A DNA stretch of 64,000 nucleotides from Pseudoalteromonas sp. Scap06 (lineage in GTDB: Bacteria > Pseudomonadota > Gammaproteobacteria > Enterobacterales > Alteromonadaceae): the NCBI RefSeq assembly GCF_013394165.1, contig NZ_CP041331.1:1-64000 (forward strand), read 5' to 3'. Positions 1 through 64,000 of this stretch are shown in pieces. A program made the translations under genes and the position numbers. The notes beneath the pieces were generated by a model. That model did no database searches and was not told the DNA's origin. It saw only the letters and a list, made by a program, of their open reading frames with translations. The stretch's first letter is position 1; each line of letters begins with the position of its first letter.

Positions 1-39
1 ATCTAGGCATTTTAGCCTCCTCAAAGTAATGAGGAGGTG

Positions 40-94
40 TCCACTAAAACGGGTGAGGAGCATTTTCCGTTTAAGCAACTTGTTATGTTGATTG
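40..94 (-). other. Possible partial integron attC site
   Basis: On the minus strand, just after the stop of the HTH gene, the sequence runs ACATAACAAGTTGCTTAAAC, which resembles the start (R'' side) of Vibrio/Pseudoalteromonas attC sites. The partner arm is not evident: further left there is a perfect 8-bp hairpin (CCTCCTCA / TGAGGAGG, about 17-38) and a TGTCCACTAAAACGGG motif that could be the end of another element interrupting the site. It occupies the same place relative to the HTH gene as the clearer attC at 729-797 does to its own genes. Identification rests on a half-site only. Confidence 0.35.
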
Positions 95-601
95 TTAAAT
101 AACTGATTTGATATCTGATTTTTGTAACTCTTTAAATTCTGGATTTAAAGCAAATAAAAACACTGGTATAGGTGTCACAGTACCGTCCAGATTATAAATT
201 GGACCATTTAATATTGAGTTAAACGTAAATTGATGTTGGGCAGCCTTAAACCCTGGACTAGAGTAGTATTCTTGAGCTTCGGTTAACAGCATATCTTCAT
301 TGAATTCAAGGAGCTTTGAAATAACAGCCCAACCATTTTGACTTAACAAAGTAGCATACCTTTCCATTGTTGACAGAATTGCAGAGGGTGATACTTGCAA
401 CCCATTGCAAACTCTAAAAAACATCTCCATAGAAAGAGGACTACGACCAGTCTCTATCTTTGTCCATGCACTAGGTGTTTTATCACACATATCTGCAATT
501 TGAGCTTGATGTATATTACGTTCTAGGCGTAACTCTTTAAGTATTAACAGCGTAATACTTGAAAACGTTGTTACATTATTTTCATTTGTCTTGCCAATCA
601 T
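95..601 (-). CDS. XRE-family helix-turn-helix protein
   Basis: Probable DNA-binding regulator of about 168 residues. An HTH_3/XRE domain lies near the N-terminus: the stretch ITLLILKELRLERNIHQAQI followed by ADMCDKTPSAWTKIETGRS is typical, with the recognition helix around TPSAWTKIE. The remaining 100 residues match no family I recognise. The start at 601 is chosen because GGATG lies about 8 bases upstream; an in-frame ATG at 610 is possible, and an open frame continues to 688 through sequence that does not look coding. It lies between two attC-like hairpins in the same orientation, so it may be a mobile cassette gene. Its target is unknown; autoregulation is common in the family but no operator is visible. 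Confidence 0.7.
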   Translation of the reverse strand: MIGKTNENNVTTFSSITLLILKELRLERNIHQAQIADMCDKTPSAWTKIETGRSPLSMEMFFRVCNGLQVSPSAILSTMERYATLLSQNGWAVISKLLEFNEDMLLTEAQEYYSSPGFKAAQHQFTFNSILNGPIYNLDGTVTPIPVFLFALNPEFKELQKSDIKSVI

Positions 602-728
602 ATCAATCATCCAGTTGTTGAAACAAGATCGTAGAATGCCACACGAAACACCAAAATTCAACCGCAACTTCCCAGCAGGAATATACAAATTCCTAGCTGC
701 TCATCAAGTGGAGTGTAATAAAGTCAAC

Positions 729-797
729 ATAACGCCCCACTCACCGGAATTTTGGGAGCGAAGCGAGTAAAATTTCCGAGTGCAGTGGCTTGTTATA
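729..797 (-). repeat. Integron attC-like recombination site
   Basis: About 70 bp of imperfect inverted repeat. Read on the minus strand it opens with ATAACAAGCC and closes with GGGGCGTTATG, the R''/R' pattern of Vibrio-type attC sites. The arms pair through CCACT, CACCGG/CACTCGG and AATTTT, with a terminal loop around GGGAGCGAAGCG. It begins directly after the stop of the small gene ending at 799 and precedes the HTH gene, the expected cassette layout in minus orientation. No integron integrase is in the window, so activity cannot be judged. Confidence 0.6.
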
Positions 798-798
798 T

Positions 799-1098
799 TT
801 ATTTCATTAACTTATTTTTCAGTATCTTAGCGAGAGTAGATTTGGCACGCTCAACGAACTCATCTTCGCTTTCATTTTTTTTTGGATCACCAATTGATTC
901 GCTTAACTCAGCTAGAACTTCATCACTATTCGCGACTTGTACAACTTCAGATGAGAATTTTTCTCTATCATTACTAGATATACTTAAACCTGTAGTGGCT
1001 ATAGTTCCGCTTATTTGAGTAGCCAAGCCTTGAGCTGAAGAAGAGCTAATCATTTTTTGTCCAACCCTAGATTTCACAAAATCTTTAAAATTGCTCAT
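799..1098 (-). CDS. Hypothetical small protein, second gene of a cassette pair
   Basis: A 99-residue protein starting MSNFKDFVKSRVGQK. I do not recognise the family. It has no signal peptide or obvious membrane segment; a Ser/Ala/Gly-rich middle (SSSSAQGLATQISG, TIATTGLS) precedes an acidic stretch (DPKKNESEDEFVERA) and a lysine-rich end. The start at 1098 is supported by AGGAAG a few bases upstream and by overlap with the end of the preceding gene, so translation is probably coupled. The open frame extends further upstream but without a ribosome binding site. It is directly followed by an attC-like site, so this and its partner look like one two-gene integron cassette. Confidence 0.6.
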   Translation of the reverse strand: MSNFKDFVKSRVGQKMISSSSAQGLATQISGTIATTGLSISSNDREKFSSEVVQVANSDEVLAELSESIGDPKKNESEDEFVERAKSTLAKILKNKLMK

Positions 1099-1258
1099 TT
1101 TTTGCTTCCTGCTCTTTTTTCTTTGAACGGAAAAACTCTCTAAACATCGCTTCAAAGGTTTCGACGATCATATTAATAATTTTTTCTTTAACTGGATCGG
1201 GGACTTTTCCCCATAACTCCGTTAGCCAGCTGAATATGCTGAACAACCAACCGAACAT
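1085..1258 (-). CDS. Hypothetical 57-residue protein, first gene of a cassette pair
   Basis: Short protein beginning MFGWLFSIFSWLTELWGK, an aromatic, hydrophobic and probably amphipathic N-terminus, followed by a charged C-terminus (FRSKKKEQEAKNEQF). The start at 1258 is chosen over an upstream in-frame ATG at 1309 because a strong ribosome binding site (TAGGAGG) lies at the right distance. It overlaps the next gene by 14 bases. A small hydrophobic peptide coupled to a soluble partner could be a toxin-antitoxin or holin-like arrangement, but nothing in the sequence proves it. Family not recognised. Confidence 0.5.
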   Translation of the reverse strand: MFGWLFSIFSWLTELWGKVPDPVKEKIINMIVETFEAMFREFFRSKKKEQEAKNEQF

Positions 1259-1302
1259 ACTTATGCCTCCTAAAAAATATAACAATTTAATAGTGCGCTC
1301 AT

Positions 1303-1429
1303 CGCGCATATTTCTGCCGACTTAACGCTCATTTACCTACTTTATATAGTTTTAGCAAATAACCTAAGACATTACTATCACTACGTTTTCTAAAATTTTT
1401 AGGTAGAGTTAAATGAACCAATATGCGCG
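1303..1429. repeat. Nested inverted repeat, possible long-armed attC site
   Basis: A perfect 10-bp inverted repeat (CGCGCATATT at 1303-1312, AATATGCGCG at 1420-1429) encloses a second pairing: ACTTAAC at 1320-1326 with GTTAAAT at 1408-1414. On the minus strand these read ATTTAAC and GTTAAGT, which fit the RYYYAAC and GTTRRRY consensus of attC ends. Further copies of ATATGCGC occur just to the right (to about 1455). It lies between the GNAT gene and the small-gene pair, where a cassette boundary would be expected. The outer arms are unusual for attC, so another kind of structured element is possible. Confidence 0.35.
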
Positions 1430-1564
1430 CAGCGCTCATTTTCATGAATATATGCGCAAAAAGCAGTTTAACTAATCAATTAACGACGATATTTAGCCAA
1501 TCTCAATGGCTGGTTTTCGCTCTTTACCAAATTTTACTTAAGCGCAGAAGACGTTGTAATCTTG

Positions 1565-2059
1565 CTAGTTATTTGTGATAACAAACTCGTGGTAGCCTTC
1601 TGTTTCAGGAGGATCAACTTTATCAACACGCATAACATTTAATTTAGCAAACAAACTATTCCAAAATTTTAACGCTAAACTATCGTTTAAATGAACTGCT
1701 ACATGCCACTGATTTGTTTCAACAGACATCAAATTTTGAATAACGAATTTAGCAATGCCTTGTTTTCGATATTTGGGTAGAATAAAAATATCAGCCAACT
1801 CAGGTATTTCTTTGCCAACGATCTCAGTTGGTTCTACGGTAGCAAAACCAGCAATTTGGTTAGAAACGAGTACAAGATAAATAATGCAGTCTTCCTCACC
1901 ACGAACTACACATTCTAAATATTCTTCATCAATATCATAGCAACCATCTAAACCAACATCTTCTAAGTCAAATATACTCTGATGATATTGGTAAAACTGC
2001 CACAGCATTTTTATTGCAGCGATATCGGTTGATTCAGCTTTTCGTATTGTAGTGTCCAT
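1565..2059 (-). CDS. GNAT-family N-acetyltransferase
   Basis: A 164-residue single-domain acetyltransferase that would transfer an acetyl group from acetyl-CoA to an unknown amine. The family motif A is visible as ADIFILPKYRKQGIAKFVIQNL (given here in part: LPKYRKQGIAKFV), with the R/Q-x-x-G-x-A coenzyme A loop. The N-terminus (IRKAESTDIAAIKMLWQFY) is the usual first strand and helix. The length is normal for the family. The start is supported by a purine-rich GGAAAT upstream. GNAT genes are frequent integron cassette cargo, and this one lies immediately upstream (minus sense) of the attC-like repeat at 1303-1429. The substrate cannot be predicted. Confidence 0.8.
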   Translation of the reverse strand: MDTTIRKAESTDIAAIKMLWQFYQYHQSIFDLEDVGLDGCYDIDEEYLECVVRGEEDCIIYLVLVSNQIAGFATVEPTEIVGKEIPELADIFILPKYRKQGIAKFVIQNLMSVETNQWHVAVHLNDSLALKFWNSLFAKLNVMRVDKVDPPETEGYHEFVITNN

Positions 2060-2574
2060 TTTATACCTATTTCCTTATGTGTGGTCCGACATTAGCTTTC
2101 ACTAAAGAGGTGAAGATTCGCTAATAGTTATCTTTAAAAAACATCATGTTATTAAACGATAACTACTCAAAAATAACAACAAAAAAACTTTTAAGAATAG
2201 ATTGAAAAAACCGCCAACAAGCTGATAATCAAGTGAGTAAAACTTCACGTCACACAGAAAAACTCTGACTAACAGCTTCTCGCTCTTTGTCTAACTTCGC
2301 AAAAGTGTCAACTTTAGTTATTCAGGACTCTCTCGTTTATGCTTAAAAAGTTGTCGAAAATACGACAAGGTGGGCTTTGTACGATATCACAATAACCTGG
2401 TCAAAAAGATTGGCAGGTAAACACAAGGGAATGGGCGAAGTGCATATTTTTTTCAGGCGCTTAAATGTAGAAATACCATTGTTAATTTAATAAGATAGGC
2501 CACAAATTTAGAACCTTAGTTTCTGTTAGCTTAAATTATTGAGTCGACCGTAACTCTTACCTCTGCGATCGAAG
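2060..2574. other. Intergenic region without a recognised gene
   Basis: About 515 bases between the GNAT gene and a plus-strand membrane protein. I see an imperfect inverted repeat near 2090-2125 (ATTAGC...TTTCAC with GTGAA...GCTAAT) and a 6-bp stem TTGTCG/CGACAA near 2352-2369. No open frame with a convincing start, and no clear attC or attI consensus, is visible. It probably holds the promoters of the two diverging neighbours. Confidence 0.5.
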
Positions 2575-3009
2575 ATGATATTTAAATTTACCAAAAACTG
2601 GCTCTCTCCAAATTTTGTTATGGTTGTTTTGTTCTCAATAATATCCATGATCTCTACCTATTACTTACATGACTCTGAGTCTGTAAAGATAAAGGCTGCT
2701 TTGTTTGTTTCTCCTTTTTTCTATTTAACAGGGCTCTATTACTTTTTGCATTTATTAACAACTCCCAATGAAATTACTTTAGGCAACAACAGTATCGAAA
2801 TTGATGGGAAAGTTTATTCGTTAGGCTTAAATACTAAGTGTCGTGTTTTATTTAATAAAGCATCACAGGCTGAATTCGAAATAACTATAAATAATAAAAA
2901 GACCGTCACAACGTCTTTTTTTTATACATGTGATTTTAATGAGGAAGAATTTATCAGCTATTACACTGATAATGAAAATGTGTTTGCAGACTCAATGGCA
3001 TTTAATTAA
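2575..3009 (+). CDS. Hypothetical membrane protein
   Basis: A 144-residue protein with two predicted membrane segments near the N-terminus (about residues 14-31, VMVVLFSIISMISTYY, and 40-61, AALFVSPFFYLTGLYYFL), followed by a soluble beta-rich tail of about 80 residues containing NEITLGNNSIEIDGKVY. This arrangement resembles small bacterial proteins whose tail is a PH-like fold, but I do not recognise a named family. The ribosome binding site is weak (GAAG). It stands alone between the cassette-like region and the RIO kinase gene. Function unknown. Confidence 0.55.
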   Translation: MIFKFTKNWLSPNFVMVVLFSIISMISTYYLHDSESVKIKAALFVSPFFYLTGLYYFLHLLTTPNEITLGNNSIEIDGKVYSLGLNTKCRVLFNKASQAEFEITINNKKTVTTSFFYTCDFNEEEFISYYTDNENVFADSMAFN

Positions 3010-3189
3010 TGGATAGTATCAAGCTGCTTTTAGTTAAATGCACACCTGTCGGTTCCCGTTGATAGTAATGACAGAACTAACTTAGATTTTGCAGTGACGA
3101 GCTAAACTCATCCCTTATGGCTCATACCTACATGCTAAGTTTTGATCTAATAGTTAAAACTATATAAAACTCAGCACGTAAATTAAAGA

Positions 3190-4044
3190 TTATTGCTCAT
3201 CGGCGTCGCGAATTCGTTCTTTACGTTCTTGCTCTTCATCAAAGGCGGCTTGAATTTCGTCAAGTACTGAATCTACATCTGCAGCTTCGCTGTCGTCTTC
3301 AAATTCGCCACTGAGTTTTGAGTGCGGGGTTAAGTTAGCATCTGCAAACAGTGCCCACATTTCTTTGGCATATTGCGTGTGTAATAACGCAGGTGCAAAT
3401 TGGCCATAATAGCGGCGCATGTTATTTACATCGCGGGCAAACATCGCCTCGGCGCTATTATTAGCAGAGGCATTAACCGCTTGGGGTAAATCAATAATTA
3501 CTGGGCCGTTGCTATCTACAAGTACGTTAAACTCCGATAAGTCACCGTGAATAATCCCAGCGCATAGCATTAGTTTGATGTAATGCATCATTAATGTATG
3601 TTGTTCAATGGCTTGTTGCTCAGTTAAATCAACCGCGCCAAGTTGTGGTGCAACATCGCCTTCATCATCGCTTACAAGTTCCATTAGCAATACACCGTCA
3701 ATGCAGCCGTAAGTTTGCGGTACCCGAACACCCGCTGAAGATAAACGCGACAGCGCGTCAACCTCGGCATTTTGCCAAATTTCTTCTTCTAATTGACGGC
3801 CGTAACTTGAACGTTTACCCATAGCACGGGCTTGGCGCCCGCCTCGCACTTTTCGCCCTTCTTGGTACTGTGCAGCTTTTTTAAAACTGCGCTTACTGGC
3901 ATCTTTGTATACTTTAGCGCAGCGAATGTCATCGCCACAGACGACGACAAATACATCGGCCTCTTTACCACTCATTAAACGGCTGATCACTTCATCAATA
4001 AAACCATCATCAACTAATGGCTGTAGGCGTTTAGGTATTTTCAA
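3190..4044 (-). CDS. RIO1-family serine protein kinase
   Basis: A 284-residue cytoplasmic protein kinase of the bacterial RIO family. The catalytic loop HGDLSEFNVLV is clear (catalytic Asp168), followed by the metal-binding IIDLPQAV. N-terminal lysines in the CAKVYKDASKRSFKKAAQY region match the ATP-anchoring segment. The C-terminus is acidic and charged (DEEQERKERIRDADEQ), common in this family. Members are known in Pseudomonas, Vibrio and Pseudoalteromonas; their physiological substrates are poorly known. The gene is monocistronic on the minus strand. No terminator is obvious in the 180 bases beyond its stop. Confidence 0.9.
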   Translation of the reverse strand: MKIPKRLQPLVDDGFIDEVISRLMSGKEADVFVVVCGDDIRCAKVYKDASKRSFKKAAQYQEGRKVRGGRQARAMGKRSSYGRQLEEEIWQNAEVDALSRLSSAGVRVPQTYGCIDGVLLMELVSDDEGDVAPQLGAVDLTEQQAIEQHTLMMHYIKLMLCAGIIHGDLSEFNVLVDSNGPVIIDLPQAVNASANNSAEAMFARDVNNMRRYYGQFAPALLHTQYAKEMWALFADANLTPHSKLSGEFEDDSEAADVDSVLDEIQAAFDEEQERKERIRDADEQ

Positions 4045-4320
4045 ACGACACCTTCTAAAAATACAGAGTTGGCTTTTTGTTTTGCTATGTGGTTCAAACG
4101 AGGCATACCTTTGGGGATTGAAGAAAATTATAAATTATTAGTAAACTTTAAAGTTACATTTAATGACTAAATTACGCAGCTAGAATAAGCGACTACACAG
4201 AAAAAGCCAACCGCCTTTTTTGCTTTTTAAGTATTATTGAGCCCATATTTAATTAAAACAGCATAAAAATGCTAACAAATAAAAAAAACAATAAATACAT
4301 AACTAAAATGTTAACTTATT
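4045..4320. other. Intergenic region upstream of uvrA2
   Basis: Together with the LysE remnant that follows, this fills the nearly 500 bases between the diverging RIO kinase and uvrA2 genes. It is very AT-rich and probably carries the promoter of the kinase. A poorly paired stretch AAAAAGCCAACCGCCTTTTTT at about 4200-4220 resembles the remains of a terminator. No gene is visible. Confidence 0.4.
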
Positions 4321-4432
4321 CCAACCTAACCAAACTTCTACCTACATCATTTAACTCCCCGCAATACGCTTCAGTCAATTAACATTATTGTCTTTGGTTA
4401 AAGTTTATACTAGCAGTTTTTCTGTTATGTAA
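4321..4432 (-). pseudogene. Decayed 3' end of a LysE/RhtB-type exporter gene
   Basis: About 110 bases that clearly match the 3' end of the intact exporter gene at 7176-7793, in the same orientation. Shared strings include TTAACTCCCCGCAATACG (4351-4368; TTAAACTCCCCGCAATACG in the intact gene) and CTTTGGTTAAA. Read on the minus strand it gives L-T-K-D-N-N-V-N-stop-L-K-R-I-A-G-S-stop, against LTKGNNIKWMNRIAGS in the intact protein, so it is untranslatable. The copies flank the uvrA2 gene, suggesting an old duplication or an insertion event. Confidence 0.75.
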
Positions 4433-4540
4433 ACGCAAAACTAGCATATAGCTAAGCGTTCATTCAGTAAGACTGCATTATTATTAATACTTTATAGAAC
4501 ATTAATAAACACAGGATTATTACACAGGAGTATATATTAC

Positions 4541-7102
4541 ATGGCAACCACACCTAAAAAGTCACATGAGGTTAATAATGTACAATCGGCCTTATTAAAC
4601 CCAGAACACAGCATTCAAGTAAGAGGCGCACGTGTTCATAACTTAAAAGATGTGGATGTAAACCTGCCTCGTAATTCACTTGTGGTGTTTACCGGTATAT
4701 CGGGCTCGGGTAAATCATCGCTCGCCTTTGGGACATTATTTGCCGAATCGCAACATCGTTATCTTGACTCAGTTTCGCCTTATGCACGCAGGTTAATCGA
4801 TCAGGTAGACGAGCCTGATGTAGATTCGATTGAAGGGCTGCCACCAGCGGTAGCATTACAACAACAGCGTGGTGCACCCTCGGTACGTTCATCGGTGGGT
4901 AGTGTAACCACTATATCTAACGCGCTGCGAATGCTCTACTCACGCGCAGGCGAATACCCCAAAGGGCAAGGCATACTTTACGCCGATGCGTTTTCGCCCA
5001 ATACGCCACAAGGCGCCTGCCCAGAGTGCCATGGTATTGGCCGCGTTTTTAACGTCACCGAAGAGCTACTAGTGCCCGATCCCACTATATCAATTAAAGA
5101 GCGAGCCATTGCAGCATGGCCGCCGGCTTGGCAAGGTAAAAACCTAAGCCGTATTCTTACTTCTTTAGGCTACGATATTAATAAACCGTGGAATACCCTG
5201 CCTAAAAAAGCCCGTGATTGGATTTTATTTACCGACGAAACACCTACAGTGCCCGTGTTTCCTGAGTACACACTTGAGCAAACACAAGCGGCAATTAAAA
5301 ATGAAGAAAGCCCTAGCTACATGGGTACATTTACAAGTGCTAAACGTTTTGTTTTACAGTCGTTTGCGAGCACTCAAAGCCCACGTACTAAAAAGCGTGT
5401 ATCGCAGTATATGCAAATATCACAGTGCCCGCAGTGCGAAGGAAAAAAACTCAAAAAAGAGTCGTTATCGGTTAAAGTAGCTGGTCTTGATATAGGCGAA
5501 ATTTCGCAGCTAACACTCAATGAGCTGGCAGATAAGCTAAGGTTTGCTGCTAGTAACCCCGCTAAAAGTAATGCTGCAAATCCCGAAAAAGCCATAGTTG
5601 CAAAGCGTATAGCAGGCGACATTCTTAAACGCGTTGAAGCACTCACCAAACTTGGTTTAGGGTATTTATCGCTTGAACGCACCACCCCATCGTTATCGCC
5701 TGGTGAATTACAGCGCTTGCGGCTTGCAACGCAAATTCGATCAAAATTATTTGGTGTAGTGTATGTGTTAGATGAACCCTCAGCAGGTTTACACCCTGCC
5801 GATACACAAGCCTTATTAGCCGCACTAGATGAGCTAATTGCCGCTGGTAACTCAGTGTTTGTGGTTGAGCACGACGTAAGTGTTATTCGCCATGCCGATT
5901 GGGTGGTTGATGTAGGACCAAATGCGGGCTCCCGTGGCGGTAATATTGTTTATAGCGGCCCTGTTGCAGGCTTAAAGCAAATTAGTAACTCACACACGAG
6001 CCAGTATTTATTTAAAAATGACGAATCTCAGCAAGCTCAAATACAAAGTAAACAACGCCCAGCAAAAGCATGGCTAACGCTTAAAAATGTTGAGCGTAAT
6101 AACTTACAAAAACTTAATGTAGAATTTCCGCTTGGGGTTATTACAAGTGTTACAGGGGTATCAGGCTCAGGTAAATCAAGCTTAGTAAGCCAAGCGCTTG
6201 TTGAATTGGTTTATGATGCACTAGGGCAAAAATCGCAGCCACAAATACCTACAGATGAAGCCGAGCTACTCGAGCAAGAGCTCGATATAACAACTGGCGG
6301 GCAAATAACTCACGGCATTGAACACATAAAGCGCCTGGTAACGGTTGATCAAAAAGCCATTGGCCGCACACCTCGTTCAAACCTTGCAACTTACACGGGC
6401 TTATTCGATCACGTACGTAAACTGTTTGCCAATACCAAAGAGGCAAAAGCGCGTAAGTACGATGCCGGTCGCTTTTCGTTTAACGTTAAAAAGGGTCGCT
6501 GCGAAAATTGCGAAGGCGTAGGCTTTGTAAGCGTGGAGCTGTTATTTTTGCCTAGCGTGTATTCGCCCTGCCCTGTGTGTAACGCCAAGCGCTACAACCA
6601 AAAAACACTCGACATTACCTATAAAGATAAAACTATTGCCGATGTGCTTAATTTAACCGTTGAATCAGCGCATACATTTTTTGCCGATGAACCCGCTATT
6701 TTACGTGCGCTAAATGCGCTGATACAAGTAGGTCTTGGCTATTTACGTCTAGGCCAACCTGCTACCGAGCTTTCGGGTGGCGAAGCCCAACGTATTAAAC
6801 TTGCCACTGAACTACAGCGTACTCAGCGCGGCGACACACTTTATATTTTAGATGAACCAACCACAGGCCTACACCCTAAAGATGTAGATATGCTAATGGC
6901 GCAGTTAAATGGCTTAGTTGATGCTGGGAACACCGTCATTATGGTTGAGCACGATATGCAAGTTGCCAGTAACAGTGATTGGGTTATTGATATTGGCCCA
7001 GGAGCCGGCGACGAAGGCGGGATAATAGTTGCACAAGGTAAACCAAACGAGGTTGCGCAATCTACAAAAAGCCGTACTGCGCCGTTTTTAAAAGCGCAGT
7101 AA
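4541..7102 (+). CDS. uvrA2: UvrA-like ABC ATPase, class II (UvrA2)
   Basis: An 853-residue relative of the nucleotide-excision-repair damage sensor UvrA. Two ABC modules are present: Walker A motifs GISGSGKSS (about residue 53) and GVSGSGKSS (about 545), and ABC signatures LSPGELQRLRLATQ and LSGGEAQRIKLATE. Zinc-finger cysteines are visible (CPECHGIG, CPQCEGKK, CENCEGVG...CPVC). It is roughly 90 residues shorter than classical UvrA (about 940), consistent with class II UvrA proteins lacking the UvrB-binding insert; such paralogues are linked to DNA-damage tolerance or resistance to DNA-binding drugs. The ribosome binding site AGGAG is rather distant. A decayed LysE fragment and an intact LysE gene flank it, hinting at acquisition. 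The precise role is uncertain. Confidence 0.88.
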   Translation: MATTPKKSHEVNNVQSALLNPEHSIQVRGARVHNLKDVDVNLPRNSLVVFTGISGSGKSSLAFGTLFAESQHRYLDSVSPYARRLIDQVDEPDVDSIEGLPPAVALQQQRGAPSVRSSVGSVTTISNALRMLYSRAGEYPKGQGILYADAFSPNTPQGACPECHGIGRVFNVTEELLVPDPTISIKERAIAAWPPAWQGKNLSRILTSLGYDINKPWNTLPKKARDWILFTDETPTVPVFPEYTLEQTQAAIKNEESPSYMGTFTSAKRFVLQSFASTQSPRTKKRVSQYMQISQCPQCEGKKLKKESLSVKVAGLDIGEISQLTLNELADKLRFAASNPAKSNAANPEKAIVAKRIAGDILKRVEALTKLGLGYLSLERTTPSLSPGELQRLRLATQIRSKLFGVVYVLDEPSAGLHPADTQALLAALDELIAAGNSVFVVEHDVSVIRHADWVVDVGPNAGSRGGNIVYSGPVAGLKQISNSHTSQYLFKNDESQQAQIQSKQRPAKAWLTLKNVERNNLQKLNVEFPLGVITSVTGVSGSGKSSLVSQALVELVYDALGQKSQPQIPTDEAELLEQELDITTGGQITHGIEHIKRLVTVDQKAIGRTPRSNLATYTGLFDHVRKLFANTKEAKARKYDAGRFSFNVKKGRCENCEGVGFVSVELLFLPSVYSPCPVCNAKRYNQKTLDITYKDKTIADVLNLTVESAHTFFADEPAILRALNALIQVGLGYLRLGQPATELSGGEAQRIKLATELQRTQRGDTLYILDEPTTGLHPKDVDMLMAQLNGLVDAGNTVIMVEHDMQVASNSDWVIDIGPGAGDEGGIIVAQGKPNEVAQSTKSRTAPFLKAQ

Positions 7103-7152
7103 AGTCAAGCATACTCAGATTAAAAGGTTAGCAGTTTTGTATGCGCCAAATA

Positions 7153-7177
7153 AAAAAAGAGCCTCGGGCTCTTTTTT
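7153..7177. terminator. Bidirectional intrinsic terminator
   Basis: Perfect 11-bp stem AAAAAAGAGCC / GGCTCTTTTTT with a TCG loop, with an A-run before and a T-run after. It sits between the converging uvrA2 and exporter genes and just overlaps the exporter stop codon, so it can serve both. Confidence 0.9.
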
Positions 7178-7793
7178 AACCCAAAGCTAACCAAACTCCC
7201 ACTAGCACCATTAAACTCCCCGCAATACGATTCATCCACTTAATATTATTGCCTTTGGTTAAAAATAGCCGCAGGCTTTTGCCACCTGTTGCGTAAATCA
7301 TCATACAGATAAGCTCTGAGAGCAAAATAATGGCCACCAGCACCGCTAACTGTGGCGCAACATTGTATTGTACGTTAATAAAAGGAGGTAATAAGGAAAT
7401 CATAAACGCCCATCCCTTAGGGTTGGCAATGGCGGTTACAAACCCCTGTGAAAATAATGAATATCGGCTCACGGCTGTTGTGTTATGCGTATCAACCGAC
7501 ATCTTTCCTTTCGCACGCCACATATTAATGCCAATGTAGATTAAATAAGCGCCACCTAGCCATTTTAAAATATCAAATGCACTGGGGTAATTAAGCATAA
7601 CGCTGGCTACACCAAGCACCGCGGCTACCGCAACGCTAGCGACACCTAATAGCTCGCCAATCATCATCCATAAAGTTCGGCGCACGCCTATACTCATGCC
7701 TAAAGTCATGGCCAGTGTCATGCACATACCAGGAGTAATAGACACAAAAAAGAACGTAGGAACAAATACCGCAAGTGCAGCTACATCAATCAT
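7176..7793 (-). CDS. LysE/RhtB-family amino acid exporter
   Basis: A 205-residue inner-membrane protein with about six hydrophobic segments, beginning MIDVAALAVFVPTFFFVSITPGMCM. The family signature is visible in SITPGMCMTLAMTLGMSIG (residues about 18-36) and the conserved IANPKGWAFM. Members export lysine, homoserine, threonine or similar amino acids using the proton gradient; the substrate cannot be read from the sequence. It is monocistronic and convergent with uvrA2. A decayed copy of its 3' end lies on the far side of uvrA2, at 4321-4432. Confidence 0.88.
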   Translation of the reverse strand: MIDVAALAVFVPTFFFVSITPGMCMTLAMTLGMSIGVRRTLWMMIGELLGVASVAVAAVLGVASVMLNYPSAFDILKWLGGAYLIYIGINMWRAKGKMSVDTHNTTAVSRYSLFSQGFVTAIANPKGWAFMISLLPPFINVQYNVAPQLAVLVAIILLSELICMMIYATGGKSLRLFLTKGNNIKWMNRIAGSLMVLVGVWLALG

Positions 7794-7890
7794 TTAAAGC
7801 TCGCAATAGGTTAAAAAAGTAGTGTTAATTTTGAATGAAAGGGTAAAGGAAAAATAGCTATCGGTAAATTAGAAATAACAGCATCGAGAG

Positions 7891-7919
7891 TCGGGCTAAG
7901 AGCACCGAGCTTAGCCCGA
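7891..7919. repeat. GC-rich REP-like hairpin
   Basis: Perfect 10-bp inverted repeat TCGGGCTAAG / CTTAGCCCGA with a 9-base loop, followed by GGCCCGAG and CGTAGCTCGA. It is strikingly GC-rich for this AT-rich genome and lies between the exporter gene and the S9 fragment. It lacks a T-run, so an interspersed REP-type element is more likely than a simple terminator. Confidence 0.5.
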
Positions 7920-7953
7920 GGCCCGAGACACGTAGCTCGAAACTCTTAGCAAA

Positions 7954-8152
7954 TTAATTTACTGTTGTTTCAGTGTCTACTTCGTTATCACTTAGCAAGT
8001 ACTTATCAAGCCACTGCTCTTGCTCCCACAGTACATGTAATAAGCTTTTACGGGCACGGTAGCCATGAGCCTCATAAGGAAGCATCACTAAACGCGCTTC
8101 TTTACCCAAGCCTTTAAGTGCAGCATACATACGCTCACTTTGCATTGGGAAA
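7954..8152 (-). pseudogene. Detached 3' end of an S9 peptidase gene
   Basis: A second copy of the last 55 codons of the S9 peptidase at 8201-10651, in the same orientation. It encodes the same peptide from MQSERMYAALKG to KYLLSDN, then ends differently (EVDTETTVN against VEPVDMVEQPIQ). The two copies differ at about nine bases over about 165, all of them synonymous. The copy has no start context, catalytic serine or promoter of its own, and homology stops abruptly at the hairpin 8153-8194. It is a remnant of an allele exchange or duplication, not a gene. Confidence 0.85.
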
Positions 8153-8194
8153 GTGCCGTGAGATTAAGAGTGGATCTTCTTGATCTCACGGCAC
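8153..8194. repeat. Perfect hairpin at the duplication junction
   Basis: Twelve-base perfect inverted repeat GTGCCGTGAGAT (8153-8164) / ATCTCACGGCAC (8183-8194), with an inner GATC-TTCTT-GATC pairing. It lies six bases after the S9 peptidase stop (minus sense) and exactly where homology between the two S9 3' ends ends. There is no T-run. It may act as a transcription end, or be the mobile or repeated sequence at which the rearrangement occurred. Confidence 0.6.
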
Positions 8195-8200
8195 AATACA

Positions 8201-10651
8201 CTATTGAATCGGTTGTTCTACCATATCAACTGGTTCAACGTTATCACTTAATAAATACTTATCAAGCCACTGCTCTTGCTCCCACAGTACATGTAATAAG
8301 CTTTTACGGGCACGATAGCCGTGGGCTTCGTAAGGAAGCATCACTAAACGCGCTTCTTTACCCAAGCCTTTAAGTGCAGCATACATACGTTCACTTTGCA
8401 TTGGGAAAGTTCCCGAATTAGGATCCTCTTGACCGTGGATCATTAACATAGGTTCGTTAATCTTCTCAGCATGGAAAAACGGCGACATGTTTGCGTACAC
8501 ACTTTGTGCTTGCCAAAAGTCACGTTCTTCACCTTGAAAACCAAACGGTGTTAATGTGCGGTTATACGCACCACTTCGGGCAATACCAGCCTTAAACAAG
8601 TCGCTATGCGCTAATAAGTTAGCCACCATAAATGCACCGTAAGAATGCCCTGCAATGGCAATATTGTCTTTATCAGCAATGCCCTTTTCAACCAGTACAT
8701 CAACCGCTGCTTTGGCGCTAGAAACCAACTGTTTTCTAAAGTGATCATTTGGCTCACTGCCATCAACACCTACAATCGGCATTTTAGGATCATCAAATAC
8801 TGCAATCCCTTTAGCTAAATAAGGCATCGGGCCCCAATAACCTATATAGGTAAATTCATATTCTGATTCGCGCACTTGTGAAGCAACCGCTTTATCTTTA
8901 TATTCAAGTGGATATGCCCACATCAATACAGGTAAAGGCCCTTGTGTTTTGTCATACCCAGGCGGTAAATAAAGCGTACCAGATAGCTCAACGCCGTCAT
9001 CGCGGGTATAACGTAATTGCTCTTTAGTCACCCCTTTAAATGCAGGATACGGATGCTCAAACTGAGTCAGTTGCGTTAAGCTATCTTTATCTAAATCACG
9101 AATAAAAAAGTTAGGCTGCTGCGTTTTAGATTCACGAATAGTAATAATACGCTTACCTTCATCGTCTAATAAAGCACGCACTCGCTCGTAGTAAGGTGCA
9201 GCAGATTGCCAAATTCGTTTAGAGCTGTTTGTTTTTACATCGTATTGATCTAAAAATGGAATATTTCCTTGCTCAGATGCTCCATTACCACGAAGGTAAA
9301 TGTAACGTCCACCAACGACTTTTATAACACGTGTTCCTAAGTCGTTACGCTCATATATGGCACTACCAGGGTCTTTGTAAGCATCATTGTAACTGCGCTC
9401 TGAAAATAGCACACGATTGCTATCAGCATTACGTGGCTGAATAACATAAGTACGCACTTGTCTGTCACTAAAGCGCCAATCACTTAGCATGGCAATGCTG
9501 TCATTACCCCACTCTATACCTGCATAACGGCGCTCTACTTTTGCAAACAACTTTGGTTCGCGTTTAAACGGTGCACGTAAACTATAAAGGTAATCATGAT
9601 GCTCAACCTCAGTTTTCATATCGCCGCCATCTTGCGCTTCGGCCCAAATAACCTCTGCGCCCTGATCAGCACGCCACTCAAAATTACGACGACCAGTGCG
9701 TACACTGTCATACCCTTGAGGAATGTTGTCGGCAAGGGGTTGCTTAGCCAGTTCGACTAAAGCATACCCACGCATTCCCCATATTTGCCATGTAGTTGCA
9801 AAACGGCTGTAAGGCACTTGATACGAAAATGGCTCGTCGATGGTCGCGACTAAAATATTGGTTGAATCAGGCGAAATTGAAAACGATTTAAATAAGCCAG
9901 CACGACCAATTTGCTGAGCCTTACCATCAAGCGTTATATATGCTAATTGCCCTTGGCCATAAAACTTAAACTGTGCTTCATCAAATGGGCTGGTTAATAA
10001 ATTTTGATAAGTACGCGCTGGCGCTTTTTCACCGCTACTTTGTTGAATAACTGGTACCGTACTTTGGGTATCATTGGTTAATCTGGGTTTGTCTAAGTTA
10101 ACCGCTAAATTAGCCACAATCGCTGTGCTATCGGGTAACCACTGATAAGGTGTAGCAGTTAATACTGAATTAAGTGCAAGCTCATTTAACTGCTTTGCTT
10201 GCTTGGTTTTAACGCTATAAACCCAAAGCCGTGCGTTATCCGATTGTTCAACAATAAACGCTAAATACTCGCTATTTGCTGACCAGCGAGGGGAGCGAAT
10301 AATCCCCTGCGGCAAATTATTTACGTTAACCACAGTACCACTTTCTACATGCTTAAGTTCTAACGCACTGTATTTAGCACTAACCCGTGAGCGTGAAAAG
10401 TTAGCTGGGTTGAGCTTTATTCCCGCAAGCTTAAATTCTTCTTTTGCCAGCTCATCAAGCGACACAACACGCTTTCGTTCAAACAAAGCAAGCCACTGGC
10501 CATCATTTGATAAAGAGCTAGTAGGGGCTAACTTAGCATCTACGAGTGTAGCAAGCGCAGGTGAAGGGGTTTGATATCCTTGCTCTGCATAACTTGCAGG
10601 CAATAAAACAATGCAGCCTACCAAGGCAATTAACAGCCTAAAAGCATTCAT
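8201..10651 (-). CDS. Secreted S9-family (prolyl oligopeptidase-like) peptidase
   Basis: An 816-residue exported serine peptidase. A signal peptide is evident (MNAFRLLIALVGCIVLLPASYA, cleavage near residue 22). The N-terminal half is a beta-propeller-like region; the C-terminal alpha/beta hydrolase domain carries the nucleophile in GHSYGAF, the aspartate in HGQEDPNSG and the histidine in PYEAHGY. Members cut oligopeptides; some close relatives are described as glutamyl endopeptidase-like, but specificity is not readable here. The start at 10651 is chosen for the AAAGGAT site and the signal peptide; the frame extends to 10708 without either. The 3' end has a near-identical detached copy just downstream. 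Monocistronic, diverging from the glycosyltransferase gene. Confidence 0.88.
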   Translation of the reverse strand: MNAFRLLIALVGCIVLLPASYAEQGYQTPSPALATLVDAKLAPTSSLSNDGQWLALFERKRVVSLDELAKEEFKLAGIKLNPANFSRSRVSAKYSALELKHVESGTVVNVNNLPQGIIRSPRWSANSEYLAFIVEQSDNARLWVYSVKTKQAKQLNELALNSVLTATPYQWLPDSTAIVANLAVNLDKPRLTNDTQSTVPVIQQSSGEKAPARTYQNLLTSPFDEAQFKFYGQGQLAYITLDGKAQQIGRAGLFKSFSISPDSTNILVATIDEPFSYQVPYSRFATTWQIWGMRGYALVELAKQPLADNIPQGYDSVRTGRRNFEWRADQGAEVIWAEAQDGGDMKTEVEHHDYLYSLRAPFKREPKLFAKVERRYAGIEWGNDSIAMLSDWRFSDRQVRTYVIQPRNADSNRVLFSERSYNDAYKDPGSAIYERNDLGTRVIKVVGGRYIYLRGNGASEQGNIPFLDQYDVKTNSSKRIWQSAAPYYERVRALLDDEGKRIITIRESKTQQPNFFIRDLDKDSLTQLTQFEHPYPAFKGVTKEQLRYTRDDGVELSGTLYLPPGYDKTQGPLPVLMWAYPLEYKDKAVASQVRESEYEFTYIGYWGPMPYLAKGIAVFDDPKMPIVGVDGSEPNDHFRKQLVSSAKAAVDVLVEKGIADKDNIAIAGHSYGAFMVANLLAHSDLFKAGIARSGAYNRTLTPFGFQGEERDFWQAQSVYANMSPFFHAEKINEPMLMIHGQEDPNSGTFPMQSERMYAALKGLGKEARLVMLPYEAHGYRARKSLLHVLWEQEQWLDKYLLSDNVEPVDMVEQPIQ

Positions 10652-10926
10652 GTTTTTATCCTTTTTATTTTTGAATATTACCGGATATATAAACACGTTT
10701 TGCACCATTCATAAAGTGTTAAGCTAAGTAATGACTTAAGTAGCCTGAATACGCTAAAATACACGCCTATTTACTCAACGCTAAAATTGGTTGTTTATGT
10801 CCATTAATTTGCAGCATTTTAGTTTTTCGAAATCATACTCTGCTTTTTAAATACCGTTACAGCTTTTAAAAATATACCACTGTGTTTGAGTCTGTTTTTC
10901 CATCAAATAATTAGAGAATCTAGCCA

Positions 10927-12150
10927 ATGAAAAAAGTGCTGGTAATTGGCTATGTATGGCCAGAGCCCAATTCATCTGCTGCAGGTACGCACATGATGTC
11001 GTTACTAAATGCGTTTAGGGCGCAAAACTGGGATGTTGAGTTCGCCACGCCCGCACTGCCTACCGAACACATGGTTGACCTTGCCGACTTTGGTATAACC
11101 AGCCAAAGCATCGCTCTTAACTGCGATAGTTTTGATGACTATGTTAAAGCTTACAACCCCGATTTAGTGATGTTCGATCGTTTTATGATGGAAGAACAAT
11201 TTGGTTGGCGCGTAGATAAGCATTGTCCTAATGCACTTAAGATTTTAGATACCGAAGATTTGCAGTGCCTGCGTAATGCTCGCCATGAGGCGCATAAAGC
11301 TGAGCGTGAATTCAACCATAACGATTTACTATCAGACATAGCTAAACGTGAAATAGCCGCTATTTTACGCTGTGATCTCAGCTTAATTATCTCAAGCTAT
11401 GAGATGGAACTACTCAATGAAGTGTTTAAAGTTGAGCCTAGTGTGTTACATCATCTACCTTTTATGGTTGATTTAAGTGCCTTACCTGAGCAAACTAAAT
11501 CGTATGAACAACGCCAACACTTTATGACCATTGGCAATTTCCGACATGCCCCAAACTGGGATGCGGTACTCTATTTACAAAAAATTTGGCCGCTTATCCG
11601 CAAACAACTACCGCAGGCAGAATTGCATATTTATGGTTCCTACCCACCGCCAAAAGCCACCGCGCTTAATAATCCTAAAACCGGCTTTTTAATTAAAGGT
11701 TGGGCCGATGATGCGTATGAAGTAATGCAAAGTGCGCGGATTTGCTTAGCTCCTTTGCGTTTTGGGGCAGGTATTAAAGGTAAACTTTTAGAAGCCATGA
11801 TCATGCAAACTCCAAGCATCACCACGCCTATTGGCAGCGAAGGTATGCACAGCACGCTACCTTGGCCAGGTGTGGTAACAGCAGATGTGCAAGCTTTTGC
11901 AGATGCCGCAGTCTCTTTATACAACAACGAGGCTAAATTTAGCGAAGCACAAGCCGCTGGCGGCCTTCTGCTTAATACTCTGTATGACAAAGTACAGTTA
12001 AGTGCTCAATTAATTGAAAAAATCGACTCAATAAGCAGTAATTTAGATGCTCACCGGATGAAAAATTTCACGGGTCAAATGCTCAAACACCATACCATGC
12101 GCAGCACACAATATATGTCGCAGTGGATAGCAGAAAAAAATAAAAAATAA
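10927..12150 (+). CDS. Glycosyltransferase (GT4-like, GT-B fold)
   Basis: A 407-residue cytoplasmic glycosyltransferase. The N-terminus MKKVLVIGYVWPEPNSSAAG is the usual first strand and acceptor loop. The C-terminal nucleotide-sugar domain contains GNFRHAPNWDA, APLRFGAGIKGKLLEAMIMQ and PIGSEGM, matching the GT4 donor-binding E(x)7E region. Donor and acceptor are unknown. It stands alone, not in a polysaccharide cluster, so it may modify a lipid or surface sugar. A purine-rich GAGA precedes the start. A GC-rich hairpin follows the stop. Family assignment is firm, the role is not. Confidence 0.82.
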   Translation: MKKVLVIGYVWPEPNSSAAGTHMMSLLNAFRAQNWDVEFATPALPTEHMVDLADFGITSQSIALNCDSFDDYVKAYNPDLVMFDRFMMEEQFGWRVDKHCPNALKILDTEDLQCLRNARHEAHKAEREFNHNDLLSDIAKREIAAILRCDLSLIISSYEMELLNEVFKVEPSVLHHLPFMVDLSALPEQTKSYEQRQHFMTIGNFRHAPNWDAVLYLQKIWPLIRKQLPQAELHIYGSYPPPKATALNNPKTGFLIKGWADDAYEVMQSARICLAPLRFGAGIKGKLLEAMIMQTPSITTPIGSEGMHSTLPWPGVVTADVQAFADAAVSLYNNEAKFSEAQAAGGLLLNTLYDKVQLSAQLIEKIDSISSNLDAHRMKNFTGQMLKHHTMRSTQYMSQWIAEKNKK

Positions 12151-12170
12151 CATTAAAAATCACTAGACAG

Positions 12171-12197
12171 GCGGCGATTTGTGTTTAAAATCGCCGC
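12171..12197 (+). terminator. Hairpin after the glycosyltransferase gene
   Basis: Ten-base perfect stem GCGGCGATTT / AAATCGCCGC with a 7-base loop, 20 bases beyond the stop codon. The following sequence is not a proper T-run, so termination may need Rho or be weak. Confidence 0.5.
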
Positions 12198-12272
12198 AAA
12201 TAAACTTGGGCAATTTTAGCATTATTGCCTATATTTTTAGCTTAGTTATTTAATAGTTGGTTCAAAACAAAT

Positions 12273-13505
12273 TTGAAAACCGCAACGTTTACTGAAAAAC
12301 GCAAATTTATCGTTAAATTGGGCAAAATGCTCCATAAATACGGTACACCTGCCTATCGCTTAGAAGCCCACTTAATGGAAGTGGCGACTTATTTAGATCT
12401 TAAATCATCGTTTGTTATGTCGCCCACGTCGGTTACCTTTGTTATTTGGACCGATGGCCATGAAGATGAATATACCCATGTTGCCCGCGTTGACCCAGGC
12501 GATCATGATTTAGGTTCACTTGCCGATACCGATGACCTAGTTAATAAAATGCTTAATGGTGAGCTCACGTTGCAAGAGGTTGATCAGCAACTTGATATTA
12601 TTTTTGATGCCCCAAATCCATATAACAGAGTGCTGACAGGCGTTGCCTTTGCCACCTCTGGCGGCGCATTTGCAATGCTTATGGGCACCAGTTGGAATGA
12701 TGTTCTGTGGTCTGGGTTATTAACCTTTATTGTATACTTATTTGTATTGTGGTCGGCCCGTTCGAAACGTGTGGCTCACATGCTTGAGCCATTAGTGGCA
12801 ATAGTGTCGGCTATTCTTGCTTGTGCTATTAGCGTTCATTTAGATGCACACATCAACATTCGATTAATTGTGCTTTCTGCCATTATTGTGTTTATACCCG
12901 GTTTAGCCCTTGCACTTGGCCTTGCTGAACTTGCAGCCAGACATTTAGTATCGGGCACAGCTCGCGTTATGGACTCATTTATGTTGCTGTTTAAGCTTTA
13001 TTTTGGGGCTTTTATTGGTCTTGCTATTGGCTTTGCGGTCTTTGGGCAAGCCGATTTCGTACAACCAGAGCCGTTACCAAAGTGGACTGCATGGCTCGCT
13101 ATTTTACTTTTATGTAGTAGCTTAATCGTTATCTTTAGAACAAAGCTTAAACATGCAATCTGGTCTATTGCCTCAGGCTTTATAGCTTATGGCACCAGTA
13201 TTGGGCCTGCTATATATTTAGATTTAAATTACACGTTAGGCACCTTTATTGGTGCATTTTCAGTCGGTGTATTTAGCAACTTATTTAACCGTGTTGCCAA
13301 TGCTCCGGCCTCTATTGTAGCTATGCAGGGATTAATTGTATTAGTGCCTGGGAGCAAAACGTATATTGGTTTAAACTCACTAATTGAAGGCCAAGACTTT
13401 GTTTATGCAGATCATATTGGTCAGCAAACGTTTTTAATCTTTATGTCGCTGGTGGCAGGACTTATTTTTGCAAACGTGGCACTTCCTCCTAAAAAGAGTC
13501 TATAG
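12273..13505 (+). CDS. ThrE-family threonine/serine exporter (YjjP-YjjB fusion type)
   Basis: A 410-residue membrane protein. The N-terminal soluble domain contains the conserved FIVKLGKMLHKYGTPAYRLE and the SPTSVTFVIW region; the C-terminal half has about ten hydrophobic segments. In E. coli the two halves are separate proteins, YjjP and YjjB; here they are one chain, like ThrE of Corynebacterium. The start is a TTG at 12273: the conserved KRKFIVKLGK sequence lies before the first ATG, so the ATG start is excluded. No strong ribosome binding site is visible. A terminator follows. Exported substrate is assumed from the family. Confidence 0.87.
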   Translation: MKTATFTEKRKFIVKLGKMLHKYGTPAYRLEAHLMEVATYLDLKSSFVMSPTSVTFVIWTDGHEDEYTHVARVDPGDHDLGSLADTDDLVNKMLNGELTLQEVDQQLDIIFDAPNPYNRVLTGVAFATSGGAFAMLMGTSWNDVLWSGLLTFIVYLFVLWSARSKRVAHMLEPLVAIVSAILACAISVHLDAHINIRLIVLSAIIVFIPGLALALGLAELAARHLVSGTARVMDSFMLLFKLYFGAFIGLAIGFAVFGQADFVQPEPLPKWTAWLAILLLCSSLIVIFRTKLKHAIWSIASGFIAYGTSIGPAIYLDLNYTLGTFIGAFSVGVFSNLFNRVANAPASIVAMQGLIVLVPGSKTYIGLNSLIEGQDFVYADHIGQQTFLIFMSLVAGLIFANVALPPKKSL

Positions 13506-13511
13506 ATTTAT

Positions 13512-13534
13512 GCGCGGTTTTAAGCCGCGCTTTT
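13512..13534 (+). terminator. Intrinsic terminator
   Basis: GCGCGG / CCGCGC stem with a TTTTAAG loop and a following TTTT, directly after the exporter stop codon. Confidence 0.75.
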
Positions 13535-13643
13535 GCATAACTACAACATTAAACCTCCTCTTTTGAGGATTAATCGCATTTTTTAGTATATTGAGAACAC
13601 CTTGCTATAATGGCTGAAATCTAATAAAGCAAAGGAAATAACA

Positions 13644-15692
13644 ATGCTAAAAACTAGCTTAGCGATAGCAATTGGGCTTTCAAGCTCACTTGCATTTGCG
13701 CAATCAGCAATTACTGTTGAAGACATTCCAAAAGTAAAATCAGTAATACAAACAACCGTTAGCCCAGATGGCGACAGTGTTGCATTTACCCGTTCGTTAC
13801 CTCGCACGCTTTACGTTGACGAAAATGGCAGCAATTACAGTGAGCTTTATGTTGTTGACGATAAAGGTGTTGAACGCCCTTTTATTACCGGTTCAGTTAA
13901 TATTAAAAGCCTACAATGGTCAAACGACAGCAAAACAATTTACTTTTTAGCGAAATTAAAAGACGACAAATATACTTCGCTTTACCAAATACCTGTTGAT
14001 GGCGGCCAAGCACAAGCGGTTATGTCATTAAAAGACACATCTATTTCAAGCTATCAGTTAAGCCCTGATAACAAGCAAGTCGCTATTTTAGCAATGCCAG
14101 CTGCTGATAAGTCAGAAAAAGAACTTAAAAAACTTGGCTTTAAAGCAGAAGTGTACGAGCAAGGCCTTAAAAACAAGCAGCTTTTTATTGTAGATTTAGC
14201 TAAAGCCGACAAGCCACTTACCCCTACCGCACTCAATGTTGATAACTACGTGAGTGACGTTAATTGGGCTGCGAATGGTGAAAAGCTTCTGGTTAAAACT
14301 CAACCTACTGCACTAATTGATGATAAATACACAAAATCGATGTGGCACTTGTTTGATATTGCCAGCAACAAAGTCACCTTATCGTTTAAAACTGAAGGTA
14401 AGTTAGGCGATGCCGAGCTTTCTCATGACGGGAAATACATTGCTATTTTAGGTGCAGAAGATAAGCACGACCCTGCAACTGGCCGCTTATTTATTGCCGA
14501 TACTAAAACCGCCGAAATCACTGAATGGTTACCTAACTTTATGGGCCACGTTGTTGACTTTGAATGGTCGCATAAACGTAACACGCTTAACTTTATTGCC
14601 AATGTGGGCACAGAAAGTTTTGTTGCGAGCATTAAAACCGGCTCTAACAAATACAAGAAGCTAGTAAAAGAGGGCAAATTTATTGCCTCACAGCTAAGTG
14701 TTTCTGATTCAGATAAAACACTAGCACTTCGTGGTAACACGGCAAAACACCCTAACGAAGTCTTTATTGTGCGCAGTAACAAGGCAAAGCGTTTAACTGA
14801 TTCAAACAGCTGGTTAAACGACAAACGCTTTGCTAAACAAGAAACAATTACGCTCAAAGCACGTGACGGTGTAGAACTTGATGGTGTATTAGTTTACCCT
14901 CTCGATTATGAAAAAGGCACACGCTACCCACTAATTATGTCGGTACACGGTGGCCCTGAAAGTCATGATAAAAATGGCTGGGTAACTAACTACTCGCGTC
15001 CTGGTCAAATGGGCGCTGCACGTGGTTACGCGGTATTTTACCCTAACTACCGTGGCTCAACAGGTAAAGGCGTAGATTACTCTAAACTAGGTCAAAACGA
15101 TTACGCAGGTAAAGAGTTTGACGACTTAGTTGATTTTAAAAATCACCTTGTTGATATGGGATTAGTTGATACTAAACGCGTGGGTATTACCGGTGGTTCT
15201 TACGGCGGTTATGCATCAGCGTGGGGCGCAACAAAGCTAACTGAGCACTTTGCTGCCAGCGTTATGTTTGTGGGTGTCACTAACCAGCTATCTAAATTTG
15301 GTACTACTGATATTTCAAACGAAATGAACCTAGTTCATGCGCGTTCATACCCATGGGATAAATGGCAATGGTACCTAGAGCGCAGCCCAATTTACTGGGC
15401 GGGTCAATCTGAAACACCACTGCTTATTATGCATGGTAAAGACGATCCTCGTGTTCACCCTGCACAATCTATGGAACTTTACCGTTACATGAAAGTGCAA
15501 GGTAAAGATGTTCGCCTTGTTTACTACCCAGGCGAAGGCCATGGTAACCGTAAAGTAGCGGCACAGTACGATTACAGCTTGCGTTTAATGCGTTGGATGG
15601 ACAACTACTTAATGGAAGGCAAAAAAGACATGCCTGCATTTGAAATTGACCATGCGGCTAAATTAAAAGCAGTGAAAGACGCTAACAAATAA
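13644..15692 (+). CDS. Secreted S9-family peptidase (acylaminoacyl/dipeptidyl type)
   Basis: A 682-residue exported serine peptidase. The signal peptide MLKTSLAIAIGLSSSLAFA is followed by a WD/beta-propeller-like domain (residues about 30-400, with TolB-like repeats such as QWSNDSKTIYFL) and a C-terminal hydrolase domain. Catalytic residues are visible in GGSYGGY (serine), HGKDDPRVH (aspartate) and PGEGHGN (histidine). This is the layout of prolyl oligopeptidase subfamily C enzymes (dipeptidyl or acylaminoacyl peptidases). The start has a good site, AAAGGAA, 8 bases upstream. Isolated gene, with a strong terminator after it. Probably helps degrade peptides in the periplasm. Confidence 0.9.
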   Translation: MLKTSLAIAIGLSSSLAFAQSAITVEDIPKVKSVIQTTVSPDGDSVAFTRSLPRTLYVDENGSNYSELYVVDDKGVERPFITGSVNIKSLQWSNDSKTIYFLAKLKDDKYTSLYQIPVDGGQAQAVMSLKDTSISSYQLSPDNKQVAILAMPAADKSEKELKKLGFKAEVYEQGLKNKQLFIVDLAKADKPLTPTALNVDNYVSDVNWAANGEKLLVKTQPTALIDDKYTKSMWHLFDIASNKVTLSFKTEGKLGDAELSHDGKYIAILGAEDKHDPATGRLFIADTKTAEITEWLPNFMGHVVDFEWSHKRNTLNFIANVGTESFVASIKTGSNKYKKLVKEGKFIASQLSVSDSDKTLALRGNTAKHPNEVFIVRSNKAKRLTDSNSWLNDKRFAKQETITLKARDGVELDGVLVYPLDYEKGTRYPLIMSVHGGPESHDKNGWVTNYSRPGQMGAARGYAVFYPNYRGSTGKGVDYSKLGQNDYAGKEFDDLVDFKNHLVDMGLVDTKRVGITGGSYGGYASAWGATKLTEHFAASVMFVGVTNQLSKFGTTDISNEMNLVHARSYPWDKWQWYLERSPIYWAGQSETPLLIMHGKDDPRVHPAQSMELYRYMKVQGKDVRLVYYPGEGHGNRKVAAQYDYSLRLMRWMDNYLMEGKKDMPAFEIDHAAKLKAVKDANK

Positions 15693-15708
15693 GTCTTAGC
15701 TTAATACC

Positions 15709-15738
15709 AAAGGCCAACATAATATGTTGGCCTTTTTG
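15709..15738 (+). terminator. Intrinsic terminator
   Basis: Twelve-base stem AAAGGCCAACAT / ATGTTGGCCTTT with a three-base loop and TTTTT tail, downstream of the S9 peptidase. Confidence 0.92.
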
Positions 15739-15827
15739 TTAGTAATGCCAGGCATGCTTAGTGGCACAGCGCTGCTTATGTTACACTCTGACTAATTATT
15801 CTGATAACTGCTAATCACACTATTGCC

Positions 15828-17495
15828 ATGTCAAACCCTGCTAGCTGCTTTACCACTTTTAATGAAAACATAGATAACCTTGCACTGCCTGAGCAGTTTA
15901 CGTTTCCCTTTTATTATAAACCTCATCCGCAGGCCGTTGCCGCTGCAAAACAATTACAACAACAATTAAAAAAGCTAGATAAGGCTATTTTAGATACAGA
16001 TGATATTGATGCCGGTAAAATGTTTGGCGTATTGGTTGTTCAAGATGAGTCGCAACAGCTAGGCTTTATTAGCGCCTATTCGGGGCAAATAGCGGGGATA
16101 GATGAGCAACTGCATTTTGCGCCAAATGTGGCACTTAAACATATAGACGATGCAGAATTTAGTCAGCAGAGCCAAGTGATTAACGATATTAATGCGCAAA
16201 TTACAGCCTTGCAAAACAGTGATAATTATCAACAAATTGAGCAACAGTTAGTGACTACTCGCCAACACTATGAGCAACAACTTGTAGCCAAGCAGCAAGC
16301 AATGCAAGTAACTCGAAAACAGCGAAAACAGCAACGGCAAGCCGCCGGCGAACAACTCAATAATGATGAGTTTGAAAAACTGAAGAACCAATTAGCTGGG
16401 CAGAGCATTGTTGAGAAAAAACAACTACAAGCATTAAAGCAACAGTGGCAAACACGCATTGCAGCGCTTGAACAAGCACAACTAACAATAGATGATGAAA
16501 TTAACGGATTAAAAAAACGCCGTAAAGTACTCTCTAAAAATTTACAAAAAAAGCTATTCGCTCAATACCAGTTTTTAAATGCAAACGGCGAAGTGACCGA
16601 TTTGAATGCCATTTTTGCCAAACTGCCCGAACACACACCGCCTTCAGGTGCGGGAGATTGTGCAGCGCCAAAATTATTACAATATGCTTATAAACATAAT
16701 TTAAAGCCTCTGGCTATGGCCGAATTTTGGTGGGGCGCACCGCCAAAATCGGCAATAAGACATCATTTACATTATTACCCTTCGTGCTACAGCAAATGCC
16801 AGCCTATTTTAGGACATATGCTAGAGGGGTTAAATGTTGAAGACAACCCGCTCTTGGTCAACCCTGCACAGGGTAAAGACCTAACAATTGTTTATCAAGA
16901 TGATGATTTGTTGGTGGTAAATAAACCTGCTGAATTTTTATCTGTGCCAGGCATTAATATTGACGATTCGGTATATATGCGAATCAAAACTCAGTTCCCA
17001 CACGCTTCGGGGCCACTTATTGTGCACCGATTAGACATGTCGACTTCAGGGCTGTTAATGATTGCGTTAAATAAACGGGTGCATAAAGCACTGCAAAAAC
17101 AGTTTATAGAGCGTAGTGTAGAAAAACGTTATGTTGCTTTAGTGGCGGGTAATATTGCTGCTGAAAGTGGCACTATAGAGCTACCTTTAGTGCTTGATTT
17201 TGATGACAAGCCACGGCAAATGGTGTGTTACAAAACGGGGAAGCCGTCATTAACAACATGGCAGGTACTGGAACGTAAAAATAATACTACCCGCTTACAA
17301 CTCTATCCAAAAACAGGACGTACTCATCAATTGCGTGTTCACTGTGCCCACCACTTGGGGTTAAATACACCCATTGTGGGCGACACCCACTACGGTGAAA
17401 AATCAGACCGACTACATTTGCATGCCGAGTATTTAGCTTTTACCCATCCTATTAGTCATGAACGATTAGAATTTGAAGTAGCCGCTGATTTTTAA
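15828..17495 (+). CDS. RluA-family RNA pseudouridine synthase with long N-terminal extension
   Basis: A 555-residue enzyme that would isomerise uridine to pseudouridine in structured RNA. The catalytic domain (about residues 345-555) has HRLDMSTSGLL with the catalytic Asp403 and the KTGRTHQLRVH motif. The first 340 residues are unusual: a predicted coiled coil rich in Gln, Lys and Leu (about residues 125-240) and a module with GAGDCAAPKLLQYAY and HYYPSCYSKC that is also seen in Vibrio relatives. Normal RluA/C/D proteins are 220-320 residues. The RNA target is unknown. Gene stands alone; no clear ribosome binding site. Confidence 0.85.
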   Translation: MSNPASCFTTFNENIDNLALPEQFTFPFYYKPHPQAVAAAKQLQQQLKKLDKAILDTDDIDAGKMFGVLVVQDESQQLGFISAYSGQIAGIDEQLHFAPNVALKHIDDAEFSQQSQVINDINAQITALQNSDNYQQIEQQLVTTRQHYEQQLVAKQQAMQVTRKQRKQQRQAAGEQLNNDEFEKLKNQLAGQSIVEKKQLQALKQQWQTRIAALEQAQLTIDDEINGLKKRRKVLSKNLQKKLFAQYQFLNANGEVTDLNAIFAKLPEHTPPSGAGDCAAPKLLQYAYKHNLKPLAMAEFWWGAPPKSAIRHHLHYYPSCYSKCQPILGHMLEGLNVEDNPLLVNPAQGKDLTIVYQDDDLLVVNKPAEFLSVPGINIDDSVYMRIKTQFPHASGPLIVHRLDMSTSGLLMIALNKRVHKALQKQFIERSVEKRYVALVAGNIAAESGTIELPLVLDFDDKPRQMVCYKTGKPSLTTWQVLERKNNTTRLQLYPKTGRTHQLRVHCAHHLGLNTPIVGDTHYGEKSDRLHLHAEYLAFTHPISHERLEFEVAADF

Positions 17496-17545
17496 ATCTT
17501 CGCTGCTTTTAGTTGTATCGGATTCTAAAACAGTGCCATTTTTTC

Positions 17546-17834
17546 ATATTGCAAAGTAGGTAACTTTTACCGTTGCAATATAGAAAAAATTACCTGCATT
17601 ATGCAAAGCCACAATCCAAACAATATAAATATCTATAAAATTCATACTGTTAAAAATTGGCATTAGCTTTGCTTTTATTATTGTACGTATTTATTAAAGC
17701 AACTTAAAGCATCAATAAGTGCTTTTAGTCACACACAGTAAATGGCTTGCTAACCGCTTACTGTGCTCAACAGAACTTCCTACACTCCCTGTGTACTTTA
17801 TTGGTTATAGGCTAACGCTTATAACCATTTTTTT
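17546..17834 (+). ncRNA. Candidate small RNA ending at an intrinsic terminator
   Basis: The 345-base gap between the pseudouridine synthase and doxX genes holds three stem-loops in plus orientation: ATATTGCAA/TTGCAATAT (17546-17581), CACAGTAA/TTACTGTG (17734-17765) and GGTTATA/TATAACC (17803-17826), the last followed by eight T residues. A terminator of this quality 300 bases beyond the upstream stop suggests either a long 3' untranslated region or an independent transcript. I could not find a well-spaced promoter, so the start is unknown and the boundaries are only the outermost structures. Confidence 0.3.
17803..17834 (+). terminator. Intrinsic terminator with T8 tail
   Basis: GGTTATA / TATAACC stem with an inner GC pairing, followed by ATTTTTTTT. 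It points in plus orientation towards the end of the minus-strand DoxX gene. Confidence 0.7.
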
Positions 17835-17840
17835 TGCTTA

Positions 17841-18254
17841 TTATTTAACGGTAAATTTTACGTCTTGATCGCGTAATAAATAAAGCGCAAAACACGCAGC
17901 CCACATCGGCCATGCTGCAAAAAACAGTAAATTATTAAAGCCATCAATGTACTGGTTGTAAGAAGACAGCGTTGATAGTCCATGCATTATAAAAATAACA
18001 CCGTAAGTAATACGTTTTTTAAAACCGACTAAAAATGCTATTACTAATAATAATTGCAGTGCACCTAAAATATAAGCAATAGTATCGGTAGAGCCACTGA
18101 TCCCATAAAAATGTTCAAAAATACGGGCGCTATGCCCCGGATTTACAAATTTATCTAGTGTCCACATTACCATCACAATAAACACCCCTAAGCGCAGCGA
18201 TAAAAGCGACCATTGCAAACGAGTTTGTACATCTGTATTGATCGAATCTGTCAT
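17841..18254 (-). CDS. DoxX-like membrane protein
   Basis: A 137-residue inner-membrane protein with four hydrophobic segments: about residues 16-34 (LSLRLGVFIVMVMWTLDK), 57-78 (IAYILGALQLLLVIAFLVGF), 83-98 and 106-126. The pattern and the FVNPGH loop fit the DoxX/DUF417-like superfamily. Such proteins are often found with redox or thiosulfate-linked functions, but the function here is unknown. It diverges from the TonB receptor operon, and a near-perfect 20-bp palindrome (18380-18399) lies between them, so the two may be co-regulated. Confidence 0.65.
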   Translation of the reverse strand: MTDSINTDVQTRLQWSLLSLRLGVFIVMVMWTLDKFVNPGHSARIFEHFYGISGSTDTIAYILGALQLLLVIAFLVGFKKRITYGVIFIMHGLSTLSSYNQYIDGFNNLLFFAAWPMWAACFALYLLRDQDVKFTVK

Positions 18255-18379
18255 AGAATTTCCTTAAAAAAGATATAAATAAACTAATTGGCAAGTAAGA
18301 CCGTATAATCGTTTTTTTATTTTCAAATAATTAAAATTAAACCTAAACTAATCTTAAGTTGATTTGTTTAAAGGCACTA

Positions 18380-18399
18380 TTATCTAAGCGCTAAGATAA
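18380..18399. promoter_or_regulatory. Candidate operator between doxX and the TonB receptor operon
   Basis: A 20-bp palindrome with one mismatched pair: left arm TTATCTAAGC, right arm GCTAAGATAA. It is centred about 100 bases upstream of the TonB receptor start and 135 from the doxX start. No regulator gene is adjacent, so the binding protein is unknown. Not a Fur box by consensus. Confidence 0.4.
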
Positions 18400-18490
18400 A
18401 AAATAAAAATTTTTAGCAATTGATTGAAAGATATTTTTACCTGTCTTGGTCTTTTGTGTACATCAACATATAAAAATAGAGAAACACGAT

Positions 18491-20842
18491 TTGAAATACA
18501 CGTATTTAGCTTTAACCCTCGCCCCCCTGTTAAATGTAGCATTAGCTGCTCAGGCTAATGAAACAACTAGCTCTGACCCCATTGAGCGAATTGAGGTGGC
18601 AGGTCAAGCGCTTAAATCTAAAAACCTCTCTATTAAAAACACCACAGTAAACGGCCCTTTTGGCGACAACCTGGCTTTACAAGACATAGCTCGCTCTGTG
18701 ACGCCTATCTCTAAAGACTTAATTGAGCAATTAAATATAACAACATTGCACGATGTGCTCGCTGTAAGTCCTAATACATACGCGGCCAGTGGTTTTGGTG
18801 CACCAAGCTTACCGACGATCCGCGGCCAGTTAGGTGAGTTATTTCAAGATGGTACTCGACGTCAAGCAGGTAATAATGGTTTTGGTGTGCCGTTGTCGTT
18901 TAATGCGATAGAACAAATCGATGTGGTTAAAGGCGCACCACCTGTATTGTTTGGTTCAAGCCAACGTAACGGTGGCTTTGTAAACTTACACTCTAAAACA
19001 GCGTCAACTGATCAGCGCAAAGGCAATGTGAAGTTGTCTGCAGGCAGTTGGGATAAGTATAGTGCCCAAGTAGATTACAACGCACCGATTGTTGAGGATA
19101 AAATTGGCTTACGTGTTAGCTATGAACATATTGATCAGGGTAGTTATTATGACTATTCAGCCACACAAAGTGATAGCTTGTTTGCGGCATTAAAAATTTT
19201 ACCGGATGATAAAAGCAGTTGGGACATTAACTTTGAACTGTACCAAACAGAATTTACCGATAACGCCGGTATAAACCGCCCTACCCAAGCGCTTATCGAT
19301 CATAATCTTTACATTACTGGTCAAGGGTTACAAGCGAATGGCAGCACAGTGCCTAGCGCAGGCTCTATTATATCGCCTACAGGACAAGTCAAAATAGATA
19401 CCAGCCGTGTGCTTACCGATCCTGATAATCTCAATCAAGCAACCACTTATTTAGTTCACAGTATTTATAAGCGCGCACTGTCTGATGTAATGTCGATTAA
19501 GAACATTAGTTACTTTCAACATTTGCAGCGCGAAGAAATAGCACAAAATAGTTTTGTTGAAATAATTGATGGTGCCGATACCGCACAAAACCGCACTGAA
19601 CTTACGTATCAATGGAGCGATGAGCAGCAAACCTTATTTGCTGTTGATGTTCGTTATAATAAAGTATTGGGTTACAGCCAGTTTACTACTGAAGCCGACA
19701 CACCTATTGATTTAACTGGCCCACTTTCAAACCGCCGCATTCCATTAACTGATACTCAAAAAGCACGTTTGGTAGAGCTACGTTCTGGTGTATATGTATC
19801 CCCTGGTGGTCAGTACGATATTAACAATGATGGCAGTGGTGATTTTAATTTATCAGATACGACAGACTCACGCTCATGGCAAACCGGCATTGCCATTCAA
19901 CAAGACTCACAATGGACTGACAGCTTACGCACCAGTGCTGGCTATCGTGTTGATTACTATGATGTAGAAGCACGCGACCCCATTGCGCCTCAAGGTCAAA
20001 TAGCGGCTAGTGATAGCATAAATGATACACTGCAATCAGCGCAGCTGAGCGTTAATTACTCAGTTAATGACGATTTAACCACTTATGCGGCAGCAAGTTA
20101 TAACGAAGCCACCTCTAACAGCATGGCCGGCGGCAATACGTTAGGTGGTGACAATACAATTAGCGCACAAAATTTTGCTACGGAAAATACTTTAGTCGAG
20201 TTTGGCGTGAAATATGCGCCAACACAAAGCGACTGGTATGCAGATGCTGCTGTATTTAGCCAACGCCGCAGCTTACGTAATCGCGATGGTAGCAATACTG
20301 GCATTCGTACAACCGGATTCGAAAGCCAAGTATTTTACGACGCTTACCCTTACTGGGTAAGCGCAGGCTACAGTTACATTGATGCCCGTTATGATAACTC
20401 TGCGACAGGCCAAGACTCAGCTCAAATAGCCGATGCGTTTGATAATTCGCGTCCCGATATTATTGCGGGTAACAGCATTGGTGCACCAAGTTATACAGCT
20501 TTTGCTCCCTCAAACCGTCAAGTACAAGGGATCCCAGAGCAATCGTTAAGCTTAAACGCTAACTATACAATTACTTCTCAGTGGCAAGCTGGATTTTCTG
20601 CCCTGTATACTAAAAGCTACCCATTGGATTTTTTGGCTACCGTATACATTCGCGATCAGCACACCTTAAATGTTAATACCAGCTATGCGTTTACCTCAGC
20701 AACTAAATTGAGGCTTGATGTAAATAATATTACCGATCAGCAAAACTGGCGCCCTGTATTTGAAGGCGGTTATTTTGGCGCGACACTCGCGTTCCCAGAA
20801 TTACCAATTAACGCTAAGCTCACGCTTACCCATAACTTTTAA
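18491..20842 (+). CDS. TonB-dependent outer-membrane receptor (siderophore-type)
   Basis: A 783-residue outer-membrane transporter. From the TTG at 18491 it begins with a good signal peptide (MKYTYLALTLAPLLNVALAAQA); an upstream TTG at 18446 would spoil it. The plug domain follows, with SVTPISKDLIEQL, PTIRGQ and VVKGAPPVLFGS, and the protein ends in LTLTHNF, with the terminal phenylalanine typical of outer-membrane barrels. The plug resembles FhuA/FecA-type receptors for siderophores or other small complexes; the ligand is unknown. It ends 17 bases before the next gene, so it is probably the first gene of an eight-gene operon. Confidence 0.85.
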   Translation: MKYTYLALTLAPLLNVALAAQANETTSSDPIERIEVAGQALKSKNLSIKNTTVNGPFGDNLALQDIARSVTPISKDLIEQLNITTLHDVLAVSPNTYAASGFGAPSLPTIRGQLGELFQDGTRRQAGNNGFGVPLSFNAIEQIDVVKGAPPVLFGSSQRNGGFVNLHSKTASTDQRKGNVKLSAGSWDKYSAQVDYNAPIVEDKIGLRVSYEHIDQGSYYDYSATQSDSLFAALKILPDDKSSWDINFELYQTEFTDNAGINRPTQALIDHNLYITGQGLQANGSTVPSAGSIISPTGQVKIDTSRVLTDPDNLNQATTYLVHSIYKRALSDVMSIKNISYFQHLQREEIAQNSFVEIIDGADTAQNRTELTYQWSDEQQTLFAVDVRYNKVLGYSQFTTEADTPIDLTGPLSNRRIPLTDTQKARLVELRSGVYVSPGGQYDINNDGSGDFNLSDTTDSRSWQTGIAIQQDSQWTDSLRTSAGYRVDYYDVEARDPIAPQGQIAASDSINDTLQSAQLSVNYSVNDDLTTYAAASYNEATSNSMAGGNTLGGDNTISAQNFATENTLVEFGVKYAPTQSDWYADAAVFSQRRSLRNRDGSNTGIRTTGFESQVFYDAYPYWVSAGYSYIDARYDNSATGQDSAQIADAFDNSRPDIIAGNSIGAPSYTAFAPSNRQVQGIPEQSLSLNANYTITSQWQAGFSALYTKSYPLDFLATVYIRDQHTLNVNTSYAFTSATKLRLDVNNITDQQNWRPVFEGGYFGATLAFPELPINAKLTLTHNF

Positions 20843-20859
20843 ACCGTTTGAGAGATAGC

Positions 20860-23013
20860 ATGTTAAAAAAATTAAGTTTGTTATTACTGGCGGCGATAGG
20901 TGTCGGCTTATTCTTTTTTTATGACCTAAACCAGCTTCTTACCCTTGACGGGCTAAAAGGGTCAATGGCGCAATTTGATCAGTACAAAGCCCAATCACCG
21001 TTTTTGGTGATCGGAGGGTTCTTTTTACTTTATATATTAGTGACCGCGCTATCACTGCCCGGTGCAGCTATTTTAACGCTAGCCGCAGGTGCATTATTTG
21101 GTTTGGCGCAAGGTCTATTAGTTGCCTCGTTTGCCTCAAGCATTGGTGCTACGTTGGCATTTTTAGTGTCACGTTATTTATTGCGCGATACCATAAAAAA
21201 ACGCTTTCCTGAACGTTTAGCCGCTATAGATACTGGGGTTGAAAAAGAAGGCGCATTTTACTTATTTACGCTGCGCTTAGTGCCTGTTTTTCCGTTCTTT
21301 TTAATTAATTTATTAATGGGTTTAACCGCTATTAAGTCATGGACTTTTTACTGGGTAAGCCAAGTAGGCATGCTGGCGGGTACCTTTGTATTTGTAAACG
21401 CAGGTACGCAACTTGCGCAAATAGAGAGCTTATCTGGCATTTTATCGCTGGATTTAATTTTATCGTTTGCGTTATTAGGGGTATTCCCGTTAATTGCAAA
21501 AAGCCTAATAAATGCAATAAAAAAACGTCGCGTATACAAAAATTACACTAAACCTAAAAAGTTTGACCGTAACATGATTGTTATTGGCGCAGGTGCTGGC
21601 GGCTTAGTGACAAGCTACATTGCAGCAGCAGTTAAAGCCAAAGTAACCCTAATTGAAGCCGGCGAAATGGGTGGCGACTGTTTAAACTACGGGTGTGTGC
21701 CAAGTAAAGCCGTTATTAAAAGCGCTAAAATTGCTGAGCAAATTCGCCACGGTGAACACTACGGCTTAGAAAACATGGCACCGCAGTTTTCGTTTAAAAA
21801 AGTAATGGCACGTGTACATAAAGTAATTGCCGACATCGCCCCGCACGATAGCGTTGAGCGCTACACAAACCTTGGTGTAGATGTTGTAAAAGGCTACGGT
21901 AAATTATTAGACCCGTGGACTGTAGAAATTAAACTTAACGATGGCGGCACGCAAACACTCACAGCCCGTACTATTGTTATTGCCACTGGTGCACGCCCAT
22001 TTGTACCGCCATTACCTGGTATTGAAGAAACAGGCTATGTAACAAGCGATACATTATGGACTAAATTTGCTGAGCTTGAAGAAGCCCCTAAAAAGCTTGT
22101 TGTACTTGGCGGTGGTCCAATTGGGTGTGAACTTGCACAAAGTTTTGCACGCTTAGGCTCAAATGTTTCGCAAATTGAAATGGCTGAACGCATTATGATC
22201 AAAGAAGACTTAGAAGTGTCTACCTTTGCTCACGAAGCGCTGACAGAAAGTGGCGTAAACATTTTAACCTCGCATCAGGCACTACGCTGTGAAGCGCGCG
22301 ACGGTAAAAAATTCATTGTGGTAAAACATAACGATACCGAAATCGATATTGAATACGATGAACTACTATGTGCTGTTGGCCGAAGCGCTCGCCTTAAAGG
22401 TTACGGCCTTGAAGAACTTGGCATAGAAACTAACCGCACTGTAGTTACTAACGAATACCTTGAAACGCTTTACCCTAACATTTTTGCCGCGGGCGATATT
22501 GTAGGCCCGTATCAGTTTACACACGTAGCTGCTCACCAGGGTTGGTACGCAGCAGTAAATGGCTTATTTGGTAATCTTAAAAAGTTTAAAGTAGATTACC
22601 GTGTCATTCCGTGGACCACATTTATTGACCCTGAAGTAGCACGTGTTGGCTTAAACGAGCAAGACGCTATTGATAAAGGCATAGATTATGAAATCACTCG
22701 CTTTGAATTTGAAGAGCTAGACCGCGCCATTACCGACAGCGCAACCAAAGGCTTTATAAAAGTAATTACCCCTAAAGGCAAAGACAAAATACTCGGTGTT
22801 ACAGTGGTATCTGAGCACGCTGGCGATTTAATAGCTGAGTTTGTACTGGCAATGAAACACGGTTTAGGCCTTAACAAAATACTAGGTACAATTCATAGCT
22901 ACCCTACGTGGGCTGAAGGTAACAAGTACGCAGCAGGCGAGTGGAAACGCGCTCATGCACCAGAAAAAGTACTTAACATGCTTGAAAAATACCACGCATG
23001 GCGCAGAGGCTAA
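20860..23013 (+). CDS. Fusion of a TVP38/TMEM64 membrane domain with a mercuric reductase-like flavoprotein
   Basis: A 717-residue protein. Residues about 1-225 form a membrane domain of the SNARE-associated/VTT (TVP38/TMEM64, DedA-like) family, including the conserved GALFGLAQGLLVA and FTLRLVPVFPFFLIN. From about residue 235 a pyridine nucleotide-disulfide oxidoreductase follows: FAD-binding MIVIGAGAGGLVTSY, redox-active disulfide GGDCLNYGCVPSK (Cys274, Cys279), NAD(P)-binding VVLGGGPIGCELAQ, and the dimerisation domain ending LNMLEKYHAWRRG. It lacks an N-terminal HMA metal-binding domain and the C-terminal cysteine pair of true mercuric reductase. Start is ATG at 20860; an upstream TTG has no support. 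The substrate is unknown. Confidence 0.88.
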   Translation: MLKKLSLLLLAAIGVGLFFFYDLNQLLTLDGLKGSMAQFDQYKAQSPFLVIGGFFLLYILVTALSLPGAAILTLAAGALFGLAQGLLVASFASSIGATLAFLVSRYLLRDTIKKRFPERLAAIDTGVEKEGAFYLFTLRLVPVFPFFLINLLMGLTAIKSWTFYWVSQVGMLAGTFVFVNAGTQLAQIESLSGILSLDLILSFALLGVFPLIAKSLINAIKKRRVYKNYTKPKKFDRNMIVIGAGAGGLVTSYIAAAVKAKVTLIEAGEMGGDCLNYGCVPSKAVIKSAKIAEQIRHGEHYGLENMAPQFSFKKVMARVHKVIADIAPHDSVERYTNLGVDVVKGYGKLLDPWTVEIKLNDGGTQTLTARTIVIATGARPFVPPLPGIEETGYVTSDTLWTKFAELEEAPKKLVVLGGGPIGCELAQSFARLGSNVSQIEMAERIMIKEDLEVSTFAHEALTESGVNILTSHQALRCEARDGKKFIVVKHNDTEIDIEYDELLCAVGRSARLKGYGLEELGIETNRTVVTNEYLETLYPNIFAAGDIVGPYQFTHVAAHQGWYAAVNGLFGNLKKFKVDYRVIPWTTFIDPEVARVGLNEQDAIDKGIDYEITRFEFEELDRAITDSATKGFIKVITPKGKDKILGVTVVSEHAGDLIAEFVLAMKHGLGLNKILGTIHSYPTWAEGNKYAAGEWKRAHAPEKVLNMLEKYHAWRRG

Positions 23014-23014
23014 T

Positions 23015-23821
23015 ATGTTTAAAACACCTTTAAAAGCGCTATTGTTAGGGTCAGCTTTGCTTGCAACATCGTTTGCAAGCAAAGCTGAAAACATGCACGA
23101 TAGCTGGGATGCGTTATTAAACAATCATGTTGTAGCTATTAACCATGGTCACAGCACTGAGGTTGATTATGCAGCAATTAAAGCTAAGCACAGTGAGCTT
23201 AAAAGCTATTTAGATTCGTTATCGGCGGTTACGCAAAACGAGTTTGATATGTGGGAAAAACCAAAGCAACTTGCGTTTTTAATCAATGCGTATAATGCCT
23301 TTACTGTTGAGCTTATATTAACTAAGTACCCAGAACTTAAATCGATTAAAGATTTAGGCAGCTTTTTTAGCTCACCGTGGAGCAAAGAGTTTGTGCCATT
23401 ACTTGGTAAAACGCGCAGCCTTGATGATATAGAGCATGGTTTAATACGTGGTAATGGTAAATATAACGACCCACGTATTCACTTTGCAGTAAATTGCGCA
23501 AGTATTGGCTGCCCTGCACTTCGTGAAGAAGCATACAATGCCACTGACTTAGAAAGCCAACTGCAAGAGCAAACGGTGCGTTTTTTATCAGATATGACTC
23601 GTAATATAGCGCAAGATAACACGCTAAGTGTGTCTTCAATATTTAAGTGGTACGGCGATGATTTTGAACAAGGCTTTAAAGGCGCCAATACGCTACAGCA
23701 GTTTTTTATGCAATACCCTAAAGCACTCAAGCTGACACCCGCTCAGCAAAAAGCACTTAAAAATAACAACATGAAAGTTAAGTTTTTAGACTACAACTGG
23801 GATTTAAATGCTCGCCAATAA
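23015..23821 (+). CDS. Exported DUF547 protein
   Basis: A 268-residue protein with signal peptide MFKTPLKALLLGSALLATSFASKA. The DUF547 core is visible as FLINAYNAFTVELI and the cysteine motif NCASIGCPALREEAY, which suggests a papain-like or redox-active cysteine fold; biochemical function is not established for the family. The start at 23015 follows the previous stop by one base and is preceded by GAGG; an in-frame upstream ATG lies inside the preceding gene. Its 3' end overlaps the next gene by 14 bases, so it is translated within the operon. DUF547 next to the VTT-flavoprotein fusion may be functionally meaningful. Confidence 0.85.
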   Translation: MFKTPLKALLLGSALLATSFASKAENMHDSWDALLNNHVVAINHGHSTEVDYAAIKAKHSELKSYLDSLSAVTQNEFDMWEKPKQLAFLINAYNAFTVELILTKYPELKSIKDLGSFFSSPWSKEFVPLLGKTRSLDDIEHGLIRGNGKYNDPRIHFAVNCASIGCPALREEAYNATDLESQLQEQTVRFLSDMTRNIAQDNTLSVSSIFKWYGDDFEQGFKGANTLQQFFMQYPKALKLTPAQQKALKNNNMKVKFLDYNWDLNARQ

Positions 23822-25085
23822 ATTTTGGCAAACATTATCGCGATACAGCTTATTCTGTGTCGCCTTTTGCATTTGCCTTGTTATTAGTTTTAAAAGCCTA
23901 GCAAGTACACAATTACAAAGCCGTTGGCAGCAAGTTGAAAAGTTAGGTAAAGACCAAAGCGTATATTTTTATGCATGGGGCGGCGATGCGCAAATAAATG
24001 CCTATATTCAGTGGGCGGCTGAGCAAGTAAAAGCTAAATATAACATTGAGTTAGTGCATGTAAAGCTTAGCGACACCAGCGAGGCCGTTAGCCGCGTACT
24101 CGCTGAAAAATCAGCAAACAATAACGATAAAGGCAGCGTAGATTTAATTTGGATAAACGGTGCTAACTTTGCCACCATGAGCGAGCACTCATTATTACTT
24201 AAACAATGGGCTAATAAGCTGCCTAACTTTAGCTATACCGACCCTAGCAATAACCCTGCGGTTAATTTTGATTTTGGAATACCCACTAATGGAATGGAAG
24301 CCCCTTGGGGTCAAGCATCGCTCACCTTTTACTACGACAGCTTAGCAATAGATGGCACTGCAAATAACACACTACCAACAACCCTAAACCAATTACTTAG
24401 CTGGAGCGCACAAAACCCAGGGCGCTTTAGTTACCCAAAGCCACCTGATTTTTTAGGAATGAGCTTTTTAAAATACGCGCTTGTTATGCTACATCAACAA
24501 AGCGATGACTCACTTAAAGCGCAGTTAAATCAGCTAGCTACTGCACAAAACACAGCTCAAATATTAAACCCGTTATGGAACTTTTTAAATAAGCTGCACC
24601 CAACACTTTGGCGCGGCGGTAAACACTTTATGCAAAGTGGTGCACAAATGCGCCGCTTAGTAGGCGACACCGAGCTAAGCATAGCGTTTACGTTTTCAGC
24701 GCCCGAAGTACCCGCCGCCGTTAAACGTTATGATTTACCAAAAAGTATTCGCAGTTATGCTATGCAAGATGGCAGTTTAAGTAACACCCACTTTGTAGCC
24801 ATACCTTATAATGCAAGCCATGCACAAAGTGCGCAATTAGTGGCTAATTTTTTATTAAGTCCAAAGGCGCAAGCACATAAGCAAAAACCTTCAGTTTGGG
24901 GGGATAAAAGTGTATTGATTCAATCTACATTGAGCCAAAAGCAGCAAGCCTTGTTTAAAACGGTGGAACCGCATCCAAGCGCATTACCCTTAAATAGCAT
25001 TAAACGCACGCTTAGCGAGCCACACCCAAGCTGGGTAAACGCTATTATGCAAGGTTGGCAAGCGCGTTTTGGAGTAAGCCAATGA
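23808..25085 (+). CDS. ynjB: YnjB-like ABC transporter substrate-binding protein
   Basis: A 425-residue periplasmic solute-binding protein. After an N-terminal hydrophobic signal (SLFCVAFCICLVISFKSLAS) comes a type-2 periplasmic binding fold, with VYFYAWGGDAQINAYIQWAA and VDLIWINGANFATMSE typical of the YnjB family. The family is related to thiamine/iron binding proteins, but the E. coli YnjBCD substrate is unproven. It overlaps the DUF547 gene by 14 bases, and its stop overlaps the start of the permease gene (ATGA), indicating translational coupling. Confidence 0.87.
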   Translation: MLANKFWQTLSRYSLFCVAFCICLVISFKSLASTQLQSRWQQVEKLGKDQSVYFYAWGGDAQINAYIQWAAEQVKAKYNIELVHVKLSDTSEAVSRVLAEKSANNNDKGSVDLIWINGANFATMSEHSLLLKQWANKLPNFSYTDPSNNPAVNFDFGIPTNGMEAPWGQASLTFYYDSLAIDGTANNTLPTTLNQLLSWSAQNPGRFSYPKPPDFLGMSFLKYALVMLHQQSDDSLKAQLNQLATAQNTAQILNPLWNFLNKLHPTLWRGGKHFMQSGAQMRRLVGDTELSIAFTFSAPEVPAAVKRYDLPKSIRSYAMQDGSLSNTHFVAIPYNASHAQSAQLVANFLLSPKAQAHKQKPSVWGDKSVLIQSTLSQKQQALFKTVEPHPSALPLNSIKRTLSEPHPSWVNAIMQGWQARFGVSQ

Positions 25086-26836
25086 GTGTTGTTTCTAATA
25101 AGTTAGCAGCGAGCTCAACACTTAAACCACACAAAAGCGCCGATATGTTTAGTAAATTAGTTAAATTAAGCCCACATTTTTTACTGGCATTGCTAATTTT
25201 ACCGGTAATAGGTGGCCTAATCAGCGTGCTATTGCCCGCTTTTGGTTATGCACCAGTACTTGAGCATACAACACTTGGCCTACATGGCTTTACTATGCTT
25301 GTGCAAACACCCGGCCTAACACACATGGTTATGCTAAGTGTTAGCAGCGGATTAATAAGCACCTTACTTGCCTTTATCATTACGTTAATGATTTTAGCGG
25401 CATTTTTTAATAGCCCGTGGCTTAACCGTATTCAGCGTTTACTAAGTCCCATACTCGTAATCCCCCACGCAGCAGCCGCTATAGCCGTTGGTTTTTTAAT
25501 TGCTCCTTCGGGTATGATCTCGCGTTTAGTATCGCCTTGGTTTAGTGGATGGGAACTTGCCCCTAACGGCATGTTTCCGCATGACGCGTTTGGTATAAGT
25601 ATAATTTTAGGCTTAACCCTTAAAGAGCTACCTTTTTTACTGTTAATGGCGCTAGGTGTGCTTGCCCAACCTGAGCTTGGCAAAAAACTGCGCCAACAAC
25701 ATAAAGTAGCGCTTAATTTAGGCTACTGCCCTATGACTGCTTTTTTTAAAGTGATTCTGCCAAGCCTTTACCCATTGCTGCGCCTACCGATTTTAGCCGT
25801 ATTGGCTTATGCCAGCGCAAGTGTAGAAATGCCACTTATTTTGGGGCCAAATACTCCACCCACATTGGCTGTAGCCATTATGCATTGGTTTAACGACGTA
25901 GATTTAAACCTGCGTATTAAAGCTTCTGCGGGGGCATTATTGCAGCTTGTACTTACTGGGGGTTTACTAGCTCTTTGGCTTGGCGGCGAAAAAACTATAA
26001 AAGCATTATTTAGTGATTTACTAACCAATGGCGAGCGAGAATATGGCGGTGTTTATTGGCAAAAAATAACGACCGCATTAACAGTATTTATAATTGGCTT
26101 TATTTTGCTCTCGTTAATTGGCTTAATTATGTGGTCGGTTGCCGGATTTTGGCGTTTTCCGGCGGCATTGCCCGATCAGCTCACGCTACTTCACTTTAAA
26201 AGTGCGCTAATGCAAATGCAAAGCCCGCTTTATAATACCCTTGCTATAGGGCTAGTTACTACGTTATTTGCCATTATTATTACCCTTTTGTGCTTAGAGT
26301 CAGAGCAGTTAAGTGCAAAACCCATGTCGCGCTTTACCAGCTTAATTATTTATTTACCGTTGCTTGTACCAAGTATTGCGTTTTTATTTGGCCTAGTGTG
26401 GCTGCAACAATTAGTAAATAACCAGGCCGCGTTTTTTAATGTGGTATTTACCCATTTATTGTTTGTACTGCCGTATGTGTTTTTATCGCTTGCGAGCAGT
26501 TATAGGCGATTAGACCCTCGTTTTGCTCATGTAGCAGCAAGCCTTGGCGCAACACCCTGCAAAGTGTTTTTACAAGTAAAATTACCCCAGTTATTTGCCC
26601 CTATTTTAATTGCGGCGGCACTTGGTTTGGCCATTAGCTTTGGCCAATATTTGCCTACACTTTTAGCCGGTGGCGGGCGCATAGCAACCATAACAACCGA
26701 AGCGGTCACCCTTGCTAATGGCGCAAGTAGGCGCACCAGTGCAGTGTATGCCATTATGCAAATGGCATTACCACTCATTGGCTTTATACTGGCGTGGGTT
26801 TTACCTAAGTACTTTTTTAAAAGCGCACATCGCTAA
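25082..26836 (+). CDS. ynjC: YnjC-like ABC transporter permease
   Basis: A 584-residue inner-membrane permease made of two fused transport domains, each with about six membrane segments. EAA-type loops are visible near NLGYCPMTAFFKVILPSLYP (first half) and ASLGATPCKVFLQVKLPQLF (second half), the sites that contact the ATPase. Fused permeases of this length are typical of YnjC and related thiamine/iron importers. The start at 25082 overlaps the ynjB stop. Works with the upstream binding protein and the downstream ATPase; the transported compound is unknown. Confidence 0.88.
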   Translation: MSVVSNKLAASSTLKPHKSADMFSKLVKLSPHFLLALLILPVIGGLISVLLPAFGYAPVLEHTTLGLHGFTMLVQTPGLTHMVMLSVSSGLISTLLAFIITLMILAAFFNSPWLNRIQRLLSPILVIPHAAAAIAVGFLIAPSGMISRLVSPWFSGWELAPNGMFPHDAFGISIILGLTLKELPFLLLMALGVLAQPELGKKLRQQHKVALNLGYCPMTAFFKVILPSLYPLLRLPILAVLAYASASVEMPLILGPNTPPTLAVAIMHWFNDVDLNLRIKASAGALLQLVLTGGLLALWLGGEKTIKALFSDLLTNGEREYGGVYWQKITTALTVFIIGFILLSLIGLIMWSVAGFWRFPAALPDQLTLLHFKSALMQMQSPLYNTLAIGLVTTLFAIIITLLCLESEQLSAKPMSRFTSLIIYLPLLVPSIAFLFGLVWLQQLVNNQAAFFNVVFTHLLFVLPYVFLSLASSYRRLDPRFAHVAASLGATPCKVFLQVKLPQLFAPILIAAALGLAISFGQYLPTLLAGGGRIATITTEAVTLANGASRRTSAVYAIMQMALPLIGFILAWVLPKYFFKSAHR

Positions 26837-26858
26837 CCCATAAATTAAAAGGTTTTTA

Positions 26859-27497
26859 ATGCAGTCATCTTTAGAGATTAAAAATTGTGAGCTTTATCGT
26901 CAACACGAGCAATTACTAAGCTTAAACGAGCAGGTAAAAGGCGGCGAAATACTCACTATTATGGGGCCATCAGGCAGTGGTAAATCAAGCTTTTTAAATT
27001 GGCTTACGGGTACATTACCCAGTGGTTTTAGCGCAAACGGCGAAGTGTGGCTTAACGGTAAAAACATTAATAACTTACCCGCACATTTACGCCACATAGG
27101 CGTGCTTTATCAAGATGCGTTATTATTTTCGCATTTATCGGTAAGCGGTAACATTGCCTTTGCTATGCCTAAAGGCAATAAAAAACGGCGCCTTGAAAAA
27201 ATAGAGCACGCCCTTGAACAGGTAGGATTAAAAGGCATGGCTAATCGCCACCCCGACAACCTCTCTGGTGGACAACAAGCCCGCGTTGCTTTATTGCGTA
27301 TGCTATTAAGCGAGCCAAAAGCTATTTTACTTGATGAGCCCTTTAGCAAGCTCGACACCCAATTAAGAGTAGATACGCGCGAGCTAGTATTTAGCCAAAT
27401 ACGCGAGCATAAATTGCCCGCTATTATGGTAACCCACGATCATAGCGATGCAGAGGCCGCAAACGGCAAACTGATCACCTTAAATTTAGCCAAATAA
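26859..27497 (+). CDS. ynjD: YnjD-like ABC transporter ATP-binding protein
   Basis: A 212-residue ATPase. Walker A GPSGSGKSS, signature LSGGQQARVALLR, Walker B AILLDEPF and the switch histidine in MVTHDHSD are all present. The short length and lack of a C-terminal regulatory domain match YnjD. It lies 22 bases downstream of the permease and 27 upstream of the YnjF-like gene; this order (BCD then F) resembles the E. coli ynjABCDEF locus, without ynjA and ynjE. Confidence 0.9.
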   Translation: MQSSLEIKNCELYRQHEQLLSLNEQVKGGEILTIMGPSGSGKSSFLNWLTGTLPSGFSANGEVWLNGKNINNLPAHLRHIGVLYQDALLFSHLSVSGNIAFAMPKGNKKRRLEKIEHALEQVGLKGMANRHPDNLSGGQQARVALLRMLLSEPKAILLDEPFSKLDTQLRVDTRELVFSQIREHKLPAIMVTHDHSDAEAANGKLITLNLAK

Positions 27498-27524
27498 ACG
27501 CACAAAAAGTACAAGGCACCAAGC

Positions 27525-28169
27525 ATGTTAGACAAATACATCACCCCAATAATAAAGCCACTGTTAACCCCCGTTGTAGCGTTAATGCACAAGCGCGGCA
27601 TAACGCCCGACCAACTTACTGTGGCAGGCTTTTTAATAGGGCTATTAGCAGTGCCATTAATTGCGTATGAAATGTGGTACGCAGCGTTAACGGCTATTGC
27701 TTTAAATCGTATTTTAGATGGGCTAGATGGCGCATTGGCACGCCATGCAAATTTAAGTTCAAGCGCTGGCGGTTTTTTAGATATTACCCTCGATTTTTTA
27801 TTTTACGCGGCAATTCCGCTTGGCTTTATTTTGGCAAACCCCGAGCAAAACGCCATTGCCGGGGCCGTATTACTGGCCACCTTTATAGGCACAGGCTCAA
27901 GCTTTTTAGCCTTTGCCATAGCCGCCGAAAAATTTAAGCTCGAAAAACCCCAGTTTAAATACAAAAGTTTTTACTATTTAAATGGTTTAACCGAAGGCAC
28001 AGAAACCATAGCGCTATTTATTGCCTTTTGTATTTGGCCGCAGCACTTTGCCATAATGGCGAGTATTTTTGCCACTGCGTGCGCTATTACTATTTTTACA
28101 CGTATACATGGAGGATATAACACGTTAAAACTCCAAGAAGCTGATGAGGTTACACAAGCCAATGAGTAA
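27525..28169 (+). CDS. ynjF: YnjF-like CDP-alcohol phosphatidyltransferase
   Basis: A 214-residue inner-membrane enzyme. The CDP-alcohol phosphotransferase signature D-x2-DG-x2-AR-x8-G-x3-D-x3-D is complete in ILDGLDGALARH followed by GGFLDITLD. About five or six hydrophobic segments. Members make phospholipids or inositol phosphates from CDP-alcohols; the alcohol used by YnjF-type proteins is unknown. It overlaps the next gene by 8 bases. Its place in a transport operon suggests either membrane lipid adjustment or synthesis of a compound handled by the transporter. Confidence 0.88.
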   Translation: MLDKYITPIIKPLLTPVVALMHKRGITPDQLTVAGFLIGLLAVPLIAYEMWYAALTAIALNRILDGLDGALARHANLSSSAGGFLDITLDFLFYAAIPLGFILANPEQNAIAGAVLLATFIGTGSSFLAFAIAAEKFKLEKPQFKYKSFYYLNGLTEGTETIALFIAFCIWPQHFAIMASIFATACAITIFTRIHGGYNTLKLQEADEVTQANE

Positions 28170-28950
28170 TGAAATTTGGTGGCGTTTAGGGTTCTTTTTT
28201 AGCATTTTGGTTATTATGATGCTGCTAGAATCGCGTATGCCTGCGCGTAAATCGCCTATAAAAAGTAACACCCGATGGTTCGCTAATTTTGGACTGGTGT
28301 TTGCTTCATCACTAATTGCTCGCTTAAGTGTACCCATAGGCTTAACTGCCGTAGCGCTTTATAACCAAGAGCACGGTATCGGTTTATTTAATCAAATAGC
28401 CACACCAAGTAGTGTTGCTATTATTTTAAGCATGCTACTGCTTGATATACTTATATATTGGCAGCATAGGTTATTTCATAACGTGCCAATTTTGTGGCGT
28501 TTGCATCGTGTGCACCACGCCGATGCGCATGTAGATACCAGCACAGGTTTGCGTTTTCACCCTATCGAAATTGTACTCAGCATACTTATAAAATTGATTG
28601 CCGTTACCGCTTTGGGTGTACCTGCTATTGCAGTATTAATATTTGAAATTGCACTTAATGGATTAGCGCTATTTAACCACGCCAATATACGTTTACACAA
28701 TGCAATAGAAAAACCACTTCGGCTTATCTTAATGACTCAAATACTGCATCGTATTCATCATAGCCAAAATCCCGAAGAAACAAATAGTAACTTTGGCTTT
28801 AGCGTAACTTGGTGGGATAGACTTTTTGGCAGCTACAAAACCAGCGCCACATTATCAGATAATAAACTAAACATCGGCTTAGCCCAATATCCCGACCCAA
28901 AACAAAACGCGTCCTTGTGGTATTTGTTAACGTTACCATTTAAAAAGTAG
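28162..28950 (+). CDS. Sterol desaturase / fatty acid hydroxylase superfamily protein
   Basis: A 262-residue membrane di-iron protein. The histidine clusters of the superfamily are clear: HRLFH, HRVHH and HRIHH, plus an isolated histidine in the ALFNHAN segment. About four membrane segments. Enzymes of this family use O2 to hydroxylate or desaturate lipids; the substrate is not predictable. The start at 28162 overlaps the ynjF-like stop, so this is the last gene of the operon; a long hairpin (28961-28998) follows. An in-frame ATG at 28144 is less likely. Confidence 0.85.
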   Translation: MSNEIWWRLGFFFSILVIMMLLESRMPARKSPIKSNTRWFANFGLVFASSLIARLSVPIGLTAVALYNQEHGIGLFNQIATPSSVAIILSMLLLDILIYWQHRLFHNVPILWRLHRVHHADAHVDTSTGLRFHPIEIVLSILIKLIAVTALGVPAIAVLIFEIALNGLALFNHANIRLHNAIEKPLRLILMTQILHRIHHSQNPEETNSNFGFSVTWWDRLFGSYKTSATLSDNKLNIGLAQYPDPKQNASLWYLLTLPFKK

Positions 28951-28960
28951 CAACTAGCCT

Positions 28961-28998
28961 AAACTAAGCAGAGAAATGGGCCTATTTCAGCTTAGTTT
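28961..28998 (+). terminator. Hairpin at the end of the ynj-type operon
   Basis: Nine-base perfect stem AAACTAAGC / GCTTAGTTT with an inner GAAAT/ATTTC stem. It follows the hydroxylase stop by 10 bases. There is no T-run after it, so it may be a weak or Rho-assisted terminator, or a 3' end protecting structure. Confidence 0.55.
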
Positions 28999-29084
28999 GT
29001 TACATTATCTAAGCTTTTGAGCTGCTACATTAACAAAAGCAGCTTATTTAAAGTAAACCAATTGTAAATTAAATAAACAAATTC

Positions 29085-29159
29085 TTGACCAAGTTTGAAA
29101 TCCCCCATATCATTTGTAAGCGCTTACATTTATCACACACAAAAATGTAAGCGCTTACA
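29085..29159 (+). promoter_or_regulatory. Promoter with two identical LacI-type operators
   Basis: A near-consensus promoter, TTGACC (29085-29090) and TATCAT (29108-29113), 17-base spacing. Immediately downstream are two perfect 14-bp palindromes TGTAAGCGCTTACA at 29115-29128 and 29146-29159, 31 bases apart (three helical turns). The central CG and the symmetry are those of LacI-family operators. Their position just after the -10 box implies repression of the GH16-receptor operon. No gene for a matching repressor is adjacent. Confidence 0.85.
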
Positions 29160-29220
29160 AAATGACAAAATCAACAAATACACTATATTCTGACAATAAT
29201 CAGTTGAACGGGGTTCAGTT

Positions 29221-31875
29221 ATGAACATTGAAACAACACGCATTACTCGCCTTTTGGCTGCTATATCATTAGCGTCTTTGGCTGGCTGTGGCGGCGATGC
29301 TGCGACAACATCCAATTTTGAAAAAGTAGATCCTGCCCAGCCAGTTTCAGATTGGCAAATGGTTTGGAGTGATGAATTTGATGGCACAAGCATTGATACA
29401 AATAAGTGGAACTTTGAATTAAACTGCGCCGGCGGTGGTAATAACGAAAAACAATGTTACACCGACAGTGAACAAAATGCCTTTATTAAAGACGGTGCAC
29501 TAAATATAGTCGCCCTACCTGCTGAAGAAGGTGCAGAAAAACCATACACGTCAGCCCGTTTAAATACCCGTTACAACGCTGACTTTACTTATGGTCGCTT
29601 TGAAATGCGTGCAAAACTACCGTCAGGTCAAGGTAGCTGGCCTGCATTTTGGATGATGCCAACCGACGAAGTATATGGCACTTGGCCGCGCTCTGGCGAA
29701 ATTGATATTTTAGAAGCGGTAAATTTAAAAACAATCGCTGAAGATGGCACCGTTGAAGCAAATATTCATGGCACACTTCACTATGGTCGCGAGTGGCCAA
29801 ATAACTCAAGCTCAGGCAAAGCTTATACTCTGCCTGAGGGAATGAATCCCGCAGATGACTTCCACACCTACGCTATTGAATGGCAAGAAGGCGAAATTCG
29901 CTGGTACGTAGATGGCTACTTATATGCCACACAACGTCGCTCTGAAGTTCGTTACAACTCTAAAGATGAGGCTGTTGGCCTTAAACATAAAGGCTGGTTT
30001 GCTGAATACTTTGAACAAGGTAATGGCGAACTTACCACTCACTGGGATAATGCCCCATTTGATAAAGATTTTTACCTTATTTTAAATAACGCCGTTGGTG
30101 GTGACTGGCCTGAAAATGTAAACAACTTAGGTGTTGACGCTGCAGCATTTGCAGAAGGTCAAAGCTTTGAGGTTGATTACGTACGGGTTTATCAATGCGC
30201 TGCAAATACTGACACAGGTAAAGGTTGTGAAACTGTGCGCCCAGGTTACGATAGCCTAGATGATGCACTTGTTGAAGGTAAAGCCCCTGTACCTACTCCA
30301 CCAAGTGATGGCATTGCAAGAAACCTTGATATATTCAATGGCACATTAAACGCCAACTGGATCGCATGGGATTGTTGTGGTGGAACCACACCAGAAACTA
30401 TAACCGATGCTGAAAAAGGTGACGCTATTAAGTTTAACATTAACGATAATAACGGTACTGTTTTAGGTTTTTCAACTCGTGGTGGTCACTTCCCAGATGA
30501 TTTTACCGGCACCTCATCTCCATTTGACGCATCACTCCTTCTTGATCTAAATGGTCGATTAACTTTTGATATGAAAGTAGTAACGCCGCCAACATCTTCG
30601 ACAACTTGGCTATTAAAAGCCGAAGCGGGTGATGGCGGACCTAATACAGGCGATGTAGCGCTTAGCGATAGTGTTGAAGGCGTAACACCGGTTACAGGCC
30701 AATGGCAAACCTATACATTTCCGCTTTCTCTACTACAAGAAAGAGGCTTAGATTTAAGTGCCATTGATGTATTAATGGTATTCCCAGCATGGCAAACTGG
30801 CGAAGGCGCTGAATATTTAATTACCAACGTGGCTATTGAGGGCGATGTAGGTGAATCACCATCAGTAGACTTATTTACAGATGGACAAAACTTAGATTGG
30901 CCGATGTGGGATTGTTGTGGCGGCTCTACTCCAACAGAAGTTATGGACGATGCAGAACACGGCTTAACCGCAGAATTCACTATTGGCGAAGCCCCCACTG
31001 TAATGGGCTTTAATACTCGTTCATCTGCTGGTGGTAGCGGTACTCCATTTGATGCAACCAGCATTTTAGAAAATGGTTTACTACAGTTTGATGTGAAAGT
31101 GATGTCAAACCCAAATAACCCAGATGCCACTTGGTTAATGAAAATAGAATCTAATGAGGGTGATACCGCGGTAGAATTACCATTAACAGATGCTGGCGAT
31201 GCACCTATTGTAGGTGAGTGGAAAACTTACACCTTTACATTCGCTGACTTAGCGGGCGCAGGTTTAGATGTAAGTGCCATTGACGTAGTAATGATATTCC
31301 CAGCATGGGGCACAGGTGAAGGTGCGGTTTACCGTGTTGATAACGCTAAGATGTACGATCCTAGTGCATCAGCAGGCGATGAAATCACTATTTTCCAAAA
31401 TACTGCCGCAGATATGTGGAGCATTTGGGACTGTTGTGGCGGCTCTACCCCAACAGAAGAAATTGACGATGCTGATCACGGTACTGTAGCTGAATTTGTT
31501 ATTGGCTCTGCGCCAACGGTAATGGGCTTTTTAGCCGACGACGGTATCTCTTTCGATGCATCAGCAATACTAGCTAATGGCGTTGTGCAGTTTGAAATGA
31601 AAGTGGTAACCCCGCCAAATAATCCTGACGCTGTATGGACATTTAAAATTGAGTCAACAGGCGCAGCAACAGCGGTAGAGCTTCCTCTTTCACAAAGCGT
31701 TGAGGGGGAAGTACCCGTTAATGGCCAATGGCAAACCTACACATTTACATTACAGTCACTGTTTGCTGCCGGTTTAGACATTAGCGATATCAATGTACTT
31801 ATGATGTTTCCAGCGTGGGGGACAGGTGAAGGCGCTGTTTACCGTATAGACAACGTGATTATCGCTAACCCGTAA
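29221..31875 (+). CDS. GH16 laminarinase-like lipoprotein with three C-terminal repeats
   Basis: An 884-residue beta-glucanase. The N-terminus has a lipoprotein signal (SLASLAGCG, Cys at about residue 23), so it is anchored in a membrane. The GH16 domain spans about residues 40-325 and has the catalytic signature GEIDILEAV with Glu160, Asp162 and Glu165; WSDEFDG and the FAIxW-like AFWMMP region are also typical, pointing to beta-1,3-glucan (laminarin) hydrolysis. Three repeats of about 175 residues follow, each opening with W-D-C-C-G-G (Trp383, Trp563, Trp736) and ending with MxFPAWGTGEGAxYxxDN; these are probably carbohydrate-binding modules. It precedes a TonB receptor gene and is controlled by the double operator upstream. 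Confidence 0.9.
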   Translation: MNIETTRITRLLAAISLASLAGCGGDAATTSNFEKVDPAQPVSDWQMVWSDEFDGTSIDTNKWNFELNCAGGGNNEKQCYTDSEQNAFIKDGALNIVALPAEEGAEKPYTSARLNTRYNADFTYGRFEMRAKLPSGQGSWPAFWMMPTDEVYGTWPRSGEIDILEAVNLKTIAEDGTVEANIHGTLHYGREWPNNSSSGKAYTLPEGMNPADDFHTYAIEWQEGEIRWYVDGYLYATQRRSEVRYNSKDEAVGLKHKGWFAEYFEQGNGELTTHWDNAPFDKDFYLILNNAVGGDWPENVNNLGVDAAAFAEGQSFEVDYVRVYQCAANTDTGKGCETVRPGYDSLDDALVEGKAPVPTPPSDGIARNLDIFNGTLNANWIAWDCCGGTTPETITDAEKGDAIKFNINDNNGTVLGFSTRGGHFPDDFTGTSSPFDASLLLDLNGRLTFDMKVVTPPTSSTTWLLKAEAGDGGPNTGDVALSDSVEGVTPVTGQWQTYTFPLSLLQERGLDLSAIDVLMVFPAWQTGEGAEYLITNVAIEGDVGESPSVDLFTDGQNLDWPMWDCCGGSTPTEVMDDAEHGLTAEFTIGEAPTVMGFNTRSSAGGSGTPFDATSILENGLLQFDVKVMSNPNNPDATWLMKIESNEGDTAVELPLTDAGDAPIVGEWKTYTFTFADLAGAGLDVSAIDVVMIFPAWGTGEGAVYRVDNAKMYDPSASAGDEITIFQNTAADMWSIWDCCGGSTPTEEIDDADHGTVAEFVIGSAPTVMGFLADDGISFDASAILANGVVQFEMKVVTPPNNPDAVWTFKIESTGAATAVELPLSQSVEGEVPVNGQWQTYTFTLQSLFAAGLDISDINVLMMFPAWGTGEGAVYRIDNVIIANP

Positions 31876-31949
31876 TCCCTAATTCAGTGGTAGGTAGTGA
31901 ATTACAAGTACCTACTTACCGTAATAAATTAAGTAAAAGCAGAGCAATT

Positions 31950-34895
31950 ATGAACACAAATAAGTTTAAAAAAAGCCCACTAGCGGCTTCTGTGTCACTT
32001 ATCATCGCTGCAAGCACGCTGAATATCGCCCATGCAGCAGAACAAAATACTGTGGAACCTGAAATTGAAGTAATACAAGTTAAAGGTATTCGCGGTTCAC
32101 TTATCCGCTCTATGGATATGAAACGCGATGCATCAGGGGTAGTCGATGCTATTTCTGCTGAAGAAATGGGTAAATTTCCTGATACTAACTTAGCAGAGTC
32201 ACTGCAACGTATTACGGGTGTGTCGGTGAGTCGTGCAAACGGCGAAGGAAGCCAAATTACCGTACGTGGTTTTGGCCCTTCATTTAATTTGGTAACACTT
32301 AATGGTCGCCAAATGCCTGGAACGGGTAACTCACGTTCGTATAATCTGGAAAACATTGCCTCAGAAGGTGTTAGTGCCTTAGAAGTATTTAAAACTGCTC
32401 GTGCTGATGTGCCCAGTGGTGGCTTAGGTGCGACGGTTAACATTTCAACAACTCGACCTTTACAAAGACCTGGCCAGCATTTTTCGGCAACAGCTAAAGC
32501 TATTCATGATTCATCAAATGAAGCGGGTAGCGATGTAACTCCGGAAGTATCGGCTATTTATAGTAATACCTTTAGCGATGAAATGTTTGGTATTGGTTTT
32601 TCTTTTTCGCATCAAGAACGCGACTTTCAAAAGCAAAGCGCCAATATTCAAGGTTGGCAAGCAAATGTAGACCTACCTACTCTTGCTGAAGGTGATTTTA
32701 TTGATCCACGCGCAGTAGATGCGCAAGGAAATCGTGTAGGTAATCACTTTTTTGCAAAAGACATGAACTACGCAATTGAAGATTTACAACGCGAGCGTAC
32801 TAATGGGCAAATCACACTGCAATTTGCACCCACAGATAATTTTGTAGCAACCCTTGATTATACAGCAAGTGAGGCAACAACAGGCTCAGAAACCCTCGGC
32901 TGGGGTATTTGGAACGACTTTGGTAGCAACATTAATGGCTACGAGTTAGATGAAAATGGCACAGCTATTTATGCAGATATTAGTGGTAACGATGCATCAT
33001 TTACCTCTAGTAAAAATACCACTGAAGTTAAGGCTCGTTCTATTGGCTTAAATTTAGATTGGCAAATTAATGAAACATGGCAAGTTGAGCTTGACTACCA
33101 CGACTCTAAAAACGAGACAGATAACGGCGCAGACAAAGGTCTGGGTAGTGATGGGCAAGTTATTTTAGGTTCTGATCAGCTTGTAAATAAAATTTATGAT
33201 TACCGCACTGGTGAAATTCCACATGCGCAAGTTAACTGGAAAAACGGTACTAGCGTATTAAGCCCTGGTGAAATTGATTCAAACTTTAGCCAGTTTATTC
33301 ATTCACCTGGAGAATCAGATATTGAGCAGCTGCAATTACACACAACATGGATAAACGATAGTTTTGACATTGGTTTAATTGAAGTGAAGTTTGGTGGTTC
33401 GCGTACAGAACAAAATACCGGTGGTTATGAAGCATGGAGTGGCTTAGTTGGCGGCCCTGGTTTTAACCCTTCTTACACCGAGATATTCCCTGATGGTATG
33501 TTTACCCTTAATAACACTTCAGGACTATTAGACCAATTTGCTGGTGGTGGTAACAATTTACAACCTAACTATTATTATAGCTTTGATTTTGATGAAGCTG
33601 TAGCAAGACAAATGGCATACCTTACTGCTGATGTAACCGGTGGCGATGCCTATGCGCCTAATGCCTATCTTGATGGTATTGACAGTCAAAGCGCTGTTGA
33701 AGAAATTACCAACAGTATTTATGTTCAATCACGTTGGGAATTTGAAGTTAGCAATTACTACATAAAAGTAAATGCCGGCCTTCGTTATGAAGAAACCGAT
33801 GTAAGTAGCTCTGTTCGTCAACGCGTTGAGCAACAAGTAAATTGGATAAGTGCTTCAGAGTGGATCACTCAATATGAAGCTGGCGGCGATGACAACTTCT
33901 TAGTTCAAGAAGGAAGTTACGATATTTTACTACCATCAATCGACCTAAGTGTTGACGTAACCGATGACTTAGTTGCTCGCGTATCATGGGGTAAAACTAT
34001 GTCGCGCGCGCCATTGGGCGATTTAGCCGGTGGTCGTAGCCTTACAGGCAGCCCAAAACCGGGGGCACGAGTAGGTAGCCAAGGTAATACAGGATTATTG
34101 CCATTTGAATCAACAAACCTTGACCTATCATTAGAGTATTACTATTCAGAAGGCAGCTATGCATCAGTAGGTTACTTTAAAAAGGACGTTGATAACTTTA
34201 TTCAAACCACCATTACTCCAACCACCATTGAAGGCTTACATGATATTTTAAATGGCCCACGCTATTTACAAGCGGTTAGTGATATTGAAGCTCGTGGTGA
34301 TCAAGCAACAAGCGATGCTATTTTTGCACAAATGCTTGCTAATGGTGATGGCAATGCAAACGGCCAAATTGAACCAAATAGTAATGATCCACTTATTACT
34401 TGGAATATTAGCCAACCACAAAATACCGATAGTAAATCAGTCGATGGTTTTGAAGTAGCAGTACAACACTTAATTGGTGAGACAGGCTTTGGGGTCGGTG
34501 TAAATGCAACGTTTGTTGACGGCGATGTTGAATTTGATACAGACAGCCTAGACCAACAAGCTCCATTAACAGGGTTGAGTGATTCAGCTAACTTCCAAGC
34601 GTTTTACGAAAAAGAAGGTTTATCTGTAAAAGTAACTTACGCTTGGCGTGATGCATATTTAATTGGTGTAGGCCAAGCGCAAGGCTCTGCTGATGCACCA
34701 CCACAATACGCCAAATCATATGGTCAATGGGATATGAGCGTAAATTATGACGTTAATGAAAATGTGACGGTATTCTTTGAAGGTATTAACCTTAATAATG
34801 AAACCGAGCAAGGGTATGGTCGTTACGAAGAGCAGTTCTTATTTGCTCGCCAGTATGGTCCACGCTACGCAATTGGCGCCCGTTATTCGTTTTAA
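31950..34895 (+). CDS. TonB-dependent receptor, probable beta-glucan oligosaccharide uptake
   Basis: A 981-residue outer-membrane receptor. Signal peptide MNTNKFKKSPLAASVSLIIAASTLNIAHA; then the TonB box/plug region with VIQVKGIRGSLIRSMDMKR and GFGPSFNLVTLNGRQMPG, which is the hallmark of the proteobacterial carbohydrate-type receptors (TIGR01782-like). It ends in YAIGARYSF with a terminal phenylalanine. The start at 31950 is selected for the signal peptide; the frame opens at 31887. It is 74 bases downstream of the GH16 gene without an intervening terminator, so they likely form a laminarin utilisation operon. A strong terminator follows. Confidence 0.88.
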   Translation: MNTNKFKKSPLAASVSLIIAASTLNIAHAAEQNTVEPEIEVIQVKGIRGSLIRSMDMKRDASGVVDAISAEEMGKFPDTNLAESLQRITGVSVSRANGEGSQITVRGFGPSFNLVTLNGRQMPGTGNSRSYNLENIASEGVSALEVFKTARADVPSGGLGATVNISTTRPLQRPGQHFSATAKAIHDSSNEAGSDVTPEVSAIYSNTFSDEMFGIGFSFSHQERDFQKQSANIQGWQANVDLPTLAEGDFIDPRAVDAQGNRVGNHFFAKDMNYAIEDLQRERTNGQITLQFAPTDNFVATLDYTASEATTGSETLGWGIWNDFGSNINGYELDENGTAIYADISGNDASFTSSKNTTEVKARSIGLNLDWQINETWQVELDYHDSKNETDNGADKGLGSDGQVILGSDQLVNKIYDYRTGEIPHAQVNWKNGTSVLSPGEIDSNFSQFIHSPGESDIEQLQLHTTWINDSFDIGLIEVKFGGSRTEQNTGGYEAWSGLVGGPGFNPSYTEIFPDGMFTLNNTSGLLDQFAGGGNNLQPNYYYSFDFDEAVARQMAYLTADVTGGDAYAPNAYLDGIDSQSAVEEITNSIYVQSRWEFEVSNYYIKVNAGLRYEETDVSSSVRQRVEQQVNWISASEWITQYEAGGDDNFLVQEGSYDILLPSIDLSVDVTDDLVARVSWGKTMSRAPLGDLAGGRSLTGSPKPGARVGSQGNTGLLPFESTNLDLSLEYYYSEGSYASVGYFKKDVDNFIQTTITPTTIEGLHDILNGPRYLQAVSDIEARGDQATSDAIFAQMLANGDGNANGQIEPNSNDPLITWNISQPQNTDSKSVDGFEVAVQHLIGETGFGVGVNATFVDGDVEFDTDSLDQQAPLTGLSDSANFQAFYEKEGLSVKVTYAWRDAYLIGVGQAQGSADAPPQYAKSYGQWDMSVNYDVNENVTVFFEGINLNNETEQGYGRYEEQFLFARQYGPRYAIGARYSF

Positions 34896-34917
34896 ACTAA
34901 CCCCTAGTTAGAAAGTT

Positions 34918-34948
34918 AAGCCGCTTGTTACAACAAGCGGCTTTTTTT
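34918..34948 (+). terminator. Strong intrinsic terminator
   Basis: Twelve-base perfect stem AAGCCGCTTGTT / AACAAGCGGCTT and a T7 tail, ending the glucan operon. It touches the last codon of the converging S41 peptidase gene. Confidence 0.93.
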
Positions 34949-36419
34949 ATAACAGTTTAATTTTTTCTAATAGCTTATCGGTTGTCCAATCAATATCGTT
35001 ATAGGCAATATCAGGTTTGTAGTAATCGCCCTTTCCTCTTGCTCTATTAACATACACTTTATTAGGAACTATCACTTTACCTAAGCCTGAAGGTAAATCG
35101 GCTAAACGTACCTCCATATACAGCGAGTCTGCGCTACTGGGTGCACCAAACAACGTGGTATTTTCAAAAAGCTTAAACTTATCTAGCGCATCTAAACAAG
35201 CACTAGCGCATTGCGGCGGCACTATAACAAACACCTTAGTTTTAAAGTCACTCACTAACGGCTCTTCTGGTAGGTTATTTAGCGTATTAGTCTCTCGTTC
35301 TACATAAAATGGATCACCACTTTTAAGTGATAAAGCCATACCTGCTGCTATTTCTTTAATCAGTTCATGAAATTCAGGTTGATCTTTTACCACGTCAATT
35401 AACGATTTAACATAGTTGGTATTGTCTTTTGACGCTCTCCACCACACTTGTTCGTTTTGAGTAGTACCAGCTGTTTTTTGTTCTACTACTTTTTTGCCCC
35501 ATAATTCTTTGGCTATTTGTGAGCTCCAATAAGATGAACCACCTTGGTTATGGCGCAAGTCTAATACCACGGCTTTTGCTGTAAGTAGCTTGCTACGTTG
35601 CTGTTTTATTTTTTCAAACACTTTTTTGTAGTCAGCTGTTTGTTTATCATTTACTGAAAAGCTAGGCATAGCAATCCACGCAATGTTTTTTTCAGGCCAG
35701 ATTAAATCAATGGGAAGTTCATCACCATTGTAGGCATTTTCTAAATGCTTACTGACTGATTTAGGCCTTACAGACCAATTTAAAACCTGTTTATGGGTAT
35801 TGCCATTGGGTTTAACAAACTCGCATTCTTTTAGGGGGACTAAAAATGGATTCCCTACATCCGTTAGTAACCGCCAACCTTGCTGCCACCAATGCCCTGG
35901 TTGAGCAACTTGCCCATGAAATGTAAACACTCTTTTGCGCATCAAAGCTTCAGTACTTTGCCCATCACATTGGCTTACAATATCCCCTTTTTTAATAGTG
36001 CTAATTTCACTGTAATACACTTTTAGCGCATCACCTCGCCATAAAGCACTAAAGCCGGGCCAGCGACGCGCAGGCCTGTCGATGCTTGAAAACGCACCAG
36101 CATGACCATCTTGTAACACCGTGCTAAAACGTGCAATTGCCGCTGCATGCGCCTGCGGCCCAATCGCTTGCTTAGACAGAGTAAGCGCCTCTGCTTTAGC
36201 TTGCTTTAATAACTCAGGAAAGGCTGGGTTGTTAACATCAAACATGCCAGGGTGATTTTTTGCCGATATGCTGTAAGCAGCTTCAATATCACGCTCAGTA
36301 ACACTGCGCCATTGCTCTGGGGTTGTAGGAGTAAGCGATAATTCGGCCATGCTCAAGGTAGGCGTAATTAATAAAGCGCTCAATAAAGTACGGCTAACCA
36401 TTTTTGTTTTTCTGTTCAT
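34947..36419 (-). CDS. S41-family peptidase, exported
   Basis: A 490-residue protein with a signal peptide (SRTLLSALLITPTLSMA). The C-terminal half resembles the S41 (tail-specific protease/tricorn core) fold: AVVLDLRHNQGGSSYW is the conserved substrate-binding segment, and PPQCASACLDALDKF corresponds to the nucleophile turn with the serine in CASAC. No PDZ domain is evident, which separates it from CtpA-type processing proteases. The substrate is unknown. Converges on the glucan operon terminator; solitary gene with a GGA-type binding site. Confidence 0.8.
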   Translation of the reverse strand: MNRKTKMVSRTLLSALLITPTLSMAELSLTPTTPEQWRSVTERDIEAAYSISAKNHPGMFDVNNPAFPELLKQAKAEALTLSKQAIGPQAHAAAIARFSTVLQDGHAGAFSSIDRPARRWPGFSALWRGDALKVYYSEISTIKKGDIVSQCDGQSTEALMRKRVFTFHGQVAQPGHWWQQGWRLLTDVGNPFLVPLKECEFVKPNGNTHKQVLNWSVRPKSVSKHLENAYNGDELPIDLIWPEKNIAWIAMPSFSVNDKQTADYKKVFEKIKQQRSKLLTAKAVVLDLRHNQGGSSYWSSQIAKELWGKKVVEQKTAGTTQNEQVWWRASKDNTNYVKSLIDVVKDQPEFHELIKEIAAGMALSLKSGDPFYVERETNTLNNLPEEPLVSDFKTKVFVIVPPQCASACLDALDKFKLFENTTLFGAPSSADSLYMEVRLADLPSGLGKVIVPNKVYVNRARGKGDYYKPDIAYNDIDWTTDKLLEKIKLL

Positions 36420-36594
36420 GAAAATCCATTTTAAATTAAGTTATATAATTACTGTAAACTCATTTGGTGGAACTAAAAATATCTTAAATCCAATAAGTTT
36501 CAGCAATTTTTTACAGCAATAACTTAGCAACATTGAAAGCAGCTAGCAATGATTAACATTTAAAATGAACTGGCTTTAAATTAAGAGCAACAGC

Positions 36595-36852
36595 TTACTT
36601 AGCGATTTGTTCAATTTTGGTTTGTAATAGTGTTATGCGGGCGTTGAGTTTTCTAAAGCTATACTGTGAATAGCAAAAGTTTAAAAAGAAAGCAGCAAAA
36701 CCTGAACAAGCAAGCCCTATCAATGGGCTGAAATAGAACATTAACAACAAAACAATAGCCACCATCACTAACGTAAGTCCCAAATAATGAGATACGCTAA
36801 ATAACTTTCGGTTATTTTTTTCAAGCTGAACTATGTGAGAATCTATATCCAT
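36595..36852 (-). CDS. Small membrane protein, unknown
   Basis: An 85-residue protein with two adjacent membrane segments (about residues 22-41, HYLGLTLVMVAIVLLLMFYF, and 44-63) flanked by charged helices; the C-terminal RKLNARITLLQTKIEQIAK has heptad character and may be a coiled coil. A good GGAAA site precedes the start. No family recognised. It is next to a GNAT gene and other small membrane proteins on the same strand. Confidence 0.55.
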   Translation of the reverse strand: MDIDSHIVQLEKNNRKLFSVSHYLGLTLVMVAIVLLLMFYFSPLIGLACSGFAAFFLNFCYSQYSFRKLNARITLLQTKIEQIAK

Positions 36853-36895
36853 TAAAAATTTCCTTTTAACAAACCAACGTTAACTATCTTGAGCT

Positions 36896-37447
36896 TTAGG
36901 TAGCTACATAAGCAACATCTAAAGAAGTCCATTCATTCCATTGCGTCTTAGTTAATCGGTATAACTGTACGGCACGACCATGAAATTCATGATTGCTATA
37001 GTCTGTAAAGCCAATTTTCTTTGCTACTTTCAATGACGCAATATGCTCAGGTTCAATAATAACAACGACCGATTGATGAGTAGTTTGCGTAAACACATAC
37101 TTTAAAACACCTTTAGCTGCTTCGCAGGCTAAGCCTTTATTCCAAAAATCGACCGCTAATCGATACCCTAAATTAGGCTCTTCGTTACCCGCGACGCTTT
37201 GTGGGGAAATACCACAAAATCCAATCAATAAATCGCTGTTTTTATCTATTAGTGCCCATGGGCCCAAACCATATGAATCGTAGCATTGTAAACACCACTT
37301 TATAAAATCACGAGTTGCAGCTTCATCGCACACACCACGAATTGAGTATTTCATCACTTCTTCGTCACTAAGAATTTTACTTAATGCCGGCACATCATCA
37401 ATTGAAAACTGCCGAATAAGCAACCTTTGGGTTTCGCAAATTTTCAC
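36896..37447 (-). CDS. GNAT-family acetyltransferase, RimJ/RimL type
   Basis: A 183-residue acetyltransferase. The N-terminal ETQRLLIRQFSIDDVPAL, middle NLGYRLAVDFWNKGLACEAAKGVL (GNAT coenzyme A motif) and SLKVAKKIGF near the C-terminus are characteristic of the RimJ/RimL branch that acetylates ribosomal proteins or small amines. The target here is unknown. AGGAGG (GAGGTTTG) lies just upstream of the start. Likely independent of its membrane-protein neighbours. Confidence 0.85.
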   Translation of the reverse strand: MKICETQRLLIRQFSIDDVPALSKILSDEEVMKYSIRGVCDEAATRDFIKWCLQCYDSYGLGPWALIDKNSDLLIGFCGISPQSVAGNEEPNLGYRLAVDFWNKGLACEAAKGVLKYVFTQTTHQSVVVIIEPEHIASLKVAKKIGFTDYSNHEFHGRAVQLYRLTKTQWNEWTSLDVAYVAT

Positions 37448-37517
37448 TCAAACCTCCTTGTAATTACAGCTAAAAACTTTCAAAAAACCAAGTAATTAAG
37501 GTAGGTCTCTCAGTTAT

Positions 37518-37727
37518 TTAGTTCTTTTTATGTTCCGAATGCCACATAAGGTATCCAAATAATATGCCTACTAAAGGAAATATTATTAAAGATGAAATGA
37601 TTCCATCAAAAAAACCTTGCTCACCTGTAAGGTGCATGATTAATTGAAATAAAATAGCTGTAGGAATTCCCCAGCCTAATGGGCCTCTTAGCAAAATAAA
37701 ACGGAATTTAATAACGTTTATATTCAT
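37518..37727 (-). CDS. Small two-segment membrane protein
   Basis: A 69-residue protein with two hydrophobic segments (GWGIPTAILFQLIMHL and ISSLIIFPLVGILFGYLMW) and a basic C-terminus (HSEHKKN). A clear GGGAAA site supports the start. Resembles unnamed small membrane proteins of Alteromonadales and Vibrio; function unknown. Confidence 0.55.
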   Translation of the reverse strand: MNINVIKFRFILLRGPLGWGIPTAILFQLIMHLTGEQGFFDGIISSLIIFPLVGILFGYLMWHSEHKKN

Positions 37728-37841
37728 AAGTTTCCCTTGATTTAAAAGCCCAAATAATGAGCTAAAATCAACACAATGCTGATGTATTTCTTAGATTGAC
37801 AAGCCTAACGTTTAAACAAATGATAGGCACTAGTGATTGTT

Positions 37842-38447
37842 TTAAATTAATGTTATTGAAAAAACACTTAACCAACTTAATTGAATACCATAAGAGATAC
37901 GTTGGTAGGTACCAGGGTTGCTTTGTAGTTTTATTGCTTTAGCCATAGCAAACAGATAATAAACTGTGGCGATAACAGAAACAATTGAAAAAACACGAAA
38001 GTATAGAGAGATAACTTCTGTGGTTGGACTAATAGCTATTAATATTGGTGCTACAACCAGCGAAAGTAACATAATAAAACCAGCCCAAGAATGTACCTTG
38101 CAGTTAAAAGTTGGATGTTTAGTAAATGGGTCAGCATCCATAGGAAAATAACCCGCAACCCAGGTACCAATACCATGCACTATAACTAGCCAACCAGCAA
38201 TATTAACCAATATAGAAACATTAGCCAATCGCGCCAAATACCAGCCAAAAAAGCAAAATAGAAAACCTAAAGGATAATTATTAATTAGTGGTGACAGTTT
38301 TTCAGTTGGGCTTCCTGTTGCACCTAATTCACTACAAAATTGTTTAGAATGACTGTAACCTTCATAAAACCGACTTGCTACATAAACACCAATGAATATC
38401 CATAATGTGGCTATTAACCCTGAATAAATCGCAATCGTTTCAAACAT
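37842..38447 (-). CDS. DUF998-like membrane protein
   Basis: A 201-residue protein with six hydrophobic segments. The motif GTWVAGYFPMDADPFTKHP in the central loop is close to the conserved loop of DUF998 (…FP.D… then a histidine-containing segment KVHSWAG). The ATG at 38447 gives correct spacing to AAGGAT; the ATG six bases upstream is too close. Function of the family is unknown. Solitary on the minus strand, followed by small membrane genes in the same direction. Confidence 0.65.
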   Translation of the reverse strand: MFETIAIYSGLIATLWIFIGVYVASRFYEGYSHSKQFCSELGATGSPTEKLSPLINNYPLGFLFCFFGWYLARLANVSILVNIAGWLVIVHGIGTWVAGYFPMDADPFTKHPTFNCKVHSWAGFIMLLSLVVAPILIAISPTTEVISLYFRVFSIVSVIATVYYLFAMAKAIKLQSNPGTYQRISYGIQLSWLSVFSITLI

Positions 38448-38453
38448 CACCAT

Positions 38454-38719
38454 AATCCTTTTTGTGATTAATTCACTAAAGCCTTTTTAAACACAGAGGA
38501 GAAAATGAGCCGGCTTCGAGTGACGAGCTGTGAGCTTGTACAAACAGCCTGAAACCTAGTCTTAACAGTAGAACCTGTGACCTTTAACCTACTCTTTCAA
38601 CGCAGCGTCTATTTACCCTCTTTGTGCATGATTCACTGAGGTTTTATTTCGCCTCATTAATAAATCATTTCTTTATCATTATAATTAACCACTAATCAAA
38701 TGCTATCAGTATTAGTTTT
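38454..38719. other. Intergenic region, no gene seen
   Basis: Part of the 345-base gap between the DUF998-like gene and the aldehyde dehydrogenase. It should hold the promoter of the DUF998-like gene. I found no open frame, repeat or operator worth naming here. Confidence 0.5.
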
Positions 38720-38753
38720 AAAAAAACAAAGCGCTACAACAATGCAGCGCTTT
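38720..38753 (-). terminator. Intrinsic terminator of the aldehyde dehydrogenase gene
   Basis: Stem AAAGCGCT / AGCGCTTT (38728-38753); on the minus strand it is followed by GTTTTTTT. It lies 40 bases beyond the aldehyde dehydrogenase stop. Confidence 0.85.
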
Positions 38754-38792
38754 CATTACTTATAGGTTGTTTATTTAAACTAAAACGCGTTA

Positions 38793-40313
38793 TTAAAAGA
38801 AGCCAAGGGGATCTTCGCTGTAACTTACTAATAAGTTTTTAGTTTGTTGGTAATGATCGAGCGCGAGTTTGTGTGTTTCGCGGCCTATACCAGACTTTTT
38901 ATAACCGCCAAACGCAGCGTGTGCTGGGTACATATGGTAACAGTTGGTCCATACGCGACCGGCTTCTATTTTGCGACCAAAGTGATAAGCGCGGTTCATA
39001 TTACGGCTCCATACACCTGCGCCTAAACCAAATTCTGAGCCATTAGCCAATTCGAGCGCTTCGGCTTCGTCTTTAAAGGTCGACATTGAAATAACGGGGC
39101 CAAAAATTTCTTCTTGGAACACGCGCATATCGTTAGTTCCTTTTAATAAAGTAGGTTGAATGTAATAGCCACCATTTAGCTCATCGCTAAGTTGCTCAAC
39201 ATGACCGCCACTGAGTACTTCAGCACCTTCTTGTTTGCCAATATCTATGTAACTTAAAATTTTATCAAACTGTGCTTTAGAGGCTTGCGCACCTACCATG
39301 GTTTCGCTGTCTAGCGGGTTACCGCGTTTAATTTGCTTGGTACGTTTTAAAATGCGCTCTATAAATTGCTCATAAATATCTTCTTGGATAAACAAGCGTG
39401 ATGGACAAGTACATACTTCACCTTGGTTAAAGTAGGCAAGAATGGCGCCCTCAATTGCTTTATCTAGGTATGAGTCGTCTTTTTCCATAACATCGCTAAA
39501 GAAAATATTAGGTGATTTTCCCCCAAGTTCTACCGTTGAAGGAATAATATTTTCAGCTGCGCATTTTAAAATATGTGAACCCACAGGGGTTGAGCCTGTA
39601 AAGGCAATTTTAGCTATACGCGTATTAGTTGCCAGTGCTTCACCGGCTTCTTTACCAAAACCATTTACTACGTTTAGCACGCCGCCGGGTAGTAAATCAC
39701 CAATAATTTCCATTAACACTAATATTGATGCAGGTGTTTGCTCAGCAGGTTTAAGTACCACACAGTTACCAGCTGCTAGTGCCGGCGCTAGCTTCCATGC
39801 AGCCATTAAAATTGGAAAGTTCCACGGAATAATTTGCCCTACAACACCTAATGGTTCATGAAAATGATACGCCACCGTGGTTTCGTCTATTTCACCAATA
39901 CTGCCATCTTGAGCACGCAAGCAACCGGCAAAGTAACGAAAGTGGTCCGCAGCAAGTGGAATATCAGCGGCGAGGGTTTCGCGAATGGCTTTACCGTTAT
40001 CCCATGTTTCGGCCACTGCAAGTAGCTCTAGATTTTGTTCAATGCGATCGGCAATTTTTAATAAAATATTACTGCGCTCGGTCACTGAGGTTGTGCCCCA
40101 CTGCGTTTTTACGGCATGCGCTTTATCAAGCGCCAAATTAATATCGTCTTTGTCAGAGCGGGGAATTTTACAAAACACTTTGCCATTTACAGGGCTAATA
40201 TTCTCAAAGTATTGACCATTAACGGGTTCAACCCACTCGCCGCCAATATAGTTACCATACTGCTGTTTAAATGTGATGAGTGCGTCTGCTGTGCCTGGAT
40301 TTGCGTAAATCAT
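38793..40313 (-). CDS. aldB: NAD(P)-dependent aldehyde dehydrogenase, AldB/ExaC type
   Basis: A 506-residue soluble enzyme oxidising acetaldehyde or a similar aldehyde to the acid. Characteristic segments: cofactor site [17 protein letters not shown], general base region [11 protein letters not shown], catalytic cysteine in [11 protein letters not shown] (this sequence is typical of the AldB/ExaC acetaldehyde branch), and the C-terminal [28 protein letters not shown]. Full-length. It is divergent from an AraC-family gene, and two 21-base-spaced direct repeats lie between them, so it is probably activated by that regulator. No alcohol dehydrogenase gene is adjacent. Confidence 0.9.
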
Positions 40314-40427
40314 ATGTGTGTTCTCTTGTTGTTGTTAGCTAAAAGTCTAAGCCGAAATACCAGCAACTTGTTAGAGTAATGTAGCTAGTTGCTTTATATT
40401 TAATCGGTATTGATTGACATTAGACTA

Positions 40428-40481
40428 TTAAGCGCTTAAAAACTTGATTAGCAGTCCAAAAAAATTGTCTGTGAGTCCAAA
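40428..40481. promoter_or_regulatory. Control region of the aldB/araC-type divergent pair
   Basis: Two direct repeats AGTCCAAA at 40453-40460 and 40474-40481 are 21 bases apart, i.e. two helical turns, the usual spacing of AraC-family half-sites. A perfect 12-bp palindrome TTAAGCGCTTAA (40428-40439) lies alongside. Both sit in the 194-base gap between the diverging genes. Confidence 0.55.
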
Positions 40482-40507
40482 CGATTTAATCATTAAAAAG
40501 GCTGATT

Positions 40508-41401
40508 ATGTATTCGTCGCAGTTAAATAAAAAACGCCAACAACTTGATGTACTTATTGAAAACAAAGTGAGCTTTGCTGCCGACAACAGCGAACTGAGT
40601 ATTTATGATACTTATAAAAGTGCGCAAAAAGTGGCGCTGCATTCAAACGAATTATTATTTTGTGCCATGCTCAGTGGCAAAAAAATTATGCATGTTGAGA
40701 ATAGTCAGTATCATAAAGCGTTTTTACCACACGAATCGTTTGTATTAGCGCCCGAGCAAGGGGTGCTGATTGATTTTCCTCAGGCAACTATCAACTCACC
40801 TACCACCTGTTTAGCGATTGAAATCAGCACCGATAAAATAACCAATGTGGCTAATGCACTTAATATGCAGCAAAACTTTGCTAGTGATGCCTTGTTTGAA
40901 TACAGCCCTAATTTAGTGCATACCCAACATAATACGCAAACTCAGCAGTTATTAGAGCGAATGGTGCATTTATTTAGTGAGCAAGGCGCCGAGCGACACT
41001 ACTTAATTGATTTATCGTTAAACGAATTGATCACCCGTTTATTACAACAACAAAGCCGTGATTTATTGCTGGCAAACTGTGACAAGCTACGCCTAAAAAG
41101 TAACGTGAGTGATGCACTACATTATATTGAAGAGCATTTAAGCGACACACTCGACATAGACACCTTGTGCAAAATAACTTGTATGAGTCGTAGTAAGTTT
41201 TACCAGCAATTTAAACTCGCTTTTGGCACAAGCCCTGCACTTTGGCAGCAACAACTTAGACTTAAAAAAGCCCGCACGCTTTTATTAGAAGGCCAAGCTA
41301 TAAGTAAAGTGTGCTACGACCTTGGTTTTAATAACGCCAGTCATTTTAGCCGTTTATTTAAGCAAACCTTTGGGATTGCACCTAAACAGTGTCGGCATTA
41401 A
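40508..41401 (+). CDS. AraC-family transcriptional regulator
   Basis: A 297-residue regulator. The N-terminal ligand domain resembles AraC_N (SIYDTYKSAQKVALHSNELLF, with later FLPHESFVLAP). The C-terminal double helix-turn-helix is clear: DIDTLCKITCMSRSKFYQQFK and ISKVCYDLGFNNASHFSRLFKQTFG. Divergent from the aldB-type gene, which it probably activates in response to an aldehyde, alcohol or related metabolite. AAGG precedes the start. Confidence 0.88.
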   Translation: MYSSQLNKKRQQLDVLIENKVSFAADNSELSIYDTYKSAQKVALHSNELLFCAMLSGKKIMHVENSQYHKAFLPHESFVLAPEQGVLIDFPQATINSPTTCLAIEISTDKITNVANALNMQQNFASDALFEYSPNLVHTQHNTQTQQLLERMVHLFSEQGAERHYLIDLSLNELITRLLQQQSRDLLLANCDKLRLKSNVSDALHYIEEHLSDTLDIDTLCKITCMSRSKFYQQFKLAFGTSPALWQQQLRLKKARTLLLEGQAISKVCYDLGFNNASHFSRLFKQTFGIAPKQCRH

Positions 41402-41435
41402 TAGCTAATGCTTTACTAAGTGGTTAAAAGCGCAG

Positions 41436-41840
41436 TCATATTTTAACAACCACACTATAATAGCTTGAAATACATAAACTTACACCTGCCAGCAACCACA
41501 CTACGCCGTAGTTATGCCATAAGAAAGCGTTATTGTAAACTTTATGAGGGTTGTGCTTATCCACCAATAGCGTGCATTGCTTACCCTGCTTAAAACGCCA
41601 CATCATATTTTCGTTATAATCAATTAGTATACTGCACACTTGATCATCAAAACGAAAACTCACTAGCATCGTTGGCTGATGTAAAAGCTCTGGCGCTGTT
41701 ATTTGATTATTTGTCGCTGCTGTTATTTGTTCTATGTTACACACTCGCCAATGGCGTTTATTAACTTTACATTTTAACCAACGAACAAGTGGCAACAAGC
41801 CTATTAGTATAAATACAACCCCTAACCCTAGAAGTACCAT
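41436..41840 (-). CDS. DUF3592-like membrane protein
   Basis: A 134-residue protein with one membrane segment at each end (residues about 2-19, VLLGLGVVFILIGLLPLV, and 111-130, VVWLLAGVSLCISSYY) and a soluble beta-rich middle with SFRFDDQVCSILIDYNEN and VDKHNPHKVYNN; this is the layout of DUF3592. Function unknown. It converges on the AraC gene with 34 bases between stops. Confidence 0.6.
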   Translation of the reverse strand: MVLLGLGVVFILIGLLPLVRWLKCKVNKRHWRVCNIEQITAATNNQITAPELLHQPTMLVSFRFDDQVCSILIDYNENMMWRFKQGKQCTLLVDKHNPHKVYNNAFLWHNYGVVWLLAGVSLCISSYYSVVVKI

Positions 41841-42055
41841 ACATTCACCTTCATTTTAATTAATTTTTTGGTAAACAAAATGAGTAAATAAATCACTCAA
41901 CGTTGTATCTACTGATTTAAATACTGTTATTTTTTATCTACTTTTTCGAACAGGTATATTTTGTTTGGCTAAATAAGCCAGTTCAACACACGGCAAGCTC
42001 TGTAAATATACCTTCTTGCATTGATAACAATAACTTACCAGTTTCATTTAATATA
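41841..42055. other. Intergenic region, no gene seen
   Basis: First third of a 650-base gap between the DUF3592-like gene and the Oar-like receptor. AT-rich, with no convincing open frame; the degraded coding sequence to the right may once have extended into it. Confidence 0.4.
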
Positions 42056-42404
42056 TTAATTACTATCTACAAATAAACTGCTACGAGTGATTGCGGAAGT
42101 ATCATATTCACGACTATCTTTATGATGATTTTCAATTAAATCAATATGTGTGTCTGATGCAAGCCATTTAAAATAATATATAATGACTCACCGTCCATAT
42201 GCATATCAAGGGTATAGATGTGTAACCAATCGGGTTGTGACTACTGCCAATGAGAAAACAAAGCTGAGTCATAATTATCCCTTGTTATTTTTGCATGCAA
42301 TGTGCCTTCATTTCTTGTAATAAAAGTGCCAATAACTCACTACAAAAATGCCAAACAGCTGCCTGCCCAGCATCGAGGCTGTGTTGCTCTTGATGAGAAT
42401 GTGC
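42056..42404 (-). pseudogene. Degraded coding sequence of unrecognised family
   Basis: Minus-strand reading gives coherent but interrupted protein: HSHQEQHSLDAGQAAVWHFC followed by SELLALLLQEMK and a stop at 42285; then, after an ATG at 42272, LDMHMDGESLY in one frame; and, after a shift, KWLASDTHIDLIENHHKDSR continuing to SLFVDSN with a stop at 42056. At least one internal stop and one frameshift separate them. The peptide composition is clearly protein-like, but I do not recognise the family. It lies just beyond the 3' end of the Oar-like receptor gene and on the same strand. Confidence 0.5.
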
Positions 42405-42488
42405 TTAAACATTAACTCAACTTTAGCATTCACCAACATAGTCATGAGATACTAAAGTTGAGCTCTTACAGCTTCTTACCAGGGAAAA

Positions 42489-45482
42489 TTAAAACTCTAT
42501 TCGTGCGGTCAATGACACATAGCGAGCACCTTGACGTCCTGTCACTAAGCCATAATCAGGATTAAGCTTTAAGCCATTTTCACCGTACTGAGCACGCTCT
42601 TCGTTGATATTTATCGCACTATCGCTATTAAGCAAATTATAAACAGTGCCTTTTAAAATCACGTTTGAGCCAAAAAAGTCAGTGTAGTACGTCAATGACA
42701 TGTCTATATTAGTGAGCCAAGGTAAATTACCTTTACTGCCACGTGGCGCAGGGTTGCCATTTTCATCATAATGAGATGCTTGATCGTAATATTTACTAAC
42801 ACATGCATCCCATGGGCTTCCTTGTTCGCAGCTATCGACACCTTCAGGGTGAACTGAGAAGTAGCTCTTTGGACGACCTGATGTAGTTCGCGCAACTAAA
42901 CCTAGGGTCAATGAATCGGTAATATTATAGGCGCCACTAAACTTAATAGCGTGGCGGTGGTCATTTGGTAAATTACCATAGCCATGATCCATCAAATCAC
43001 CATAGTCGTAGGAGGTCGTCCAACCAGGATCGGCTTGGTTATTATCCGTTTTAACTAAACCTTCGGTATTACCATAGCTATGTGACCATGTATATGAAGT
43101 ATTGATACGCAAGTCATCAGTTATATTGCCATCTAAGGTAAACTCAAGCGCCAAATATTTGCGTTGTGCTTCGGCAAGTGCAAGTTCATCAGCACTTAAA
43201 TTTACGTTATCAATTTCTCCATCACCATCAAAGTCATACGACATTTGAATCGCTTCACCAGGGTTATTGAGTACGTAATATGAACCTTGCCCTACGTTAT
43301 CGGTTATACCCATTTCAGCAAGCTTTTTGGCAAGCACAGGGCCTACATCAGTGTCTTCAACACTGCGACCTAAATCACGGTAAATAGCACGTACACCTGC
43401 AGACATCGTATCAAACACTTCTTGCTGATAACCAATTGTAAATTCATCGCTGTACATTGGTTTTAAAGAAGCAGAGGCAATTAGCCCTGGTTCAGTAATA
43501 CCCCGCTGACGCCAGCGTCTATCACGTAACATATCCCCTCTGCTAGGTGAGCCATCAGCTAATAAAGAAGGTGAACCGCTACCTTCTAATTGATCCAGTT
43601 CGAAATACTCAAACCATTCAATAGATGCAGAACCTTGGGTGATATTCATGTTCGCAGAGACAGGTTGAAAATAACGCCCAAAGGTTGCAAATACTTTTGC
43701 ACTACCATCACCATTAACGTCATAAATTGCTTGTATACGTGGCGCGATTTGATTATCTATATCAACAAAAGCCCGACCATCTGAAACAGTGTTTTCGAAC
43801 TGGCTATAACGCAAACCCATATTAAGCACTAAATTATCAGTAGCTTGCCATGAATCATTAATGTAAAACGCTAATGAAGTGGTAGCAGAATCGACCTCAC
43901 GGCTACGAATCCTTCTTTCGATAAAGTCAGTACCTAGTGTAGCGCCCGATACATCGTTTTCACCGGCCGTTTTTACTGTCCACCAGCCTTTAGCATCCCC
44001 AATACCATTTTGACCTTCAAAAAAATCGACCTTCACGTTAGTGTAATCAATACCAAATTGGATTGAATGCATATCCAAATCCCAGTTAAAATCAATGCGA
44101 GCTTGGTCTCGGATGTACTCTTCTTCTGTTATTCCTGAATTAGTGTGCTGGCTTAACGTAACAAAACCATTTCTTTCATCCCATACACCTGGGTTTGGAG
44201 ACGCTACCACGTTCTCAACATTCTCAGTAACACGGCCAACAACGGCTGACACTGAAAAAGTATCTGTCAGATAGCCATTGTAGTTAATACTATAAACATT
44301 ACCGCCATCTTCACCTGGTGCATCTACCCCTTGCTGATCACCCACAACATTATCTTTCCAATTATAAGCAAACGTTTTGTCAGTCCAAGTACGTTTATTG
44401 TTCATTGCAGAGAAACCAATAGAGTGATCTTCATTAATAAACCAATCCACTTTCGTGAACCAACGATCTTCATCACGCTCAAAATCAGAGAACGTGGTTT
44501 GCCCAGCGCTGCTAGACTCTTCTCTGCGTGGAGCAAATAAGCCATAGAAGAACAGCGTATCTTCAATAAGCGCACCGCTCGCCCATAACTGTACTTCTTT
44601 AAAATCGTAACTACTTTGCTTAGTGTTGGTACTGATGGTGCCACTATCTTGAAATATTGAATCATGCTGATTACGAAGACTATCAGGATCCCAGCGCACC
44701 TCTGCACCAAGTTTAAAATCATTATCGCCTGATTTAGATACAGCGTTTACAATACCGCCTAATGCCCCTCCAAATTCAGGGCTAACACCACCCGTTTTAA
44801 CTTGAGTTTGCGAAATAGCCTCCCATGGAAGACGAATTGAACCTAACCCTGTGCGAATACTGGTTACATTCAAGCCATTAAAATAGTAGCCATTCTCAGC
44901 GGCTGATGAGCCACCAAAACTAGAGGCTCCTTTGAAATTAGAACCACCAGGAGCTGCAGTACCTGGCGCTAGTAACGCAATACTCTCAAAACCAGTATTT
45001 ACCGGCATTGCTTTAAGTTCAGCATCACTAAACGTTAAGCCAGAGGTGGAAGATGCCATATCTACACGACGAATTGCCGAACCTGCTACCGCGATACGCT
45101 CTATATCAATACCAGCTTTATAAAGTTGTACATCAAGTATTATTGATTGGCCAATAGTTACCGCAACATTTTCTTCAGTCATTGCTTGATAACCGTCTTT
45201 TACAATAGTTACATCGTATGTACCTACAGGTACGTTTCTTAATAAGTAATCACCCTCGGCGTTACTGGTAATGGTGTAAACCAACCCTTTGCTTTTGTGC
45301 TTAAGTGTAATAGTTGCGCCGGTTAAATCATTCCCCGATTGCGCAACAATATGACCTTTAACAATACTACTGCCATCAACAGCGTGTGCCGCTGGTGCAA
45401 TTAATAATGCTGCTGTTACCGCAGTTGCCAGCAGAGTTCTAGCACCCACGCCTCGAGTTTGTTTTTTATTATTTGTAATCAT
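42489..45482 (-). CDS. Oar-like TonB-dependent receptor, probable collagen-peptide uptake
   Basis: A 997-residue outer-membrane protein. After the signal peptide (TLLATAVTAALLIAPAAHA) comes a carboxypeptidase-regulatory-like beta domain (about residues 40-120: VKGHIVAQSGNDLTGATITL, EGDYLLRNVPVGTYDV), then the plug (VNTGFESIALLAPGT) and a large barrel ending VSLTARIEF. This is the Oar/OmpA-related TonB receptor type, found with proteolytic systems. AAGGAA precedes the start. An operator palindrome identical to those at the collagenase and hydroxyproline genes lies 70 bases upstream, so peptide uptake is inferred. Transcribed away from the deaminase gene. Confidence 0.85.
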   Translation of the reverse strand: MITNNKKQTRGVGARTLLATAVTAALLIAPAAHAVDGSSIVKGHIVAQSGNDLTGATITLKHKSKGLVYTITSNAEGDYLLRNVPVGTYDVTIVKDGYQAMTEENVAVTIGQSIILDVQLYKAGIDIERIAVAGSAIRRVDMASSTSGLTFSDAELKAMPVNTGFESIALLAPGTAAPGGSNFKGASSFGGSSAAENGYYFNGLNVTSIRTGLGSIRLPWEAISQTQVKTGGVSPEFGGALGGIVNAVSKSGDNDFKLGAEVRWDPDSLRNQHDSIFQDSGTISTNTKQSSYDFKEVQLWASGALIEDTLFFYGLFAPRREESSSAGQTTFSDFERDEDRWFTKVDWFINEDHSIGFSAMNNKRTWTDKTFAYNWKDNVVGDQQGVDAPGEDGGNVYSINYNGYLTDTFSVSAVVGRVTENVENVVASPNPGVWDERNGFVTLSQHTNSGITEEEYIRDQARIDFNWDLDMHSIQFGIDYTNVKVDFFEGQNGIGDAKGWWTVKTAGENDVSGATLGTDFIERRIRSREVDSATTSLAFYINDSWQATDNLVLNMGLRYSQFENTVSDGRAFVDIDNQIAPRIQAIYDVNGDGSAKVFATFGRYFQPVSANMNITQGSASIEWFEYFELDQLEGSGSPSLLADGSPSRGDMLRDRRWRQRGITEPGLIASASLKPMYSDEFTIGYQQEVFDTMSAGVRAIYRDLGRSVEDTDVGPVLAKKLAEMGITDNVGQGSYYVLNNPGEAIQMSYDFDGDGEIDNVNLSADELALAEAQRKYLALEFTLDGNITDDLRINTSYTWSHSYGNTEGLVKTDNNQADPGWTTSYDYGDLMDHGYGNLPNDHRHAIKFSGAYNITDSLTLGLVARTTSGRPKSYFSVHPEGVDSCEQGSPWDACVSKYYDQASHYDENGNPAPRGSKGNLPWLTNIDMSLTYYTDFFGSNVILKGTVYNLLNSDSAININEERAQYGENGLKLNPDYGLVTGRQGARYVSLTARIEF

Positions 45483-45551
45483 GTAAGAATTCCTTGGTCC
45501 TGTAGATTTTTATTGTGAGACTAACCTCGACGTAAAATATACATAAATTAC

Positions 45552-45567
45552 ATATTGTATACAATAT
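45552..45567. promoter_or_regulatory. Collagen/hydroxyproline regulon operator, copy 1
   Basis: Perfect 16-bp palindrome ATATTGTATACAATAT, centred about 77 bases upstream of the Oar-like receptor start. The core ATTGTATACAAT recurs at three other promoters of this locus. Size and symmetry fit a GntR/FCD (FadR or VanR branch) regulator; the GntR gene at 47433-48101 is the natural candidate. Confidence 0.8.
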
Positions 45568-45690
45568 TAAATATATGATAATTTTTAGTTAAAATTTAAA
45601 TACAAATTAAACAAAGTCAATTGCTCTGCAAGTTTGTAACTAAAGGAAGCTTTATTAAGTATCGTAATTTAATACATGAGCTGAAGTATT

Positions 45691-45886
45691 TAACCTGAAC
45701 TCTGGTTAAGAGATATACTAATATTTTGAATCAAAGTGATATTTATGTTTATTTTCTCTAGCCAGAGATTTTCAGTGGGTACTAAGCGAAATTACTTGCA
45801 ATAGTTAGCCTATTGCAAGTAGATTAAACTCAGTTAACGCTAAGAATAGCTACTTGGGGTAGGTTTATAATCCAGAGTTCAGGTTA
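45691..45886. repeat. Inverted-repeat-bounded element (MITE-like)
   Basis: Perfect 15-bp terminal inverted repeats TAACCTGAACTCTGG (45691-45705) and CCAGAGTTCAGGTTA (45872-45886) bound 196 bases. Inside is a perfect 11-bp hairpin ACTTGCAATAG / CTATTGCAAGT (45794-45820). No open frame is present. Size and terminal repeats fit a miniature inverted-repeat transposable element; a target-site duplication is not clear. It sits between the receptor and deaminase promoters. A long-range RNA structure is the alternative. Confidence 0.5.
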
Positions 45887-46054
45887 TTAAGAAGCAAACT
45901 ATAGTTCGTGAAGATAGTTAAATGATTAACCCCACTTTATATAGTTAGCGTTACTCGCCTTTGCATGCCCCTGTATAATTTACATATACGATACCCTTTT
46001 AATTTAGTTCTTAGACTTGCCGAAGTTAATTTTACTGATACAATCGAAATGTAT

Positions 46055-46066
46055 AATGTATACAAT
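46055..46066. promoter_or_regulatory. Collagen/hydroxyproline regulon operator, copy 2
   Basis: AATGTATACAAT, 11 of 12 identical to the other copies, 23 bases upstream of the deaminase start and therefore probably overlapping its promoter or transcription start. Confidence 0.75.
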
Positions 46067-46088
46067 ATTACTTATTAGAGGAAATATA

Positions 46089-47057
46089 ATGGAAACAAAC
46101 TGTAAAGATTGGCGATACACAGTTATGCCAGCCGTATTTACATGGCTCAAAGAAACAGAGTCTGGAACCGTTGCAATTGACCTTGATGCAACGAAAAAAT
46201 ACGCTGCAGATATTTTAAAGGTGCAAGGCAAAGGTGGAACTCGTATGGGAGGCCTTGTTGGCTCTGGTACTCTTGGTGAGAACAGCTACCTAAGCTCCGA
46301 ACAGCGTCTTTCTTTACTAAAAGCTCTCTCAAGTGTTGCTAAAGAATACAATGTTCCATTGATTAGTGGCGCAGCCGCAGAAACCAAAGAAGAGCTGGCC
46401 AAAATTGTTACAGAGCTAGCAACTGTTGGCGTGGACACCGTAATGGTGATGCCACCAAAAACCAAATACACGCCTTCTGATGAGGAAATGTATGCGTATT
46501 ATTCCCTTTCTGCCACAGCTGCAAAAGAGGCCGGTATTACAATAATGCCTTATAACAACCCGGACGCCGCTGGCTATCATCCACTTTCAACTGACCTTCT
46601 AACAAAGCTTGCCGCTTTACCTGAAGTTACGGCGCTTAAAATATCCACCATAGATGTATCTGTCATTGAAACGATGGTGCTAGAAAATAAGGACATAAAA
46701 GTACTCGCAGGTGTAGATACGGTAACTATACATGCAGGACTCGCTGGCGCATGCGGTGGAATTACAGGCGTTGGCTGTATATTTCCAAAAGCGAGTGTCA
46801 CTATGCAGGAATACGTGAATAAAGGTGAGTGGGCCGAGGCAAACAAAATTTCTCAAGCTATGAATTCTATATCTTACCTTGATGCACAACCGTTACTTTT
46901 AGAATACCTTAAGTTTGCATTTGGCATTCATCATAATGATGTAACTGGCGGGCTTCGTACTTTTGGTAAAAAGTTAAATCAACAGCAAATTGATGATGTA
47001 CACACAAGGTATGCCTTAGCAAAAGAACGACTCGAGGGTCTGGGTTTAATAGACTGA
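46089..47057 (+). CDS. DapA/NAL-family lyase, probable 1-pyrroline-4-hydroxy-2-carboxylate deaminase
   Basis: A 322-residue aldolase-fold enzyme of the dihydrodipicolinate synthase superfamily. The Schiff-base lysine is Lys184 in TALKIS, the catalytic tyrosine lies in IMPYNNP, and the substrate loop is GSGTLGENSYLS. In hydroxyproline catabolism a member of this family deaminates and dehydrates cis-4-hydroxy-pyrroline carboxylate to alpha-ketoglutarate semialdehyde; that role is inferred from its neighbours (epimerase, dehydrogenase, semialdehyde dehydrogenase). The start at 46089 follows GAGGAAA; the frame opens further upstream without support. Single-gene unit with its own operator and terminator. 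Confidence 0.85.
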   Translation: METNCKDWRYTVMPAVFTWLKETESGTVAIDLDATKKYAADILKVQGKGGTRMGGLVGSGTLGENSYLSSEQRLSLLKALSSVAKEYNVPLISGAAAETKEELAKIVTELATVGVDTVMVMPPKTKYTPSDEEMYAYYSLSATAAKEAGITIMPYNNPDAAGYHPLSTDLLTKLAALPEVTALKISTIDVSVIETMVLENKDIKVLAGVDTVTIHAGLAGACGGITGVGCIFPKASVTMQEYVNKGEWAEANKISQAMNSISYLDAQPLLLEYLKFAFGIHHNDVTGGLRTFGKKLNQQQIDDVHTRYALAKERLEGLGLID

Positions 47058-47081
47058 ATTTTCAAAAATTGACAAGCAAAA

Positions 47082-47105
47082 GCTCCGTTTTTACGGAGCG
47101 TTTTT
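47082..47105 (+). terminator. Intrinsic terminator
   Basis: Stem GCTCCG / CGGAGC with loop TTTTTA and tail GTTTTT, 24 bases after the deaminase stop. Confidence 0.85.
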
Positions 47106-47432
47106 GTAGCTATAGATAAGCTGCTCTTGCGGTGATTGCGCTGACCTTATTAAATAATCATACTTGAGCATAAAAGAAAATCAGATATATCGTTTATTCA
47201 AATATAGCGTAAGACTAAGCTTTGCACTTCTGAGTTTTTTACCCTATCTAGCTAAAGTATTTTTTACATACCCACTTAATAATACAGAAAAGTTGATGGG
47301 ACCTTGTTCAGTTAGCTAACATCGCATTAAGCAAACTAATCGAGGTAAGTTAAAGACAACATAAATATAGCATTCTTATTTGCCTACGGGCAGCAAGCTG
47401 AGCACATGATAAAAAATGTGGCTTATTTAACA
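47106..47432. other. Intergenic region, no gene seen
   Basis: About 330 bases between the converging deaminase and GntR genes. AT-rich, with no convincing open frame, repeat or terminator for the GntR gene beyond short A/T runs. Confidence 0.5.
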
Positions 47433-48101
47433 CTACCTTTTTTCGTCTTCTATTTTAAGTAATAGCTTTTTAATGTCGTTTTTGGCGCCTAAGATATGCT
47501 TTTTCAAAAAGTCACACGCTTTTTTAGTGTTCTTTGCACGACAGTGATTTAACAATATACGGTGCTCTTCTGGTGCTGTGGTTAAACCACCCGCTAGTAA
47601 AATATGCATGCGCACATAACGCTCTGAATTTTTACTATACATATCAACTAGTTCACGAGTTTGTGGGCGTTGTGCGCGTGAATACAACTTACCATGAAAA
47701 CGGCTGTTTAAATCGCCCGTTGCTAGGTGGGTATCACCTGCATCCATGGCGCTTTCTAGCTCAGTTAAGATAAGCTCAGCATCAATTAAATCTTGATCTG
47801 TTAAACCTTCTATTGAGTGACTTAGCAGCTCAGCCTCAAGTAATGCCCTTAAATCAAAGATTTCATCAATTTGTGATGCTGAAAGCTCTGTTGCCGTGGC
47901 TCCTTTATGCGCTTCAAAATTTACAAGCCCTTCAGCTTCGAGCTGAAGCAGTGCCTCACGAACAGGTATTCGGCTTACATTAAGCTCAGCAGCAAGTGCA
48001 GCTTGACGCAGTGGATCACCAGCTTTGATTTCACCGGTTAATATTTTTTCACGAATTGCTTCTGCTACTAATTGGGTGCGTGTTTTGTGTTCGATAGCCA
48101 T
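47433..48101 (-). CDS. GntR-family (FCD domain) transcriptional regulator
   Basis: A 222-residue regulator. N-terminal winged helix: RTQLVAEAIREKILTGEIKAG, AALAAELNVSRIPVREAL and LEAEGLV; C-terminal all-helical FCD ligand domain with the metal-type residues in FDLRALLE, FHGKLYSRA and HRILLNHCRA. The start at 48101 is chosen for AAGGAT upstream; the frame opens at 48122. FCD regulators bind short palindromes with a TNGTATACNA-like core, so it is the likely reader of the four ATTGTATACAAT sites. A degenerate site (8 of 12) TTAGCATACATT lies at 48123-48134 next to its own start, suggesting autoregulation. It probably senses a hydroxyproline metabolite. Confidence 0.88.
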   Translation of the reverse strand: MAIEHKTRTQLVAEAIREKILTGEIKAGDPLRQAALAAELNVSRIPVREALLQLEAEGLVNFEAHKGATATELSASQIDEIFDLRALLEAELLSHSIEGLTDQDLIDAELILTELESAMDAGDTHLATGDLNSRFHGKLYSRAQRPQTRELVDMYSKNSERYVRMHILLAGGLTTAPEEHRILLNHCRAKNTKKACDFLKKHILGAKNDIKKLLLKIEDEKR

Positions 48102-48235
48102 GGTGATCCTTAAGTATTGCATTTAGCATACATTATACTCAAGTAACATGAGATGCCAAGTTAGATTCCGTCCTCAGTTAGCGTTTATAAAGGAAAAGCG
48201 GGAATATACAATTTGCATATCCCGCCCAATGAATC

Positions 48236-49732
48236 TTATGCTTGATAGCAAATTGGTCGCATAAAACGTAACATTGCATTTGTGCCTACAGAGGTACTAC
48301 GTACATCCGTTGAGCTTGGAAATGGCCCACCGTGGTTCATTGAACCACACACTTCAACACCTGTTGGCATCTGATTTTTTATCAAACGACCCACTTTATA
48401 TTGCAGTGCTTCGATGAGGCTATCTGCTTTGCTTAAATCCGCTTTCGTGCCATGAACGCTGGCTGTAAGCTGCCCTTGCAGTTTATTTATTAATGTCATA
48501 AGTTGCTGTTCACTGTCGTAACGCACAACTAATGCAGCAGGGCCAAACATTTCTTCATTCAACGCTGGGGTTGTTAAATAATCGTCGGCATTACAAACGA
48601 ATACATGTGCATTAGCATGGAACGTTTGCTCAAGCTTACCTTTCCCTAACACGCTTACTTGAGCAAGTTGGCCTCGCTCTTCTACTTGATGTTTAAACGT
48701 TTTAACAATGTCTGGCGTGAGCAAAGTGTCTGATGGTGCATCATTAATGCTCGCAGTAATATGTGCTTCAAGCTCATCACACCCGGTTGGCACTAACCAA
48801 AGCCCAGGGCTGGTGCAAAACTGGCCGTTACCCATAAGCATTGACTGGCAAAGTGACTGCGCCATTTCTTTACTCTGTTCAATGGCTTTATTGGGTAAAA
48901 TAACTTGAGGGTTAATACTACCCAGCTCACCATAAAATGGGATGGGCTCTTCACGTTTAGCAATCGTTTCTTGCAGTTTACTAGCCACGTTAAATGAGCC
49001 TGTAAAGCCAACCGCTTTAATTGCCGGCGCTGCAACTAATTGATGCGATATGTCATGCTCCTTACTTTGCACCATTGCAAACACGCCTAATGGCATCGCA
49101 CATTCTTTTATGGCTGCAAGCGCCGCACGTGCCATCAACTCGCCAGTTCCTGGATGCGCTGTGTGATTTTTAACAATGACCGGGCACCCAGCAGCAAGTG
49201 CCGCTGCTGTATCGCCACCCAATGTTGAAAAGGCATAAGGAAAATTAGATGCACCAAACACAGCAGCCGGCCCCAATGGTAAATAGTTAAGTTCAGTGTG
49301 TGGTTTTGGTAACGGTGATCTTGTTGCATCGGCCTCATCCACTATTTTTAAACCCAAAGGTGATTCAGGGTTTTCGCGCAATGCACTGGCAAACGCTTTA
49401 AGTTGATTTACGGTGCGCATGCGCTCCCCCTGCAATCGCGCAAGCGGTAAGTTGGTTTCTTGCTGAGTTTGCTCAAGTAGATCATCACCAAGCGCTAATA
49501 TTTGATCTGCAATACACATTAAAAAATCAGCACGTTGTGCATAGCTAGTTTTACGATACTCATAAAAAGCCGATTGTGCGGCTTCGATTGCAACGTTTAA
49601 TTCAGTGGCGCTGAGATTAAAAAAGCATGTAGGTAGTGGTTCATTACCAGCGGGAGAAAATGCATTAAATTCACCATTCGCTGAATCACCAACCCATTGT
49701 CCTGCTACTAAACTTTGTCCTGTTAATGTCAT
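48236..49732 (-). CDS. Aldehyde dehydrogenase, probable alpha-ketoglutaric semialdehyde dehydrogenase
   Basis: A 498-residue member of the aldehyde dehydrogenase superfamily. Visible: AVFGASNFPYAFSTLGGD (cofactor site), ELGSINPQVILP and the catalytic cysteine in GNGQFCTSPGL. These variants (FGASNFP rather than PWNFP) are typical of 2,5-dioxovalerate dehydrogenases, which oxidise alpha-ketoglutarate semialdehyde to 2-oxoglutarate, the last step of hydroxyproline breakdown. It lies 13 bases downstream of the epimerase gene in the same direction. Confidence 0.88.
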   Translation of the reverse strand: MTLTGQSLVAGQWVGDSANGEFNAFSPAGNEPLPTCFFNLSATELNVAIEAAQSAFYEYRKTSYAQRADFLMCIADQILALGDDLLEQTQQETNLPLARLQGERMRTVNQLKAFASALRENPESPLGLKIVDEADATRSPLPKPHTELNYLPLGPAAVFGASNFPYAFSTLGGDTAAALAAGCPVIVKNHTAHPGTGELMARAALAAIKECAMPLGVFAMVQSKEHDISHQLVAAPAIKAVGFTGSFNVASKLQETIAKREEPIPFYGELGSINPQVILPNKAIEQSKEMAQSLCQSMLMGNGQFCTSPGLWLVPTGCDELEAHITASINDAPSDTLLTPDIVKTFKHQVEERGQLAQVSVLGKGKLEQTFHANAHVFVCNADDYLTTPALNEEMFGPAALVVRYDSEQQLMTLINKLQGQLTASVHGTKADLSKADSLIEALQYKVGRLIKNQMPTGVEVCGSMNHGGPFPSSTDVRSTSVGTNAMLRFMRPICYQA

Positions 49733-49745
49733 GTTTTGCTCCTGA

Positions 49746-50747
49746 TTATATTACTTGAAACCCAAATGCATATGGGTCATCGTCATCGACTGTGATAGCA
49801 CTTGTGCCTGTTACTCTAGACCAACCTTGAATACTTGGCAGAATAGCTGTTACGCCTGCGATTTCTGTTACCTGTTCAATACGGCCGATAAATTGGCTAC
49901 CGATATAACTTTCGTGGATAAATTCTTGCCCTTGGGCCAACTGCCCTTTCGCAAAAAGCTGTGCCATACGGGCGCTAGTGCCTGTTCCACATGGTGAGCG
50001 ATCAATGGCTTTGTCACCATAAAAAACAGCATTTGCGGCATGTGAATTGGCATTTTTAGGTGTGCCTGCCCATAACACATGGCTTGCACCTTGAACGGTT
50101 GGGTCAAGGGGGTGAACACATTTTATTTTTGCGTTTATGGCATCACGCACCTGCGGGCTGTACTTTAAAATTTGCCCAGCGGTTAAATGCTCAATGCCTT
50201 TGTAATTGGCTTGCGGTTCAACAATAATGTAGAAGTTACCTCCGTAGGCAATATCTACTTTAAGCTCGCCCAGTTCAGGTACTTCAATTACAATTGACTG
50301 ATATGCTAAGTACGCGGGAACATTATAAATTTTTACCCACTGAACTTTACCATCGGTCATTTCATAATTGATTCGTACACGTCCAGCTGGCGTATCTAAT
50401 AGCAAGGTCCCGGGCACTTTTGCATGTAATAAACCATGCTCTAAAGCAAACGTAACAATACCCATTGTGCCGTGGCCGCACATGGGCAAGCACCCTGATG
50501 TTTCAACAAATAAGATAGCGGCATCGCCGTCTTCTGTGGTAGGCGGATATAAAAATCCGCCCGACATCATATCGTGACCACGAGGCTCAAACATTAGCGC
50601 TTGGCGTATCCAATCGTGATTTTGAAAAAAGTCTTGGCGTTTCTCACTCATGCTCTGTCCGCTCAATTGCGGGTGACCACTGGTAATTAGCCTTACGGGA
50701 TTGCCACAGGTATGGCCGTCAATACAAAAAAAGGTCCCTTTGAGCAT
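49746..50747 (-). CDS. 4-hydroxyproline 2-epimerase (proline racemase family)
   Basis: A 333-residue cytoplasmic enzyme converting trans-4-hydroxy-L-proline to cis-4-hydroxy-D-proline. Both catalytic cysteines are present: Cys90 in PMCGHGTMG and Cys253 in SPCGTGTSAR. This pair separates epimerases and racemases from trans-3-hydroxyproline dehydratases, which carry Ser/Thr at the first site. Members usually show about 310-335 residues. It starts three bases after the stop of a 74-residue gene and is followed by the semialdehyde dehydrogenase, so the three are co-transcribed. Confidence 0.92.
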   Translation of the reverse strand: MLKGTFFCIDGHTCGNPVRLITSGHPQLSGQSMSEKRQDFFQNHDWIRQALMFEPRGHDMMSGGFLYPPTTEDGDAAILFVETSGCLPMCGHGTMGIVTFALEHGLLHAKVPGTLLLDTPAGRVRINYEMTDGKVQWVKIYNVPAYLAYQSIVIEVPELGELKVDIAYGGNFYIIVEPQANYKGIEHLTAGQILKYSPQVRDAINAKIKCVHPLDPTVQGASHVLWAGTPKNANSHAANAVFYGDKAIDRSPCGTGTSARMAQLFAKGQLAQGQEFIHESYIGSQFIGRIEQVTEIAGVTAILPSIQGWSRVTGTSAITVDDDDPYAFGFQVI

Positions 50748-50750
50748 AAC

Positions 50751-50975
50751 TTAATCCAACTTTAATTTTGTTACGTCAATACCGCTTGCCATTGCTTTAG
50801 TGTAAAGCGTGGTAACAGCTGCATTTTCATCTGATGCGTTTAGCTTAATAACGCTGTGAGCAGTTTGATTATTTAGCTCATCGATCATGTTTGCGCTACT
50901 TGCAAAATGAATAGCGCCATCTTCATTAAACTGAGCCGAAAACGATCCAAAGGCCTGTTGCCAATTTACTGTCAT
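50751..50975 (-). CDS. Small protein of unknown function in the hydroxyproline operon
   Basis: A 74-residue protein starting MTVNWQQAFGSFSAQFNEDG. It appears soluble, with no signal peptide or membrane segment, and ends SGIDVTKLKLD. No family recognised. The start at 50975 is used because an AGG site precedes it; the frame opens at 51035 but would overlap the operator. It is the first gene of the minus-strand operon, only three bases before the epimerase, and 42 bases from the operator at 51018, so it is expressed with the pathway. Confidence 0.6.
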   Translation of the reverse strand: MTVNWQQAFGSFSAQFNEDGAIHFASSANMIDELNNQTAHSVIKLNASDENAAVTTLYTKAMASGIDVTKLKLD

Positions 50976-51016
50976 TTTAATTACCTGATTGATGTTTATG
51001 CTTGATATAGTAGGTA

Positions 51017-51030
51017 TATTGTATACAATA
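51017..51030. promoter_or_regulatory. Collagen/hydroxyproline regulon operator, copy 3
   Basis: Perfect palindrome TATTGTATACAATA in the gap between the divergent epimerase and dehydrogenase operons. It is nearer the minus-strand operon, but may control both. Confidence 0.8.
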
Positions 51031-51244
51031 ATCAATATCCTATTTCAGCATTCCTTTCTTTAGTGGCATTGAAGGGCATCTATAAAACAGCAGCAAAAAC
51101 ATTAAACCATTGAATCTAAACAACAATGAAGCAAAATAACAAGTATTGAAAAATCATATCTCGTAACTTAAAAAATAAATGCAATTTTGAGATAGACACA
51201 ATACATCCGTCACAACAAACATATTGCATAAAGAGGTAAGCATT

Positions 51245-52534
51245 TTGTCTGATAATAAAACACAACATATTGGCGTGGTTGGAGCAGGTATAATCGGTAT
51301 TTGTTGTGCGTTAAAATTACAACGCGCTGGCTTTACAGTTACTTTGTATGATGAAAATGGCTTAGCTCAAGGCTGCTCGAAAGGGAATGCTGGGCACTTT
51401 GCAACAGAGCAAGTATTTCCTTTAGCGCACTCATCGTTATTAAAAAAGCTGCCTATGATGCTATTAAACCCACTCGGCCCTCTTAGAATAGATTGGCGCT
51501 ATGTGATCAAAGCACTACCTTGGTTTTGGCGGTTTGTTAATAACATGGCTAGCTCAACCTATAAAGCAAATACCCACGCTTTACAGGCGCTCAACCACCG
51601 TGCAATTACAGCCTACGAGACCCTGCTAGATGAATTCAAATTAAATCATTTAATAACAAAGAAAGGGAGCTTGCTCACTTTCGAAACAACGCCAGTTACA
51701 CAAATACAGGCTATGTTTGAAAAATATTTATCACACGGTATCGCTGTAGAGCTGCTCAATGCTGAACAACTACAACGACTGGAACCTAATTTAGCAAAAA
51801 CCATAACGCATGCATTATTTTTTAAAGAGGTAGCACACAGCGTTGATCCTCATTTATTTTGCTTAAGTTTAGCTGAGCAATTTAGAGCTTTAGGTGGGCA
51901 GTTTTGCCAACAAAAAGTGATTGAGGTTTCACCTGTTTATAGTGGCTATGAAATTAATTGCCCTGACCAAAAATTTCAAGCCGATAAAGTCATCATCGCA
52001 GCTGGTGCGTGGAGCAAATTACTGCTCAAGCCCTTAGGTTACAATGTACCTCTTGATACAGAGCGAGGCTATCATTGCATGTTATCGAGTAATTATGGTC
52101 TATCTCGTCCTGTCGCCTCTGCAGAGCGCAGTTTTATTATGACACCCATGAGCCAAGGTTTACGAATTGCTGGAACAGTAGAGTTCGCAGGTACAGAACG
52201 TAAAATGAATAATAAACGCGCTTTGGCATTATTACCCAATGCCAAAGCAATGCTCAATCATTCAGCGGTAACACTTCAACCTAGTAGCGTGTGGATGGGC
52301 TGCAGACCATCACTGCCCGATTCATTACCGGTCATAGGCGAAGCACCTAACCACACTAATTTATTTTTTGCATTTGGCCACCAGCACCTTGGATTAACTC
52401 AAGGTGCTATTACAGGTGAGCTAATAACTAGTTTGTGTTTACAACAAGTACCTAGCGTAGATATAAAACCATATTGTATCAGCCGCTTTTCATCTCAAGC
52501 TGCTTGCAGTTCACACGCCCCACTTGCACAATAG
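51245..52534 (+). CDS. FAD-dependent D-amino acid dehydrogenase, probable D-hydroxyproline dehydrogenase
   Basis: A 429-residue flavoprotein of the DadA/DAO family. The FAD motif IGVVGAGIIGICCALKLQ is at the N-terminus, and GHQHLGLTQGAITGELI near the C-terminus is characteristic. In this context it would oxidise cis-4-hydroxy-D-proline to the pyrroline, passing electrons to the respiratory chain. The start is a TTG at 51245, because AGAGGTAAG is ideally placed before it; the TTG seven codons upstream lacks a site. Followed 22 bases later by the M24 peptidase gene. Confidence 0.88.
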   Translation: MSDNKTQHIGVVGAGIIGICCALKLQRAGFTVTLYDENGLAQGCSKGNAGHFATEQVFPLAHSSLLKKLPMMLLNPLGPLRIDWRYVIKALPWFWRFVNNMASSTYKANTHALQALNHRAITAYETLLDEFKLNHLITKKGSLLTFETTPVTQIQAMFEKYLSHGIAVELLNAEQLQRLEPNLAKTITHALFFKEVAHSVDPHLFCLSLAEQFRALGGQFCQQKVIEVSPVYSGYEINCPDQKFQADKVIIAAGAWSKLLLKPLGYNVPLDTERGYHCMLSSNYGLSRPVASAERSFIMTPMSQGLRIAGTVEFAGTERKMNNKRALALLPNAKAMLNHSAVTLQPSSVWMGCRPSLPDSLPVIGEAPNHTNLFFAFGHQHLGLTQGAITGELITSLCLQQVPSVDIKPYCISRFSSQAACSSHAPLAQ

Positions 52535-52556
52535 TCACACTTACGAGGAAAGCACT

Positions 52557-53777
52557 ATGATAGCCCAAGGTATTGGTACCCATACCAAAGAACAAGCACT
52601 TGCCAGTTTATCTAATATGACTGACGATTTAACCCCGATCCAACCGCAAGAGCACCTAGAACGAATTAAAAAAGCTCAAGTATACATGCAACAAAATGGT
52701 ATTGACGCCATATATCTAAACGCTGGTACAAATCTTACTTATTTTACGGGAATGCGTTGGTATGCCAGTGAAAGACTGGTGGGAGCAATTTTACCTGCAC
52801 AGGGCGATGTACAATATATTGCTCCTTTTTTTGAAATTGGTTCACTCAATGGCTTTAAAGTGATTGATGGCCCAATTCATGGTTGGCAAGAACATGAAAG
52901 CCCATATCAGCTATTTGTAGATGTAATAACCGAAATGGGCATTGCAAAAGATGGCACTATTGGCATTGATGAAAGTGCACAGTTTTTTATTTTTGATGGC
53001 ATTAAAAAAGCACAAAGCGGCTTAAAACTGGTTAACGCACAACCCGTAACAGCACATTGTCGTATGCACAAATCAACCAATGAACTTGCATTAATGCAAC
53101 GCGCAATGGATATGACCTTAGTGGTACATAAAGCCACAGCCAGTATGCTGTATGAAGGCATTAGCACCACTGAAGTAGAAGCTTTTATTAAACAAGCGCA
53201 CCAAAAAGTAGGTGCGCCAGGTAACTATTTTTGCATTGTGTTATTTGGTGTTGCTACCTCTTTTCCCCATGGCGTAAAAGACGCGCAAATTCTTAAAAAA
53301 GACGATGTGGTATTAATTGATACTGGCTGTAAAGTGCACGATTACTTATCTGATATCACCCGCACTTATGTGTTTGGCGAAGCAAGTGATCGCCAGCGCC
53401 AATTTTGGGATTATGAAAAAGCGGCACAAATAGCTGGATTTAATGCAGCAAAAATAGGCCAAACATGTCAAGACGTAGATGCTGGAGCTCGTAATTATTT
53501 AGCTGAGCAAGGCCTTGGTCCTGAATATCAAACGCCAGGGTGCCCACACCGTACCGGCCACGGCATTGGCTTAGACATTCACGAGTGGCCTTATTTAGTC
53601 GGCGGCGATAAAACCCCTCTGGCCACCGGTATGTGCTTCAGTAACGAACCCATGCTCGTTGTACCAAATGAGTTTGGTATAAGATTAGAAGATCACTTTT
53701 ATATGACCGACAACGGGCCAAAGTGGTTTACTGAGCCATCCCATAGTATCGACGACCCATTTAAATCAACCAGTTAA
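52557..53777 (+). CDS. M24-family Xaa-Pro-type peptidase
   Basis: A 406-residue metallopeptidase. The pita-bread catalytic domain shows the metal ligands: Asp residues in LIDTGCKVHDYLSDITRTY, His in GHGIGLDIHEWP, and Glu residues in FSNEPMLVVPNEFGIRLEDHF. The N-terminal creatinase-like domain contains IDAIYLNAGTNLTYFTG. No signal peptide, so cytoplasmic. It would cleave X-Pro or X-hydroxyproline peptides, which are abundant in collagen digests. Start at 52557, with GAGGAA upstream. Second gene of the operon led by the dehydrogenase. Confidence 0.9.
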   Translation: MIAQGIGTHTKEQALASLSNMTDDLTPIQPQEHLERIKKAQVYMQQNGIDAIYLNAGTNLTYFTGMRWYASERLVGAILPAQGDVQYIAPFFEIGSLNGFKVIDGPIHGWQEHESPYQLFVDVITEMGIAKDGTIGIDESAQFFIFDGIKKAQSGLKLVNAQPVTAHCRMHKSTNELALMQRAMDMTLVVHKATASMLYEGISTTEVEAFIKQAHQKVGAPGNYFCIVLFGVATSFPHGVKDAQILKKDDVVLIDTGCKVHDYLSDITRTYVFGEASDRQRQFWDYEKAAQIAGFNAAKIGQTCQDVDAGARNYLAEQGLGPEYQTPGCPHRTGHGIGLDIHEWPYLVGGDKTPLATGMCFSNEPMLVVPNEFGIRLEDHFYMTDNGPKWFTEPSHSIDDPFKSTS

Positions 53778-54119
53778 CTTATAACACTCTCTGCTGCATG
53801 TATACGAAAACCATGCAGCCACTGGCACTACTCACTTCACTTAGCTTGTTTTTGAGTAATTAATAATAAATTTGCAACATTCCATCAGAGATTAGGCGCC
53901 TCTTGCTGTTCACCATATAGGTAGTGTTTTGTACTGCTATTACAGTGAACTGCTTGAGGTAAATAAGTGTATGAAATCACGTACTTTACCAAAGCGAAGC
54001 ATTATGCTTCTGGCATAAACCTCCCACTTAGGCAAAACGTGGGATGTATTTTATAAGGTAAGCGTAGGTCAGCTGGTTAACCATTTTCCGCGCTAGAGAC
54101 TTGGTAAATTAATGCTCAT
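53778..54119. other. Intergenic region with small hairpins
   Basis: About 340 bases after the M24 peptidase gene. It contains a short palindrome GAAGCATTATGCTTC near 53995-54010 and a CCCAC/GTGGG stem near 54027-54045 followed by ATGTATTTTA, possibly the operon's terminator. No open frame with a credible start. Confidence 0.4.
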
Positions 54120-54353
54120 TTGTTTGGCCCTTATTCAGGTCTTACTACGGGTACTATTTCTTTTACTGCGACACCTTACGACCAAGCTGCGCCAATAAAT
54201 ACACAACAACAGGACGTTGCAATCACGCCTTATGAAGATAAGAAATACGAGTTTGGGTTAACCCCTACCTCTGAAGCAATGTTAATCACGATCACGGCAC
54301 GATTAGATGTAGACGGAGAAGAAATTCGCATCATCAAAAAGCAACCAATATAA
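54120..54353 (+). pseudogene. Orphan open frame, probable gene remnant
   Basis: A 77-codon frame with a TTG at 54120 but no ribosome binding site, closed upstream by a stop at 54105. The peptide (SGLTTGTISFTATPYDQAAP, later EFGLTPTSEAMLITITARLD) looks like the beta-rich end of a larger secreted or surface protein. It sits between the M24 peptidase and collagenase genes and ends at their shared terminator. Most likely the 3' end of a lost gene; a genuine small protein is not excluded. Confidence 0.35.
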
Positions 54354-54390
54354 CCTTTTGAAGACAAAAGTAGTGTAAAAACCTTTCAAA

Positions 54391-54431
54391 AAAATCAATG
54401 CCGACCAGTGAGCAAGCTGATCGGCATTTTT
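54391..54431. terminator. Bidirectional intrinsic terminator
   Basis: Stem AATGCCGA / TCGGCATT (54397-54428) with an A-run before and a T-run after, between plus-strand genes and the converging collagenase gene. Confidence 0.8.
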
Positions 54432-54504
54432 CAGTTTAAGTGTTATTCCATAGATAGTGTGAATAAACTTTTCCAATAAAAGTAATCATTAATAGGGCGA
54501 GTAA

Positions 54505-57279
54505 TTAACGACATCCACTACTGTTATAGTCAACGACTAAACTAACACCATTACTTGAGCCTGATACCTTTAAGTAACCCCAATATTGGCTTGAATTAGC
54601 AATATAAATACACTCGTCGTTACCACTATTATTTGACTCAGCCAATTCGTTATTGCCATTAGGCCACGAGCTCTCGGCATAGCTAAGGCTTATATCGCCA
54701 CTGCCATTGGCCGTGGTGATTGTAATCCCACTTTGACTTTGCACATCAGCAAGACTAAACCACATCGGACCGCTGTTACCTAAACAAACCGCTTCGCCAT
54801 CATTTAAACGACCGTTGCTACGACTGCCTTGTGTGGCACATACATCGGGCACATTGGAAGTGGCTGGCATATAAGACGCTGTTAATTGCACATTTTCAAA
54901 TGCATTATATCCATATAACATAACCTGATAAGTACCAACTTGTACTGGGTCAATGGCGCACTGCTCTTCGTTACCACCAATATAAGGACGACAATCGTAA
55001 ACGGTCTCTGTTGGTGCCGCTTCATAGCTTACATACAGGTCAGCATCTCCTTCTCCTCCAGTAATTGTAAATACTAGTTCACTGGCACCTTGCGGAACGG
55101 CAAAAGTAAAGTATTGCTGCTCATTTTGCGCGCCGTTAGTCTGAACTGTTTGATTATTTTGCAATATGTTATCACCGACACTACTATCTTTTTCGATGGT
55201 CGCTGTCGTGATAGCTGATTGACTTGCTCCTTGATTGTCAGTAACTATCAAACTTACGTTGTACTCCCCTTCACTGATATACCTGTGAAGTGGATTAGCC
55301 TGATTCGAGCTACTGCCATCACCAAAGTTCCATTGATAACTTACAATTGAGCCATCGCTATCAATACTGCCATTGCTGGTAAAACTGACGTCATTATTTT
55401 GCACGCCATAATATGGGCCGTTGATTTGAACTGTCGGCGGAATATTTGAAGGCGCGCCAGCAACTAAATCATCGCACCATTGTACAAATTCACTTTCGTA
55501 ACTACTTTTCCACTGTTCTGTTTTTGCTTTGTAGGCAATCCAATCACCCACTCTGGTATGGGCAAGCATAGTATTAATTTCATCATAATGGCGTTCAAAC
55601 ATAAACCTAACAGCTAGGTAACCCCAACGATAGATTCGGTCTTGATCAAAACCATCATAAGTAGTGGAAAAGATTTGTGCTAGGGTAAAACGTGAGCCAT
55701 CACTAATGGTTTCTTTTGCTGCGTCATTATCATTTAAATTAGCAATGTATTCAGCAACCCCTTCCGACCACCAAACAACATCTTCTGTAGGAGAGTTAAA
55801 GTCGCCATACAGATCAAATCGCCCATCGAGATAGTGCACATATTCGTGCTCTAAATTCCAAACGAAATGCTCTGCATTTGCATAATTTGCTTCATAAGCA
55901 ATAAAGTTTGCTTGGTTGCCAACAACGGATGGATCACCTTCTAAATACATGCCACCATTATTGGTATTAATACCAAAAATGACCCCCGCATATTTACCGT
56001 AATCGTCGCTACTATCGAAAATATTCACTTGTAAAAAGCTATTATTATCATCAGCTACGGGGGTGTTATTAGTGGCAAGTTTAGTATGGAATAGCCCTTC
56101 CTCAGCACCCATTGCATCACACGCGGCGGCATGTTGCGCAACAGTCATATTTTGCGAACGAATTTTAATCGTGCTACTGCAACTATAGCTTTGTGGCAGT
56201 GCTTGACCTATCAGGTTATCTACAAACCCACAAATACCATAATCATTACAATCTGCGTAATAACTAACCGAGTCAGCTGCCGCAAGCCAAACCGCATCAC
56301 CATAACCAAAGCTAGTATACGTTGAAAAAATAGCATTTAGACCAGTATCTACAGCACTTTGAATCGGTGTATCTGAGTATTGCTTTAACCGAGCAAGTTC
56401 ACTTGCTGCATTAACAATAAGGTACTGTGCGTCTGATCCAATCATCCATTGTTTTTGAGTAAACGCACTGAGCCTTGTTACTAAATCAGTGTCTTTGCCC
56501 ACTGCCGTAACAAATTCATCATTCCATTGACCACGATATAACAAGGTAAAAATACCATTCACTGCACTTCGTACATTCCACTTAGCGCCGTAGCTTTCAT
56601 TAAAACGGCTCAACCATTGTTTTACCACTTCAAGGTAACGATGCTGTTGCTCTGAGCTGTCCATTGTGATGATTACTTCGTTTAACGTTTTAGCATGACC
56701 GTCGTTATCGTCGTAAAAATGACTATTGGCAACAAATGCATCAACCGCCCCCACAACTGCGGTGGTGACCCACGTTGCAAAACTAACATTGTCGTTATAA
56801 AACTCAGCGTAAAAACCAGTTCGTAGGTATAAAAATAACGCTTCCAACTCTACATTTCCGCCGCCAGCATAAGTCAGTGAAAGTGCCTTAGCATGATTTG
56901 CAACAGCAAACATTTTATCAGACGTAAACACCTGACTTTGTGTTAAAGCAGAGGCACTAAACAACTCATTAATACATTGTGTACCTTGGTTTTGAATTTC
57001 TGTAATAATACTTGATGTGCTCGCGTTTGCTAATGCATTCAAATCACACGTAACGGCGACTGCTTGCATCGTCATCACACGCGCATTAAAAAGTTTTTGC
57101 TGGCTTTGCATTTTTGCAATCGGTGCTTTTTCATTATGATTTTGTTCAACGCCATGATGATGTAAACGCTCTACAACGGCTGTCTGAGGTATAAATGTTC
57201 GCTCCTCCACCTTGTCAGCCAATGCCATTGAACTCATACCTAATATCGGTAACGTCAAAATCAGTGTGTTAATTTTCAT
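54505..57279 (-). CDS. Secreted M9-family collagenase with PKD and PPC domains
   Basis: A 924-residue secreted zinc metalloprotease. Signal peptide MKINTLILTLPILGMSSMALA; collagenase activator and peptidase region to about residue 620, with the zinc site HEYVH (His478, Glu479, His482) and the third ligand Glu510 in GVAEYIANL. A PKD domain (about 625-705, VSYQWNFGDGSSS) and a pre-peptidase C-terminal (PPC) domain (about 710-810, ADLYVSYEAAP) follow, then a second PPC-like segment to the end. This matches Vibrio-type collagenases. An operator of the hydroxyproline regulon lies 76 bases upstream, so it is co-regulated with the breakdown of the released hydroxyproline. Confidence 0.93.
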   Translation of the reverse strand: MKINTLILTLPILGMSSMALADKVEERTFIPQTAVVERLHHHGVEQNHNEKAPIAKMQSQQKLFNARVMTMQAVAVTCDLNALANASTSSIITEIQNQGTQCINELFSASALTQSQVFTSDKMFAVANHAKALSLTYAGGGNVELEALFLYLRTGFYAEFYNDNVSFATWVTTAVVGAVDAFVANSHFYDDNDGHAKTLNEVIITMDSSEQQHRYLEVVKQWLSRFNESYGAKWNVRSAVNGIFTLLYRGQWNDEFVTAVGKDTDLVTRLSAFTQKQWMIGSDAQYLIVNAASELARLKQYSDTPIQSAVDTGLNAIFSTYTSFGYGDAVWLAAADSVSYYADCNDYGICGFVDNLIGQALPQSYSCSSTIKIRSQNMTVAQHAAACDAMGAEEGLFHTKLATNNTPVADDNNSFLQVNIFDSSDDYGKYAGVIFGINTNNGGMYLEGDPSVVGNQANFIAYEANYANAEHFVWNLEHEYVHYLDGRFDLYGDFNSPTEDVVWWSEGVAEYIANLNDNDAAKETISDGSRFTLAQIFSTTYDGFDQDRIYRWGYLAVRFMFERHYDEINTMLAHTRVGDWIAYKAKTEQWKSSYESEFVQWCDDLVAGAPSNIPPTVQINGPYYGVQNNDVSFTSNGSIDSDGSIVSYQWNFGDGSSSNQANPLHRYISEGEYNVSLIVTDNQGASQSAITTATIEKDSSVGDNILQNNQTVQTNGAQNEQQYFTFAVPQGASELVFTITGGEGDADLYVSYEAAPTETVYDCRPYIGGNEEQCAIDPVQVGTYQVMLYGYNAFENVQLTASYMPATSNVPDVCATQGSRSNGRLNDGEAVCLGNSGPMWFSLADVQSQSGITITTANGSGDISLSYAESSWPNGNNELAESNNSGNDECIYIANSSQYWGYLKVSGSSNGVSLVVDYNSSGCR

Positions 57280-57354
57280 ATTATACCTTCGATGATTAGT
57301 ATGTTCTTAATCCAGAACTGGTTATTGAGATACAATTTGTAACACCTCATTATC

Positions 57355-57366
57355 ATTGTATACAAT
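57355..57366. promoter_or_regulatory. Collagen/hydroxyproline regulon operator, copy 4
   Basis: Perfect ATTGTATACAAT about 76 bases upstream of the collagenase start. It is 290 bases from the plus-strand LacI gene, so it most likely serves the collagenase. Confidence 0.8.
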
Positions 57367-57477
57367 ATATTTTATATAACATTAACGAATATTGATATAT
57401 TAGTTTTGAGAAAACGGTTTCAACCAATTCTTTTGTATTGATTTTTACTTACTTCAAACTCTATTTAATTTAGTGAA

Positions 57478-57585
57478 GCTGAATATCACTCCCTCAAAGG
57501 TTACCCCATAGGGGTGGGTCAGTTTGGTACACTAAACTCTCGCAATATTTAAAAGAGCGTCTTACAACGACTCTTTTAAATAATT
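57478..57585 (+). ncRNA. Candidate small RNA or transcription attenuator
   Basis: Three consecutive stem-loops in the gap between the divergent collagenase and LacI genes: ACCCC/GGGGT (about 57502-57515), AGTTT/AAACT (about 57520-57537), and a strong ATTTAAAAGAG / CTCTTTTAAAT (57547-57581) that looks like an intrinsic terminator. A terminator in a divergent promoter region implies a short independent transcript or a regulated leader of the LacI mRNA. An imperfect LacI-type motif AAAACGGTTT lies at about 57414. No promoter was confirmed. Confidence 0.35.
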
Positions 57586-57654
57586 AGCACTTTGATTTAA
57601 AGCCAGATATGGTAATTTACTCTTTCAACCAGCATCCTCCCTTGAGTAGGTTAT

Positions 57655-58686
57655 ATGAATACAAAAAACCGTTGGACATTAAAAAGTATTGCCAAAGAGT
57701 TAGGTGTGTCTAATGCTACGGTTTCAAATGCGTTTAATCGCCCTGATCAACTCTCGGCTAAACGACGCGAAGCCATACTTAAAGCTTGCAAAGAGCTCGG
57801 TTATTATGGCCCTAATAAAGCGGCGCAATCTCTGCGAAGTGGCACGTTTAATATTGTTGCTTTAGTGCTACCAGATAGCGTGGAATATATGGTGTCAGAC
57901 CCTGTCGCCAGTAGCTTTATGCGTGGTGTAACCTCAGTGCTTGAAAAAAACGGCATTAATGTTTTATTGTTTTCAGGCAATAACGAAAACCTTAATAACG
58001 TTGTTGATTTTGTTGATGGGTTTATTTGTTATGGGCGCCCGCGAAACAAAGCACTGGTAGAGCAACTAAAAACAGTACAAAAACATGTGGTTACTGTGGA
58101 TTTTGATATTGCCCGCAACGCATCAATTAATATAAATAACGAACAAGCCAGTTACGAAATAGCCAAACATGTTTTGCACAGTGCAACTGATAACGTGGCA
58201 ATATTAGGCTTGAGATTACTCGATGAAAATGTATTGTGCCGAGTTTACGAACATCATGAGTTTGAAACGGGTCAATCTATTTCTCACCAACGCTTACGAG
58301 GTTATCAGCGTGCGTTAAATAAAGCGAATGTAACGGTAGCCGACGACCGCATTTGGAATATTCCTGAAAGTAGCGAGCGTTTTGCCAGCATAGCTGCAAA
58401 AGAAGTATTAAACGCCTCACCACGCCCTGATGTGATCATATGTATGAGTGATTTAATTGCCCTCGCCACCATGCGAGAAGCAATAAAACAAGGGATAAAA
58501 ATAGGGAGTGAGCTACGTATTGTTGGATTTGATGGCATAGAAGAAGCAGCCCGTTTTGTGCCTCGCCTTACGACTATTCATCAAAATAGCCAAGAAAAAG
58601 GTGTAATAGCTGCTAACTTATTTATTTCTAAAGAAGAAAAACAACACGAAGTAGGTTACGCACTAAATATTGGTGCAAGTAGCTGA
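57655..58686 (+). CDS. LacI-family transcriptional regulator of the sucrose locus
   Basis: A 343-residue repressor. N-terminal HTH: TLKSIAKELGVSNATVSNAF followed by the hinge AAQSLRSG; C-terminal periplasmic-binding-like sensor domain with PDVIICMSDLIALATM and ELRIVGFDG. By position it should bind the CTTAATCGATTAAG palindromes at 60254 and 61741 and release on sucrose or a derived sugar. Converges on the sucrose phosphorylase gene across a shared terminator. Confidence 0.9.
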   Translation: MNTKNRWTLKSIAKELGVSNATVSNAFNRPDQLSAKRREAILKACKELGYYGPNKAAQSLRSGTFNIVALVLPDSVEYMVSDPVASSFMRGVTSVLEKNGINVLLFSGNNENLNNVVDFVDGFICYGRPRNKALVEQLKTVQKHVVTVDFDIARNASININNEQASYEIAKHVLHSATDNVAILGLRLLDENVLCRVYEHHEFETGQSISHQRLRGYQRALNKANVTVADDRIWNIPESSERFASIAAKEVLNASPRPDVIICMSDLIALATMREAIKQGIKIGSELRIVGFDGIEEAARFVPRLTTIHQNSQEKGVIAANLFISKEEKQHEVGYALNIGASS

Positions 58687-58707
58687 GCGCTGTTAGTAGC
58701 GCAGATA

Positions 58708-58738
58708 AAAAAGCCAAGCTTAAGTTGCTTGGCTTTTT
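58708..58738. terminator. Bidirectional intrinsic terminator
   Basis: Perfect 12-bp stem AAAAAGCCAAGC / GCTTGGCTTTTT with a 7-base loop, between the LacI and sucrose phosphorylase genes. Confidence 0.92.
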
Positions 58739-58760
58739 GGTTTTCAACAAATAAAGCTAT

Positions 58761-60233
58761 TTAAACTAATAAACTTTGTAAGTTTAAAGTGTTTTCTTGA
58801 GAACCATTAACCTGCGTAATAAGTGCAGTACGACTAGCAAAATCAATACTCAAAGAAATTGATTGTTGCTCAAGCTTCCACATTAAACAACATACACTTG
58901 CGCCACCTTGAGCAGTAAATTCACCAGCAAATGCAGGATGCTCATTACGTATTTTAATTAATGCTATTAATCCTTTTACTACCGGCTTATTTAGCGCTTC
59001 ATCTATTTTAGCGGCATCTAGATAAGGGCGATTAATATCACGACCAACGTTCGTTTTCGCCAGAAGCTCCATATCATTTTTACAAGCAAATAAACCACCG
59101 TAATATACTTGTGGTACACCCGGTGCAAAAAATTGAATGGCGCGAGATAATAAGTAATCAAAATCATTTGCGCCCAGTGCATCGTAATACGTACAGTTAA
59201 CTTGATATAGGTCGACATTACTTGCAGCTGCACCTGTTGCTTTACGGCTCTGGTTATTGCTGTTGGCATGCATGGTTTCTACTAAATTATCTATTTGAGA
59301 TGCGTTTAACAGCCCTGGTTTATCGCCCATTGGACCCGCGTCAATAATGCCAATACCATCATGGGTGTCTAGCACCGTTAAACAGTTGCGCGGTGAAATT
59401 TGTAACCACTTAAGCAGTGCGTCTACATCATTATTAAATAAGCTGTGTAAAATAAGCGGGGGTAAAGCAAAGTCGTATACCATGTTTACGCGCTTAGCCA
59501 CGTCAACTTGAGTTTGATAATGGCTATGAATTTCAGCAATGGTTTCCATGCCTAAATCATTTGCCTGCTTTGAGAGTTTATCTAAATAGGCAAATGTTTC
59601 ATCGAGCATAAAACAGTTAGTACCTGCTTGCTTAATGGCGTAACCCGCTGCATCTAAACGAATAATGTTTACGTTGTTAGCAGAAAATTTAGTAAGTACG
59701 TTATTTAAATAGGCAATGCCCGCTTCTACTTTTACATTTATATCAATTTGGTTGTCGGTAAAGGTGGTCCAAAAATCATACGTTTGACCATCACCGCATT
59801 TCATTGGTGTAAAACAGCTTCCAGGCCGTGGACGGTAAATGGCTTGTTGTTCTTGGTTGCTCATGCCATTAGGGAATACGTCTTCTTTAGTTAAAAATAA
59901 ATCCCAAAATTCAGAGGCTTTGCCTTTGGCCAGCACATCCTGAAATTGAAACGATTGCGCCGATACATGGTTTACTATTAAGTCGGCCATTAAATCATGG
60001 TCTTTTCCAAGTGCTTGAATATCTGACCAAGTTCCTATTCGGGCATCAACTTCACTGTGATCAATTGGGTCAAAACCTGCATCGCTACCATCTATTGGGT
60101 TATAAAATGGTAATAAGTGTACCCCTGCAAAAACGTCTTTAAGTGGACCCTTTAGAAGTGCTGTTAATGCGTTTATATCTTTACCGGTGATTCGATCAGC
60201 ATATGTGATCAATTGAACTTTATTCTTCATCAT
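58761..60233 (-). CDS. Sucrose phosphorylase (GH13 subfamily 18)
   Basis: A 490-residue cytoplasmic enzyme splitting sucrose with phosphate to glucose-1-phosphate and fructose. The nucleophile Asp194 lies in RLDAAGY and the acid/base Glu234 in AEIHSHY; LDTHDGIG holds the transition-state aspartate. Length and the VNHVSAQSFQF segment match the bacterial sucrose phosphorylases rather than amylases. A related activity (glucosylglycerate or sucrose-6-phosphate phosphorylase) cannot be fully excluded. The operator at 60254 lies 20 bases upstream. Confidence 0.88.
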   Translation of the reverse strand: MMKNKVQLITYADRITGKDINALTALLKGPLKDVFAGVHLLPFYNPIDGSDAGFDPIDHSEVDARIGTWSDIQALGKDHDLMADLIVNHVSAQSFQFQDVLAKGKASEFWDLFLTKEDVFPNGMSNQEQQAIYRPRPGSCFTPMKCGDGQTYDFWTTFTDNQIDINVKVEAGIAYLNNVLTKFSANNVNIIRLDAAGYAIKQAGTNCFMLDETFAYLDKLSKQANDLGMETIAEIHSHYQTQVDVAKRVNMVYDFALPPLILHSLFNNDVDALLKWLQISPRNCLTVLDTHDGIGIIDAGPMGDKPGLLNASQIDNLVETMHANSNNQSRKATGAAASNVDLYQVNCTYYDALGANDFDYLLSRAIQFFAPGVPQVYYGGLFACKNDMELLAKTNVGRDINRPYLDAAKIDEALNKPVVKGLIALIKIRNEHPAFAGEFTAQGGASVCCLMWKLEQQSISLSIDFASRTALITQVNGSQENTLNLQSLLV

Positions 60234-60253
60234 GTGTGATTACCAAGTTGAAA

Positions 60254-60267
60254 CTTAATCGATTAAG
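60254..60267. promoter_or_regulatory. Sucrose regulon operator, copy 1
   Basis: Perfect palindrome CTTAATCGATTAAG between the divergent sucrose phosphorylase and MFS genes. It has the central CG usual for LacI-type operators and recurs at 61744-61759. Confidence 0.85.
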
Positions 60268-60405
60268 ATATATCTTTAACTAGCAAGTAAGAATTTACAA
60301 GTAATTTTTAAATATTTTACATACAAATATCGTGGCTCGATTAATACTACAATAAGTTACTGACAACTTAATGTGTGTTACCAAGCATTTAACGAGGAAA
60401 AGCAA

Positions 60406-61635
60406 ATGACAAAATCACACACACACGTAAGCAGCGATCCGTTGCAACAAATTCGTTGGCTCACATACATGATGTTTTTTATGTTTGCCATGACCTCTGA
60501 CGCCGTTGGCATGATCATTCCCGAACTCATAAGCGATTTTGGTTTAAGTATGACCCAAGCCAGTGCGTTTCATTATGCGCCTATGGCCATGATTGCAATA
60601 AGTGGATTATTTCTAGGCTTTTTAGCCGATAGTCTTGGCCGTAAAAAAACGATTATGCTTGGATTATTAATATTCTCTGCAAGTTGTTTTTTGTTTGCGA
60701 TTAGTAGCAGCTTTATATTTTTTGTTTTTTTACTGTGCTGTATTGGCCTCGCCATTGGTTTATTTAAAACCGGTGCATTGGCGCTTTTAGGTGATATTTC
60801 TAATAGCAACGAAGAGCACACCAAAACCATGAATAAAGTAGAAGGCTTTTTTGGCATTGGTGCCATTGTTGGCCCTGCTTTAGTTGGCGTGCTGCTGGTT
60901 CAAAATGTAAGTTGGACTTACCTTTACATCATTGCTGGCATTATGTGTTTGATTTTGGCATTGCTTGCTTGGCGTGCCGATTACCCTGCTGTGGTAAAAA
61001 ATACAGATAAGCCAGCCTCACTAAAAACGACTATGAAAATGGTTAAAAACCCTTATGCACTGGGTTTTTCACTTGCAATTGCTTTATATGTTGCCACCGA
61101 AGTTGCCATATACGTGTGGATGCCTACTCTACTAAAAGATTACACTGGCTCATGGCCGCTGCTGGCCACTTACGCACTCACAATCTTTTTTGTGTTACGT
61201 GCTGCAGGGCGTTTTATTGCGGTATGGTTACTGAATAGGTTTAGTTGGCAAGGAGTTATGGCTTACTTAAGCTTTGGCATTGCGCTGTGTTACGTTGGCA
61301 CTCTATATGGCGGCGTTGATTGGGCTGTGGCTTTATTACCTCTTTCAGGTTTATTTATGTCGATGGTTTACCCTACTTTAAATTCTAAGGGAATATCGTG
61401 TTTTCCTGTTCATCAACACGGCGCAGTAGCCGGTGTTATATTATTTTTTACCGCACTGTCAGCCGCTTTAGCACCTTTATTTATGGGTATGATCAGTGAT
61501 TACTTTGGACACGTGCGCTACGGATTTTATTTAGCCACGGGTTTTGCAGTTATATTATTTTTAGCTATGCTGTTTAATTATATTCGTGACCCATCAGCAA
61601 CTGCATTAGAGCAAAACAACCTAGTCGCTGAGTAA
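60406..61635 (+). CDS. MFS transporter, probable sucrose uptake
   Basis: A 409-residue inner-membrane transporter with about twelve hydrophobic segments. The major facilitator loop motif is visible as GFLADSLGRKKTI between segments 2 and 3. It would carry sucrose (or its products) into the cytoplasm with protons; the substrate is inferred from neighbours. The start at 60406 follows GAGGAAA; the frame opens at 60373. It precedes the TonB receptor with 165 bases and an operator between. Confidence 0.85.
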   Translation: MTKSHTHVSSDPLQQIRWLTYMMFFMFAMTSDAVGMIIPELISDFGLSMTQASAFHYAPMAMIAISGLFLGFLADSLGRKKTIMLGLLIFSASCFLFAISSSFIFFVFLLCCIGLAIGLFKTGALALLGDISNSNEEHTKTMNKVEGFFGIGAIVGPALVGVLLVQNVSWTYLYIIAGIMCLILALLAWRADYPAVVKNTDKPASLKTTMKMVKNPYALGFSLAIALYVATEVAIYVWMPTLLKDYTGSWPLLATYALTIFFVLRAAGRFIAVWLLNRFSWQGVMAYLSFGIALCYVGTLYGGVDWAVALLPLSGLFMSMVYPTLNSKGISCFPVHQHGAVAGVILFFTALSAALAPLFMGMISDYFGHVRYGFYLATGFAVILFLAMLFNYIRDPSATALEQNNLVAE

Positions 61636-61740
61636 ATAAACAACTTTAATGCTATAAAAACATTTTAAAAATCAATGTTTGAATAAAAAAACAGCAAATA
61701 ATTAACAAAATAATTTGCTTATTGTAAAAACTTTGTTATT

Positions 61741-61762
61741 TTTACTTAATCGATTAAGTAAA
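61741..61762. promoter_or_regulatory. Sucrose regulon operator, copy 2
   Basis: A perfect 22-bp palindrome with half-site TTTACTTAATC and mirror GATTAAGTAAA, 38 bases upstream of the TonB receptor start. Its core is identical to the site at 60254-60267. Confidence 0.87.
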
Positions 61763-61800
61763 AATAACAACTTCCCTTTGGGTTTAAAACGAGGCGTTCA

Positions 61801-64000
61801 CATGACAACACACAACACACCTTTATATTTGATCAGTGCTTTAGCGCTCGCCGTTAGCCAAGGCGTTAATGCACAAAAACAAGAGCAAAATACACAAGCG
61901 CAAGCTAACAAAGGGCTAGAAACAATTGTTGTTACCGGTGTTCCCCGCCGTACAACAATAATGGCGTCAAGTTCTTCTGTGAGCAGTGTTTCACTTGAGC
62001 AAGTTGAGGTGTCTACGCCTCGCTCTACCGCAGAGGCATTTAGAATCATTCCTGGGGTGCGCTCAGAATCAACCGGCGGTGAAGGTAATGCCAACATTGC
62101 AGTACGTGGTTTACCGGTTGCCTCTGGTGGTGCTAAATTTTTACAGCTTCAAGAAGATGGCTTACCTGTTTTACAATATGGCGATATTGCATTTGGTAAC
62201 GCTGACATTTTTATGCGCTTAGATAACACAGTGCAAACCATTGAATCTATTCGCGGTGGCTCAGCCTCTACCGCAGCAAGTAATGCACCGGGTGGCATAA
62301 TTAATTTCATTTCAAAAAATGGCGAAAACGAATCGGGCAGCGTATCAACTACACTTGGCCTAGATTACGATACTATTCGAACTGACTTTGAATATGGCAC
62401 ATATTTAAATGACACTGTACGCTTTCATGTTGGTGGTTTTGTACGTCAAGGTGAAGGCCCACGTGAAACAGGTTACACATCAAATAAAGGTGGGCAAATT
62501 AAAGCCAACCTGACCAAAGATTTTGAAAATGGATACGTGCGTCTTTATTACAAACATTTAGATGATAAAAGTGTTGGCTACTTACCTATGCCAATGTATG
62601 CAAATGGAGACTCAATTCCTGGGTTTGACGCACAATCAGATACCCCGCATTCAGCATTATTTACTAAAACAGTGCGCTTAAACGGCGAAAATCAAATAAG
62701 TAACGGCGATATTCGCGATGGTATGAATCCGCAAGTTGACTCAATTGGTTTTGAGGCTGTATTTGATTTAGACAACGATTGGCGTATTGAAAACCGTTTT
62801 CGTAAATCATCTGTAAGCGGTAATTTTAATTCGTTGATCCCCGCTGAAGTTGGCGATGCATCAGCTATAGCGCAAAGTATTGGTGGTGTGGGTGCAACGC
62901 TTAGTAATGCGACCACAGGTGCTGCATTTAACGATGATTTAGCAATGCGTATTCATACGTTTGATGTAACTATGAACGACTTTGACTCAATTGTTAACGA
63001 CTTCAAACTGACTAAATCGCTAAGCGATGATACTAGCGTTACTTTTGGCTATTATGCGTCAACCCAAAATATTGCCATGTCGTGGTTATGGAATTCCTAC
63101 CTAATGGAGCTCAAAGGTGATAACGCAGCGCTGTTAAATGTAACAGCCGCCGATGGGACTGAATTCTCTGAAAATGGCTTATACGCTTATGGCACGCCTT
63201 TTTGGGGTAACTGTTGCCAACGCGATTACGACACAGAATACGACACTCGTGCACCCTATATTGCATTTTCAACTAAGGTGGGTGACGTAAGTATTGATGC
63301 TAGTGCCCGTTATGACAGCGGTGAAGCGCGTGGTAACTATGCAGGCGCGGTTACCTCAACCGTTGATATGAATCGCGACGGTGTGATTTCTGTTCCTGAA
63401 CAAAATGTTGCAGGTATTGACCTTGCAAATGCCAGCCCTGTTAATTACGACTGGGATTACGCATCATATTCAATTGGTGCCAATTACCAAATTGACTCAA
63501 GCCTTGCAACGTTTGCACGATTGAGCAAAGGCGGTCGCGCCAATGCTGACCGACTTTTATTTGGTAAAGTTCGCGCCGATGGCTCAGTAGCCGATGAAGA
63601 TGCCGTTGATGAAGTAAACCAGTATGAGTTTGGTATTAAAAAGCGCTTTGATTCACTGTCAGTTTTTGCCACGGCATTTTATGCACAAACTGAAGAGCAA
63701 AACTTTGAAGCGACATCACAAACCTTTTTTGACCGCGAATATGAAGCAAAAGGAATTGAGGTTGAATCAACCTACTTTATTGATGCATGGGATTTTCGTG
63801 GTAATTTAACGTGGACAGACGCTGAGATTGCAAAAGATGCACTTACCCCAGAAGTGGTTGGTAATACGCCTCGTCGCCAAGCTGATTTAATTTACTCATT
63901 AATGGCACGTTACACTTATGAAAAAGGCTCTGCAGGCCTAAGCTTTATTGGTACTACCGATGCCTATGCTCAAGATAATAACGATCTTAAGTTTGATGGT
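61801..64000 (+). CDS. TonB-dependent receptor, probable sucrose uptake (cut by window end)
   Basis: An open frame of over 730 codons running off the right edge. It begins with a signal peptide (MTTHNTPLYLISALALAVSQ) after the site GAGG, followed by the TonB box/plug: ETIVVTGVPRR, TAEAFRIIPGVRSE, IAVRGLPVASGG and IESIRGGSASTAASNAPGG. The barrel continues to the last base. Its operator is shared with the sucrose phosphorylase/MFS pair, so it likely imports sucrose across the outer membrane. The C-terminus is missing only because the window ends. Confidence 0.88.

Follow-up and report, generated by a model that had tools for sequence, protein, structure and literature searches.

A probable, eroded HypR regulon for collagen use in Pseudoalteromonas, with a displaced deaminase gene and a stump of hypD before hypE

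The closest described systems are the HypR regulons of other bacteria. In the Alteromonadales, Leyn et al. (2016; PMC5343134) predicted HypR regulons with three secreted collagenases, which occur mostly in Shewanella; the excerpts of that paper also count proline peptidases and a TonB-dependent transporter among the predicted members, give autoregulation of hypR in 32 of 46 genomes and do not present a permease as a core feature. In Streptomyces coelicolor, HypR represses the hydroxyproline operon together with the M9 collagenase gene SCO5912, and the regulon is induced by L-hydroxyproline (PMC6608401, 2019, in the sections available). In Sinorhizobium meliloti, as cited from White et al. 2012, the hyp regulon has HypR and the same enzyme chain as the locus described here, with hydroxyproline as inducer. 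HypR has also been named in Shewanella, in a text whose excerpted part does not mention collagen (PMC3223726). Among the matches listed for collagen or collagenase together with hydroxyproline, only PMC5343134 and PMC6608401 treat one system. A sequence-only reading of the present locus had held that such coupling is rarely described as one system; as excerpted, these papers, which respectively predicted it and demonstrated it in Streptomyces, contradict that view.

The window, the whole stretch of DNA analysed, comprises the 64,000 nt at positions 1 to 64,000 of contig NZ_CP041331.1 of Pseudoalteromonas sp. Scap06 (GCF_013394165.1; genome 4.13 Mb), and the cluster studied occupies ~14.9 kb of it (42489..57366). 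The locus is very probably a HypR regulon leading from collagen to 2-oxoglutarate. More specifically, we assign a probability of about 0.82 to the reading that it is a collagen-use HypR regulon in eroded form, in which deamination has moved to the protein DapA2 and a stump of hypD acts as a leader. Like the Alteromonadales regulon (PMC5343134), it combines a GntR regulator, hypE, hypO and hypH, a collagenase, a TonB-dependent transporter and a proline (di)peptidase. Unlike that regulon as described in the excerpts, it has no proline di/tripeptide permease left, and in the place of hypD stands a distant DapA-family gene, with a stump remaining. It shares with S. coelicolor a GntR/FCD regulator accompanying hydroxyproline genes and an M9 collagenase gene; there, however, the HypR site is CTNTGC(A/C)ATGTCAC, the dehydrogenase has three subunits, the collagenase gene lies apart from the operon by locus number, and the regulon table, as excerpted, holds no TonB receptor (PMC6608401). 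The S. meliloti regulon, as cited, differs in having the ABC transporter HypMNPQ and in that no collagenase is mentioned.

Table 1. Features of the cluster and its margins, in window coordinates.
Feature	Position	Strand	Evidence or remark
Relic, ornithine-cyclodeaminase-family gene, two short pieces	41862..42166	-	43%/53 aa, 57%/35 aa to L209 relative
Relic, second proline-racemase-family gene, one piece	42154..42261	-	64%/36 aa
Oar-like TonB-dependent receptor	42489..45482	-	Pfam CarboxypepD_reg, OMP_b-brl_4, TonB_dep_Rec
Operator, exact ATTGTATACAAT, before TonB receptor gene	45554..45565	.	Exact site also before orthologue in 9 relatives
Operator AATGTATACAAT, one mismatch, before replacement deaminase gene	46055..46066	.
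DapA2, DapA-family protein	46089..47057	+	DHDPS family
HypR, GntR-family regulator with FCD domain	47433..48122	-	PF00392, PF07729
HypH, aldehyde dehydrogenase	48236..49732	-	PF00171; catalytic Cys within GQFCT
HypE, 4-hydroxyproline 2-epimerase	49746..50747	-	NF010578, 567.6 bits vs cut-off 376
hypD stump, 74-codon ORF	50751..50975	-	Between 51018 operator and hypE; stop 3 nt before hypE ATG
Operator, exact, divergent promoter region: stump-hypE-hypH(-hypR) and hypO-m24	51018..51029	.
HypO, FAD-dependent D-amino-acid oxidase type	51245..52534	+	PF01266; GAGIIG FAD motif
M24-family peptidase	52557..53777	+	PF00557, PF01321
Relic, YgjK-like glycoside hydrolase gene, pieces	53843..54032	-	65%/26 aa, 51%/39 aa
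Relic, C-terminal piece of 820-aa lipoprotein gene	54120..54338	+	51%/73 aa
Secreted M9 collagenase (colA)	54505..57279	-	PF08453, PF01752, PKD, PPC; 342 bits vs cut-off 26
Operator, exact, 75 bp before collagenase start codon	57355..57366	.

All eight genes named in the sequence-only reading, those for the collagenase, the TonB receptor, the M24 peptidase, the epimerase, the D-hydroxyproline dehydrogenase, the DapA-family protein, the dehydrogenase HypH and the GntR regulator, were found, each backed by Pfam and NCBIfam profile searches (Table 1). The collagenase, a predicted protease, carries HEYVH at residue 478 with a downstream Glu and an N-terminal hydrophobic leader. Of the 12 clade relatives compared, 9 have an orthologue of the TonB receptor with 89–95% identity, and the probable role of the receptor is outer-membrane import of collagen peptides. 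The M24 peptidase, which reaches the cut-off of none of the NCBIfam families listed, is probably an Xaa-Pro/Xaa-Hyp dipeptidase. HypE contains the Cys motifs MCGHG and SPCGTG, which we take to hold both catalytic Cys; 4-hydroxyproline epimerases use two catalytic Cys and not a Cys/Thr pair. A function of HypE as a trans-3-hydroxyproline dehydratase was ruled out by the second Cys. HypO, whose start codon is probably TTG, appears to be the D-hydroxyproline dehydrogenase. HypH likewise falls short of the cut-offs of all NCBIfam families listed; its gene follows hypE in 25/25 Alteromonadales loci, and it is probably the 2-oxoglutarate semialdehyde dehydrogenase. Candidate genes for all four steps, epimerase, D-hydroxyproline dehydrogenase, deaminase (by the replacement gene) and semialdehyde dehydrogenase, are present.

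In the proposed scheme, HypR would sit as a GntR/FCD repressor on a palindrome in the promoters, and hydroxyproline, or a hydroxyproline product, would lift the repression; the inducer is uncertain because L- and D-hydroxyproline left binding by Streptomyces HypR in vitro unaltered (PMC6608401, in the sections available). The exported M9 collagenase would cleave collagen, the Oar-like receptor would import the peptides and the M24 peptidase would release proline and hydroxyproline. HypE would then form cis-4-hydroxy-D-proline, which HypO would convert to pyrroline-4-hydroxy-2-carboxylate; deamination of this compound by the DapA-family enzyme would give 2-oxoglutarate semialdehyde, from which HypH would make 2-oxoglutarate.

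The shared palindrome stands at the hyp genes and at the collagenase gene. Exact copies of ATTGTATACAAT number three in the 4.13-Mb genome, where about one is expected, and every one lies inside the cluster, together with one one-mismatch copy; the composition-based probability of three exact copies arising by chance in a 14.9-kb stretch is ~7e-9. Ten one-mismatch sites occur elsewhere in the genome, in or beside genes without an evident hydroxyproline link (translations judged by eye), and two-mismatch sites across the window are not above chance (7 observed versus 7.5 expected). The claim that four promoters share one palindrome was right as to the sites, three exact and one with a mismatch; judged by layout, however, the four operators serve five transcription units, because the operator at 51018 is divergent. 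That operator overlaps a –10-like TACAAT, a match not above chance (1 found versus 2.1 in shuffles), and promoter-like matches at the cluster operators as a whole are not clearly above chance. The operator at 57355 sits in a region shared by colA and a divergent lacI-type gene. Between hypH and hypR, a gap of 113 nt, there is no site within two mismatches, and hypR may be transcribed by read-through from the hypE operon.

The palindrome is conserved at orthologous promoters, where its absence had been named as grounds for refutation, and a collagen-to-2-oxoglutarate pathway under one shared operator is supported. The operator lies between hypO and hypE in 24/25 Alteromonadales loci, and a site precedes colA in all 30 loci examined (8 with two mismatches), whereas 200 shuffled versions of the palindrome, equal in composition, reach a mean of 1.8 and a maximum of 11 of those 30 loci. 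Among 11 clade relatives compared for dapA2, a set without G048, all but G070 have a site with at most one mismatch before the gene (10 of 11). In another genome, G001, a one-mismatch site adjoins an apparently broken copy of the TonB receptor gene.

In relatives, the usual place of hypD is directly before hypE. Here that place is taken by a 74-codon ORF, overlooked in the sequence-only reading, whose product is 37% identical at its N-terminus to HypD residues 2–53 and ends in KLKLD, compared with KFKLD in HypD. The old hypD lost its middle portion in frame and retained its start and stop, most likely because the translated stump hands ribosomes to a weakly primed hypE start by termination–reinitiation coupling. 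The frame is open in 13/13 genomes, at lengths of 59–74 codons. Shorter hypD stumps, of 41 codons (G041–43) and 20 codons (G009), both ending 1 nt before hypE, occur in two other lineages, which the hypE tree separates from this clade by lineages that bear HypD; these stumps and that of G035 were spotted by eye, not by BLAST. No stump is recognisable in 6 of the 23 DapA2 genomes (G061, G044, G103, G063, G096 and G099). The Shine–Dalgarno pairing of hypE has a median of –3.15 kcal/mol at the 22 loci where the end of hypD or of a stump is no more than 5 nt away, weaker than at the other 24 loci (–6.1 kcal/mol), in a comparison with loci sorted by hand, G063/L039 and the near-identical pair G048/G049 each counted once, and no kinship correction. 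RNA structure found no backing as a coupling device, the stump–hypE junction being unexceptional (z –0.52). We infer that the stump is probably a leader cistron coupled to hypE. We lean somewhat towards the broader view that displaced hypD has been selected, at least twice, to keep the start and stop that feed hypE, a repeatable loss of an operon enzyme with the coupling kept; the two origins are the 74-codon stump of this clade and the 41- and 20-codon stumps of other lineages.

The stump could instead be a working microprotein that binds, for example, DapA2, HypE or HypR, whereas for a leader the product would be immaterial. We regard this as unlikely. Its frame has stayed open far past neutral expectation, three proteins of 74 aa in the protein database are 84–92% identical to it, and its median dN/dS of ~0.64, being below 1, also fits a weakly constrained microprotein. 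However, the corresponding value for hypE is 0.045, making the amino acids of the stump about fourteen times freer to change; its length is not fixed; codons 46–60 are the least conserved at the DNA level (58%, versus 88% for the first eight codons); and the other stumps have in common just the HypD-like start and the hypE junction.

The DapA-family gene proposed for deamination stands as the candidate for that step, as a replacement and not as the usual HypD: identity to orthodox HypD is 29%, the gene has its own promoter and it does not lie directly before hypE, which rules out orthodox HypD. DapA2 retains GTxGEN, YNNP and the Schiff-base Lys184, and is probably the replacement deaminase for 1-pyrroline-4-hydroxy-2-carboxylate. 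The step would have passed from HypD, once first in the hypE operon, to this distant protein with an operator of its own. Among 108 Pseudoalteromonas genomes, counted without kinship correction, DapA2 (at least 80% identity) is present in 23, orthodox HypD in 49 and both in none; together these are exactly the 72 genomes with intact hypE. In a sample across the order, hypE occurs in 7/7 DapA2 genomes, the present one included, versus 41/394 overall; one genome, G416, carries DapA2 and orthodox HypD together, and 6 of the 41 hypE genomes have neither. It is improbable that DapA2 is an aldolase, dehydratase or similar enzyme for another keto acid, with a different protein performing the deamination: such a role would suit the low identity to HypD and the PDB relatives, which are mixed DapA/NanA-type enzymes, but not the mutual exclusion with HypD, the tie to hypE, the operator before dapA2 or the motifs common to DapA2 and HypD, which the two other DapA-family proteins of the genome lack. 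No earlier report of hypD displacement with a retained stump was found in the literature searched, where the hypD deaminase as a subject yielded no papers.

Other losses are visible around the cluster, which had been called complete and is not. Close relatives have a fuller set, keeping in or beside the cluster genes for a peptide transporter, a trans-3-hydroxyproline branch, a lipoprotein and a glycosidase, whereas here broken pieces of four lost genes remain (Table 1). The ornithine-cyclodeaminase-family relic was probably a pyrroline-2-carboxylate reductase gene. The proline-racemase-family relic, in whose intact relative Thr replaces the second Cys, was probably a trans-3-hydroxyproline dehydratase gene. 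The cluster contains no inner-membrane transporter gene, and the POT/MFS gene of relatives is absent, its best match in the genome being 30% identical over part of the length. A mere decaying pseudogene, still open by chance, would agree with the internal deletion and fast evolution of the stump, but this reading is very improbable: the four other lost genes in the window survive only as short separate pieces, unlike the stump, and neutral simulation left all stumps open in 0/2000 runs, or 3/2000 on the slower hypE tree, which rules out neutral decay.

A GntR/FCD regulator gene is linked to the hyp genes in the cluster, and we infer that its product pairs with the palindrome. HypR identity is 86–99% in clade relatives, 52–57% in nine Shewanella hyp loci and 30% in L052. 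Across the 108 Pseudoalteromonas genomes, without kinship correction, hypE and colA occur together in 70, hypE alone in 3, colA alone in 1 and neither in 34. The genome has a second collagenase gene, 64% identical to colA, with no site within two mismatches in 1.7 kb upstream; part of its collagenase is therefore outside the regulon. Palindromes of this type suit many FadR-subfamily regulators, and three loci with the operator (L016, L017 and L034) have no hypR within 10 kb on either side, but it is very improbable that a different GntR-type regulator binds the palindrome and leaves the collagenase outside the hydroxyproline regulon, since exact sites are confined to this cluster, the same site goes with hypR-bearing loci across genera, and in G050, which has colA but neither hypE nor hypR, the colA site has two mismatches. 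TKGT/ACMA is quoted for sites of the FadR-subfamily type in the available part of PMC6608401.

The regulon provides a well-conserved example, with operator evidence, for the published prediction that marine bacteria link the collagenase they export to what becomes of collagen's hallmark amino acid. It also warns that a seemingly complete cluster may be what is left of a bigger set. The stump raises the testable question of whether translational coupling limits gene deletion from operons, and a second, of whether broken genes persist as leader cistrons. The displacement of hypD offers a clear case in which a pathway step changes hands while its regulation is kept.

The eight genes named in the collagen and hydroxyproline cluster were backed by Pfam and NCBIfam; the genome comprises two contigs (4.13 Mb), of which contig 2 (750,889 bases) carries the window. 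Among the families shown, the epimerase HypE is the sole pathway enzyme above an NCBIfam equivalog cut-off, so family and context underlie the finer names given to HypO (D-hydroxyproline dehydrogenase), HypH (semialdehyde dehydrogenase) and the M24 peptidase. Both catalytic cysteines are present in HypE, and the collagenase has HEYVH with a downstream glutamate; the FAD oxidase, the DapA-family protein and, through its cysteine, the aldehyde dehydrogenase also carry catalytic signatures.

The palindrome ATTGTATACAAT occurs genome-wide in three exact copies, every one inside the cluster. Composition predicts about one exact copy in 4.13 Mb; three within the cluster stretch would arise by chance with a probability of about 7e-9. 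A two-mismatch scan of the window found 7 sites against 7.5 expected, which is not above chance, so the case for an operator rests on the exact sites and on conservation. Of the 25 best hypE loci of 80 fetched (L016–L040, all Alteromonadales in the wide sense), 24 have the palindrome between hypO and hypE with no more than one mismatch (21 exact); the remaining locus, L032, starts 54 bases before hypE. The same script found none in 12 further loci (L041–L052, mostly other phyla, one Shewanella), the survey taking in L016–L052 of the fetched L016–L095. All 12 relatives fetched from the window's clade carry an exact copy of the divergent hyp operator. The proposal, made in the sequence-only reading, of a real common operator is thus borne out by exact copies confined to the cluster and by conservation in relatives, and the operator is present at orthologous promoters of both hypE and the collagenase gene, colA.

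All 30 colA loci examined, out of 71 matching genomes and with the window as one of them, have a site with two mismatches or fewer (10 exact, 12 with one mismatch, 8 with two) about 80 to 112 bases upstream of the start; in L167 the script had placed the start 63 bases too early. By comparison, 200 shuffled versions of the palindrome with unchanged make-up matched a mean of 1.8 and a maximum of 11 of these promoters. In 18 of the 30 loci, the collagenase genes (57–61% identical) lie on a different contig from hypE or more than 100 kb away. One genome, G050, has colA and lacks hypE and the GntR/FCD regulator gene hypR; its site carries two mismatches, like those of seven other loci. Across 108 genomes, hypE and colA occur together in 70, hypE only in 3, colA only in 1 and neither in 34 (Fisher P 2e-23, kinship ignored; G039 entered with a hypE fragment; the only collagenase of G078 and of G080 is a distant one). 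As judged from these comparisons, the collagenase gene is a predicted member of the hydroxyproline (HypR) regulon. The second M9 collagenase of the genome, on contig 1, is 64% identical to the window's, and the 1.7 kb upstream of its gene hold no HypR-type site with at most two mismatches. A lacI gene is divergent from colA, and the colA operator sits in the stretch between the two; lacI and sucP likewise adjoin colA in L207 and L221. The G039 locus represents hydroxyproline catabolism in the course of loss.

The regulon itself is sound and of a known kind. PMC5343134 (Leyn et al. 2016) predicts Alteromonadales HypR regulons that include three secreted collagenases, these mostly in Shewanella, along with proline peptidases, a peptide permease and a TonB-dependent transporter. 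PMC6608401 shows that Streptomyces coelicolor HypR represses an M9 collagenase gene as well as a hydroxyproline operon; L-hydroxyproline induces, though in vitro HypR binding was unaltered by either hydroxyproline form. The central novelty first claimed, a collagenase and hydroxyproline catabolism as one system, is therefore already in print. Nor is the set complete, as had been stated: clade relatives hold further genes within or beside it, several of them preceded by the palindromic operator, and the window retains only short pieces of four.

Features of the window and of related loci
Feature	Location	Remark
Exact palindrome	45554, 51018, 57355	
Palindrome, one mismatch	46055	
dapA2	46089	DapA-family gene
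Stem-loop, T-rich tail	45793-45821	minus strand; between oar (TonB receptor) and dapA2 promoters
Relics of extra genes	41862-42261, 53843-54338	26-73 residues
lacI, sucP	57655-60233	LacI-family regulator, sucrose-phosphorylase-type glycoside hydrolase
ORF	60373-61635	reads like membrane transporter
Second collagenase gene	contig 1, 1471020-1473818	
POT/MFS transporter		clade relatives, in/beside cluster
820-aa lipoprotein		clade relatives, in/beside cluster
YgjK-like glycoside hydrolase		clade relatives, in/beside cluster
Second proline-racemase-family gene		Cys to Thr; clade relatives, in/beside cluster
Second M24 peptidase		clade relatives, in/beside cluster
Ornithine-cyclodeaminase-family gene		clade relatives, in/beside cluster
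Divergent pair round one operator	L205:11689-18342	lipoprotein versus POT-like transporter and YgjK-like glycosidase
G101 locus	L241:6129-12057	partial second copies of hypE, hypH, hypR around dapA2
G039 locus	L244:17200-19998	colA (exact operator), m24 (M24 peptidase), hypR retained; hypE, hypH only fragments

The relatives' POT/MFS transporter has no counterpart in the window genome except a 30% partial match. Because of its substitution, the second proline-racemase-family gene probably encodes a trans-3-hydroxyproline dehydratase. Big_2 is the only domain of the L205 lipoprotein; as a guess, the glycosidase might act on sugars of collagen hydroxylysine. The second copies in G101 may be signs of recombination in the cluster.

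In many relatives, the usual deaminase gene, hypD, sits between the operator and hypE, where the window has a 74-codon ORF, the stump. DapA2, the deaminase candidate of the sequence-only reading, is only 29% identical to this orthodox HypD. Among 108 Pseudoalteromonas genomes, 23 carry DapA2 (at least 80% identical), 49 carry HypD and none carries both (E 1e-20), and together these are exactly the 72 with intact hypE. Across 394 genomes sampled from the order, the window's included, DapA2 occurs in 7, with hypE in 7 of 7 versus 41 of 394 overall; one of the 7, G416, carries both deaminases, and 6 of the 41 hypE genomes gave neither at E 1e-15, with up to five candidates scored in each genome. 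DapA2 and HypD have in common GTxGEN, YNNP, the lysine and a C-terminal LDxxPxL segment; the genome's two other DapA-family proteins keep the lysine and lack the three motifs. These patterns suggest that DapA2 does the same job as HypD.

The stump joins the first ~54 residues of HypD to the last ~20, and its stop codon precedes hypE by 3 nt. All 13 clade genomes keep it open, with 59–74 codons counted from the HypD-like start; the 3-nt spacing to hypE holds in 11 of them, while in G048 and G049 the stump shares one base with the hypE ATG. Recognition was by tblastn in 12 (one partial) and by position and ends in G035. Its median dN/dS is ~0.64 (76 of 78 pairs usable) versus 0.045 for hypE (74 pairs), and DNA conservation is highest in the first eight codons (88%) and lowest in codons 46–60 (58%). 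Neutral simulation with substitutions only kept every one of the 13 stumps open in none of 2000 runs, and in 3 of 2000 when the slower hypE tree was used. Shorter ORFs, with a HypD-like start by eye and ending 1 nt before hypE, occur in G041, G042 and G043 (41 codons) and G009 (20 codons); the stump is not recognisable in six DapA2 genomes. A hypE tree of 47 sequences, in which some species appear twice, places the 74-codon clade as sister to HypD-bearing G078/G080 and the shorter stumps (41- and 20-codon groups joined with support of only 0.26) next to a different HypD-bearing group, so hypD was deleted at least twice.

Shine–Dalgarno pairing of hypE is weak where hypD or a stump ends at most 5 nt away (median −3.15, 22 loci) and stronger elsewhere (median −6.1, 24 loci; kinship ignored). 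RNA folding added no support for stump–hypE coupling. The simplest reading of the stump is that translational coupling to hypE would have been kept once the HypD enzyme was lost. In the portions available, neither paper was found to mention the hypD replacement or the stump; a literature search on the hypD deaminase found no paper, and the two matches on coupling through a remnant upstream ORF were, by title, on other subjects. The window's regulon is a reduced one, and the part worth following is its replaced deaminase gene and maintained stump.
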